From assembly GCF_052324685.1 (NCBI RefSeq), contig NC_135222.1:6268914-6332913 (forward strand): a stretch of DNA of 64,000 nt. Direction: 5' to 3'. Both the position numbers and the translations under genes were made by a program. The notes beneath the pieces were generated by a model, which was not told the origin of the DNA, ran no database searches, and worked only from the letters and a program-made list of their open reading frames with translations. Positions 1 through 64,000 of the stretch are shown here, piece after piece. Source of the DNA: Brachyhypopomus gauderio (Eukaryota > Chordata > Actinopteri > Gymnotiformes > Hypopomidae). Position 1 is the first letter of the stretch. Each line of letters begins with the position of its first letter.

Positions 1-310
1 ACTGGAAGAGCAGGAGCAATGCAAATGCTGAGAAGATCGAGATTGATTAAAGGGCAATCCAAACTAAACAAGGAACACCTGAATACAATAACGAGGGGTG
101 GGGTTTACAAAACATGACGAGGAACTAAAACCAGCAGATAGCATAAACAAAACATTCCTGACAGGTGGGGGCGGGGCAAGATGTGACATGTTGAGTACAT
201 TCCAACTCAAGTCCATGATTCAGAACGTATGCAGTATCTTAAGTAATTACACACTGTGCTTATATTTCCGTAGATGCTTCAGTAATTACACTCTGTTCTA
301 ACAAACACAG
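1..310. other. Intron of myom2 at the left window edge
   Basis: No coding similarity or RNA gene is seen here. The stretch ends in a splice acceptor (AG at 309-310) that opens the first visible myom2 exon, so it is most simply intronic. The N-terminal part of myom2 (unique region and first Ig domains in the known family) must lie to the left, outside the window. Confidence 0.7.
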
Positions 311-3300
311 ATGCTGCTCCCACTGTGAAGGGTGCACCAGGAGCTCCCATGGATGTCACCGTCTCAGATGCAAATAAAGACTATATCCTCGTCTCCTGGA
401 AACCTCCCAACCTCACCAGCGAGTCACCCATCACTGGCTACTTTGTGGACAGGTTATCCCCCACTAATCCACCAATAACTGGGCATTCAGTCAAGATGCC
501 TGTTCCTTATTGTACCATATAATGCTACAAGCTGCTATTAGTGTTTTTCCAATGGCTGTTTGTCCTGTTGTCTTCCCCAGACGTAAGTCTGGTACTAGCG
601 ACTGGGTCCAGTGCAATCCCACCCCCGTTAAAGTGTGCAAGTTTCCCGTGCAAGGGCTCACCGAGGGAGCATCCTATCACTTCCGGGTCAGGGCTGTGAA
701 TAGTGCCGGCATCAGCCTGCCCTCCAGGATGTCCACTGGGGTGACTGCTGCAGATGAGGAGAGTGACGTGCAAGGTAGGACCCCGCTCCGACGAAGACGG
801 GTGCACTCTTAACCTGCCGCACCCTCTCGTGCATTAGTGGAGGACTTGAAGCACTGCAATGCAAGGTCTGCATTTCCCTGTCCTGAAGAAAAGAAATGCA
901 TTCGGGGAGCTTTTCAATAACACAATAAGAACTAGTGCTCTGCAAAACCTCGATGGGTGTAGATGAAGTGCACTGAAGCTTTGTGTCAGCTTTGTGGATT
1001 TTCTTGTTTTCTTGTTATTCCATCACATGTCCATAACACATCATATCAAGTCTACATTAAATCTACAATTTTGTTCTTAAATATATAACGTAGTTAAAGA
1101 GGCTAAATATATTATCTAAATATATTATCTATATATATTATATATCTATATTTTTATAATCTATATAAAAATCTAGCCCGATTGTACTATGGTAATATTA
1201 CAGATATTTTTATTGTCACAACAGTGATTAAAATCGAGGGAAAATATGATATTGTGGTTCAAAAGGAGGAACTTCAAGGAGGTAATTAAGTTATATCAAC
1301 TAACTAATCTCAGATAAGTACTAATGTCGCATTGTCTCTTCTCTGTTATTTCCAAAAACCGCATGTTCACCAAATTACATGTTCATCTAAATTAATCAAT
1401 TTAACATTGTCTTCTGTATAATGTAGAAAGTCAAATTTATTTATATAGCACTTTTTACAACACATGTTGTCTCAAAGCAGCTTTATAATTGTATGGGTCC
1501 AGATCCCTAATGAGCAAGCCAGAGACAGTGGCCAGGAAAAACTCCCTATGATGGCGGGGATTAGGAAGAAACCTTGGGAAGACCAAGGCAAGACTCAAAA
1601 GGGAACCCATCCTCCATTGGGCGGCCTGCTAGCAGAAGTCCGTATTTATAGTTCAAATGTAGTTCTATAGTTATAGTTCTAATTCCAGGCCATGTAGTCA
1701 CAGTCCCTTCAATGCAGATGGTAGGAGTTGGCATCAGCGGGTCCTCTTACGGCAATGGCACATCCAATCCTGGCATCAGCACATCCACTGGCAAGACATA
1801 CCATCTCCTAGGTGCTTGTATGGAATTGTCTTAGGTAGAAGCATGCAACAAAGATAACATACAGGTTGATGTATGTGAACATCAATTTAAACAACCATTG
1901 ATTTAAACATACATAGCTCACGTGCCATTAGCATGTGGCTCCTGCAGGATAATCTATAGCAGCATAACTAAAGGGAGGTGACCACAGTCATGAGAGCTCA
2001 CTGAGACACTTTACACCCAAGTCATTGTCACAACTAGAGGGATCCCATGACATGGCTGGATGACAGCATCAACATCTCAGATTACCAGAAGACTCAACGA
2101 CTGGGGGCCCCGAGCCCCACACCTTCACATGTAGAATATTAACTGAAGGCTTGATTAAATAGGTGAGTCTTAAGTCTAGACTTTAGAGATTTAAAAGATT
2201 GGAGCTGTGTCAGAATCTCGGATTGGAGCTGGAAGGCTACTTCATAACTAAGGAGAAAGCTCCGCCTCCGACTGTAGTCTTATTAATTTTTGGAACTAAG
2301 AGAAAACCTGCATTTTGGGAGCGCAAAATGCAATGAGTTCACTCAGATATTGTGGAGCAAGACCATTTAACGCCTTATAGGTCAACAAAAGAATTTTAAA
2401 TTCAATTCAATATTTAACTGGAAGCCAGTGTAACGCAGAGAGGGTAGGACTAATATGATTGTATTTTCTAGCCTTAGTTAGGACTCTAGCTGCAGCATTC
2501 TGTACAAGTTGTAGTTTCTTTATGGACTGTTTAAAGCATCCAATTAGAAGACTTTACAGTAGTCCAATCTTGACAAGACAAAAGCATGGACTAGCTTCTC
2601 TGCATCAGCTAATGAAAGTAAGTGTCTCAGCTTGGCAATATTACATAAATGGAAAATGACAGCCTTAGTGACGTTGCATATATGTGTGTCAAATGAAAGA
2701 TCTGAATGCAGTAGATTTAGGTGTTTACTGAAAAGCCATCCAGGGTAAGAGGAATATCAGACCAATTGCTTCTAGCAGATTTGGGTCCAAGAAGCAACAC
2801 CTCAGGAATTTAGAAGAAGAAAATTTTATGCCATCCAGTTTGTTATCCTGGACGCAGTTCTCAGTTTTGAGAGTAGTATTGAAGCAGTCAGTAACTATAG
2901 TCTCCCTGACATGCTTCAGTGAAGGCTCATGGTTCAAGATTTACAATGTCAAAAACTAAGAACAGCTTTATTTTTTATATTACTGAAACATCACCTCTGA
3001 ATGTACCAAATGCAATTAAAATCACATACTTTGATAAATCACATACAATAACACTGAAAGATTACAAGACAGGATTTATCATTTAAAGTAAGTCATCAAA
3101 GAAGCAATTGAAGAAAAGATTTTGAACGTGAGTGCAGTAATGTTTTGTCATACAAGTAGGTCTTGATAGTTACATTCCAAAACTTAAATATTCATTAATA
3201 GATTCCCAGTCAAAGTTACCTTTCAGAGCTCCATTTCCAAATTTCTAACTAACATTTAACATTACCAGTGAAAACTAGAAATAATTCTGGAATTAATAAA

Positions 3301-6300
3301 ATGGAATTTGATGTCCAAGTTAACTTACTTTCTAAAGAATTAATCATCTTTCCAAGTTAAGTCCAAGTTAACTTACTTTCTAAATAATTAATTAATTTGT
3401 GTTATAATTTGGCCTTTAATCGCATATTTGGTGTGCTTTAATACATTTTTACATTTTAAAATGTCATTAAAAATGTCAGATAGTGACAAGGTGATTGTTT
3501 GGTATTAGTTTCTGATATCAAACTTGTGTTTATGACTCAAAAATACACACATGGTTACCATGTCACACATGGTTAACATGTCACTTATTTCTCAGTCTCT
3601 AGTTTGCTTAAGCCTTAGTAATTTAATCACTTTTTACCAAATGCTCACCTTGTCTCATACAGCAATCTTTAAAAAGTATACATGTTTAAAAATTTATTAA
3701 ATTGTATTTTAAAGTAAATTGCTGGTCTGTCCCTGTGTAGTGTGTGTTACATTGACAGGGCCTCCTACAGATGTGCATGCTTCAGAAATCAATCAGACCT
3801 ATATTGTTCTGAGCTGGAACCCACCCAGTCCCCGTGGACAGGCAGCACTGTGGTACCTCATTGAGAAGGTGTGTGGAGTTTGTGTCTGTGTTTGGATATC
3901 TGGCATCTTTTTAACCATAACTGTAGTGTAGGTTCTGTAATTTAATTAGTCCTTTCTTTTAACCCCCATGCATTTAAGTAGTTGGACATAAGTTACATAA
4001 TGCATAGATGTCTCTCTCAAAAGAGTTCAAGGTCACCAGGAAATTGCAAGACCTGTAATCTACCACTTTTGACACTGATGATGTTTTGAGGAAACCACAT
4101 CCATGCTTAACATCAAAGCTAACTAATGAATGGAACAAACAGATATATTTTAGTCTAAATCATTATTATTTATCAGTTGTATCTAGTCGCATTAACCAGG
4201 TCTGGGGTAGAGTGTGCTTCGAGTGCGTAGGAAGGCTGACGGTGTGTGGGGGAATAATCTTCCTCTTCCCTGGCCCGCATCTTGACTCTTCACTCCCAGT
4301 CGCTGGGTGATAGTAACTTTTGGCAGAGGCTGGACACAGGTGTGCAGGTGCGCTCCCCACGCTGCCCCATTTTCGATCTGGAGGACAAGAAGGCGTACCG
4401 TTTCCGCGTTATCTCTGTCAACAAGCACGGGCCAAGTGAGCCTTCCGAGCCCACGGCTCTCCTCCAGAAAGCAGATCCTTATGGTAAGCCGCTTAGCAAA
4501 AAGATACTTGGAAGGTGTTTACTACTGTGACGTGATAACAGCGTGCAAGCTTGCCAGATGAATATAGAAAAACAGAGCTGTTTACTGTACAAATATTACT
4601 GTAAAATTATCATTTTGATAATATTTGATCAAAAATTATGTTTACCAAAAACTTAATTGACAAATATATTTTAATGAACTCTTTTCAGTCAGTATCCCAG
4701 ACATTGGTATGTATGGACTACCTTGCACTGGTTATGACAATAACATCATCATTGGGTTTTTTGATCTACTGTGGAGAGGATTAATGAATGATACCCTGTC
4801 TAGAGAGTTTTGTTAGTATGACTATGACCATAATGTCTCACCTCCAGCTAAACCCCTCTGGTTCACTTCTGCTTCAGACAAATATATAAAACACGTAATG
4901 ACATTATAGCTTAAAAATGGCACAAATACATTAACACAGTTACTGTCACAGTTTTCCCCATTAACTTCAAAAAGCATCTCCTATTCTCTGCACAAAAAAG
5001 TTGGTCCCTTACTGCACAATTTTTTTATTTTCATTAAAATGTCTGATGGCATCTGACAGCATTTCACTATTTCTTTGGAAGGTAAGTTGTGGAATAATCC
5101 AAACCACCAATGCCCAACAAAATATCCTTGCAACTGTCCCAACGTTAAAGCAAAACCATATATCTGACACTTCTTTCACTCTTCCGTTCTTGTTTGTTCT
5201 TGTTACCCTTCCTGTGAGTGAATTCTAAAGTCAGACTGATTTGGTTTTTGGATAGGAGTTCCCTCAGCTCCAGGCCAGGTGTTGGCTTCCAGGAATACAA
5301 AAACATCTGCTTTTGTGCACTGGGAACCCCCCAAAAACCCCAACAATCTCATGGGCTACTATGTGGATTGCTCTGTGGTTGGCTCCAAAATCTGGACTCC
5401 CTGTAATCACAGGCCCTACAAACATACCAGGTAATATGATTACAAACACACCAGTTTTATATAATCACAGATATACCAGTTGATCACAAACACATCAAAT
5501 AAGAGACAATTAGCACACCAGGTAAGAGGATCACAAACATATAGACTTGTTTTATATCATAAAACCCTGGCTGTTTAACAGACTACATGGGTGTTTCAAG
5601 ACTGAGCTTTATGTGTATAAACCCCATTAGTACTGTCACAAACAGGTTTGTGGTCCATGGCTTGACTCCTGGGGATACGTACATTTTCCGTGTCCAGGCA
5701 GTGAATGCCTATGGCCTTGGTGAGGAGTCTCTGGAATCTGCTCCCCTTTTCATAGATGCCGCTCTCAGTAAGTATACAGCTAGATGTCATTCTATGGTGA
5801 TGGATTTGTCATTCTCGTTCTTAGATTTTTGGAGAACTTGCAGTTAAAATATGAAACGGAAGTATGAAACAAAGCGTTTTAGTGCAACATTTACTTACAT
5901 GACATCAATTCAACTTAAAACAACTTATTGATATCCATTCAGTATATACCAGACCTTTGCCTTTGTTCTGTACGAACATAAAATGATTTCTACACTGTTC
6001 TTTAAATATAAAACACAACATCCATCTCAATATACTCTCATCAGCCACATTATTAGGTTCACCTGTCCAACTGCTCATTAAAGCAAATGTCACATAGCAG
6101 CAACCCAATGCATTTAGTTATGTAGACATGGTCAAGATGATCTGCTGCAGTTCATATCGAGCATCAGAAAGGGGAAGAAATGTAATTTCAGTGACGTTGA
6201 ACGTGGCATGGTTGTTGGTACCAGACGGGCTACCAGACTGATGATCTACTGGGATTTTCACGCACAACCATCTCTAGGTTTTACAGAGAATGGTCCGAAA

Positions 6301-9300
6301 AAGAGAAAATATCCAGTGAGCGGCAGTTCTGTCGGTGTAAATGCCTTGTTGATGCCAGAGGTCAGAGGAGAATGTCCAGACTGGTTTGAGCTGATAGAAC
6401 AGCAACAGTAACTCAAATGACCAGTCATTACAACTGAGGCATGCAGAAGAGCATCTCTGAACGCACAACACATCGAACCTTGAGGCGGATGGACTACAGC
6501 AGCAGAAGACCACACCAGTGCCACTCCTGTCAGCTAAGAACAGGACAATAGAACAGGACAATAGAAGATAGGAAAAAATGTTGCCTGGTCTGATGAGTCT
6601 CGATTTCTGCTGCGACATTCAGATGATAGGTTCAGAATTTGGCATCAACAACATGAAAGCATGGATCCATCCTGCCTTGTACCAACGGGTCAGGCTGGTG
6701 GTGCTGGTGCAATGGTGTGGTGAATATTTTTCTGGCACACTTTGGGCCCATGAGTACCAATTGAGCATTGTGTCAATGCCACAGCCTACCTGAGTATTGT
6801 TGCTGACCATGTCCATCCCATTATGACCACAGTGTACCCATCTTCTGATGGCTACTTCCAGCAATATAACATGCCATGTCATAAAGCACGAATCATCTGA
6901 GACTGGTTTCTTAAACACGACAATGAGTTCACTGTACTCAAATGGCCTCCACAGTCACCAGATCTTAATCCAATAGAGCACCTTTGGGATGTGGTGAAAT
7001 AGGAGATTCACATCATGGATGTGCAACTAACAAATCTGCAGCAACTGTGTGATGCTATCATGTCAATATGGACCAGACTCTCTGAGGAATGTTATCAGTA
7101 CCTTGTTGAATCTATGCTATGAATAATTAAGGCAGTTCTGTAGGCAAAAGTGGGTCCAACCCAGTACTAGCAAGGTGAACCTAATAAAGTGGCCGGTGAG
7201 TGTATATATACAGTATGCATAGAAATGTTACTCTTGAGGGAGAAATAACTAATTGCATTATCTTACACTTATACAGTGAGAGGAGTGGATTGTGGTATGT
7301 ATATGTCAGTCTATCTATTTTCCTCAAGAGCACAACTAAACTCCACACCCCAACTTTTTTTCCTCCATTTTAATATTGATTAATTAATTGATTTTATTTT
7401 CCTACAAACCAAGCACTGGCATAATTTCACACCGAATGCTTAACATGTGAAGCTGAATCAAACTTATACTTACTAATTGTAGTCAACTTTAAATGGAGGT
7501 TCGTACCTTAAAGGCTGTTCCAACATTTCGTCAGCTGCATTCTCTGAATTATAATGCTGTCACTATACACTACATTCACATCCAAGTTTGTGGTCCCCAG
7601 CTCAGGTCTCTCACTTGTAACATATTTCACATCAGCAGGTTACACTGATCACAGTGATTGTTGAGTTAAATTGGTGGTCTCCACCTTCTCCAGCTGCCCC
7701 CTCTGCCCCATACGGCATCAGTCTCCTCAGCTGTGACGGGTCCTCCATGACCGTGGCCTGGAAACGCCCCAAACGCACCGGGGGCTCCAGAATCACCTCC
7801 TACTACCTGGACAAGCGGGAGGTGGAGTCCGTTAACTGGAAGGAGGTCAGCTCTAGCCCTGCCACTAAGAGGGTATTTAAGGTAAGCAACAATTCTTGTA
7901 TACTGCTAATGACATTCAAACCATGGCAAGTCAGCTCAGTTGGTACGCTGTAATTGCATTTTTACAACACTTCTGTCTTATTTTGAAGAGATTATTCTCT
8001 CTTTGTACACAGGTGGAGAACCTGACTGCTGGATTGTTCTACGAGTTTAAGGTCCAGGCTGCCAATCTGGCTGGTGTTGGTCTGCCATCTGAGCCCAGTA
8101 GGCCTTTCGCCTGTGAGGCATGGACCATGCCCCAGCCTGGTTAGTATGAATGCAGCTCATAGGTATCAAGGGTTGTCAGGGAACAAGCCTATGGGCAGAA
8201 GTAGCTTCACTACTAAGCGTTAACAATGAACTAAAAAGCTGGTATTTAATAATACTTGCTACTTACTAATTCAATAATTTATGGAGGTAATTTCAATTGT
8301 TCTTATTTTAACTTCCTAATCATGCAGGATTAGCATGATTGTTATAGTGTGTCACTCCCGTTTGCTTAGATGTGCTTAGTTATCAAAATAAAAGTGTGTC
8401 CTTCATTCTCATGATTCCCTCTTCCAGGCCCTGCATATGACCTCAGTTTCTGGGAGGTGCGGGATGACTCTCTGCTGCTGCAGTGGAAGGCTCCGGTGTA
8501 CTCTGGGGCCAGCCCAGTCACTGGCTACATTGTGGAAATGGCCCAGAAGGGATCCCCTGACTTTGTTGTGGTGAACACCGAGGCTGTGAACCGCTGTTAC
8601 CTGAAGGTGATGAGTCTCCAAAATTTTTCCATGGAATCATTCAAATTAAGCTATGCCTCAAACATAAAAGTGAGGGAGCCAACTCAGTGGTATTTGATCC
8701 TGCAGGTAACTGGCCTGGAGACAGGGACTTCGTATGTATTTAAAGTATATGCGGTGAATGTTTCGGGTAAAGGAAAGGCCTCAGATGTTTCTGAGGCTGT
8801 GTGTGCCAAGACTTTGCCAGGTATCTAGGCCCACCCACTGCTGCAGTTATAGTTTATCTTTCTGTGAAGTTTAGAATTGATTTCTTTATCTTCTGTGACC
8901 TTTTCTAAGGTACCAAGGAGATTGTAAGTGGCGTTGATGAGCAAACTGGAGATATCTTCCTGTCCTTTGAAGCCCCTGAGGTTTCTGCGCTTTCTGAGTT
9001 TATTTGGTCAAAGTCGTACAAAGACATCACTGATTCCAACAGAGTCGCTGTCTCAACTGTGGGAAGATGGTACATGGGCATTTAGTAGTGGATGCTGGGA
9101 GATGTTATAAATAAATAACTAATCAAAGGTCTTCAAACGTGCGATCTTAACACCCACACTATCTGATACTGTATTGCCTCTAGCTCAAGACTGACGCTTC
9201 TGAAGCCTGAGAAAGAAGATCTGGGCATATATTCAGTGGCTGTGACTGAAGCCGGTGGTGCCTCAGCCAGTCATACCCTCACTGAGGAAGGCATGTGGCA

Positions 9301-12300
9301 TGGGCCTGCTGGGATGACCTCATAAATGCTCTTCTTCTGTGGTATTTCTTTCAACCCCTTTGACTTGACGATGTCCATTTGAATAACATTTGTTCTATCT
9401 TTTTAGAACTCAAAAAAATGCTTGAGCTCAGCTACAACATCAGAAATCCAAGTGAGTACTGCTGTTTTTTTCCACAAGTGTTTAACTTCTATCTGCTCTG
9501 TAAAAATTCTCCCATTTAATAAAGTTACTTGTCCTTTTGAATTTTAGTTGTTCCACTGAAGACCGAGTTGAACTATGAGATTCTTGAGAAAGGCCATGTG
9601 CGTTTCTGGGTGCAAGCCCAGAAGATATCCTCTGCTGTGTCCTACAGGTTCATCGTTAATGATAAGGAAGTCACCGGCGCTGAGGTGCGCACCAGTTTCC
9701 CTACAGCTCCTCATCTTGTCTTGAGTTCTTTCTTTGTGACCGAATGTTACTTCAGAAGACTCATTTCAGTTCAGCCTCTGATGTCAGACAAGCGCTGTCA
9801 TCACAAAATAGCTTTCTGACCTTAACAGCCACTGAAGAGTCACAGAGTTTTGTGTATATGTGTTCAGGGTCACAAGATCAGCCATGACGTTTCCACAGGA
9901 ATCATTCAGATGACCGTTGAACACTTCACCAGGGCCAACGAGGGCACCTACACCCTACAGATCCATGATGGAAAAGCGAAGAGCCAAAGCTCTCTCGTGC
10001 TCATTGGAGATGGTTAGAAACCTTGTTACACTGGCGTGATGGCTAACTCCTGTTTTCTGTATTGTCCAAGTGCCAACTGCATGTTACAGTGAGTGTTTCT
10101 TACCTATGTGGTTTCAGTTTTCAAGGTTGCGTTGAAAGAGGCTGAGTTCCAGAGGAAGGAACATATCAGGAAACAAGGTCATGATGGATTCTAACCCTTC
10201 TGCAGCACAACCCTATGTATTACTGGTGCAAAATACAGTAAATCAATGTCATATAATGTTGCATAATATTAATATACCTTAACTGTGAGACAATCATGGC
10301 TGTATTGAATGTAACTTAACTCAGTATATTACGACACTGTCATATTATCTTGAGTCTCTTTTGGCATTGAAGCTCTTTGCACTATTCCCAGGTCCCCATT
10401 TCTCAGAGTACCTGACTTTCCACGTGGATGATGACTGCACTGTTATGCTCGTATGCAAGGTGAATAAGCACACTGACCTTTAAGAGAACATTCATGCATA
10501 CAAAATTGCGCATATTTAAAATATCTTTGTATGTAAACATATGGAACATCAGATATCTACGTTCCACAGCATACCCTATATGATTGTATACATAGATATA
10601 TGTACAGTTTTCACTGTCTGGCACTGTCTAAACCAGATGACTGACACCATGGTGATGTTTATGTCATTCTGGTCTAGCTGGCCAATGTGAAGAAAGACAC
10701 CACCTTCCATTGGTTTAAAGAAGATGAGGAGATCATCCTTGATGTCTCCCCCAACCCAATGTCTGGAAGCTGTGCTCTTCCTATTCCCTTGGTAACCACC
10801 TCAGAACCACACTTAAAAATCACTAACATACACTCACCGGCCACTTTATTTGGTACACCTGTCCAACTGCTCATTAACCCAATGTCGAATCAGCCAATCA
10901 CATTTCAGCAACTCAATGCATTTAGGCATGTAGACATGGCCAAGATGATCTGCTGCAGTTCAAACCGAGCATCAGAATTGGGAGGAAACCAAGGCTGGAG
11001 TCACTGATGAGTAATTTCAGTCTTCTCACTCTTTCATCATTTTCTGGGAATTCCTCAATGACCCTTGCCAACTTCTACTGGTTACGTGGTGTGGTATGAT
11101 CTTGCCCTTGCATCTCTGCGGTCCTTGATCCACTTCTGTTTGTGTTGTAGATTCAGGAGATACTCTTTCGTCCACCTCTTCCAGAAGAGGTTAGCCAAAA
11201 GTTGGACATGACTCCATCTCTTACGGAGATAGAGCTCTTCCTTGACGAACCTTCCTGGAGATGGAGCGAGAATAGTACCAATAGTACCAATAGTACCAAT
11301 AGTACCAAGGCTCTGGGCTGGATGAGTCATTAAGACAATCAGTGGTCAGAAGTCTGCTGTTGACAACTGCCATGACTTCATACAGGAATGTTCGTAGTGA
11401 GGAGCAGTCAACTTGTCTGGTTAATTGTTCCAGGATGGATGTCAGAACACTTCTAATGGTGCGAATTTGTCTTTCCCATACTCCACCCATATGACTTGAG
11501 GCTGGAGTGTTCATGATGAACTCACATTCAAGTTCATGAGCTCTTCCTGATTCATCTCCTTTAGTTCTTCAGCAAACTCACGTCTAGCTCCGACAAGGTT
11601 TGATCACATCTTTATCTGGCGTACCATTCCACAAATGGCGATGAACGAACGCAATGCATCTCTGCTTAAAACATCAAGCATCTCAATGTGCACTGCTCTG
11701 GAACACATACAGGTAAGTAATAGTCCAAAACACTTTAGCTTGTTTCTTCCCACCTTAATGTAGAATGGTCCAAAACAATCCATCCCACAGTAAGTGAATG
11801 GAGAGGTGGTTTCCATCCTGTCCTTTGGGAGGTCTGCCATCCTTTGCTGTTCTGAACTTCTTCTGAACTTCCTGCATATGGTGCACTTGTAGACATGGGG
11901 TGATACTGCTTTGCTGTTGCCTGGTATCCATATGCCATTGCATCGGAGTGCATTTATGGTGATTCCTCGTCCCTGATGGAGCACTCTTCTGATGGTAGTA
12001 CTCCGGTCAATTAAGAACAGGTAATTGAGGCTACAAATCTCACAGGCTCACCAAAATTGGACAATAGAAGATTGGAAAAACGTTGCCTGGTCTGATGAGT
12101 CTTGATTTCTGTTGCGACATTCAGATGGTAGGGTCAGAATTTGGCATCAACAACATGAAAGTAACGGTTCCTGTATCCTGTATCAATGGTTCAGGCTGGT
12201 GGTCAGCATGGATCCATCCTGCCTTGTATCTACAGTTGAGCATCGTGTCAACGCAACAGACTACTTGCGTATTATTGCTGACCATGTCATGACCACAGTG

Positions 12301-15300
12301 TACCCATCTTCTGATGGCTACTTCCAGCTGGATAACACACCATGTCATAAAGCGCAAATCATCTCTGACTGATTTCTTGAATCAATCAATCAATCAAATT
12401 TTATTTATATAGCGCTTTTTACAACAGTTGTTGTCACAAAGCAGCTTAACAAGTGCCGAGTCCTAGCCCCCAGTGAGGAAGCCAAGGGCGACAGTGGCAA
12501 GGAAAAACTCCCTAGATTTATTTGCATGAGGAAGAAACCTTGAGAGGAACCAAGACTCAGGGGGGGAACCCATCCTCCTCCGGCCGACATCGGTCACCAT
12601 GACAACAACAACAATTTAGACAGAAAGAAACAAAGAAAAGAAAAAGATGTAGTAATGTCCATCATGGTGTAGGCTTATCCGGTCAGGCAGTAGGTGGCTG
12701 GCACTGGATGAATCGCTTGTCCCTCCTCATCTCATTTTTCCTCGAGCAGGCGGGCAGCCATGTGGAAAAAATAAAACAGGGAAGATTGAACAGGGACAGA
12801 TGAAATTAAACACATTTCTGAAGTGTGGCAGCAACTCCGGCATTAAGTTAAACTATTACAGCCTAGCTAAAAGGCAGAACCAGAAGGTAACATAGGCTTG
12901 GGGGCATTCTGAGACAATGGCATCCATCCACTGCACTGTCAACAAACTTGAGTGACCACGAGCCATGGACGTAATTTTGATTTCAAAAGTGGGGGGGACA
13001 TGGATTCATCGCTATTTAAATATTCGGTTTTAACCGTAAAAACTGGAGGGGACCAAAGCCGGCTTTTGAAAAAGTGGGGGGGACATGTCCCCCCCCAAAA
13101 TTATGTCCGTGCCACGAGCAGTGACAGGACGACAGCACTAGCGCCCCAGTCTACCATAAAACCCTTCGTCTATGAACCCCTGGATCTGTACCTTTATCTA
13201 AAGGGGGATGTTAATTTTCAAACGCTAAACCAAATAGGTGGGTTTTCAACCTAGACTTAAAGATTGTGACTGTGTCAGAGTCCCGTACGCATTTTGGAAG
13301 GTTGTTCCAAAGCTGGGGGGCCTTATAAGAAAAGGCTCTTCCCCCTGCTGTTACCTTATTAATTTGTGGAACTAATAAAAGACCAGCACCCTGTGATCTT
13401 AGTTGACGTGGGGGTTCATAGTAGGAAAAACATGAACATGACAATGAGTTCACTGTACTCGAATGGCCTCCACAATCACCAGAACTCAATCTAATAGAGC
13501 ACCTTTGGGATGTGGTGGAACAGGAGATTTGTGTCATGAAAGTGCAGCCGACAAATCTGCAGCAACTGCGTGATGCTGTCATGTCAATATGAACCAGACT
13601 CTCTGAGGAATGTTATCAGTACCTTGTTGAATCTATGCCACGAATTAAGGCAGTTCTGAAGGCAAAAGGGAGTCCAACCCGGTACTAGCAAGGTGAATCT
13701 AATAATGTGCCCGGTGAATTTTAAATGCTGTGCATATTTTTCTATGGAATCTCTAGAATTCCAGAAACTTAAAAAAAAAACAATGAGCTAATGGATCCAG
13801 TATACATTTTTGAACTGATGTTTCTTACTGGAAGTGACTTTTTCACTTTTGCATTCAATCCACTACATAGTTCTCCAGAAAAGACCAGGGAATTTACAAA
13901 GCAGTCCTGGGGGATGATCGTGGAAAGGATACTTCTGTTTATGACATTTCTGGCCAAGGTAATATGTGAAGATTTCTTCTTGCTGTCTGGTTGCAATAAA
14001 TAATGTAATTCATAATAAGAATTCATAGTTCCTTTTCTTGTTTTGCAGTATTTGAGGAGATCATCAATGCCATCGCCCGCATTGCCGGTAAATTTTTTTT
14101 GTCTATGCAACATAATAGAATTTTTATTTGATTCAGACATGTGACGGTTCTTGCTGAAAAATAATTATATGAATTTATCTGCTTAAAATTATTTAGTATT
14201 AGATATTGTATGTTATTACATTCAAAGTGAATGAGATACAAGAGCAATACAGTGGTAATGCTCTCACCATATACACATCTCTGTTGTGAGTGTGAGCTTG
14301 AATTGAACTTAAATGTTTAGTGTATAAGCACAGGGCTCTTTCAACCCATCATGCATTACATGAGATGCTTGCTGAATTCTAAATGGCTCATGGTTCTTAC
14401 AGGTTCCTCTGCTTCTGACCTGATGATGCAGTGCACCCCAGAGGGCATTAGGCTGCAGTGTTACATGAAATACTACACAGAGGAGATGAAGACAAGCTGG
14501 TTCCACAAGTACTCGCAAGATTTCACTTATAATAACACCTGACAGAGCAAAATCCTCATGCCTGTATTGGCAAAGTTAATTTAGAATTATTACCACTGTC
14601 TTAAAAACTGTTCAAAATACGTCCATAGATAAAATGAACTTGCCAACATGGCCCTTTAGGTTTTATTGACAGAATGGCAAATAAGTCTGATCAACACAAG
14701 AGTAGTCTTATCAGTAGAATCATATAGAAAATGAGTGACCGCCATTTTCCACATAATGTCAAAGAAATGCTGTTATATTTGTAACATTTATATAGTTGGT
14801 GTTCTTGTGGATTTTAGGGAGAGTAAGATCGCCTCTTCAGAGAAGATGAGGATTGGAGGAACATCAGAGATGGCTTGGATGCAAATTTGTGAGCCTACTG
14901 ATAGAGAGAAGGGTCATTACTCTATTGAAATCCATGATGGCAAAAATGCCCACACCCGAACCTTCGACCTCTCTGGACAAGGCAAGTCAAAAGCCTTATT
15001 GATTACTTATGATTACATAGGATTGCCTCTCTCTTAGCGGCATGTTTTATACAATAAGTTTTATGTTTATTCTGCCCATCCAAAAAGGACTTGTATATAG
15101 GATGGTAATTGAACATGTCACCAATTATTGTTGTCTTCAAAAATATATTCTAATATCTATTCATTTTTTTTTCTTTTCATATCAAAACAGCATACACTGA
15201 GGCCTATGCAGAATTTCAAAGACTTAAGTAAGGCCAACACTTGTACATGTAGATATATAATTTCACTTAAAATATTTTATGTATCACTATTAACTGGTAT

Positions 15301-16266
15301 GTTTTGGGGTTTTCTTGCTAATGAGCTTTTGTTGTTGTTTTCAGGGCGGCTGCCTTTGCTGAGAAGAGTGAGTCTGAGCATGGAAAATGATCATTTTCCA
15401 TGTAGTATTATTGTGTACTATTGTGATTCAATGCTACTTTCAAATATCTTTTAATGATATTCATATATATTTAATGATTTTCCAGTTGGTGTTTTTATAG
15501 ACAAATCTAAAACATTTTGACATAATATTGTTCTGTTGATGTTGTAATTACTGCATGTACTACATATTGCTGGATGTCTGCATTTGACAAAATGCCTCTT
15601 CTCCTGGTTTTCTGTAGATCGTGGCAGAGTTGTAGGTGGACTACCTGATGTTGTCACCATTATGGAGTATAAGGTAATACTTACTTGATCATAGTAGTGA
15701 GTTAAAACTAGCTTCCACTGTACCCTTCGCATTTGTAGTCATAATGACCTACAATGCACCCATGGTTTTCTTGTAAACTCTCACTTTTGCAGACCTTGAG
15801 TTTGACATGCACAGTTTGGGGTGATCCTAAGCCAGAGGTCACCTGGTTTAAGAATGAGCAGGAAGTAGTGTCTGATGACCACAACCAGATCTCCTTTGAG
15901 AGCGGCAAGTTCGCCAGCTTGACCATCAAGTGTGTCACAGTGGACGACTCGGGCAAATACAGCATTAACGTTCGCAACAAGTATGGAGGCGAGTTTGTGG
16001 AGATCACAGTCAGTGTCTACAAGCAGGGTGAGGAGATCCCTGAACCCAAACTGGGCCAGACATCTAGAACCAGCGCAGCGCCCAAACCTGCTGCACCACC
16101 CTCAAAACCCCAAACTCCTACACCATCCATGAAGTCCCCCACCCCCACCCCACCCCAATCTGTTAAATCTCCAACCCCAACTCCTAAATCCCCTACCCCA
16201 CCCAGGAGCACCAAGTCTCCCACCCCTCCAAGGTTCATGAGGTCCCCAACTCCCACTAAGAAGTAA
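311..16266 (+). CDS. myom2: Myomesin-2-like M-band protein, 3' portion (26 exons, N-terminus outside window)
   Basis: Structural protein that crosslinks thick filaments in the sarcomere M-band. Exons: 311-452, 581-774, 3759-3868, 4300-4483, 5256-5430, 5646-5767, 7694-7881, 8013-8139, 8428-8606, 8706-8820, 8910-9069, 9184-9290, 9407-9451, 9548-9684, 9868-10012, 10118-10177, 10392-10459, 10678-10791, 13871-13958, 14049-14087, 14403-14508, 14818-14981, 15191-15227, 15345-15367, 15618-15673, 15793-16266. All phases agree and give about 1118 residues in one open frame. Domain order is Fn3 x5 then Ig x5, as in the C-terminal part of myomesins. The stretches [20 protein letters not shown] and [10 protein letters not shown] resemble human MYOM2 more than MYOM1 as I recall them. 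Every Fn3 domain starts at a phase-1 intron. Two introns use GC donors (after 9290 and 14981). Which teleost paralogue (2a or 2b) is not resolved. Confidence 0.93.
1431..2950 (-). mobile_element. LINE 3' fragment (CR1/L2-like reverse transcriptase C-terminus), decayed
   Basis: Read on the minus strand, about 2650 to 2250 encodes the conserved LINE motif series [23 protein letters not shown] and [19 protein letters not shown], broken by a stop. The 3' end at 1431-1470 is the A/T-rich tail (GCTATATAAATAAATTTGA). The same family recurs at 12381-13430. The 5' limit near 2950 is approximate. It sits in the intron between the first two Fn3 domains of myom2. Family assignment rests on remembered motifs. 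Confidence 0.75.
6033..7204 (+). mobile_element. Tc1/mariner-like DNA transposon, full-length but inactive
   Basis: The inverted ends (TACTCTCATCAGCCACAT at 6033, and its counterpart ending GGCCGGTGAGTGTA at 7204) are flanked by TA, as expected for Tc1 insertion. The interior is the fish Tc1-like transposase region on the plus strand, with recognisable WSDESRF and PCHK segments. The frame is broken in several places. The Asp codon expected before N-x-PCHK is TAT (Tyr) at 6865-6867, so one catalytic residue is lost. It lies in the myom2 intron 5768-7693, in gene orientation. Confidence 0.9.
10988..12010 (-). mobile_element. BEL/Pao LTR-retrotransposon pol fragment (integrase region), decayed
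   Basis: On the minus strand, 11984-11604 encodes a Zn-finger-like CTICRKFR segment, then [13 protein letters not shown] and [11 protein letters not shown]. This is the typical order of zinc-binding motif, first catalytic Asp region and ARAVHIE-type motif of BEL/Pao integrases. A second piece (11514-11221) continues the integrase C-terminal part ([17 protein letters not shown]). There are frame breaks and no LTRs, so this is a truncated relic. It carries a 9-bp repeat (ATAGTACCA, about 4 units, 11273-11308). Confidence 0.8.
12381..13430 (-). mobile_element. LINE 3' end inserted into the second Tc1 element
   Basis: The minus strand encodes the LINE C-terminal motif [14 protein letters not shown] followed by [10 protein letters not shown] (13360-13215). 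A 3' UTR follows, ending in a (TTGA)n tail, seen as (ATCA)n on plus at 12381-12396. The family is shared with 1431-2950. An hAT-type miniature element (12964-13111) is nested inside its 3' UTR. Confidence 0.82.
12964..13111. mobile_element. 148-bp hAT-type MITE with perfect 8-bp target duplication
   Basis: Inverted ends CATGGACGTAATTTTG and CAAAATTATGTCCGTG are flanked on both sides by CCACGAGC (12956-12963 and 13112-13119). An 8-bp duplication is the hAT signature. The element has no coding capacity and is the innermost insertion of the stack in this myom2 intron. Confidence 0.88.
16021..16266 (+). other. myom2: Ser/Pro/Thr-rich C-terminal tail of myom2
   Basis: After the last Ig domain the frame continues about 80 residues, rich in P, T, S and K, before TAA at 16264-16266. 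It contains five copies of [K/R]SPTP. Human MYOM2 has only a short non-repetitive tail, as far as I recall. The repeat looks like a low-complexity expansion with several S/T-P-x-K/R phosphorylation-type sites; that reading is inference. Confidence 0.85.
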
Positions 16267-17653
16267 ACAAAAGGCTTTTAAACCTTAAGTATGTTTCAGG
16301 TATTTTTGCAAACAAACAGTGCTTGATAACATTAGAAAAATTGGCCCCTACATCAGTTTTTTGTTTTTAATCAGATGACATGTGAATCAGTAGCTCTTTC
16401 TCTTAATCACCACCCCATCCCCCAGATAAAGGATAATTACACTCAGCTTCTCAAACATGGGTTAAGATTGATTTTCTTCCATCTTAGTTTTTCGTAGATT
16501 AAAATGTTGCCTCTAGCATATGGTTAAAACATGGTTAAACATGGTTAACATGGTTAAAACAAATAGCAAATATAGTTTGCAAGCTTGTTTGTGTTTATAT
16601 GTTGCACTACTCAAGCCAAACATGTTTGGATTATGAAGTTGAAATTAAAAGGTCCTGTTTACTGAAGCGGACATCATCACTGCAGACAGCATCACTGCAT
16701 CGCTATCTGTCTCATTTTGTTCTGTAGCTTCATAATGCTTTGTTTTGGCAATTAAAACCAGTTATCAACTTCTCTCTGTTTCTTTTCATTTCAACCTTAG
16801 ATGAAACACTTTATCCCGTTGACTTTAACAGTGTCAGAAATGCTGAAGTTCTTGAACTGCTTAGTTCAGTATCCTGGGAGAAACAACACCAGTTCCATAT
16901 GCAAATCCAATACTCAGCTCATACTCAGAAATGACACATGCTCAGAAATGACACAGCTATAATTACCCCTTAGAAATACTTGGTTTAACAAAGATGCAGA
17001 TGTCACAGTGTATAATTTAATCATTTGTATTTGAATTTAACTTTTTTAATTTTTTTAGAATGCAAAGCAGTCTCATAAGATAAAAGCGTGAAAACACTTC
17101 TTTGGGTCAATACAGGATCAATCTCCTATTCCTATTTGGTCTCTCTAAAGAGCTTAGTTAGCTGTCAACACTTCTTGATAAAAAAAAAAAAGAATTTACA
17201 AATGATTGGTGTGAGCGAAATTCTCTAACATTCCCTTTGATACATGTTTTTAATTGGTAGATTTGCATATACATTTCCTAAAATCTCAAATCAATAAGAA
17301 TGCACAGAAATTAAAACAGACATTTCTAACAGTTATGGATCTAAAATAAATAAAAACTCAGTTATTAAGCTCAGATTATGGTGGACTTTCTTTTATAAAA
17401 AAAACAAATAACAAATGGTGCACAAGGGCCACATTTAAACATGATATGAATAATTGGTGAGAAAAAAAATCCTGCTTAAAGTTGAAAAATAACTTTAATA
17501 ATTTTTCATTTAACATAAATAATTATGTTAGAGCCTGAAACACCATTAATCACAGCATAGGAATAGATGAAATTAGTTTTACTATGTGATGCATAATGAG
17601 TCACTGTATCATTAAAGTATTTCATACAGCATTAATCTGTGAAACCAAACAAT
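16267..17653. other. Shared 3' flank of convergent myom2 and lgsn
   Basis: The interval lies between the two stop codons. A possible plus-strand poly(A) signal ATTAAA is at 16644-16649. A minus-strand ATTAAA, for lgsn, is seen as TTTAAT at 17494-17499. The rest is A/T-rich with no gene recognised. Confidence 0.6.
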
Positions 17654-19890
17654 TTAGATGAAGTATTCCAGGCCTTCTTTCCGGTCAAGTGCTTGAGTTT
17701 CACTCTCAAGCCGTTTCATGGCAATGAAATATTGCACAAAGGACTCACCTAGTGCCCCACAGATTGTACTGTCTTCTCCCAGGGCCTCTAAAGCATCCTC
17801 AAGTTTCACAGGGATTGCAAACTTCTTCTGCTGGGCTGGAGTTCTGTTAAGAACCTCTTCAATGCTAAGGTTACATTTGATACCATCTAGTCCAGCTGCT
17901 ATGGTGGCTGCCAAAACTATATAAGGATTTGCCGTTGCTGAACCAAGCCTATTATCAATATGGGCCTCCCGCCCACCATGGACCTTCACGTTAAAGGTAC
18001 AGCTGTTGTTGTTGCAGCCATAAGTGGCATGGTATTGCTGCTTTGAATCTTTCCCCTTAGTTAGATGAGCACGGCAGCCAGTCCCTGGTGCCAACAGGCA
18101 GCTTAGGGCCGGTGAGTGCAGAAGCAATCCACTCAGCCATTTCTTACCGATCTCAGACAGCTCCTCTGTGCCTGATTGGAAGAGACTTCTTGTACCACTG
18201 GCATCCCACAGGCTATGGCAGAGTATTCCTGAATTGTAGATGGTATCGTCTGTGAGGAAGGTGGCAAGGTAGTTATACTTCCTGGCCATCTCCTTAAGTC
18301 CAGTGCGGAAGGTGAAGGCACAGTCAGCAGCTTCAATCCCAAACTTAGGCTTGAAGCAGACCTCTATCTGACCTGGACCACTAGCCGATGCAAAGCTGTC
18401 CACATCAACACCCATGTGGTACATCCCTCTCATCAGCTGTTGTAGGAAAGGCGTGTCATGATTACTTAGCAAAGTAGTGGCAGGGAAAAGCACAAGCTTG
18501 GGGTCCATACCCTCTGAAACGTCTAAGATGCAGCATTCGTATATGAAAGAGGAAAAGAAGGAGAACCCCAAGTGTTGTAGCTGACCGAGCATGACCTTAG
18601 CAACAATGCGTGGTGAGGTATGCAGTGGTGTCCCTGTGATGGTGCAGGGATCACAAATGAGGCGAGCAGTTTGCTCCACCCAGGGAAGAGCCCGGAAAGT
18701 GGAAAGATCAGGGACCAAAAGGACATCGTTGCTGAAACTGGGAGCCGTTGGATGATCAACCTCATTCTCTCTGGGGCTCAGTGTTAACTCCAGATAACTT
18801 CTGGGCATGGGCACTCCATGAACAGCTTTTTCCTGTGATGCCAAAAAAATATTTGAGGGTAAATTTTTTCAAACTTGCATTTATTCATTGTTTTAGTAAA
18901 GCTAACAGCTTATTCAAACATTTTCTGTTGGCGAAATTATTGAATGTAACTTCAGAGAATCATAACTTGACGAAGTTAAATGTAGGTGAGCAGGCAGGTA
19001 TTTACATGAAAGAAGTGAGAAGGGACCATCTTCGATCTAGACACACCATGAAGATCTGCCGCTTCAAAGCGAATAAAGCCTATGTTCTCACAGACAATCC
19101 GCTGCTTTATGTGTTCAACCACTGAAATGAAGCTTTGAGATCCACGAGATCCTATCTGAACATTCTCTTTGTTATCTATGGCGTATACAAACATGTTTTA
19201 AAAACATGTACACAAAAGGTTTATAAAAATGTCTAAATGTTCTTCTATTTTTTTTTATCACAGTCTACAAGGAAAAGTGGAGGTAAAGTGGAGATTAATA
19301 TTGCAAAATGCACACTAACCTGAGTGTGATGTCCTGCTGTGTGAACTACAGGGCCTGTTTGTAGGACCATCAGTGCATGGTGACCCACCAGAATCCCAGC
19401 CAGATGAAGTGATCTCTCTTGGTCCGGAGGTTCTCTCTAGAACGGGTTTGAATGTTGTGAAGGACCTAAATGGTTCCTCATCTGGTCTGCAATCTCTCCT
19501 CTTTCCAGGCATGTGCTGGGAACGAACTGACCGGCCCTGCATTGCTTCTCTTGGACTCAGTAGGGATCTTTGCTTCAATACACTCTTCAGTTCCTGAACT
19601 GTTTGTTTAGAAACACCTCCTATGTGCGGTTGGTCATCCTGCTGGGCTCCTCTACACCATGTGTCAGCACATACATCATCTCCCTGTGATTCAGTGGTGA
19701 CAGCGTGCTGACTGCATGAGCCAATTGAAATTACAGTGGGATTGTCTTGGGGCTTTGGAACTGGTAAATCAGTCTGGACTATGGGCATGTAAGTCCCTTT
19801 CCTCACCCAGTCATCACGCTTCCCATTTACTATAACTTCCTTCTTTCTGCTATGACTCAGCCTGCCTCCATCTACTTGATCTGATTCCAT
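17654..19890 (-). CDS. lgsn: Lengsin (glutamine-synthetase-fold lens protein)
   Basis: Lengsin belongs to the class I glutamine synthetase superfamily. In mammals it is a lens-specific pseudo-enzyme. Three coding exons on the minus strand: 19890-19320, 19175-19006 and 18832-17654, giving 1920 nt and 639 residues in consistent phase. Exon 2 carries FIRFEAADLHGVSRSK. Exon 3 carries the beta-grasp and catalytic-fold region, with GKKWLSGLLLHSPALSCLLA and LGSATANPYIVLAATIAAGLDG, ending LEYFI like human LGSN. The first exon encodes about 190 polar residues that I cannot match to a domain; the human protein is 509 residues. An acceptor-like sequence just upstream of the start (AATTTAG) suggests an upstream non-coding exon. 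The gene is divergent from ptp4a1. Loss of synthetase activity is family knowledge, not shown here. Confidence 0.93.
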
Positions 19891-22319
19891 GAAGGCTGTC
19901 TCCTAAATTAATGAAAATGATTCATAGTTAAGTGTATGCAAACAATAGATGATATATTTTCTTTTGTCTTCATTTGTTGCAGCTAACAGGCTATTCTAAC
20001 GTTTCAGTGACCTTTGTATATAAAAACTGAACTCATCCTAAGGAGACAGAGTACTTTTCTCAAAAAAGAAGAAAAAAATATCATACCTTTATTCCAGATT
20101 CTGATCTTTACACAGCCTCTTCAATTCTTTATGACAACGGTTTGAAATTTCATGAGGTCCAAATTGAAACAAGAGCTATGGCAGAGCACATCTTTTATAG
20201 ATCATAGATACAATGCTGACTGATTGGAACATTCCCCCTGTGCTCCCCATGTGCCCAGAGTAACACAACTTCCAGCCTGTTCCTGAATTACATGCTCTTT
20301 CTCCCATTGGCCAAATACACGAACTGTCCAGACTCTTCAGGGGCCGTTTGTTTGGGCCACTGATGAAGAAAATACTGGGCATCAGCTTTTTGCACAGTCC
20401 ACTAAACATTGATCAAACTTCTAGATTGATGCATTTAAAAACAAAGAGAAACAACCACTGTCAAACCCATAGGCACACATAAGATCCTTGTGTGTTTTTC
20501 GAAATTAAAACACTTTCTATGGTTATGAATATTTCATATAAATGAATTTGTGTTATGGGACAGTGCTACTTGAATCTCTTTGCCACAATAACCGTGAAAA
20601 TGTTGTCATGGATGGAAAACAATGTATTTATTTACGTGAATGTGCATTAGCTAAAGCAAATGATAATTAAATGAAATTGTATTTTTTTTACATTTGTGTT
20701 TTACATGAAATAGCAGTGGTTATGTGACCTGGTTTCGTGAAATGCGCCGCCCCACTAGCAGGGTGCGGTTCCTGCACGACCCGTCCAGCTGTAACTGGAT
20801 TATCAGACACTGCTGCTGCGGCTGTATGGTGGAAAACCACTTCAAACATTTCACGTCTTTCTCGGGACCGGCTTTATGGTTAAACTACAATCTTCAATGA
20901 GTAAGCATATTCCAGTAAGTACAATTACATTTACCTGTGGTGTTTTAACTATTAGACGCTTAGTTTTCTTTTTCGTTATATTAATTTGCGAATTTGTTCT
21001 TAAAACGAGATCATTGTGTTAGCCTGAATGCTAAACGTTCTTGGTTCTTAGCAGCTGCCTACTTGAGCAAACCCGGATATTTTGTTACATTCGTTATCAC
21101 ACGTTTATTACTAGTTGATGCTCAGTGGGAATTGTACACGATATCCGATCCTGTTTGTGTTAATTTCGTCGAGTTGTGTCATTAGCCTGCTAGCTATCTG
21201 TCATTCTTTGTTGAAGCTGTTCTCCTTTCGTTAGCTTAGCTAGCTAACCCGCTAGCTGTGTGACTGGGGAAACGAGTCGCTCGCGCTTAAAACGAAGCTA
21301 ACTAGCTAATTTATTTTTCATATTAACTTCTATTGGGCCCGACAAATCGGCGTTTTAATTTATTTTGCCGCATTCACAAATTTGGGTTAGCCGAGGTACG
21401 TCGCCAGACAGTCCGCTAACCTGGCCCCCAGTCTCCTTTACAGCCCGTTAGCTTGCTAGCTAGCTAGCGTTAACTACTGTAAGATTGACGGAGGCTGGCT
21501 AACTGTAGCTAGCTAAGGCGGTGCTAATCCGTGGCCGGTAAAATTAATTCAGGATTAAATGACACCTAAGCATTGACGAGCGAAATGATTTATTTTGGCC
21601 TAAAATCGAAATAAATAAAAACATTTTGACGGTGGAACGCTTACGTTGTTTAAAAAAAAACACGAATAACCCCTGCATCCTTTAAAGGAGTCGCCGCCGA
21701 GTCAGAGCAGATCTACGACTGCTCCTTTCCCGTTTCAAAATGGCATTTCCACAGCCATTTATCCCCCTCATACAGACAAAGAAGCATGTTCTGTGGCGCT
21801 ATACAGCAGTGGCGCCACCCTGTTTATTTCCTTGCCTCTGATCATCTGTGTCTGTGCTCTCTGCCATTGCAGCAGTTCTGTGGTGTATTGGGTCACACAT
21901 TTATGGAGTTTCTGAAGGGCAGTGGGGACTACTGCCAGGCTCAGCACAGTGTATATGCAGAGAAGTGAACGGCGAGCCTTGCTGCCTCACTGGAAGAGAG
22001 ACTTGTGAGTATTTTAAAGTTGGCGGGATTGGACTCGGAGTGCAGGCGTCCACAGCAGCCAGGCCAGTCTGGATGGGGTAAAACAATCTCCAGAAGTGCA
22101 CTGCCCTTGTCGGCTCTCCGTCTCCTCGTTCACCTGAGGACCAGCCTTTTTTATTATTATTTACCAGTTGTTTTTCTGTTTTTCATTCCCAGCGTTTGTA
22201 CGCTCTCGTCACACTCATCCTTTGAGCAAAGTCTTTGTGGCAGATTTTCTTTAAGTTTCTTTTTGTGGTAGAAAGCGTCCTCTCAATTTTTGTAGACTTA
22301 TCACTTTTCATTGTTAACA
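19891..22319. promoter_or_regulatory. Divergent upstream region of lgsn and ptp4a1, with ptp4a1 5' UTR exons
   Basis: No coding exon is seen from 19891 to 22319. CpG-containing sequence at 20740-20900 and 21230-21720 is the likely ptp4a1 promoter area. It holds a dense cluster of GCTAGC and TAGCTA palindromes at 21225-21520. A non-coding exon appears to end at 22004 (donor GTGAGT) and another to start at 22296 (acceptor TTTTTGTAG), 24 nt before the ATG. Transcription starts cannot be placed from sequence alone. Confidence 0.5.
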
Positions 22320-23901
22320 ATGGCGCGTATGAATAGACCTGCCCCTGTGGAGATCACCTATAAAAATATGAGGTTTCTCATCACCCATAACCCCACCAAT
22401 GCAACTCTGAATAAATTCATTGAGGTAAGCATTTCCAGAATCCAAAACAAAGTTGCCCTTATTTTCTTATTAATAGCTATGAATTTCACTTTCAAAACCT
22501 GAAGTTTTCTGTTGGAAGAGCACTGCCTAGCCCATTGAGGATGGCTAAAACTTTTCAGTGGTGTGCACTGTTATACGTCTGCACCAAGTAGTCTGTCTTT
22601 GTAAATTTGAAATAGAGACAAAGCTATGTACAATTTGTATTATTTGGCCTGTATAAATTTCTAAAAAGGTGAAATCTGTGTAAATGTTTTGAATATAGAA
22701 AAACAGTAGTCATTCTTAATTTTTGAGCATGGCAAAATTTTGTTGAGCATTCCAGCATGAGTAAACAAACAAAAGGGTTTATTCTTCACCAGGAATTGAA
22801 GAAGTATGGTGTGACAACAGTTGTTAGAGTCTGTGAGGCAACGTATGATGCCAACCTGGTGGCCAAAGAGGGCATTCAGATTCTGGTAAGTAGTTCAGCA
22901 GTATGAAGTAAATGTAATGCCTTTGAAATAGACTTCCCAGAATTAAAGGTGAATTTAGTGGAATTATTGCATTGTCCAAGACCAATTATTTTCTTTATGC
23001 AAAACCTTTTAGGATTGGCCGTTTGATGATGGCGCTCCTCCTTCTAGCCAGATTGTTGATGATTGGCTAAACCTGTTGAGGATGAAGTTTAGGGAGGAGC
23101 CAGGCGGCTGCATTGCTGTCCACTGTGTAGCTGGCCTTGGACGGTAATGTTCTGTGGAAAAATGTCTTTTTTTGATACATCTCATTTTGATATTTTAATA
23201 AACAAAAACTTAACAGCTCCTAGTAACCAAGCAAATAAATTGTAGAAAAAAGGCTAAAACAATAGTAACCACTGTATGTGGTTTTGTTTTCTTTACTGTA
23301 ACGAAGCTGGTTGTGGTTGTGAAACTTTGCAGTCGTCCCTTAAACCTTGCTGAGACTGCCTTTGAGATTGCTCACTGCACCATTGGGCCGTATCGTTGGT
23401 CTGCATTGTGTATGCGAAAAAATAGCTGCTTTCTGAAAATTGCTGATGGTACATAGATGATGAGCTTGCAGAAAGTTTAGGAAGCACTGGTTTAAATGGT
23501 CATGATGTGTGATTTATTCCCACAGCGCTCCTGTCCTGGTTGCCCTCGCTATGATTGAGTGTGGCATGAAATATGAAGACGCTGTCCAGTTCATCCGACA
23601 GTACGTTTTGTTTTGTATTTGTTCTGTGCAACTAGAACAAGAAGCAGACTTAACATTGTTACTAACTAGGCACTAATGTAATACCAATCAGCACCTTTAA
23701 AGGCCTCATTTGATCAGAGGCTTAACATTGTAGGCAAGAGTTCGGTCTGTTCACATGTGACACGTGTATTGAAAACACTGCAGGAAGCGGCGTGGTGCAT
23801 TCAACAGCAAGCAGCTCTTCTACCTGGAGAAGTATCGTCCCAAGATGCGTCTTCGCTTCAAAGACTCGAACGGTCATCGCAGCAACTGCTGTATCCAGTA
23901 G
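22320..23901 (+). CDS. ptp4a1: Protein tyrosine phosphatase 4A1 (PRL-1), complete
   Basis: Small prenylated dual-specificity-type phosphatase that binds CNNM magnesium transporters. Five coding exons: 22320-22424, 22793-22885, 23013-23143, 23526-23600, 23784-23901, totalling 522 nt and 173 residues, the normal length. Visible: general-acid loop WPFDDG with Asp72, P-loop HCVAGLGR with catalytic Cys104 and Arg110, Ala111 after the P-loop Arg (typical of PRLs), Cys49 for the regulatory disulfide, a basic KRRGAF region, and the C-terminal farnesylation box CCIQ. The MARMNRPAP start and [10 protein letters not shown] end fit PTP4A1 rather than PTP4A2. Residue 98 is Gly where human has Cys in PGCC. 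A 3' UTR runs to about 24745 (ATTAAA at 24724-24729). Confidence 0.97.
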
Positions 23902-25705
23902 AGCATAAGCAGTGAACCTGCTGCTAAAGCAGGATCAAAGTGTTTCTCCAATATGGGCAGTGTGTTCTCTTAAGTTGGGAACGTGTAAAAAATATATATA
24001 TATTTCTGAAGAAATCGGTGTCATTCACTTGTGAGTATTCCCTTTTGTCTCGATTTAACATAGTAAATGCTGTCTTTTGGCAAGTTCAAGTGCTTATATT
24101 TGCTTGTTTAATCTAAAGAAGGATGTCGGGATGGCACATCTCTTATTAGCCATTGGCTTTCCCCCCGTCGGCAAGTTGTCACAGGAGTGTGCTCTGCCAA
24201 ACAAAGCGTTTTACAACCATGCAGCATCGGAATGATTATTTCAACTTTGTCCTTTTTGTTTTTAATGATCTTAAGTCCATCTTTAAGATGCCTGCCATGT
24301 AATGGTTAATATTTAAATGCCTTATTAAAGTGGAAAAGGCCATTTAATGGGGATACGTATATGGCATTTGATGTAGTTTACTTGTGAAAGATGTGTAAGA
24401 CAAGGAGAATCATGGATATTAAAAAATAATTGCTGTAGAGGTATATAAGGAAGCTGTTGGATCTAGTTTGTGTTGTTTATCCAAACTTTGTTTACTAATT
24501 ACTGCCATGTCAATAGTGTGATGTTTGTGTTTTGGCTTCAAACTGGACCTCTGTGTTATTTTGTATGCCTTTTTATTTGATGTGCATAACTTAATACTTG
24601 GATACTTGATTTGTGTATGATATTTGAAATATGTACAATTAGACTGGCTATTTATACTATTGATGGATATGTGATGTAGTATAGTGAGAGAAGTTGTAAT
24701 TGTTCACCAACTTGAGAGAGTACATTAAAGACAACACTGAGAACATAAGTAGTCTGAATTTCCTTCGTTCATGTTGATGTACTCTTCCATGCTTTGCATA
24801 CAAAAACGTGCAGAGCTTTATCAAAATCATTTATTTACCCCCTTTTCACAACTGTAGGTGTGACATTGAACCTTTTAATCAAATAAATAACGTAATAGAA
24901 CTGTCTTTTAGAAAAGAAAAGGCTTAAGTTTCCTTATTGCATGAAACCACACACTGAATGTAACTGCAAATAATAAATCTCTGATCTTATCAGATGCACT
25001 AAAAAATTAACACATGGATATCAATGAAATGCAATTAAGGTATCGGTGTAATTTGTTAAAGGAATTAAGTGTTAATTGATTTTTCAGAATATTTTACACA
25101 AGAATTTTAGGTCCATCAAATTGGTATAGAAAGGGTGACTGAGGCATACAGTTGATTGGGAGGCCATGAAGTATTGTATATTTACATTAGCCTTGTGTTT
25201 TAAATCATGTACAAACTGCAGCTGACTAATGTCACTACATAAAAGATGTGTGCACATTACAATTTTATTTAGCTTTTTCTCAGATGTACATTTCAGGTTG
25301 CAAAAAAATGTACTTAGAGATTCACTATGTAAGATTTTGTATGACCAGATTTTTTTTACGTTATTATTGAGAAGGCCTGAGAATTGTCAAATGAAGTCCT
25401 GTGTAAACAATTTTTAGACACTTTAGGCCCTTCAGGAAACGTACCCAACATGATCAAATATCTTTCTTGATCTCAACTAAAAACATCTGGCTCAAAATGA
25501 TACATGGCATATCTTTTAAGGAAAATAAAAATGAGTTCAATATGCACACACAAATCACACTCATGGTGGCAAAGTACTGCATGGCAACTCCCTGCAAAAA
25601 AACAACCTCCACTGAGGATGGATTTTCCCTCTGTAAGTCTGTGAACTCTTCTCCGACGTTCACACTGGGCTCAATTTTGCGACAACTGTCTACTTTTCCG
25701 ACCTC
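23902..25705. other. 3' flanks of convergent ptp4a1 and col9a1
   Basis: The ptp4a1 3' UTR occupies about 23902-24745. Candidate minus-strand poly(A) signals for col9a1 (AATAAA, seen as TTTATT on plus) are at 25264-25269 and 24830-24835. If the distal one is used, the two transcripts end within about 100 bp of each other. No other gene is seen. Confidence 0.5.
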
Positions 25706-28189
25706 TCAAAGGCCGTCGGGTCCCTTCATGTTGTACTCTTTGGCAGACTGCGATGCTGCCACAGCCTGGAGAACACATTGTGATGCCTCGCAGTATCCGT
25801 TAAGGCCAGCAGGTCCTGGAGGCCCTGGAACACCGGGCATCCCGGGAACTCCCCGAGGTCCTCTCAGCCCATCACGTCCGTCGCTACCGTACGCTGGATG
25901 CCCAGGTTCACCTGATGAGGTGAAGACGAAGGAACAGGTGGGTATTAGTATTCCGTGGCCTATAGACTTAGGGTCAGTTAAAGAAAAAAAAAACATTTTA
26001 CACTCACCTGGAAGACCAGGAGGTCCAGGTATGCCTTTGGGCCCTTGTGTTGTAGGACCTTTGTCTCCTCTATCTCCTGGGTCACCTTTGTAGGGACAGG
26101 ATAACAACAAAGATTGCACAAGGCTTATACACTTGTCTGGGAGCAAATTCGCATATCAGTCTTTCTCAAACAAAGTTTGTTTATTATGGTTATTTTGTAC
26201 CTTTAGGTCCTTTACGTCCCAGGAACCCAGGTGGTCCTTTAAGACCTGGCAACCCTCTGGTTCCAGGATGCCCTGGGAAGCCATTCTCTCCTGCAGGCCC
26301 GATGGGGCCGGGAGGACCGGGAGGACCTGGCAACCCAGCACTGCCGGACTCTGGTCTCTTCAGGCTGGCTGCCAGCTGAGCTAGCTGCTCTGTGAAGGAA
26401 ACGGGTTCGAGACGTCGGTCAAAGCCTAGTGCAGCACATTGTGTAATCTCTATCTTCCTGTTGCACTGACTGTGTTGCAACACACACGGCGAACACAGAC
26501 ATTGCGCACTGACCTTGCATAACCCTCATGCAGACCTGCTTAACATGTTGATCTGTTGGAGGTCGACCCTGAAAGACAGCGATGTAAGTGCTTAGCGAAG
26601 ACCGCAGGGAGACACAATCAGGCCTCCACTTTGTAATGGAGCAAATTTTCCAAGTCATGCACACCTGAGTCCCTCACCTAGTTCACTTCAGAAGTCCAGC
26701 CAATTCTATATACATCAATTTAACATGGACACACCATATAATTTAGATATGACGTGAAGCACCAAAGCTATTTCAGTACTAATAGCACTCCCTTGTGGCA
26801 AATAATGTTAAACGTGAGTGAGTTACAAGACAGGTCCATGAGGTGTTTCACCTCTAACTGTCTTATAACGTGCATAGAGAACGTACCGGTGGTCCTTGTG
26901 CCCCAGGCAGCCCAGGTTCCCCACGGTCTCCCTGCATGCCCCGTGGTCCTGACTGTCCCACCAGGCCCTCAGGACCCTGCTGTCCACGTCTACCCTCTGG
27001 CCCACGGTTCCCCGCATCACCTGGCTTTCCTGTCTGTATAACAGCAAGTAAAGTACATGAAGACCCTGCACGTGGTGCATAGTGACTTAGAACCTTCCAG
27101 CATTCCAGTAATGAATCTGGTTCTTGGTAATCAAAAGCAAAGTTCATGTAATGTCAGTGTTTTGTAGCCATGTGGATGTATGAAACTCACTGATCCCTTC
27201 TCTCCCAGATCTCCCTCATCACCCTGTAGGAAAATGTGAACATGCTGTTCAGATTGTTAAAGGCAAGATCTGTACTTTCTCACAAATTTTGTAGTAACTA
27301 AAACTTTCCATCTCTGAACAGACATCCTACCCCAACCAACAAATAAGCCAGAAAATAAGAATGAAAGCTATAACCATTAAATTACAACGGCTAATTTTAC
27401 AGCTTTAGAAAGGTGCTGAGACATACTCTCTCTCCTTTATCTCCTGGGGTACCTTCCTCACCGGCTGCACCCTAAAAGAACACACACAAAATCAAAAACA
27501 AACATATAAATTAAATATACTAATTAAAATACAATTAATTATTAATTGGCTATTAATTTAATCCCTATTAATAGGAAACATGCCACACAGAATTGTTAGA
27601 CCTACTTGTTCACCTTTTGGACCAGTAAGACCAACTGCACCCTGAAATATTGTTAAAAAAAAGCATTGGAATAATTGCAATATCAGTAAGAGTACTCATT
27701 CAATGTATTCACTTTCATTACAAAAAAAAAAATCAAAGAGAATTTTGATATTTTGTTCATTTTTTGCTGCCACTAACGTGCACTACTGCTGGTAGTTGTG
27801 AAATCTACATTACACAGTATAGTGCATCCCTGTAGGGGCTGACAGCTTACTGTACTGATTCAGATGTCAGACCAGTGAAAGTAATAAAGAATGAGGTGCA
27901 TGGAAGCCCCATGATTTGTGTGAAATCTGTCGTAGAATACTTACAGAATAGAGTACATGCATACATGAGCAAATAAATGAATGAATGGCAAAACAATAAT
28001 AATGACACTGTTAAACAATAATGGTATTGTTAATAAAGTTAATGGAGTCTGAAGATTACAGCCAAGTATATGTCTTACCCTGTCACCTTTTTGACCAGGG
28101 AAACCAGATGGACCTGGAAGACCAGGTAGGCCCAGATTCCCCTTTGGCCCCTGCAGAATAACATATTAATACACACACACACACGCGTG

Positions 28190-28231
<42 letters not shown>

Positions 28232-30948
28232 TTTAACCAAAGACTGACATGTATGTCTTTGATATCCTGTAAACCACACTGACATGCTCCAAGCCGAGCT
28301 GCACTGGGACTGAATGTTTTTGGATGAGTGTGTGTTGTGTGTATGGGTGCGGGTATGTGTGTGTGGGTATGTGTGTGTGTGTTGATTGCCCGATGCCCTG
28401 ATCTTGGCTCGTTTATGGAATTCCTGATGAACAGAGGGTTCTTTCAGGCCCCCTACCTACTCGGAATATCCTATTACCAAAGAAAATACCCCTGAGCAGT
28501 GAAACCTCCATAACAACCGCCTATTCATGGGCCTTTACCAACTGATCAGTGTAGTACAGCTCTTTATAAGGAGGGTTCATTACAATTTGGACCAGAAGGC
28601 AGATCTTCTTTGAATATTTGGGCAAATACTAAATGAAAATCTGAAAACAACAATCAAGACTAACGTGTGATTGTTGGATCTGGTGTTTGACATTTTGAAA
28701 ATGTCACTTATAAGTTATAACACACCTAGAAGGAATCCAATATATACCATAATTTCACACACAATGTAAAAAAAAAGTATTTTAGATTCAGTTGTCTGTC
28801 GGTATCTACAAATTAGGTACCGATATTAAATCTGATACTTTCACACAAACTGACACACAAACTGTTTCATTCTGACAGTGACATTTTAATGTGGGCCTCG
28901 TTGGTAATGGAAGGACTTGATACCAGCACTTCTGTTAAATTCCTTTACATTCCATCTTCTTCCTCTCCCTTCTTCCTCACTGTTGACATGTTTATCTGTT
29001 CTTCTGCTTCCGCATCGCTCTTAATCTTTCCACGCTAAAGTGCTACAGGTGCTCTATGTCATTTATTTAAAATCATGGTTCAGCACAGTCATACCCCATC
29101 CTAACTGGGCCCGCCTCCCTGTAATCTTCACACAACACTGTCTAGAAATACTTGAATTATCCAAGATATTGTGCCTGGTGATACTTGGATAATATCGTGT
29201 ATGGGTTTATTGTCTGGAACTGCTGGGTACTCACCCTCGGACCCGACAACCCTTGAGGTCCATCTGGACCCCTCTCTCCTCTCTCACCCTACAGGGAGAC
29301 AAGAGAGAGATAGAGAGGGAGAGAGAGAGAGAGGGTCCAGACAGTTGAGAGTGTGAACAGCAGATGCATGCCTGCTGCCTGCAGTGATGTGTTTGTGGAG
29401 ACATACTCACAGGCCCACCTCTTGGTCCTACTGGTCCCACCTCCCCCTGTTCACCACGTTCACCCTGCAGTCAACACAGCAGGTGAGTGATCGGTCAGTC
29501 AGCATGTGGGCAAACATCCACTGCTGCATCCATGTTCCCCACTACCCCAGCCGTCCTGCACGTCACTCATCATCCAGTCTCCTCGTCCTTCAGCAGGACT
29601 GCAGTGGTGGGCTAAAGCGTTTGTTGGTGTAGACTCACTTGTTTTCCATTGTTCCCAATTGGTCCTGCCACACCTGGATCACCAGAGTTACCCTACAGCA
29701 GAGAAGAGAGTAGTACTGTGAATAGTAGTAAACATGAATATATTAAGTTTAGCAAAGTCACCAAACGAATATCTCAGATTCTTCTTTGTACAGACCAGCT
29801 CATAATGGGGAAGAGAAAACATGTGAACACATGTGACTGCCTACCTTTGGTCCACTATGACCTTTTGCCCCTGGCATCCCTGGCAAACCCTACAATGTAG
29901 TAAATATATTGATTATATAAGATATTAATAGTCATTCTAAAAGAGGTTAAGGGTTGAGATGATTTCTGTTGTGCGTTGTTGCAAAGGTCTCACGTACAGG
30001 CAGGCCTTGAAGGCCAGCTTCACCTGGAGACCCCACTTTTCCAGTGATGCCCTAAAATGACAATGAGAGATATCAAGAGGGTTCGAGATGATTGATGGTG
30101 AAAAGCACCTGAATCAGAGCTGTCAAACACAGCTCTAGCAGGGACAAATGCTTTTTGGAGGTGTTTTTGACTACAGTCGTGTTCTGTCATCATGTTACCT
30201 TAACCCCTGGCATTCCTGGGATACCTTCACGGCCATCCACTCCTGGCAATCCCTTTGGGGAACATGCAAAATTGGTCAGTACATAGACTAGGTGTTTACT
30301 TTAATTTTTTATTCCAGATTATAAGATTTTTTTTCTATTATTTAGAATGCAGTACCAATGACTGGGCACTTACCGATTCTCCTTTAGGTCCACGTAAACC
30401 TGTAATGCCTGATGGACCTCTTAGCCCCTTAGTAGATATATATTAGATCAGTTGAATCAATCAATCAAACCAATTACTTTAAAATATATTTCTAGGCAAT
30501 TTTCAAATATAACCTTTTCAGTGCCAAGCAGCGACAAGAAAGGAACAGTAAATGTGTGATGTCTAACCACAGTGGGTGTCAAACACAATTGTTAATGTAG
30601 TGTGTGATGTCTAACCACAGTGGTTGTCAAACACAGTTGTTAATGTAGTGTGTGATGTCTAACCACAGTGGTTGTCAAACACAGTTGTTAATGTAGTGTG
30701 TGATGTCTAACCACAGTGGGTGTCAAACACAGTTGTTAATGTAGTGTGTGGTATCTAACCACAGTGGTTGTCAAACACAGTTGTTAATATTGTGTGTGGT
30801 ATCTAACCACAGTGGGTGTCAAACACAGTTGTTAATGGAGTGTGTGATATCACAAAGTTCACAGGGTTTTAAAAATGTGCATGTGTACAAAGTGAAGCTA
30901 GTATGATTTGGGATGATTGGTCTATTCACCAACAGTAGTTTCCAATTA

Positions 30949-30979
<31 letters not shown>

Positions 30980-33900
30980 CTGTGTTGTTTTGCTGATACT
31001 CACTTCACTTCCTTTTGGGCCAGTCTCACCCACTTTTCCTCGTTGCCCTCGATCACCCTGAAAAAGATAATTTTTGCTCAAAAATAAAGCTATTTTGTCC
31101 CCAGCAGGTACCACTGAGATTTCATATATTTTAAATATTTGAGGAAATATACAATAAAGATGAATACCGGAATAATATATACATTAATTGTAAATGATAT
31201 TGTGTAACTGCTGGGTCACAGTTTAACTAAGACAACTGTAAGACATGGTAAGACACATATAAGACACACTATAACTTGTCCTTAGACACACTAAACTCTC
31301 CTCAGACACTCTGAACTTTGAGTGTGTGCATGCTCAAATTAACTCCAGTGTACTCTAAGGTTACTCCAAGGTTAGTGTAACACATCTTAGGTGTAGATAA
31401 AACAGACAGGAAATCAGGCTGAAAAGGGGTTTGTAGAATAAAATAACCACATAGACTAACACTGCAATCATGTGATGTTTTATTAAGACCAAAGACCATT
31501 GGGTTCTTTGAGACAGAACAATAGTCAAAATAATATTCGGTGTTGAAGTAATTACTCAACAAAAGTAACCTGTTACAAATTACCAGTTACTTCTTTACAC
31601 TGAACTGACATTACTAGTAGCCTCAGAGAAAAGTAATCATAATCATTACTTTAAGTTGCTCTATACTAAACTGTTATGTAAATTAAGTTGCCATGGAGCA
31701 GGCTATGCTGTTACAGGGAAACATTATTATCTTGTGAGGGTACCTTGATCACATGTTGCTTTGTACCCTACTGAAACTCTAGTGATATTCATTCAGACAC
31801 TTACTGGGGCACCTGCAATTCCTTGAGGACCAGTGTCTCCATCTCCTCCGCGTGAGCCCTGTTTGAGAAAGTTCACTGTCATTTATCACATGTTAATCAC
31901 CATTTGTATTTTTTCTTTATTAATATGCTGACCTTCTTACCCTATCACCTTTAGGACCCATTATCCCAGCGATCCCTCTAAGACCCTGTGCACCCTGAAA
32001 TTACAACACACACATTTACAGTCCTTTTATATACCATATACACATCTGGTAAGGTTGGAGTACAAGAGCTGAAAATATGTATGTATTTCTGTACAGATAA
32101 TTTACATCACGGTACATATGGCAGTAATGTTACTAAGAGCTGAAGTGATGAAACTAAGGGTATTGTGTCCTAGAAACAAATGCATACAAGGTACACAAAC
32201 ACATTACTGGTAGTCCTGGTGCTCCGGTCTCCCCTGGGCCTCCTTGTTCACCCTCTTCCCCCTGAGAGAAAATACCAGAACTGTTAAATCCACACTGTGT
32301 CCCCACTTCTGCATAATGTGCATATATCTTACTAACGCTCCATATCCTGCATGGGCCTCAGCACACATGCTGTCACATAGCAACTCACAACATGCATCAT
32401 TTTCATCAGAAACTCTGTCAAATCCCATTTAATAGACGTCACCTTGTGGCCTTGTCTTCCCGGTTCACCAGATTCACCTTTCACACCTTTGTGTCCCTGC
32501 ATATAAAGAACGCTGACCTCAGATTCATCCTGAAGGTCACTAAAACATCACTGCATATAAAACGAAGCAGTTTTAAATTAACTGATTGGATTTTAAGTTT
32601 CAGATAAATGAATATTCAACATATTTTAGAGTGACTCACCTTCATACCTGGCAACCCGCTATAGCCGGCCAGACCATGCGTGCACGCATTTGGGCACTGA
32701 CAAACAGAACCAAAACCACAATCATGTCTTGTTATAGCATTTCTGACATATTGCAAAGTAAAACCAAATGTGCTTAGAAAAGAAAATAAACTGAGGTTGA
32801 ATTGCCACTGCATTGTCTTCATTTTGCTGCATTTTCATTGCCACCATGGTGTGATAAAAGAGAGGAATGAATCTTCTTTATGGATAAAAACACTAACATA
32901 GCAGCTTTTCCGTTACCCCAAGCCCCTGATGAAGGACAGGTATAAGGCTAAGGAACATTTCTTTAAATAGAACCTCTGCAGTGTGTACATGATGGAATCA
33001 ACTACATGAAAATAATAATTATTTCAATGAGACAGGAGATGTCTGTGAACATAGCAACTTCTGATGAGACATGAGTGAACACGAGTTTCTTACCAATTCT
33101 TCACCCTTCCAAACCCCAGGAGGACCCTAAAAATGTTTTCAAACAGGAAAATATTTTAAGTTTTTAGTATTTTCAGTGGCAGTATTTACTAATGATTTGG
33201 CATATTGTTCCGTAACTACTGTGAATTATTAGCTACAACTGAATCTAGCATGAAAGGAATATGAATACAAGTGTGAGTGCCTGGTGAGTCCTTGAAGTGT
33301 GTTTAACACTACTCATAAATACCTGAACTATCTCATGGCATTAAGAATAAAAGAACGACTGGGTGTAACTGTGAACATGGATAACACTGCAATGCAGAAC
33401 ATCTTGAAGAGAGTTGAGCAGAACTCACTCTCGGACCAGCAAGTCCTGGACTGCCCACTGATCCTCTAGGTCCCCGGCTTCCCTATAGCAAATCACATGC
33501 AATTTTAAAATCACTCTTTACAAGGTAAGGTTGGTAACACCATATTACAGCCGTCTACATACCGGAGGTCCAACTTTGCCCAGTTCTCCCGGTAATCCAT
33601 CTTCTCCATCTGCACCCTTCAATGGAAACAAGTAATGGTGGTAAGGGGAACTAATGTGTGCTGAGAATGTTCATAGAGAGATGACATGGACATCAGCTCT
33701 CCAAGGAGATGGAGACATCAAACATGCCGACTGTACACAGTCATAGGTGGGGAACAATCTTTAGCTTTCTGTTTTAAGTATGTGGAAGCTTTGTTTTGTT
33801 AAAACAGAGATTTCTGGAATTGCATTTCACCAAAATGAAATAACTGTGTTGTAAAACAGACTGGAAAGTTGGAAGCCCAGAGTGTTTTTTTTAAACATTT

Positions 33901-36525
33901 ACAACTAAATAGAGGGAACATGTAGCATCTGGGGAAGAGGGGGGTGATGGTAGTAAATATCTGAGCTTGCATATTTGCTCAAACCTCTCTAACCTTTGCT
34001 CAAACATTTTCTGAAACTTATCTAAACCTTCTCTAAATCTGGTGATTTTGTTTTTAAGAAATCTTAATAATGTCTCAGCAATTACTAAGAATGTTTTGCA
34101 CTTTTGAACTACAACTGTGAACAGATGCAAAGCACTTTGTAAGTCGCTCTGGATAAGAGCATCTGCTAAATGCCCTAAATGTAAATGTAAATGAACTTCT
34201 AAAATAAGTAAGTGTATCTTATCCATTATTTAGTCAATTGAGTTAATCAATAATTGCTAATATTATATCCTGGTATTATGTGTGTCTGTTGAAAGGTAAA
34301 GTAAAGATCATTCATCATGCAAGAACAATAACTGGGAAATAGCCAACACATATACACGATCTATGAACAGGAATGGTTCTCTTATAGTGGGGTCTCTCCC
34401 ATCCTTATGTAATTCCCCAATTACTCTGATCTGGAGGTCATTTAAAACATGCCCTACAGTTAACACAATGAAAATCCACTTCAGATTCTTTGCAACCATG
34501 TAATGGTAATCATGTTGTGTGTTTGCTGTATGTATCTCATTTCAGCAGCAGACAATCACAATTTACAAATCTGAATAAAACAGATGTGGTCAGCAATATA
34601 AATAGTGCCAGAACTGGAACTGTTTTTCAGTACTTAAGTTCCTGAAAGTAACAAGAGCCAAATGATCATCTGTAATGATCTGCAGTAAAAGAAGCAGCTA
34701 CTGTTCAATAAAACACTCACAGCTTCACCGTCCTCTCCAGCCCCCTAGACACAAGACAAAGGGAAGCAAAACATGAACACAGTGTAGTGAGAACTCTACT
34801 ATAAATATAAACACTTGAGCATAATGACTGCTGTTAACATGCGCATGAACAAACTTAAAGTGGGAAGTATTAAATAATGAAGGGGAAATTACACACATAA
34901 TTCATTTAATAGCAATAATGAAGTTTGATATTTAATTTTGTCTTAGCATTTAATGGTTTGATACTTTTTTACAATTTGTTTTCAAAACATTTAACGACCA
35001 AAATTAGGTGCTTCAAATATGGACTTGTATAAGGCCTCTACACTAAATAAATGTGAAAAAAAAACTAAGAATGAATGTCAGCATGAGAACCCAGTGTAGT
35101 ATTTATACTACAACATCAACATAGTCTTGTGAAAAATATAATGAATCAGAGCTGCCTATGCATCTCAAGTATAGCACATCACTGGTACCAGTAATCAAAG
35201 CCCCAGTCAGAAAATGAGACAACTTGCATGGTCAATACAACCCCAAAGCTCACTTAAAAACTGCCAGGAAAAAAATAGCATATGCAGTGCTATCTTGGTT
35301 GTTCCTAGTTAATTTTAAGACTCTTTAAATGAAAATGTAGATTATGTCTTTCACACGTTTTCCATAGTGTGGTCAAATGTGAATTACTTACAGGTTTTCC
35401 CCTAGGTCCGGGGGCACCAGGCTCTCCCTAGCAAAACCCATCAAATACAAGGCAACTCAGTCAAACCAACACTTACTACAAAAATATGGTGAGTCAACAT
35501 GAGAAACTGGCCATCTCTCCTATTGGTTTGGTCTGAACTTACTTTCGGTCCAATAGGTCCATCTGGGCCACGTTCTCCGCCAGGCCCAGTCAAGCCCTAC
35601 AGACAGAGTGAGCTAGTGAAATCTTGGTGCATAATTCCACAAAGTGTACTCTGTGGATCATCTGGGCCACACACAAATGAACAGTAATTCGACAGTACTT
35701 AATTTATACTGATATAACTGTAAAGAATGAATTTCTCAACATTGAAAATGTATTATAAAAACATTGAGGCCCAGTTTAGGGCTTACAGAAGTGGTTAACT
35801 GTAATTGCTAAAGGAATTTAGTTATTTAGGTATACAAATTTGTTAACTGGAATAGTTGTAACCACAATAGTGAGCCACATTTCGTTATCTCTCAGCGCAA
35901 CATTAAATGTGTTACAGAAAAATCCCAAAATAAAACAAAATATTTGATATTCTATAAAATATTGGAAGTGGTGGACCATTCTGTGAGCTCTGGGGGAAAA
36001 GGGAATCCTCTAAAGCCAGTAAACAATCCAGTTAGTGTGAATCAGGCACCACCCACTTCTACTCGTGTATATACAACAGAACAAGACTGAATGCTGCATT
36101 TAGCACTACAGCGACGGAACAGCATGCACACACCAGCAGGACTCTTTCACAAACTCCAAGAAAAGACTCCTCAAAATGTTTACCCCTGCAAATTTCTATC
36201 TGTTTCATCACTTTGATGCAAATACATGCCAATTAGGAGTAAATCCATTTGATGCTATAGTAACACATTTATTATGTCAGCTTGAAACCATTATTTCTCA
36301 TAATGAATACTGGTTTATTGTAATCTCTTATGCAGACAGTGAATGCAAAGTCTCCATGTTAGCACCGAGCACACTTGCTGGTAGGATGGCATACAGGAGC
36401 CGTTGTGTGCCTGATCCCCCCCAACATAAGGACCCATCTCATCAGCGGCTGCGGTGCGGCCCTAGACTCTTGGGCTTCCTCTCCGCACACAAAAAGGCCT
36501 CTGTGTGCCTCCAGCCTGTATAGGC

Positions 36526-36565
<40 letters not shown>

Positions 36566-37330
36566 CCTCTCTTCTCTCTCTCTCTCCCTTTCTCTCCCCT
36601 ACCTCATCTCTCTCCCTCTCTTCTCTCTCTCTCTCTCTTCTCTTTCCTCTCGCTTGCTCACTCTAAATGGTCAAATTGATGAACACCATATTTTTTCTTG
36701 TTTTTTTTTTTTACTTTTTTCCCCTTGTGCTGGTTTAACCTGCAGACAGTCTGTATGCTGCTACTATATGGAGATGAAAAGACAACTTTACCTTTTATCT
36801 GCTGATATTGAACATTCAGAAACAAGACAGAGTTGAGACATACATCAGCTCCTGGCTGGCCGGGTCGTCCATTAGCCCCATCTTTTCCATCATCTCCATC
36901 TGGGCCCTATAATGTTTCAATCAGTATAATATAAAGCACCATGATATCAATGAAGCATCTTATATCAAGCATATTTTACTTAACAAATATATTATATACC
37001 CGACTTAACAATATACTACTTACTGGAGGGCCAATTGGTCCAGGGCCTGGACCCCTCTCTCCCTAGAAACAAACAAATAAACAAACAATAAAATGTGTTG
37101 AGGTGTTTCATATATGAATAACCAATGGTCACAGAGACAGCAGCCTCCCAATTGAAGTACTGTTGGCTTTGAACAACGCAAAATGAAAATAAGTTAAAGA
37201 ATATATTCAGTATAGAGCTTACATCAATGCCATCAATGCCAGAAAAACCAGGAAGTCCTGGAGGGCCAGGTGGCCCTCTCGGACCAACCGGGCCCCTCTA
37301 AAAAAAACACATACATACACACACACACGT

Positions 37331-37367
<37 letters not shown>

Positions 37368-37829
37368 GTAATTATACTGTTTGGAAATTCATCATAATAT
37401 TCCAATGATTTTATTTGCTCAGCAAATGAAACAAGTAAACAATCAATTTTAACAATTAAATGTCTGAATGGCTTCAAAGAACACACAAGAAAAAACTACA
37501 ACTTTAACTAAATATGCACACACACTGACCACTTTACTGAAAATACAGTCAGCATGCTTTCTACATATCAAACAAAACAATATATATTAAACACGGGTGC
37601 TAAAAACATATCCCAAATACAGCCTATCCTACATCGTCCACATCAAGGTATAGAAAACATAGGAACATTTCTCTATGGTAAAATAAAAATAAGTAGTATT
37701 CATCACAATCATCAAAAGCACCAACTGAACAATAGTTCGTAGTGTTTAATTTACCTGAGCGGAGCAGATAAGGACTATTTGCAGTAAAATCACCAGGAGG
37801 GACGCCCGGAAAGTCCTGGCGTACACCAT
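25706..37829 (-). CDS. col9a1: Collagen type IX alpha-1 chain, short form (complete, 32 exons)
   Basis: Fibril-associated (FACIT) collagen of cartilage and eye. The start exon 37829-37755 encodes a 25-residue signal peptide ([20 protein letters not shown]..) and splices directly to [13 protein letters not shown], as in the short isoform of mammalian COL9A1. Later exons (plus coordinates) are 37223-37297, 37024-37062, 36844-36906, 35543-35596, 35392-35427, 34721-34744, 33563-33616, 33429-33482, 33094-33126, 32640-32696, 32443-32496, 32208-32261, 31941-31994, 31805-31858, 31004-31057, 30374-30427, 30199-30252, 29998-30051, 29845-29889, 29639-29692, 29411-29464, 29235-29288, 28079-28150, 27606-27641, 27427-27471, 27191-27223, 26887-27033, 26514-26568, 26201-26389, 26008-26085, 25706-25911. 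The sum is 2064 nt, 687 residues (human short form about 678). Many exons are the classic 54 nt. Specific marks: NC3 CPNAC, NC2 [17 protein letters not shown]1 CEASQC. Confidence 0.95.
26201..26568 (-). other. col9a1: NC2 region of col9a1
   Basis: Exons 26514-26568 and the start of 26201-26389 encode [20 protein letters not shown] and [14 protein letters not shown]. This matches the alpha-1(IX) NC2 domain, which directs chain selection and trimerisation. The cysteine is retained. The Gly-X-Y repeat of COL1 resumes immediately after. Confidence 0.9.
28171..28230. repeat. CA microsatellite next to a col9a1 splice acceptor
   Basis: A (CA)n tract with a CGCGTGCACG interruption. On the col9a1 sense strand it is (TG)n, about 20 nt upstream of the acceptor of exon 28079-28150. 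Confidence 0.95.
28231..29234. other. Long col9a1 intron portion without recognised content
   Basis: Apart from the microsatellite at its edge and GT-rich stretches near 28330-28382, I see no exon or RNA gene. The collagen frame passes directly from exon 29235-29288 to 28079-28150. Confidence 0.6.
29301..29335. repeat. GA/CT-rich tract upstream of a col9a1 acceptor
   Basis: Purine-rich (GA)n on plus gives a long polypyrimidine tract on the sense strand, 12 nt before the acceptor of exon 29235-29288. Confidence 0.85.
30551..30850. repeat. 48-bp minisatellite, about 6 units, in a col9a1 intron
   Basis: The core CTAACCACAGTGG starts at 30563, 30611, 30659, 30707, 30755 and 30803, exactly 48 bp apart, with a few substitutions between units. 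It lies in the intron between exons 31004-31057 and 30374-30427. The repeats are directly adjoining with no spacers. Confidence 0.95.
30951..30979. repeat. TG microsatellite just inside a col9a1 intron
   Basis: (TG)n on plus, that is (CA)n on the sense strand, beginning about 25 nt downstream of the donor of exon 31004-31057. Confidence 0.95.
32640..33126 (-). other. col9a1: NC3 hinge exons of col9a1
   Basis: Exon 33094-33126 ([11 protein letters not shown]) and exon 32640-32696 ([19 protein letters not shown]) form the non-collagenous NC3 hinge between the COL3 and COL2 helices. The two cysteines are expected to make interchain disulfides. The CPNAC motif is diagnostic for alpha-1(IX) rather than alpha-2 or alpha-3. 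Confidence 0.88.
34132..34193. repeat. LINE/SINE 3' tail motif
   Basis: GCACTTTGTAAGTCGCTCTG followed by GATAAGAGCATCTGCTAAAT and a TAAATG repeat. The same module occurs at 54275-54340. It is a common tail of fish L2-type LINEs and their SINEs. The full element limits are unclear here (possibly from about 33890). Confidence 0.65.
36521..36655. repeat. TC/CT-rich microsatellite tract
   Basis: About 135 bp of interrupted (TC)n in a col9a1 intron. The long Leu/Ser open frame across it is an artefact of the repeat. Confidence 0.95.
37317..37365. repeat. CA microsatellite upstream of the col9a1 exon-2 acceptor
   Basis: On the sense strand this is (TG)n followed by TATGTATGTG and a run of eight T before AG, immediately 5' of exon 37297-37223. 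Confidence 0.95.
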
Positions 37830-38923
37830 GGTCTCCCTGATGTTTCTGGAGAATGCAAAAAGTCCTTTTATTAGTTAGGGTTCACGATTTTTCTGTCAAT
37901 ATTGCCCAACTGAACCGCCGAACCATCCACGGAGATGCTCGATGTGCTATTAAAAATTCATGTTTATTCATAATGACGAACTTAAAGATGGAAGGCGGTT
38001 GGTGGAAAGTTTAAAAAATCTGCGTATGGTAGGTGTGGTCCAGATTCCTGCTACTACCTGTGGTCAGCCTACCATTTGAAAACGGTTCCCACGCATAGTA
38101 ATAGCTTTGATTGACATCGACGTATCAATGTATCACGACGATCAATTAATCAAATGTATGCACAATGTTGAAAACCATGTTTAAAGTTACTACATTTAAT
38201 AAAATAGGCAATTTCCTTAAAACGTTGTTTCTGGTTACGTTTACATATAGTTTTATATGAGTGTATTCGAAACTTGTTTGAATAAATAAGTATTATTATG
38301 AAGTGTTGTTTTTGTGTACGACTATATTAACGTTTCTAAAGAGTCACAGTAGAAGCGCCACATTCTCCTGCACGATAGGTGGCGCTATTTCACCTTCTAC
38401 ACGTCTATGCAGTCTTGGCTCGTATGTAGAAGAAAGGGCGTCGTTTTCAAAGATTTGTAACTGACTGCGTTGTCTTGGTACTCGCGAAAACATATCGCCA
38501 ACAAGAAAGGTAGCTAATGATATAGATGTATATATTGTACCATGTTAAATTAAGAAGGTTAATGCTGGATGTGTGGCGTTTGGTTACTGTTGGACTTAAA
38601 ACTTGAGTAGTTAGCGGTTAGCGTTTGCTAACTATGTTGTTAGTAAACTAGGATACATGAACCACATCCCAGATGGTTGATATGGTTCTCCACTTATTTA
38701 CATGGTTAGTTTAGCTTACTGAGTGTCTTGCTTAGTTGTTTAATATTATCTGTTAGATGTTTAACAAGCTAGCCTATATCAGATGTCACTTAACATCTAC
38801 CTATTCCTAATTGATGCCGTCTGTTGGTGTTTGTTTTTCTTTGTTGAATCGTATATAGCAGAAGTTGCATCTGATCTTGGAGGTAGCGGTTCCTCACGGG
38901 TTCTTCCGTGCGCTTCACAGACG
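37830..38923. promoter_or_regulatory. Divergent promoter interval of col9a1 and hyls1
   Basis: Only 1.1 kb separates the two start codons. A hyls1 5' UTR exon probably ends at 38509 (donor GTAGCT) and the coding exon is entered at an acceptor near 38858-38861. No collagen NC4 (thrombospondin-N/LamG-like) exon is seen in this interval. Confidence 0.55.
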
Positions 38924-41900
38924 ATGCAAGACCTTGACTTCTCAGAGGAGGAGATCCAGCAGCAGTTAAGTGTTCTTGGGTACACGAACGTGCCGAAGCA
39001 CAGACTGCGGGAGTTCAAACGAGGTGGGCGAATATGAACGAATATTCTACATTTTCGGGGTTTAGTTTTACGTTATGAAACATCGATCATTTTGATAGTC
39101 AGACAATTTTTTCTAGATCTTGATTTGCTGATTTGTCATGAGAAGTCGAAGAGCCAGACCTCAGCCGAGTGGAGCTCTCCAAAATCTCAAAGCAGTTCTG
39201 ACAAGAGTCCTGTGGTCACTAAAGAGAGAGGTTTGTGGTGGTATTTGATGGCATAATGTCCACAAAAACATGCAAAATTCAGTTTAATGTTAAATTAATG
39301 TAAGTCATCCGTTTTATCTTTGCTTTTAGTCCAGGTACACAATACTGGTTTCGATTATAGCTACATTTACTCTCACAATGATGCAGCACATCAGGTATGG
39401 ACACAACCCACAGATGACAGCCCCCACCCACTTTACCTCTGACTGTTATTTCATGATTCGTGAATGTATATTAACTTTGTATTTTTATATTTATCCTCAC
39501 AAGGTCCCGGCCTCAGCTTTTAATGAAGGTGATCGTGTGTATCAGGGTCACTTTGACGCATATATGAAGCACTCAGTGGCTCCCCGGTACACCAGACCGT
39601 CAACAGCTCCCAATAGGCTTGCAGTAGAGGAGGCTCCTTTAGACATTTGTTCTTCAGTACTGACTGCTAGTCAGACTTTTGGCCCTGACACAGGCACTCA
39701 CACAAATGGAAAAGCAACTATCAGGAGAAAAGTGCTTAGGTGAGGTTATTCTCGCACATTTTGCATCATGTGTGGTGTTTTTTTTTTTTAGAAAGTATTG
39801 TTTTTCAGATTCAAGTGTAGAATTTTTCAACTAAATAATTCCAAACCTTTTACTCCAAGGAAGCACAGGGGACAGTCTCATGTTTGTGATGAATCTACAA
39901 CCAGTGAAGACTCTGGTAAGTATTTTTCTAAAATTACTATTATAAGTGTAAGTGATATAAGTGAATGTCATGTACATGTCATACCACCTGGTGGCACCCT
40001 AGGCCTTGTGAGCAAAACTTGAGTATCAGTGCTAATCTGATCAGTGCTAATCACCACAGCTCCCTCTCAGCCATTTGCAGAGGCTTGGGGTATATGCTAG
40101 TTTTCTATTTGGTTCTGATTGAAAAGAAAAAAATGTATAAAGGCTGCTGGGAGAATATCAGTGAAGAGGACAAAGAATCGTCTTCGTCCTTCTGGACTGA
40201 CTGGGAGAGTGATGAAGAACAGGGAGAATGCTCTGTAAAGTATTACAGTGAGGGTGAACGGACCGAGCATGAAAGCAGTATGTGGGAGATTAAGGACGGG
40301 GACGATTGTGTAGCGGTAGGTGATGCAGACAAGAGGACTGCAGCAGAGCTGAGGGAGGAGAGAAAATGCAAAAGTCAGGATGAGTGTTTGAAAGATCTCC
40401 TTAAGAGCGAGGAAGCAGTTCAAAGACCAAGAGGTGAACAGCTGAGCATGAAAAAGTGTTTTTTAAGCGATGGCACTGAAAAAAACTCTAGAGAGGATAG
40501 TGAGGAAGAGACAAGAGCGCATTTAGTGAAGGAAGGTGGTACCGATGAGAGCAGCAAGTTAAGAACCAGAGGGGCTGATGCGAGAAGTGAAGATAAGACT
40601 GAATCTTCTAAGTGTGAAGATGAACAGGACGGTGTGGAAGATGATGAAGGAAGCTCAGAAGAACAGGAAACACAAAATGAAGTTAGCAGTGATGAGAAGA
40701 AGAAAGAAACGAGAGAATCGGATGGTGAGGAAGTGGCGGATAAAAAGCCCAATACTGAGCAACAAATGATAAAATCACGTGTTGAAGACGAGGACTCTGA
40801 GAGTGAAGAAACGTCAAGAAGAGAATGTGAGGACGTAAATCAATATGGCCAAGATGTGACCGAGATGATATTTGTGCACACTGACCACACTGTAGATGGA
40901 GTTAACCAGGATGAACAAAATGGCCATTTGGTGAACAAAAAGAGAATGTACAGAAGACCGGAGGAGTTGACCAGTGATGATCAGCAGAGTGAAAAGGAAA
41001 TAGAAAGTCGTGCTAGTGATGTTTGTCAGAGCGTAAAGATGAGCAAGGTGCAGACTGGAAGTGAAGAACAAGATTGTGGGAAAGAAGGGAGTAGATGTTC
41101 TGTGAATCCAGAGGGTCTAAGTATATCTGTGGAACAAGTCAGCATTGACGAAGGACCCACGGAAGCCTCTATGGGCAGCTCAGCAGGAAGTGTCTTCACG
41201 TATGGCTCTGGGACACGGAGGCCAGACTCTTTTAAAGATGACTTGGATGGTCTGGACTGCAGAGGTGACCACACACTGACGGTGTCTGTGTTGCATGCTG
41301 AATGCCCTAATGAAGGTGTGTCTATGCATCACTGTGTTGACCACGCTGCTGTCGGACCTGATGAGAACAGACTAGACAGGCAGACTTCCAGCATGTATGG
41401 TGACAAGGACATAAAACTTTCTGCTGCTACAAAGAGCATCACTGGTGTTCATTACCAAGTGACCAATTCAACTAGCCATAATGCAGCCAATGCCAACAAT
41501 GTCTGGGATGCTGGAACATTATGTTTGGATTACCACCACGCCTTTAACATGCGACCCAATAAAGGAGTGACCATAACAAAAGACCACATGGGTAAAGATG
41601 GCCATGAAAGACGAGAGACAAGGAAGGGAATGAAAGTAAAGCCACTTGTGTTTAGACTTGGTGGGTGTCACCCAGTTTTACACAGCTTAAAGTTTCTGCT
41701 TTGTTGTTTTTCAGCCCTTATTTATGTTTCAATTGCCAAGATGATGTAATGAGTTGATGAACATGTGGAGATCTGGGTTGGCATGATGGTTGGCTGTCCA
41801 TCAGCTTGCATGTGTTTGTGTTTTGTTTTATTCATAGAGCCAGTAAGTGAGCTGGAGGAGCGTTTAGACCTGTTGCGAGTGTCCGCTCCACGAGGGCCGT

Positions 41901-43247
41901 GTGATTTGGACCCTGTCAGTGAGGAAAACGGCAGCTATAGTGACACGCACAGCTCAGCAACAGAACAATTGCCCAGTGCTTTTCAGGCCTACATCAAAGG
42001 CATGGTGAGCACGTCCAGCTTTTACTTGCTGTGTTTTAGTAGCACTCAATGCCAGAACAGAACACACAGACCACACGGGGGCCACTGGCCAGAGTGAAGA
42101 TCACTGCTGTCCACTGGTGCCCCAGCCTACTGTATAACTCCTCCGGATTTTCTTTAGCTTACCTCATATGTTGTGCTCTTGTCATGATTGTTTTTTTTTT
42201 TTTTATTAATCCTTTATTATTGCAGACAAGATCACGCAGCGAGAGTGACATCCAACGGCGCCCCAAATCCTGTAAGATTTTACACTGTTGCTTAGCACAT
42301 GCTCCTGTGGGTCCAGACACCTCAGTTGTTGTGTAATTTGGTTAATTGAGGATTCTGGTTCTAGATTTATTATTGAATGAACGTAATGGGGCAAAATGCT
42401 TGAACACACACACACACAACAGTCTTTGAATTCTTAAGACCTGTTCTCTTGACTAGACTTTATTAACTTTACTCGGGTTATATCAAAAGGTATTGCCTTG
42501 CAGACGAACATTATTTTTCTGCTACCTCCACCCAAGCTCCTAGTCTTAATAATAATCCCATAATTTTCTCTTCAGTTATTCGTCCAGTTATGGATCACCC
42601 ACACACAAGAAACTTGAAAAAATCTGATCCTGTCGCAAAGTAAGATGTCCTTTGAGTGTCCAAGAAACCCAGTCCAGTGATGTTGGAAGCCTTATTTGTT
42701 TAGCTTTTACAGAGTTGACACTCAGGTATCCTCACCTGCTCCTGAAACCCTCTCAATCTTCTTCCTGTCAGGTATTTCCAGTATAAGCAGGAGTGGGAGT
42801 TGTTCAAGGCGCCCGGTGAGAAGAACAGGAAGGAGTTACACTGGGCTATCAGGGTATAGTAAATCCTGTTCTACTTAGCTAACTCCACGAAGACTCCTAA
42901 TGCGCGTATCCAACTCTTCACCTGTGTAATGTACATAAAATACATATTCTTATCAAATTAATACCTCCTGTTTCCTTGTGTCCTCAGGAACATCTCATGT
43001 ACCAGCCTCCTCCTGTAAGCAATAGCCACTTTCATATCAAAGACTTCTACTTTGTCCATTACCTGCACTGTATATATTTTGTTTTTGTCGTCATACCATT
43101 TTGTCATGCTTGCAGCCAAAGCCTCAGAGGACGTACATCCCCAACACCTACGTGGTGCCCACGGCTAAGAAACGTTCCGCCTTAAGATGGGAGATTCGAC
43201 ATGATTTGGCGAACGGCATCATTCCAACAAGAATCATCTACCGTTAA
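38924..43247 (+). CDS. hyls1: HYLS1 centriolar and ciliogenesis protein, with a large acidic exon
   Basis: HYLS1 associates with centrioles and is needed for cilium formation; human mutation causes hydrolethalus syndrome. Exons: 38924-39023, 39117-39230, 39330-39394, 39504-39739, 39860-39915, about 40143-41660, 41838-42004, 42226-42271, 42576-42639, 42772-42853, 42988-43014, 43116-43247. The total is 2607 nt, 868 residues (human 299). The N-terminus shows [15 protein letters not shown]. Mid-region RRKVLR then DESTTSEDS aligns with human RKVLRRKP..DESIISESES. The C-terminal HYLS1 box region includes [16 protein letters not shown] and [20 protein letters not shown]. The extra length is mostly the acidic exon. 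Its start could be 40071, 40101 or 40143, all in phase. Poly(A) signal at 43368-43373. Convergent with mrpl4. Confidence 0.93.
40143..41660 (+). other. hyls1: Acidic ~506-codon cassette exon of hyls1
   Basis: A single open frame of about 1.5 kb, rich in Glu, Asp, Ser and Lys (for example [10 protein letters not shown]), with scattered Cys and no recognised domain. It starts after an AG at 40141-40142, phase 1, and ends at a TTG/GTGGGT donor at 41660, phase 1. Skipping it therefore keeps the frame and gives a 362-residue protein nearer to human size. The upstream open frame from 39965 to the acceptor looks intronic. Confidence 0.8.
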
Positions 43248-43392
43248 TGAGAGTTTGAGTGAACGCGTGTCACCTTGTCAATTGTGGTGATGTTTTTATT
43301 TATTGGTGTATATTTCCATTGCCTGTGAACTGTGAGACAGGAATGAGTGACAGATCACTGTTTATGAAATAAATTTTTTTTATACATTGAGT

Positions 43393-44995
43393 TCATGGCA
43401 GGTCACTGTATGGGAGTTTGAAAGGGTACAGTGGTGTGAATCTGGAGTCATGCCACAATAACTTCTTCTCTAGAAACTTCACTGCCTCCAGAGTGAGGAC
43501 CAGACCTTCGTGTTTCAGCATGCTGTGAACATTCAGACCTGTAAAGTGAGAAGAATTTCATGGGAGGAGGTGTGGGGACATGAAGGTAATCATTGGTTGT
43601 CTTATTAAAATGCATGTACAGAGGAGAATTTGAAAGCAAGAGTTTGACACCATAGGAGTGTTCACTGTAACTTTGTAAGCACAGGCTTACCTATTGCTGG
43701 AATTATATTCACTGTCTTCAGGTTTTGTGTGGCTTGAAGAATGTTCTGTGGAAATTCCTCCCCTCTGAAAAAGATAAAAACAAGAAAGGTTGATGTTTTG
43801 GCAAGTCAAGACACTTAAGAAATAACCTGCAAGTGGGGTATACTCACACATCCACAATCAGAACCGAGTCCCCCCACTGTCTGTGACTGATGAGGTCCTG
43901 TAGGTAGTGTGGGTCTGGACTGGGGATCTCTAATGAGTCAACGATATGAAGATAATCCTAAAGGAAAAAACAGCTTCATATTACATGTATACAGAATACA
44001 GACGTATGGAGTTTAAGGCAAAATTCTACTCCCTTTGTACTCCATATATATTTCCTAGATACCATAAACATATTCCATTTAAAGTAAATATGATGACTTC
44101 CATTATCAAAAAAAAAAAAAAAAAAAAAAAAAAAAGCCTAGTGCAGGGGTGCACAACATATGGAGGGCCCGCCAGCTGATAAATAATTTGGACCGCCTTC
44201 TGGCTTCGTGCCAGAATTTGAACGACATAATACATAATTTGTCTCCATTTTACACTACACCCCCCCCCCCCCCCCCGCAATTTAACAATTTAAACTCAAG
44301 CCCTTCAACCAGCTTTACATTTATTTTTGGCCCGGCTCCTCCTTCAAGTTGTGCATCCCTGGCCTAGTGTTTCACTAAAGGATGAAACATTAATTTTAAT
44401 CACAACTATATTGCCAAAGTTTTTGCTCCTTAGAGATGAGTCTTTACTCACCTGAGTCAGTTTGGAGGTCAGTGCTATTTTGAGTCCTTGTACACGCACC
44501 TTCATGGGCAACATGTAATAGTAACTGGTAGGTCCCCTTGGACCACGAGCAACTCCCCCTTAAACAGAGACAGCTCAGATTCAAATACTCGTATTCCAGA
44601 CGTCATTTAGCTGTACACAGTAGCAGTAGTTGATCACATAAAATACCAGGTATCAAGCTGCAAGGCTGAATGCCAGTGTGTGTCTGGCTGTGTTAGGTAA
44701 AGGACGATCTCACCTCCCCTCCATAATGGTGAGCGAATGCTTCCATGCCGAGCGCGACCACTTCCTTTCTGTTTCCATGGTTTCCTGCCTCCTCCTCTAA
44801 CCTCTGCCCTACTCTTCACCTTGGCATAGCTCTGGAGGTTAATAAACACTATTAATAAAACACTTATCAGCAAGATCAAACTGCAGTGTGGTTGCACCTG
44901 CCCTCTGAATTAGTATGAGGTCACTCACACTCAGGTATACTTGACAAGAGAATGAAGCCATGGCCTTAAAATTATTATGTTTCTGTTGAAGCAGT

Positions 44996-45029
<34 letters not shown>

Positions 45030-46796
45030 ATGCACACAATACATTTTTGTAAATGTCACTACAGACTAAAGTATGTGGACACATTCTAATATCAGAGTTT
45101 GGGTGTTTCAGCCACACTCAGCCAACCGACGTATAAAATCAGAAACACAGTCATGGAATGTCCACCGTCCAACACTAATACGCCTTCTTATCCAACAGAA
45201 GTGCCTGACCTCACAAATACTGAGGTCCCAGAGACACTCCAAACTCTACCCTAACCCAGAAGAGTAGAGACCGTCACACAGGACGCAAACACAAATTTTC
45301 GCCCATGGTTTTGTAATGGGCCAACCAACAAGGCCCCACGGGTATAAAGGTCAGGTGTGCACATACACTTGATTATATAGTACATACATTTGAGTTAAGT
45401 GGTTCTGTATTCGCCCTTGATGTAAGAATTCATTCAGTATTACATTAGTACTTGATGGCTACTTACAATTCTCTTGAAATTTCTTTGCCAGACCTCCACA
45501 GCATGGAGTATGTCAATTCTTGGACATGAAATGAATCAAAATAAATAAATGAAAGGCTAAAGCATCCCTATACATGTTTTTACTTATAAACACAATATTT
45601 ACTTACAGTAGTCTAGATTTTGAAAAACTGTACTTGTGAAAGTGTAAACCAACTGAAAAAGAAATCTTCTAAAAGCTTCTAAATTTGTCTAACCATTTCA
45701 GTACGGCAGTATTGCTTTTACCCGCCAAGTGCAACTTTAAACATTTTTTAAATAATAAGTAGAATCAATTTATATAGTACTTTTTCTATAGTGCAGCTCA
45801 AATTGCTTTTACATATCAACAGACAGAGCACACACATGATAAAGCATGTATGAAATATTAAACCTTATTTGATCTGTAGGCCTATCTACTTTAAGACATG
45901 CTTTGAAAGTAATCACTGAGTTTTTGCACACTATAGTAATAAATGATCAATCTGCATATCGATGCAAACATGCAAAAGAGAAAAGGCTAGAATAGCGCGC
46001 TTTACCTCACAGGCACAGAGAAAACATTAGGGTGAAGGTCCACAACACCTAGAGGTTCTGTGTCGCGACTTGTTAGTGAGTGCAGCCACGTCTGGAGCGG
46101 GGCGAGGTCAGCTGGAACATCAGGCTCACATCTGCGCAGCACTGGTAGATCAGAGATGGGTGGAAGGGCTCTCTCTGGAACCAGCGAGGAGAACGGAGGA
46201 AGCAAGGCACACGAGGTCAGGCATGTGGCATCAACAGTGCTTTATCTAAAGTGATCAAGGTCTGAACCATTGAAAATAATTTAAAAACTCTGGAAGAACC
46301 TTCCGATATCTAAAGAGGCAATGACCAATGGCAATTTTAAACAAAAACAGTAACATGGCAATTATGCATTAAAGAAACACATTACAGGATCGTCTGCAGA
46401 ATAACTCACTTTCACGTGGAGCTCCTATTAAATTCGGTGGGAGTCGTAAATTTGAGGGAAGACCGCTTTCTCCGGACAAGGAGGAGATAAACTGATTTAG
46501 GAAAACAATCACCGCATGGTTAGCAAACCATTAACGCTGTTCATCTGACCTGTAAATGCACATATATTGGTGCTGACGACTCAATGCCATAATAAAGTGG
46601 GAGAGTGGGGGGGGAGAGGGAGAGAGGGAGAGATGGTGTCACATCACGACAGCTCTGCTGCCGTGCACCACCTTAGCCAAATAGCACCAAATAGTGTAGC
46701 ATCACCTAAATAAAATCCGCTGTTTTTTCCCGTTGTTTGCTTACTTACGCGCTTGACCGTGTCACTTCCACACCTTCCTAACGCAGCTCGAAACAT
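43393..46796 (-). CDS. mrpl4: Mitochondrial large-subunit ribosomal protein uL4m
   Basis: Component of the mitochondrial 39S ribosomal subunit. Nine coding exons on minus: 46796-46749, 46491-46410, 46174-46006, 45518-45467, 44831-44714, 44558-44452, 43957-43848, 43764-43691, 43538-43393. The total is 906 nt and 301 residues, phases consistent. The N-terminus [10 protein letters not shown].. is a plausible matrix-targeting peptide. The L4 core has [37 protein letters not shown] and [14 protein letters not shown], and the end is [27 protein letters not shown], as in human MRPL4. Its likely poly(A) signal (TTTATT on plus at 43295-43300) lies inside the hyls1 3' UTR. A hAT miniature element sits in the intron 43958-44451. 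Confidence 0.95.
44108..44135. repeat. Poly(A) run of 28
   Basis: A homopolymer directly abutting the left target duplication of the hAT element at 44144. A C17 run lies inside that element at 44260-44276. Confidence 0.95.
44144..44361. mobile_element. 218-bp hAT-type MITE in an mrpl4 intron
   Basis: Ends CAGGGGTGCACAAC and GTTGTGCATCCCTG are inverted repeats with one mismatch. The flanks GCCTAGTG at 44136-44143 and 44362-44369 are a perfect 8-bp duplication. The CAGGGGT.. terminus is typical of hAT elements. Non-coding. Confidence 0.92.
45001..45028. repeat. TG microsatellite in an mrpl4 intron
   Basis: (TG)14 between exons 44714-44831 and 45467-45518, not close to a splice site. Confidence 0.95.
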
Positions 46797-47744
46797 GGTC
46801 CTTTATGAGATAAAAGTTAAACTACTGCAGCAGTAACCGCCACATGCAGCATTAGCCCTCCAGGCGGAAGGTCGCAGCACGGCTCGCTTCCGTCCTGGAC
46901 TTATGACGCAATTTCTTGTTTTGGCGACTGAATTATACGTTTCACGCTTGGCAAAAGGGAGAAAGTCCTCTGCACAACACGTTGGAGTTCAAAGTGTTTG
47001 TTACGTTTCGTCTCTTCGTACTGTTTTACACAAGAAAATTTAATTACACTAAATATAAACTTTGACTACATACAGTATTTTAAACGGCCTGAATAAAAAA
47101 ATAATAAAAATAGAAGATAAAACTACTCTACAATAACTCGTCACAAGGCTTAATGCACAAAATGCTATGTCCAAATCTTGTTAACGGAGAGATTATAGTT
47201 TGCACAAGTGATTGCCTTTATTTCAAAATGTTACAAACATTACAGTTGCATGAGATCATTCCTTTCCATGTCATTGAAAGGATATACAAAAGGCACAGCT
47301 GTGTTTTCCAATCCAAAACATATATTTCTATGATTGCATAGTGCTCAGAGCTCCAGCAGATTCAAAATGACTCCTTACATTATAAATTGGCAATGGTTTT
47401 GAGCACAATATAGAAGACTGCTGAAAATGAACATCACAAACTCTTTATACAAAAGGAACTGGGTATGTAGATCAATCAATCAAGTCAAATTTGCATATGT
47501 ACGAAAGAAAACACCAGCAGGGAGATTAGATCACGTTTCAGTTATTTCTGGTGTACCATGTCTAGACTTAGACAACAGAACAAAAAGAAAAAGCAAGAGA
47601 GAGTGGAGTCTCTATATAGACATACAATCTTTGTATTAATCTTTTCTTCACTGTTATATCAGTAATTTTACCACATTTCAGTGCCCCTTCCTAAAATGCA
47701 AATTCTGATGGCAAAATGTTACAATGGCAATGATCACATCTTAA
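46797..47744. other. mrpl4 upstream region and C6orf120 3' UTR
   Basis: A GC-richer stretch just upstream of the mrpl4 start (46797-46960) is the likely mrpl4 promoter. A candidate AATAAA for the C6orf120 homologue is seen as TTTATT at 47217-47222, giving a 3' UTR of about 520 nt. No other gene is seen. Confidence 0.5.
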
Positions 47745-49324
<1,580 letters not shown>

Positions 49325-49367
49325 ACCCAGAGTAAGAAACCGTTAGCCACTGTAACTCTAACTTTGT

Positions 49368-49381
49368 CCACTAGAGGGCAG
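49368..49381 (+). promoter_or_regulatory. CTCF-like motif upstream of 7SL copy 1
   Basis: CCACTAGAGGGCAG fits the CTCF core consensus at every position. It ends 46 nt before the RNA start, with identical spacing in all three copies. Binding is not shown. Confidence 0.55.
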
Positions 49382-49427
49382 ACGCCGTGTAGAAAATTTA
49401 AAAGTCGTGCAAAGCGTCTTTGTTTCC

Positions 49428-49726
49428 GCCGGGCGCAGTGGCGTGCGCCTGTAATCCAAGCTACTGGGAGGCTGAGGCTGGCGGACCGTTTGAGCTCAGG
49501 GGTTCTGGGCTGTAGCGGACTATGCCGATCGGGTGTCCGCACTAAGTTCGGTATCGATATGGTGCTCCTGAGGGAGCTCAGGACCACCAGGTCGTCTAAG
49601 GAGGGGTGAACCGGCCCAGGTCGGAAACGGAGCAGGTCAAAGCCCCCGTGCCGATCAGTAGTGGGATCGCGCCTGTGAATAGACGCTGCAGTGCAGCCTG
49701 GGCAATACAGCGGAACTCAGTCTTTT
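49428..49726 (+). ncRNA. srp RNA (7SL): 7SL (signal recognition particle) RNA, copy 1
   Basis: Full-length RNA component of the signal recognition particle, 299 nt. The Alu domain starts GCCGGGCGCAGTGGCGTGCG and the 3' Alu strand is GCAGTGCAGCCTGGGCAA. The S domain includes GGTGTCCGCACTAAGTTCGG (helix 6) and GGCCCAGGTCGGAAACGGAG (SRP54-binding helix 8). It ends at TCTTTT, a Pol III terminator. It is first of three copies, with about 100 bp of shared 5' flank. The presence of the whole S domain excludes an Alu SINE. Confidence 0.95.
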
Positions 49727-50165
49727 CTTACTAGAATTGGACTAATTATAGTGGAATTTCATTTGACTTCTAAAGTCTGAACTCCCAAACTAAACGAATG
49801 TATTGTAAAATAATCTCATTGCAACGATTTAACTATTCGTCCTCATAATTTACCTTAAATATCAGTAAATGAATGGGCGAATATGTTAACCTTTTTCATA
49901 TGTCACTGTTGCAATGCAACTATTCTATTCGTCAGAACAACACTGCCTCCTATTGGAAACACAATAAAACTGCATCCTACCTTCCAGCTCTTTATGAGTT
50001 CTCCGAGGGTAGTTGCTAATCACGACCAATATATTACGTTGCAACTGTGTGAAGGACTCTTCAGATTTCCTTTCACACGTTACACTGCGGACACTTTTTT
50101 GAGAGAGTTTTTTTAAGTTTATTCACAAAGATTTATTAAAATGGAACAGAAAAACATTATGTTAG

Positions 50166-51782
50166 CAGTGTTGGGTTACTTTAAAAAAGTAATTCGTTAC
50201 AGTTACAAGTTACCTTGTTTAAAATGTAATTGTAGTGTAACTTTTCTGATTACTTTTGAAAAGTAATGTAACTAATTACTTTTGGATTACTTTTTGATTA
50301 CTTTAAGGTTTAAATGAGTATTGTCCCATGATCAACATTTAATTTTTGAGAACTGACAGTGTGAAACTTAAAAGTGTACTAAGCTGAGAGGGAATTGCTG
50401 ACAGGCAATCACAGGAGATCCACAAGAAGAGATGCCTGCACCAGGCATGTAAGATTCTCAGACTACTGTCATCGGGCCGTACTCTTTTCTGCTCCTCCCC
50501 CAGGCTCTACCATTTTCACAGTTTGCAGACTAACACAAGCAGGTTCAGATACCACTTCTTTCCCACAGTGGTCACCTTATTGAACTCTTCCCAAAGACCA
50601 TTCTTTCCTTCTCTATCCATACCTTACCATCCACACAAAATCTGAACAGTGTTCCTCTTCAATCCACATCTGTATAGCCCTATCTACAGTGGTATAGGAT
50701 AATCTGTATATTATCTGTATGATTCCATCTGTATTTATCACATTTATTTATATCATATATTTTTCTTTGCCCTGTGCATTGTGCTGCCATAACTACATTA
50801 CACACACATGCATTTCCCTAGGTAATTTATCTACTCTGCACATATCTATTAACCATCTTTACTTACACTAGCTGTAAATAACTGCATTGTATCTCTAAAT
50901 ACTGCATTCTATACAATCTGCACGTGTTGCACTTGATTAGATACCAAACTGCATTTCACTACTTCATACAAATTTCATTTAAATATGTTGCTTGTCGAAC
51001 GGTAGGCTCGCTTACAACCTCAATACTGGTTGCCTTCTAGGGTTGCCACCTGTCCCGGTTATCCCGGGACTGTCCCGGTTTTCACCTCGCTGTCCCGGTT
51101 TTCCCGGGCTGTCCCAGTTTGTCTCGGTTTTCCTTCTTTTTAATATTCGGTCCCAGCAAAAAAAATCATTTAATGTCCCGGTTTTCACTAAGTTAGTTCA
51201 AACGACTATTTAGACTGTTTCTGCACACTTTAAATCCGTCTGTTTTTTCTCGCTGTGTCCATTTTACGTTCGCCCCCCGTCAACAATTTACGTTCGCGTA
51301 TGACAGAGTGTCCTTGTTTTTTGTCAGACCTAGGTGGCAACCCTTCTGATCGGAAATAAACCTCCAAACTCCGAAATTTACACAAAGGCTTGGCATAATC
51401 ACAAATAGTTGCCGATGGTGGCACATGGTTCACATTTATTGACAACACGAAAACAAAACAAATGCTCCTTAAATGTCCAGTGAAGGCGTCTGTCATTGCT
51501 GCTTGAGCTGAAACTGAACCGCGAGCTTGCTGCTCCAGCACAGAAACAAGCGGGAAACAGCGATATAGGGCGCAAAGCAATAAAAATATCATTAAATATT
51601 TCGCAAAGGTTTTTGTTTATATTTTAAAAATGTAACTAAAATTGTAATTCTTAATTTTTCCAGAAGTAACTGTAACTGAATTACATATTTTCTCATTGTA
51701 ACTGTAACGAATTACAGTTACACTTTTTTAGTAATTAAATTACGTAACGTCGTTACATGTAATTCGTTACTCCCCAACACTG
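50166..51782. mobile_element. 1617-bp hAT element inserted in the first 7SL spacer
   Basis: Terminal inverted repeats CAGTGTTGGG and CCCAACACTG are flanked by a perfect 8-bp duplication TATGTTAG (50158-50165 and 51783-51790). Sub-terminal GTAATTCGTTACAGTTAC motifs face each other at both ends. No transposase is recognised, so it is non-autonomous. It contains a nested MITE and a possible LINE 3' fragment (about 50390-50950). The paralogous empty site survives at about 52648-52657. Confidence 0.94.
51039..51344. mobile_element. 306-bp MITE nested in the hAT element
   Basis: Inverted ends AGGGTTGCCACC and GGTGGCAACCCT. The left part has repeated TGTCCCGGTTTT units. The target duplication seems to be only TCT, so the superfamily is uncertain. 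Confidence 0.8.
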
Positions 51783-51854
51783 TATGTTAGTAAGCCTATT
51801 ACGTTTAACCTTCAGAGTGAGGAAGAAACCGTTAGCCACTGTAACTAACTTTGT

Positions 51855-51868
51855 CCACTAGAGGGCAG
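51855..51868 (+). promoter_or_regulatory. CTCF-like motif upstream of 7SL copy 2
   Basis: The same 14-mer CCACTAGAGGGCAG at the same distance from the RNA start as in copies 1 and 3. Confidence 0.55.
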
Positions 51869-51914
51869 ACGCCGTGTAGAAAATTTAAAAGTCGTGCAAA
51901 GCGTCGTTGTTTCC

Positions 51915-52213
51915 GCCGGGCGCAGTGGCGTGCGCCTGTAATCCAAGCTACTGGGAGGCTGAGGCTGGCGGACCGTTTGAGCTCAGGGGTTCTGGGCTGT
52001 AGCGGACTATGCCGATCGGGTGTCCGCACTAAGTTCGGTATCGATATGGTGCTCCTGAGGGAGCTCAGGACCACCAGGTCGTCTAAGGAGGGGTGAACCG
52101 GCCCAGGTCGGAAACGGAGCAGGTCAAAGCCCCCGTGCCGATCAGTAGTGGGATCGCGCCTGTGAATAGACGCTGCAGTGCAGCCTGGGCAATACAGCGG
52201 AACTCAGTCTTTT
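51915..52213 (+). ncRNA. srp RNA (7SL): 7SL (signal recognition particle) RNA, copy 2
   Basis: By eye identical to copy 1 through the RNA body, 299 nt, ending in TCTTTT. The 5' flank shares the same motif block with two small differences from copy 1 (a 2-nt indel and one substitution). It follows the hAT-interrupted spacer. Confidence 0.95.
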
Positions 52214-52718
52214 CTTACTAGAATTGGACTAATTATAGTGGAATTTCATTTGACTTCTAAAGTCTGAACTCCCAAACTAAACGAATGTATTGTAAAATAA
52301 TCTCATTGCAACGATTTAACTATTCGTCCTCATAATTTACCTTAAATATCGGTAAATGAATGGGCGAATATGTTAACCTTTTTCATATGTCACTGTTGCA
52401 ATGCAACTATTCTATTCGTCAGAACAACACTGCCTCCTATTGGAAACACAATAAAACTGCATCCTACCTTCCAGCTCTTTATGAGTTCTCCGAGGGTAGT
52501 TGCTAATCACGACCAATATATTACGTTGCAACTGTGTGAAGGACTCTTCAGATTTCCTTTCACACGTTACACTGCGGACACTTTTTTGAGAGAGTTTTTT
52601 TTTAAGTTTATTCACAAAGATTTATTAAAATGGAACAGAAAAACATTATGTTAGTAAGCCTATTACGTTTAACCTTCAGAGTGAGGAAGAAACCGTTAGC
52701 CACTGTAACTAACTTTGT

Positions 52719-52732
52719 CCACTAGAGGGCAG
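52719..52732 (+). promoter_or_regulatory. CTCF-like motif upstream of 7SL copy 3
   Basis: The same 14-mer and spacing as in the other two units. Being within the duplicated unit, its conservation may reflect duplication rather than selection. Confidence 0.55.
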
Positions 52733-52778
52733 ACGCCGTGTAGAAAATTTAAAAGTCGTGCAAAGCGTCGTTGTTTCC

Positions 52779-53077
52779 GCCGGGCGCAGTGGCGTGCGCC
52801 TGTAATCCAAGCTACTGGGAGGCTGAGGCTGGCGGACCGTTTGAGCTCAGGGGTTCTGGGCTGTAGCGGACTATGCCGATCGGGTGTCCGCACTAAGTTC
52901 GGTATCGATATGGTGCTCCAGAGGGAGCTCAGGACCACCAGGTCTTCTAAGGAGGGGTGAACCGGCCCAGGTCGGAAACGGAGCAGGTCAAAGCCCCCGT
53001 GCCGATCAGTAGTGGGATCGCGCCTGTGAATAGACGCTGCAGTGCAGCCTGGGCAATACAGCGGAACTCAGTCTTTT
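52779..53077 (+). ncRNA. srp RNA (7SL): 7SL (signal recognition particle) RNA, copy 3 (two substitutions)
   Basis: Same length and ends as the other copies. It differs by T to A in GCTCCAGAGGGAGC (the helix 6 side) and by G to T in AGGTCTTCTAAGG. The downstream flank diverges right after the T-run, so the array ends here. Whether it is expressed cannot be told from sequence. Confidence 0.93.
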
Positions 53078-53080
53078 CTA

Positions 53081-56000
53081 GAAACATCGTTTTAGTAAAC
53101 GATGGCTCTTCCCAGGAAATGTGAGAGCTGAGTGAACCTGCAAATGACAAAGAAATAAGCAAGAACTGATAAGATAACCACGTATGTCAGGTGCAGGCAG
53201 CTGTCGCTTTGTTTTTATAAGATAAATAAGATTTTTTATTACCATATTCATTATGCTTTCATATTGCCGTGACCCCACATTTTTCATAGGATGGTGCCAT
53301 AAAATGTATACCACGTTTCCAAAAGAGCTATATATCCGTCAGCACGATACTGCCACACCTTGAAAAAAATTAAAAATGCATCTGATATTCCAGCAATCTA
53401 CGTGTTCACCGAGGGTAGGCGCTCAGGTATCATAGTAATGAAGGATTCTTAAAATCCTGGGCATTCTTTGAAAACAACCATTTATTTAAATCTGTTTACC
53501 CGTAAACATTTACAGGAAAATAGTAAGATATTAACCCATCTGTGCAGTCAGAACACACACACACACACTAGTGATTACTAGGGGGCTGTGGATCACACGT
53601 GCCCAGAGCGGAGCACTTTTTGTTTATTAGTTTATATAGCAGCTAAAATTATTTGTAGAAGTCAAATTTATTGTATTTGTATAATGGTTTCATTAAAACA
53701 AACTTCTGCCTTATAATAACGTTGTTTAAAAGCGGAGGACAAATTTCGATCGGGGTGTAAAAATCACAATTGACAAAATATGGCACATTAACCATTAACT
53801 TTTGGAAAGTAATATTACTTTAGGCGTACTTCAGTTCTACATCAATTAATGTAGTATGCTGTTAAATTCCCCCTCATAGGTGTGGTTGACAGATGGAGAA
53901 CAAGAGATGAGTAGTTAGTTGTAATGAGGAGCTACAAATCAAACTTATTTCGACATCAGCACCTTAATTTATATAGTGCCAGTATATTGCCACACCCAAA
54001 GTCACTATGCATAACCAATAGAATATAGAGCACAGTATGAATAAGCTTAGCACAGACCAGAAAGACAGAGACAGGACCTGCTGTAGAGACACAAACTTAC
54101 AACACCACAAACACGCAGACACTGTTCGAAGAACAATGAAAACAGAAGGATGAGGTATATGTCTTGAGCAAGCACATGAATGATGGGCGGAATGAACGTC
54201 TGAGTTATTCTGTCCGCCTCTCGGGCTGGATGTGTGATAGTTGCACCTCTGCCTGTCACAGTTGCTGTGTTTTGCAAAGCACTTTGTAAGTCGCTCTGGA
54301 TAAGAGCGTCTGCTAAATGCCGTAAATGTAAATGTAAATGTCACAATAACTCTGAACAGTGGCCTGATTACAATGTTGACTAAAGTTAAAATCGTGATTG
54401 AAATGTGATTTTTTTTAGCCTTCATAAAGGGAGAATCTGGTTACTGTTTCCAACTTACAGAAGGTTTGGGCAGACGTGCTCTATTCAGTGGTGGGTTGAG
54501 ATGACTCAGCCTGCCCCAGGGCTGTAGAACATGACTCACTCGCACCAGCCTTGAAACGCTTAGAATAGATGTCCAGTTTGGTGTCTGCTTTTTCCTAAAA
54601 CAAGTGATTATTAACACAGTTCCATTATACAGAATCTTTCAATCAATGTTTTTGTATTCATATTTTAATTTGTGTCTTGTATTTTGTGAATTGTCCTAAA
54701 CAGCAAGTACCTGCCACACCACGTGTAAAGTTTAATTGCAGAACCACCTTTGATGTATTCTACCTTTGTAGATGATATTTGAGGTTTGCCACAATTGCCA
54801 CTGTAGATCTCTAGGGAAAAACTTTGATGGAGAAACACATACTTAAAATGTCTGCCCCTGTTTACACAGTCACTTCTAGGCTAGCCATACATGTACAGAC
54901 ACCAGACATACAGGTTTGTCCTGGCCTGTTAGGTGTGCTATTATAGTGTTATTCAGTGAAAAGCTTTGTTAAGAGAACCCACATTCTCAGTCTTTGTTCA
55001 ACCAGAATCAACATCAGTATAACTTAATTTATTACAGTGCCTCAGGCTACAGAAACAATACTTTTATTTAAAAATATATTTCTGTTAGTTGGTCTAGGTG
55101 TATGAATCGTAAAATGCCCTGAATTTTAAGTTCAATAATAAATGTAAATGTATAACTGAATATAATATATGCTTTATGAAGTCTGTAAGTCACAGGTGCA
55201 GATAATTAGGTGAGCCATAGGTACAGTCTGTCTGTGTTTTTGTCTTTTTCTCTTGCTCGTGCTATGTACTTTGATATCTGTCACTTCCTGTCTTCCTTTT
55301 TCTATGTAATCATAACCTTTTATTGAGGACAAAGAGCACTGCTGATAGAAGGATGATCAACAAGGACTTGGCTCCATTTACAACCTAACCCTTGCTTTTC
55401 TGCTCAATGTTTTTTGTGATGAAACCGTCTCCTGGCAACACCCTATGGGGTGAAGAGGGGGTTACTGGGGGAGGGTGGAGGAACAGCCGACTGCAGCGTG
55501 TTGAGGGCAGCGGAGGGAGGGTGGAGGAACAGCCGACTGCAGCGTGTTGCAATGGTGCCTTAGTGCCTTAGTAGTTGAACAGTTTGGCAAGAGACGCAGA
55601 ATTTGTGACTAATAACTGCCTTTTTTGTGACTGCCTTTTTTCTCTTTTTTGTGCATGGGTTGAGAGACTTCTACTGCTATGATTTCAGGAAATGTGCATC
55701 AAGTATGGAAAGTAACTTGGCATTTGAAGAACTTTTTAAGTTTTAATTATAGTTTGCATAATCCGATGTATTATGCCCGGTATTGTTTTCACTTTAATTT
55801 TGATGTGCATGTGAAGTGTGTATCAGAATGAAATGAAAGCTTGCGGTAGTCACTGGAGACCCAAAACAGTTGCATTATCGCCAGCAGCTTTATTTTCAGA
55901 GACAGGTTTCTCACACGCAACAGTCAGGAGATGCATGTTCTCCATTATCAACTTTCCTTCAACATTCATTTTCAACATTCATTTCCTGGATTTTGTAACA

Positions 56001-56090
56001 GTTTTTTTTGGCCTGCCCCATTCCTGTTGGTGGTGACCCCCCCGGCAGCCTCTTTGCAGTGTGAGTGTCTCAGAAGGTCGTATGCTCTGC
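53081..56090. other. Intergenic region between the 7SL array and the keratin gene
   Basis: No gene is recognised. It contains a LINE/SINE tail (54275-54340) and an imperfect duplication at 55471-55549: a 33-bp segment, GAGGGTGGAGGAACAGCCGA onward, repeated 46 bp apart. The keratin AATAAA is seen as TTTATT at 55889-55894. Confidence 0.55.
54275..54340. repeat. LINE/SINE 3' tail motif, second copy
   Basis: GCAAAGCACTTTGTAAGTCG followed by CTCTGGATAAGAGCGTCTGC and (TAAATG)n, as at 34132-34193. Confidence 0.65.
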
Positions 56091-59071
56091 TTAGCTGACA
56101 CGCACTGTTTTAGTGACAGTGGTGGTGGTGCTGGATCCACCTGAAAGAGAACAGACAGGTCCGTTTATATTTGCTCAAAAGTTCTGAAGAACAATCCTAG
56201 TCCAATATCTGCAATGAGGAGAAATGATAATTACCTGAGCTGGGAATCCTGAAAAAGGAGGAGACAAAGATAAATTATTCATTTTATAACAGCAAGGGTT
56301 AATTGCACTGGATGTGATGCTGTTCGTTATCACGTTTTTGTGTTTAGGAAAGGCGTTTAAAGGCATGTATGACAGTGGCTCTACCTGGACTCCTCCTTTT
56401 CCAGGAGGCTCCTGTAGGTGGCGATCTCCTGCTCCAGACGGGTCTTGATGTCCAGAAGCATGTTGTATTCCTGCCGCTGCTGCTCAATGCTAGCTCTGAC
56501 CTCAGATAACTCCAACTCTAGTCCGTTGATCTGGTTCTGGAAGCTTGCTAGCATATTACTGTAACGTGCCTCTGTATCGGCTAATGTGTTCTCCAGTGCT
56601 GCTTTCTGTAAATAAAAGACACAGAGGTTATGGGAAAATTAGGCCAGGGGCCTCTGTTTCAGAGTGTTTATTGTATTTAACTTTGGACAGGAAGCCTGGA
56701 TGTTAAGATACACAAAGGCACTAGAAATAACACTCTGGTTTCTATTTTTCAAGAGTCTATTCTTTGGTTGAACATGGCCTTCCTGCTCTTACATGAATTT
56801 ATCTCTTTAAGTTCAGTGGCACTTCTCTCTGTCTTATGTCAGCATTGAAATATGCTCTCTTTAGAAGTCAAGAATCGACCTAGTCCAGAACCTCCTTTTG
56901 AAGTGTCCAGCAAGATTATTCATGCGGACAGAGAGTTTCTTAGTAGCAGAACTGCACAGGGGATATGCAAGTCCACACTCATGTGTCAAAACCATTTAGA
57001 AGATCTTTTCACTTTCACCCCATAATGCCTCCTCTACATTCTTTCCTGCATGTGTATGCGTCTCTGGGATGTGTTTGTGAACTTTGCCTTGGTATCTCTT
57101 CTTGTCTATTTCTGACCAACCTCCTCCCACACATTTCATCATACTCCCCCTCTCTCTTGTTTTCCCATGTGCTCTATGACCTGTTCCCTCCCTTCCTCCC
57201 TCCCTCTTTGACTCTCATCCACCCTGAAGGCGTCCCCTTCTCACCATGCTCAGCTGTGACTGAAGCTCTATCTCCAAGCCCTGCAAGGTTCGTCTCAAGT
57301 CTGTCAGCTCGGTCTTGGACGTCTGGATGGTCTCTGTGCTTATGGCCACCTCTTTAGTCAGCGCTGTGGACTTGGGGAGGAATATACACATCAATTAGGA
57401 AGGATTTTATCCATAATCTAATAATCATCAAAAATGATTATTAGGGTTTATGGGTTTAGAATTGTCTGAATGACATGGAAAGCATAAGTTGACGTTTGAC
57501 TACTGTAATATAGTATTCAGAAATAGGGTAAACCCTCCTCACCTTCTCATTGAACCAGGCCTCTTGATCTCTGCGGTGCTTGTCTGTGATGGCCTCATAC
57601 TGACGGCGGATTTCGTCCAGAACCTTGTTCAGGTCCTGCTGAGGGGCAGCGTCTACCTCCACATTCACGGTACCAGTCAGCTGAGATCTTAGAGCTGCTA
57701 GTTCCTACAGAAACATGCGCAAGGCTTTGAATGATTACAGATGCTTGACTTCATTCCTTCATTCCTTTGCCAAAAAAATCTGAAAATCAGTCAGATGGAT
57801 TTTTAGGAAGCCATTTTTTCAGCCAGATTCTTGGCACATTCTTGGACTCTCAAGTTGAAGAAGTTCATGTACACTACAAATCATCAATGTGGTTTTTTCA
57901 CATTCTTTTGCCATCTCAAAGCAACAATAGTGGCTCAGTTTAGTGCAGATGTGTCATGCTACCAACCTCCTGGTGGTTCTTCTTCAGGTAGGCCAGTTCA
58001 TCCTGAAGACCTTCGATCTGCATCTCCAGGTCGGCCTTGGTCAGGGTGGTCTGGTCCAGTAGGCGGCGCAGGTTAGCAATATCGGCCTCCACAGATTGAC
58101 GCATCATCAACTCATGTTCATACCTGGTTAGTGGAGAGAAGGGATTAATGCCAATTTGACCTCACAAATACATGTGAATATGAAATCAGGACATGTAAGC
58201 AGTAAAAACACAATTTTTAAAGAAGGACAAGAAACCTTTTCACATCTTACTTTGTTCTGAAGTCATCGGCAGCCAACTTTGAATTGTCAATCTGCAGGAG
58301 AATGTTGGCGTTGACGATGGTGGCTTTCTTGATCTAAAACAGAATCGATTATTAGACATTGACATTACAAAGTATGTATTAGGCAAGATAAAGCACCAAA
58401 CCTAAATCAGATGAGGATGCCTAATATCACAAAGACTCTCAACCAATCATTACTATGTGTTCATCTATTATCTCTAAAGTTAGTTATGAGTTTCAATGTT
58501 TCACCTTTATATTTCTGGGCTGCGCATAATCATGCACTGTATAGAGTTACCCATGGTCTCACATTAAGAGCTCCCCACCAATTGCCCCTTACTGTACCTT
58601 GTCCTTCAGGTCGTTGATGGTGACCCAGTATTGGCTGTAGTCTCTCTGGGCAGCTGGTCCTTTCTTGTCATAGAACTCTCGAATCTGCAGTTCCAGTTTA
58701 GCATTGGCAGCCTCCAGGGAGCGCACCTTGTCCAGGTAGGAAGCCAGACGATCATTCAAGTTCTGCATTGTAGCTTTCTCGTTCATGGTGATGGAATCGC
58801 CGTCCAAGGCAGAAGACAGGTTGAAAGCATCTCCCCCATATCCACCATACCCACCACCCCCACCCATGGCAGCACCAAGTCCACCAAACCCAGAAGCAGA
58901 GCTTCTCATTATGGATGAGGACATGCGTGCACCTCCAGCACCACCATAGGAGACTCCAGAAACACTGTAGGCTTTAGGTGCAACCCGATGGGAGACCATT
59001 GTGGAACCCGCAGGGCCGCCGCCATACACACTACGCCTGGTAGTATAGACCTTCGAGGATACCACAGACAT
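56091..59071 (-). CDS. Type I (acidic) keratin, complete, eight exons
   Basis: Intermediate-filament protein that pairs with type II keratins in epithelia. Exons on minus: 59071-58598, 58333-58251, 58123-57967, 57704-57543, 57370-57245, 56605-56385, 56248-56235, 56140-56091. The internal exon lengths 83, 157, 162, 126 and 221 nt are those of type I keratin genes. The total is 1287 nt, 428 residues. The Gly/Ser/Tyr-rich head is about 96 residues. The helix-initiation motif [20 protein letters not shown] is type I, not type II. The helix-termination segment is [23 protein letters not shown]. The short tail is about 25 residues, ending [14 protein letters not shown]. Exon 7 is only 14 nt. The specific orthologue (krt18-like or another teleost type I) is not resolved. 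Confidence 0.95.
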
Positions 59072-59188
59072 GCTGGTAGCTTGGTGTTTGCCAAGAGGAC
59101 TCAGGAGAAAACCGTCTCGGAGAAGTTACTCTGAACTGGAGTGTCCTGGAGTGTGCAGAAGGGTGCAGCTAGATCCAGCGACGTCCCT

Positions 59189-59199
59189 TCATATAGCCC
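59189..59199 (-). promoter_or_regulatory. Putative TATA box of the keratin gene
   Basis: The sense strand reads GGGCTATATGAAGGG, about 120 nt upstream of the ATG. This would give a 5' UTR of roughly 90 nt with no intron. Keratin promoters commonly have TATA boxes. The start site is inferred. Confidence 0.5.
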
Positions 59200-59295
59200 A
59201 AGCCCTGGGGCGGATCCTGTAGTCTCCATTGGTGTTTGTGAAGGGGAGGGAGGAAAACTGCGTCCACCCCAGTGAGGAAAGTGCTTTGGAATGTG

Positions 59296-59320
59296 GGTGT
59301 GTGTGTGTCTGTATATGTGT

Positions 59321-59371
<51 letters not shown>
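59296..59371. repeat. TG microsatellite in the keratin promoter region
   Basis: Long interrupted (TG)n, (CA)n on the keratin sense strand, about 100 bp upstream of the putative TATA box. Confidence 0.95.
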
Positions 59372-59372
<1 letters not shown>

Positions 59373-61978
59373 CTCGTGCAGTCTCCTCAGAGATGAGATT
59401 ACAGACAGAGCAATTCAATGTGACTGTACCAGTAGGTTTACAACATGCTTTGAGAAAAAATGTTTCATGTGTATGTTTGTAGTTTTGCATGCATGCCAAC
59501 TTCCCCTCCTTGTTACAAATCAGACTGGATCAGACTAGAGTATTGTCAGTATTCTTTAGTAAAATTAATTTTTTTTATTATTTCTACATATAACAAACCA
59601 CATATGTAACTTATGGTGACCTAATGATCATTTTGTCTTAAATGCTGCCTTTGAGAGGATGCTAAATCCCATTTCACTGTTGTTACATTGTTCTTGACAC
59701 TGTTTCTTCAGCGACAATAAAGACTATTCTATTCTATTTTATTCTATTCTATTCTGTTTTAGTAATTACTACATTGGCTGCTTAAATAAATACGACAGCA
59801 AGAATGAAATTGAAAAACAACTTTTCGCAAGAAATAGAACAAACTCCATTTAGAGGATCAGTCCTCTCACCCTGCAGCTGCATTTGAAATAAAAACTCCT
59901 AAACTGAATGGCATCAGTTCTATTCAGCTGAGGTACCCTGTATACAGGGTGTGATTTATCAGTGAGGTCCAACAGTCTCTTGCTGTAGCAGCACAGAATT
60001 CTGGTCCAATCACTGTGTGCTCCTTCACATTAATCTTTACACTTTATATGTAAAACCTTGTTTAGATCTGACCCACCTGTACTCTGAATTATTCTTAAAT
60101 TCAGTATTATTATTACTTGAATTTTATCTTAATCTTATTTAAGACTGACTGTGTTATTGTCATAATCCCATTTTTTTTATTTCTTTCAATTTATTTATTT
60201 TAATTAACTCATATTCTATTCCTTTAAAATTTTGTTTTAAATTTTATTTATTATACTTTTTGGCCTTCCCAAGGTGATAGACCTCCGGTCATAATAAGCT
60301 TCTTTCTTTTCTTGTGTAAAACACAATCTCCAGTGTGTATGAACGGTGCTGTATGAACAAACCTGCCTTGACTCTGAACCCAAAGGCTCGTTTCAGGGAG
60401 GCGACTGAATAAACTGCAGTGGAGACAAGATCTAGGTTTTTATTTGTGTATTATTTGGTAATCATGACATAACCAATAAAAGTTGTATTGGTAAAGTATT
60501 GTATTGTATTGTGTTGTAATAAAACTTTCACATTTCCTATAGTTCACTAAACTCCAGTTTGCACACGATAAACTGAAGAATGTTTGTAGTTGATCAGTAG
60601 AAGGTCAAAGGTTGAGGGAGCGTCAGAATCAGGGCTGTATATTATGGCTTGCTGAGATCAGTTTTAATGCTGCTGTCAACCTCTTAGCACTGCACACACT
60701 CCAGTGGTAAAGGCGGTGAGGAACAGAAAGATCAGGCATGAGTCTTGTAAGCTCTGCCCTGGTCGGATGGGTTTATGTTTATGTATGCCTCTCTGCTTCT
60801 GACTATCAGCTACACACACCCTAATCCAACAGAGAAGAGTGGGCAGCTCAAAAGAATAGCATTCACTATTTAAAATGTGGAAAATATCCATATATGAGCT
60901 GATATGGGTAACAGTTTGTTAGCTTAACCTTTTGTCCTTACTCAAAACATATCACAGGACTGCATATCATTTTTGCGAGGTATTGATCTGTCAACCAAGA
61001 ATGATACCACACTAAGGCAAATGTTCGCTACAGATAACCAGAGTCGGTTTTTACCAACATTGCACTCCTGTTTTTTTACCTGCTTAAATTCTGTAAGAAA
61101 CCACCCAAAGTGTTTTCTTTATTTTATGTTTTTTTCTGTCTTCTATTGTTCTCCAGTGAGGTCTCTGAGTGGAACTGGAGTTCCAGATGTGACCCTGAAA
61201 AGGGAAAAGGGAAAAATGTCTGGCTGCTGTCCAGAAATGATCTCACGTTCTTTCTCAAGGCATCACCAAAAAAACAACCAGTACCAGGAGTACTGCTGAA
61301 AGACACACAAAAGAAGCCTTGCACCCACAGACCCCCACCCACAGGGGAGAAGAAGAGAGCACTCACATACTACACCATAAACCAGATCTCTAATACTTTA
61401 CTAGAAAGAAGGCAAAAAAATTTTAGAAAACAAGGCAAAACAATGGATTCTGCATCCAGGCCTGGGATTTGTAATAATCGAAGTACCTGGCTACACCTTC
61501 CACATAAGCTGTAACAGTCACGGAGGATAAATCTGTCAAGAACAGGAATCTCACTCAACCTTAAGCTCCCACTCCTAGTGGGAATTACTTCTGCCTTTGT
61601 GCCACATTAGTGGGTAAGATTAGCTGAGACTCACCTCTGAGTCACTGTATAAACACTGCTCCACCCCATCTGTACCTTTACCCTGTGTGCAGGTGTGTTC
61701 AAGCAGTGAGAAGGGCAGAGACTCATTAGATGAACCACAGTGTGTTTATTAAACAGCGATTCTGCCCGATTTCTAAAATGATGGTTATGTCCAATGGGAA
61801 AGTTCTTACACACTATCATAGGGACAGGCCTATGCAGGCATGGATACACACATAATTGTCATGGCAGCACCTATTATAATGAAGGATTGAACCACACCCG
61901 TGAGACCTGAATTCTCCCATTTTCTGTTTAGTCTACACATTCACATGTATAACATTTAGTGCATGCTTTAATCTAGAG
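59372..61978. other. Intergenic region upstream of the keratin gene
   Basis: No convincing gene. It includes an (ATTCT)n tract after GACAATAAAG (59715-59757), which looks like the 3' tail of a retroelement, and a short (GTATT)n at 60495-60515. Small open frames near 60973-61514 lack any recognised domain and look accidental. Confidence 0.5.
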
Positions 61979-62311
61979 CAGGGGTGGCCAACCCGCGGCT
62001 CGCGAGCCGCATGCGGCTCTTTGCCTGGTTTCATGCGGCTCCCCAGCCGGTCCGCGGGCTCACCTGCACAAACGGGGCGACACACTGCTACATTTTCGTG
62101 GTGCGCGGTTAGTTTACAAGCCTAGCGAGCCGCTAATACTTTTAAAACCGGCGTAGTGGAAAACACGCATTTGACTGTCTTCACAGCTAATAATTTACAC
62201 TCGCCACCCCCCCCCGCTCAACAGATTACACTCGCCCATGTACGATGTGGCTCTTTGCCGTAACACAGTAAGAAAAGTGGCTCTTGGTCTATGACGGGTT
62301 GGCCACCCCTG
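61979..62311. mobile_element. 333-bp hAT-type MITE
   Basis: Ends CAGGGGTGGCCAACCCG and GGGTTGGCCACCCCTG are inverted repeats. A perfect 8-bp duplication ATCTAGAG flanks them (61971-61978 and 62312-62319). The internal sequence is GC-rich with GCGGCTCTTTGCC-type motifs at both ends and no open frame of note. Confidence 0.93.
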
Positions 62312-62542
62312 ATCTAGAGCAACTTGCAAATGTGCATTTAGTTGTCTACTCACAGTATCTTTAGTTAGTACAAATAGGCTAGAATAGGTATAAAATAACC
62401 CCTTAACCAAGACGGCTAGAACCAAGTAAAAAAAAACTATTAAATTCAGGAGTACTCGCTGAACAAGGCAAATATAAGTGCAAATAAAATCTGCTTCAAA
62501 GTATTTTAGTTCAGATTAGGATTATTTAAGGTGCTTTTCAAA

Positions 62543-62697
62543 CAGGGCCGAAGTGGGACACTTTTTCAGCCCGGGAGTTTCATGCCAAAATCCGGCCCAA
62601 AATTATTTTCCCCTCCCAATCGGCCCAAACTAGAGATTGACATGAGCCGGCCCATCGGGAATCCTCCCGAATCTCCCGATTAGCCACTCCGGCTCTG
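62543..62697. mobile_element. 155-bp hAT-type MITE
   Basis: Ends CAGGGCCGAAGTGG and CCACTCCGGCTCTG are imperfect inverted repeats (two mismatches in 14). The flanks TTTTCAAA at 62535-62542 and 62698-62705 are a perfect 8-bp duplication. Confidence 0.9.
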
Positions 62698-62705
62698 TTT
62701 TCAAA

Positions 62706-64000
62706 TAAACAATTCTTCCATCAGCATTTGAAGACAGTGAGACACTATGCTGCTTGCATAGCCAGTGGAAGTTCATTCTACCGGTTGAGTGCTATAGGAG
62801 TTGTCTTTCGTAAATCATGAAAGATAGCAGGTCAAGTCGGGCATCACATAGGAGCGTACTGGTCCATTTTTGGCCTTTTAGGGAAATGTAGTTTAAAATT
62901 GATACAAATTAAGTGAAATGCGTAAGGTTGTGGGAAAACGCTACATTCTGGTTCACGGTCCTGGCATTCGTAGGAGGACGTGCCAAAAGAGAGAGCTGAA
63001 GTCGTCCAGTCAGGTGATGACAGAGAATGAACAAACACTTGGGTGGCAACCATGGAGAGAAAAGGGCAAATTCTCAGAGCGCTGAAGACTAGAAACATGC
63101 AGAACTGAAGCAAGCTGGATTAGACTGATTTAGAAAACACTTAAAAATAACTGCCTGTAAAACAAATAAGTCATTAGCATTGTGTAAACATGCAAATTGT
63201 GAATCTGTGGATTTTAAGCAACTTTTCAAATGGTAAAAAAAACTAACAGTGAACTTAAACAGGCAGGCATGCTAACAGTCTAGTGTATGACCTGCCTGCT
63301 CTACGTTAATTCATGAGCCACGCCTCATAATGCTTAAGGGGGAGGCTGAATTCACACTCCTCTGAACTGTAATATTATCTTCACTTGAAAGATACTGTTG
63401 CATTTGTGCATGTGAAGATCTGTAAAATCTCATGGTGAAGGTTATTATTTACCATTTTACATGTTCCTGTGAAAGTTTCTACTATCATTCTGTGCATTGG
63501 CTGGAACTGACATCTCTGCTGTATTGCATCAATCCGTTTCTTGCTTATTGTTTTGTTGGTCGATACCGTTGCTCATGACAACAAGATGCGTAAGATACCA
63601 GCTTTTCAGTTTCAGGCCAGTGTAAAAACCTACGTTAAAATGCAATCTGGCAAAAAGCCAAATATCATTGTGTTCCCATGCTGTCAAGTGTATGCTGATA
63701 TGGCCACACCCCCTCCCCCCACCTTGTCCCAGGCTGGGTTCCTGTGGGGTGAAAAGTAAGCTCAGGTATGAGTGTGCAGGCCAGGAGATGAAGGGCACCA
63801 TTGTTCAATACCTGGCAAGGCTCCCTCTCTGAGCAAGGAAGGTGTCAGACTTTCCTATTTTGCCCGTCTGTTTGGAACCTGTAGCGCGCCTCTGTAAGAA
63901 GTGTGAAAATTCTTCACATGGAAACCACACGTATGGCTTTCAAAGGAATTCATTCGTTTGCAGTGCATGGATGCGCATAAAATGATAAATAAATAACAGA
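62706..64000. other. Right-edge intergenic sequence, nothing recognised
   Basis: No exon with consistent splice sites, RNA gene or transposon end was recognised. Open frames here are short and composition-driven. Confidence 0.45.

Follow-up and report, generated by a model that had tools for sequence, protein, structure and literature searches.

HYLS1 in other animals and the hyls1 locus

The centriole protein HYLS1, which is small and conserved, carries mutations in the severe ciliopathy hydrolethalus syndrome (PMC10960023). According to the same human study, residues 151–299 of HYLS1 suffice for the formation of incomplete-microtubule superstructures, and D211 is modelled next to the C-terminal tail of the beta-tubulin TUBB (PMC10960023). 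The numbering of the human protein reaches 299 in that study (PMC10960023), fly HYLS1 is given as 242 residues (PMC7253586), and the mouse Hyls1 coding sequence is given as 962 bp (PMC10486571). The lengths stated in these papers therefore leave no room for an insert of 505 residues such as the one described here.

The window analyzed here, i.e., the whole stretch of DNA under study, comprises 64,000 nt of the Brachyhypopomus gauderio assembly GCF_052324685.1 (NC_135222.1, positions 6,268,914–6,332,913 of the forward strand), and window numbering is used throughout. The hyls1 gene lies on the plus strand at 38924–43247 and has 11 coding exons besides a large acidic exon at 40143–41660. Coding exons 1 to 4 were placed from the open frame and splice sites at 38924–39023 (with the ATG assumed at 38924 and the exon ending in phase 1), 39117–39230, 39330–39394, and 39504–39739, and exon 5 (39860–39915, donor score 10.7) ends in phase 1 with DESTTSEDS plus the first base of a codon. 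The exon next after the large one (41838–42004) and that at 42226–42271 were also placed from the open frame and splice sites. The remaining exons (42576–42639, 42772–42853, 42988–43014, and 43116–43247) encode the C-terminal domain of HYLS1 (HYLS1_C, PF15311) and the stop codon, with the domain match starting at residue 263 of the form lacking the large exon, in exon 42576–42639, and ending in the last coding exon. In this form of 362 amino acids, the match covers positions 1–90 of the 90-position profile (E = 5.9e-43, 146 bits compared to a cut-off of 27). A profile search of the 796-Mb genome with HYLS1_C recovered two matches at E ≤ 0.001, and both are exons of hyls1 itself (42772–42853 and 43116–43247); accordingly, no second or processed hyls1, which would reveal the splice junctions, was found in the genome by this search.

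The full HYLS1_C profile is common to the known HYLS1 proteins and the fish product, whereas the fish protein carries approximately 505 extra residues in its middle. HYLS1 of human, mouse, and fly has near 240–320 residues, compared to 868 amino acids with the large exon and 362 without it in this fish, a difference that concerns the insert only and leaves family membership unaffected. The conserved blocks DESTTSEDS and ELEERLDLL, which flank the insert, are presumably adjacent in human HYLS1. Asp 774 of the 868-residue product (within PVMD) lies where a putative counterpart of human D211 in the HYLS1 box would be expected.

Open frame and 5′ boundary of the large exon

The sequence-only reading had described a stop-free frame of 1.5 kb that was unlikely to have arisen by chance, and both points were borne out, as positions 40145–41659 comprise 505 codons with no stop codon, whereas dinucleotide shuffling of the exon, repeated 1000 times, gave a mean of 33.4 stops per frame, never fewer than 18, and open runs of 172 codons at most. 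The frame that encloses this one from stop to stop (39965–41749, 594 codons) is the longest among the 6917 counted in the window, and the other two forward frames of the exon region contain 32 and 65 stops. Frame neutrality was also confirmed, since the exon is bordered by phase 1 on both sides and measures 1518 nt (3 × 506), and the product lengths of 868 amino acids with the exon from 40143 and 362 amino acids without it were reproduced, the latter product being complete and in frame. The donor at 41660 (TTG|gtgggt, score 6.6) is in phase 1, which fits the acceptor of the next exon at 41838 (score 7.4). The only AATAAA or ATTAAA 3′ of the stop codon within the scanned region (38801–43600) is an AATAAA at 43368–43373, and the only other such motif in that region lies within the large exon at 41558. 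Because neither motif occurs from 41660 to the hyls1 stop codon, a message carrying the exon would probably use the 3′ end of hyls1 itself.

Codon use was scored in 60-nt windows with a table trained on 1153 codons (the other exons of hyls1, the glutamine-synthetase-domain exon, C6orf120, and the keratin exon), with the other introns of hyls1 as the contrast set. The in-frame log-odds were positive in all 25 windows from 40157 to 41656, and the reading frame was the best of the three in 23 of them. The score was negative in the three windows that follow (41657–41836), so that the drop coincides with the proposed donor at 41660, within the 60-nt resolution of the method. Upstream, three windows (40156 back to 39977) were weakly positive (0.11–0.15) and that at 39917–39976 was clearly negative. 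On the other hand, the choice among synonymous codons within the exon yielded a log2 ratio for the training-gene table of –9.5 relative to intron bases and –32.5 relative to the base composition of the exon itself. In 1000 draws on the latter scale, the coding table gave 78 ± 14, while values of –17 ± 17 were obtained from intron bases and –88 ± 17 from those of the exon, which places the observed –32.5 such that the silent positions of the exon resemble intron bases. The GC3 of the exon is 0.424 compared to 0.495–0.534 in the four training sets. As synonymous choice shows no coding preference, the coding signal of the exon rests on the avoidance of stop codons and on amino-acid make-up.

Splice sites were scored with a simple weight matrix of approximate base frequencies; on this scale, the ten hyls1 acceptors outside the large exon fall between 3.2 and 11.4, and the donors of the other exons, also ten, between 2.7 and 10.7. 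The start of the exon at 40143, as had been proposed, was not confirmed, since its AG scores –8.9 while the in-frame AG at 40071 scores 8.8. The reading had offered three in-frame starts in all (40071, 8.8; 40101, –3.2; 40143, –8.9), and the one chosen is the lowest-scoring of these. The stretch before it is rich in A, with only 3 of 16 positions being pyrimidines, and its score is lower than –1.65, the median for all 4018 AGs of the window, while the acceptor at 40071 ranks between the 97.5th and 99th percentiles. A start at 40071, however, adds 24 hydrophobic codons (40071–40142, including an in-frame ATG at 40133) with a coding score of 2.4, similar to non-coding sequence: this value is reached by half of 3838 open frames in 2001–15000, a region taken as mostly non-coding, and such low scores are rare among coding windows, at 2.3% for the large exon (482 windows) and 3.2% for the other hyls1 exons (340 windows). 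The large exon is thus flanked by a donor of 6.6 and by an acceptor of either –8.9 or, with an extension of non-coding appearance, 8.8. With so poor an AG at 40143, and with codons resembling non-coding sequence brought in from 40071, the 5′ end admits three readings. The exon may start at 40071 with the hydrophobic piece, it may rely on the weak, perhaps regulated acceptor at 40143, or its 5′ end may be that of an alternative first exon with the ATG at 40133. Depending on the start, the insert comprises 505 (from 40143) or 529 (from 40071) full codons plus one junction codon.

Intron 5 also harbors a cluster of acceptor-like AGs at 40003–40081, three of the four being out of frame (40003, 4.9; 40060, 3.5; 40081, 8.8). 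Use of any of these three would lead to a stop codon after 196–203 residues, and the AG at 40081, which is as strong as that at 40071, would do so after 196. This cluster could serve as a poison-splice switch for hyls1.

Composition, predicted order, and relatives of the insert

The 505-residue insert consists of 23% Glu and Asp, 17% Ser and Thr, and 13% Lys and Arg, and contains 15 cysteines. Its description as acidic applies to the first 330 residues, which carry –48 of the net charge of –51, but not to the last 175 residues, which carry only –3 and are therefore not notably acidic. With a mean hydropathy of 0.366 compared to a charge–hydropathy boundary of 0.45, the insert falls on the disordered side. 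The same holds for its first 330 residues and for the parts of hyls1 before and after the insert, while the last 175 residues lie at the boundary. Among five single-sequence AlphaFold2 models, the best had a mean pLDDT of 40.6 (28.9–34.5 for the others), with 414 of its 505 residues below 50. The presumably folded control C6orf120, under the same treatment, also scored low (mean pLDDT 53.3, 89 of 208 residues below 50), and the prediction thus separates order from disorder only weakly. In the best of the five models, the first approximately 90 residues (40145–40414) reached block means of 53–79 with mixed helix and strand, which may reflect either a small domain or an artefact of the modelling. 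Casein-kinase-2-like (CK2-like) sites were not enriched in the insert (23 compared to 20.2 ± 3.7, a count reached by 545 of 2000 shuffles). Overall, the sequence-only interpretation stands as far as a genuine, frame-neutral coding exon with an acidic and largely disordered product is concerned, whereas its choice of 40143 as the start was not borne out and its terms cassette and tissue-regulated are conjectural.

Searches for relatives returned no convincing match. Neither the 505- nor the 529-residue version of the insert matched a Pfam family at E ≤ 1, its first 88 and last 181 residues matched none at E ≤ 10, and NCBIfam yielded none at E ≤ 1. Among PDB sequences, three matched the insert at E ≤ 1 (best 0.044, none convincing) and none matched its first 88 residues at E ≤ 10; fold searches with the insert gave no usable match. 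Six peptide patterns from the insert, which reach close relatives only, were absent from IMG/VR viral contigs. As expected, the hyls1 core had no match in IMG/VR, and a pattern search of archaeal and bacterial genomes gave 14 matches with no relative among them; against the PDB, it matched no chain at E ≤ 0.1. A fish hyls1 exon is not the subject of any title or opening of an abstract among the literature matches listed.

Two origins of the insert were considered and rejected. A transposon or an exon captured from elsewhere was sought in the genome, where scoring of the best candidates gave one DNA and one protein match (E ≤ 1), both being the exon itself. Growth by repetition was sought within the exon, which has one weak internal 23-nt repeat pair and no tandem array. 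Long disordered exons inserted lineage-specifically into conserved proteins are a general phenomenon, and the present insert is similar in being a single in-frame exon with no recognizable domain and no second copy found in the genome. It differs in that the host is a small ciliopathy protein, which would be enlarged 2.4-fold.

Interpretation of the exon and its surroundings

We consider it very probable that the stretch is a real coding exon of hyls1. The fuller reading, which we favor with some reserve, is that it is a protein-coding exon of fish hyls1 encoding an insert that is acidic in its first two thirds, probably mostly disordered, and placed between the N- and C-terminal parts of HYLS1. 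The exon would probably be included in most hyls1 mRNA, and regulated skipping seems rather unlikely. Most likely, it would supply a lineage-specific acidic and largely disordered insert ahead of the microtubule-assembling half of HYLS1. The term fish-specific is to be read only against the HYLS1 lengths published for human, mouse, and fly.

The closest competitor overlaps with this explanation and opposes just the word cassette: the exon may be a constitutive coding exon of the fish lineage that is never skipped, and its chances come close to even. Most internal coding exons are constitutive, the open frame and matching phases fit such an exon, and the weakness of the acceptor is the sole pointer to skipping here. 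Nevertheless, weak or competing acceptors, such as those found at this exon, are common at alternative exons, and the 362-residue skip product is itself complete and in frame. An alternative first exon is improbable, although it would explain why a decent acceptor is missing where the coding signal begins. Under this alternative, a promoter in intron 5 would yield a shorter HYLS1 from the in-frame ATG at 40133, which has an A at –3, and the acidic module would be joined directly to the microtubule-assembling C-terminal part with the N-terminal part omitted; the donor at 41660 and the shared 3′ end are compatible with this. However, intron 5 has no CpG, neither TATAAA nor TATATA occurs upstream of the ATG, and the good in-frame acceptor at 40071 would have to be a coincidence.

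The remaining alternatives fare worse. It is quite improbable that the exon is decaying, i.e., that it was formerly coding, lost its original acceptor, and is now mostly intronic. The sub-median acceptor at 40143 and the intron-like synonymous positions are in line with decay, but the complete lack of stop codons in 505 codons means that the acceptor would have to have been lost very recently. A separate gene nested in the hyls1 intron, with its own start and its own end at the stop codon 41747–41749, has a precedent in Drosophila, where chiffon is described as occupying the intron that separates exons 1 and 2 of hyls1 (PMC7253586). The enclosing frame (39965–41749) does have its own ATG and stop codon, yet the coding signal falls at 41657 rather than at that stop codon, no AATAAA or ATTAAA lies between 41660 and the hyls1 stop, and the phase fits the downstream hyls1 exon, which leaves a nested gene a very slim prospect. 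Finally, a chance open frame in purine-rich DNA might be suspected from the 64% A+G on this strand and from synonymous codon choice free of coding signal. Its likelihood is close to negligible, as 505 open codons in a given frame are expected with a probability of approximately 2e-15 from the base make-up of the exon, and none of the 1000 shuffles came near.

Returning to the favored reading of a coding exon included in hyls1, the insert would act as a long charged tether before the half of HYLS1 that in human cells suffices for building incomplete microtubules and is modelled as trapping the C-terminal tail of TUBB, setting the reach, partners, or local charge of that half with no added enzymatic activity. 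We regard this mode of action as doubtful. To our knowledge, the control of HYLS1 activity is an open question. A highly improbable extension would be that the insert, when included, imitates the C-terminal tail of tubulin within HYLS1 itself, occupying the tail-trapping site and keeping the microtubule-assembling half inactive until this half is freed by skipping or by a change in the charge of the insert, so that splicing would set centriole-building activity in the fish lineage. In a comparison of mode of action only, the insert resembles the acidic, disordered C-terminal tails of tubulin in being acidic and probably disordered, but it spans hundreds of residues and lacks this acidity in its last third.

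If the fish makes the form with the insert, which exceeds the rest of the protein in size, this would be a natural experiment on the distances, charges, and partners that HYLS1 tolerates, and a direct comparison of the 362- and 868-residue forms in cells would be possible. Gene annotations based on RNA may already include the exon if it is common among fish, in which case its novelty would be lower.

Several neighboring features were observed in the window. Immediately upstream of hyls1, on the strand opposite to it, two frames at 36661–37297 (minus strand) have weak matches to the collagen triple helix that fall short of the Pfam cut-off (E = 0.00073 and 0.02), and a Pro/Gly-rich plus-strand frame at 25407–26093 may represent additional collagen exons read in reverse. 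Downstream of hyls1, also on the opposite strand, a Ribosomal_L4 match at 44637–44909 (minus strand, E = 1.5e-18) is presumably part of mrpl4, and a C6orf120 family protein (UPF0669) is encoded in a single open frame at 47748–48371 (minus strand, E = 2.3e-88). The exon at 17657–18868 (minus strand) encodes a glutamine synthetase catalytic domain (Pfam, E = 2.6e-57), and we take it to belong to lengsin. In addition, the window contains an immunoglobulin I-set domain with a Pro/Ser/Thr-rich tail after it at 15748–16263 (plus strand, E = 3.2e-20), the start of an intermediate-filament (keratin-like) gene at 58592–59125 (minus strand, E = 2.6e-19), and a tandem array at 30553–30848 with a 48-bp unit in 6.2 copies and 94% matches.
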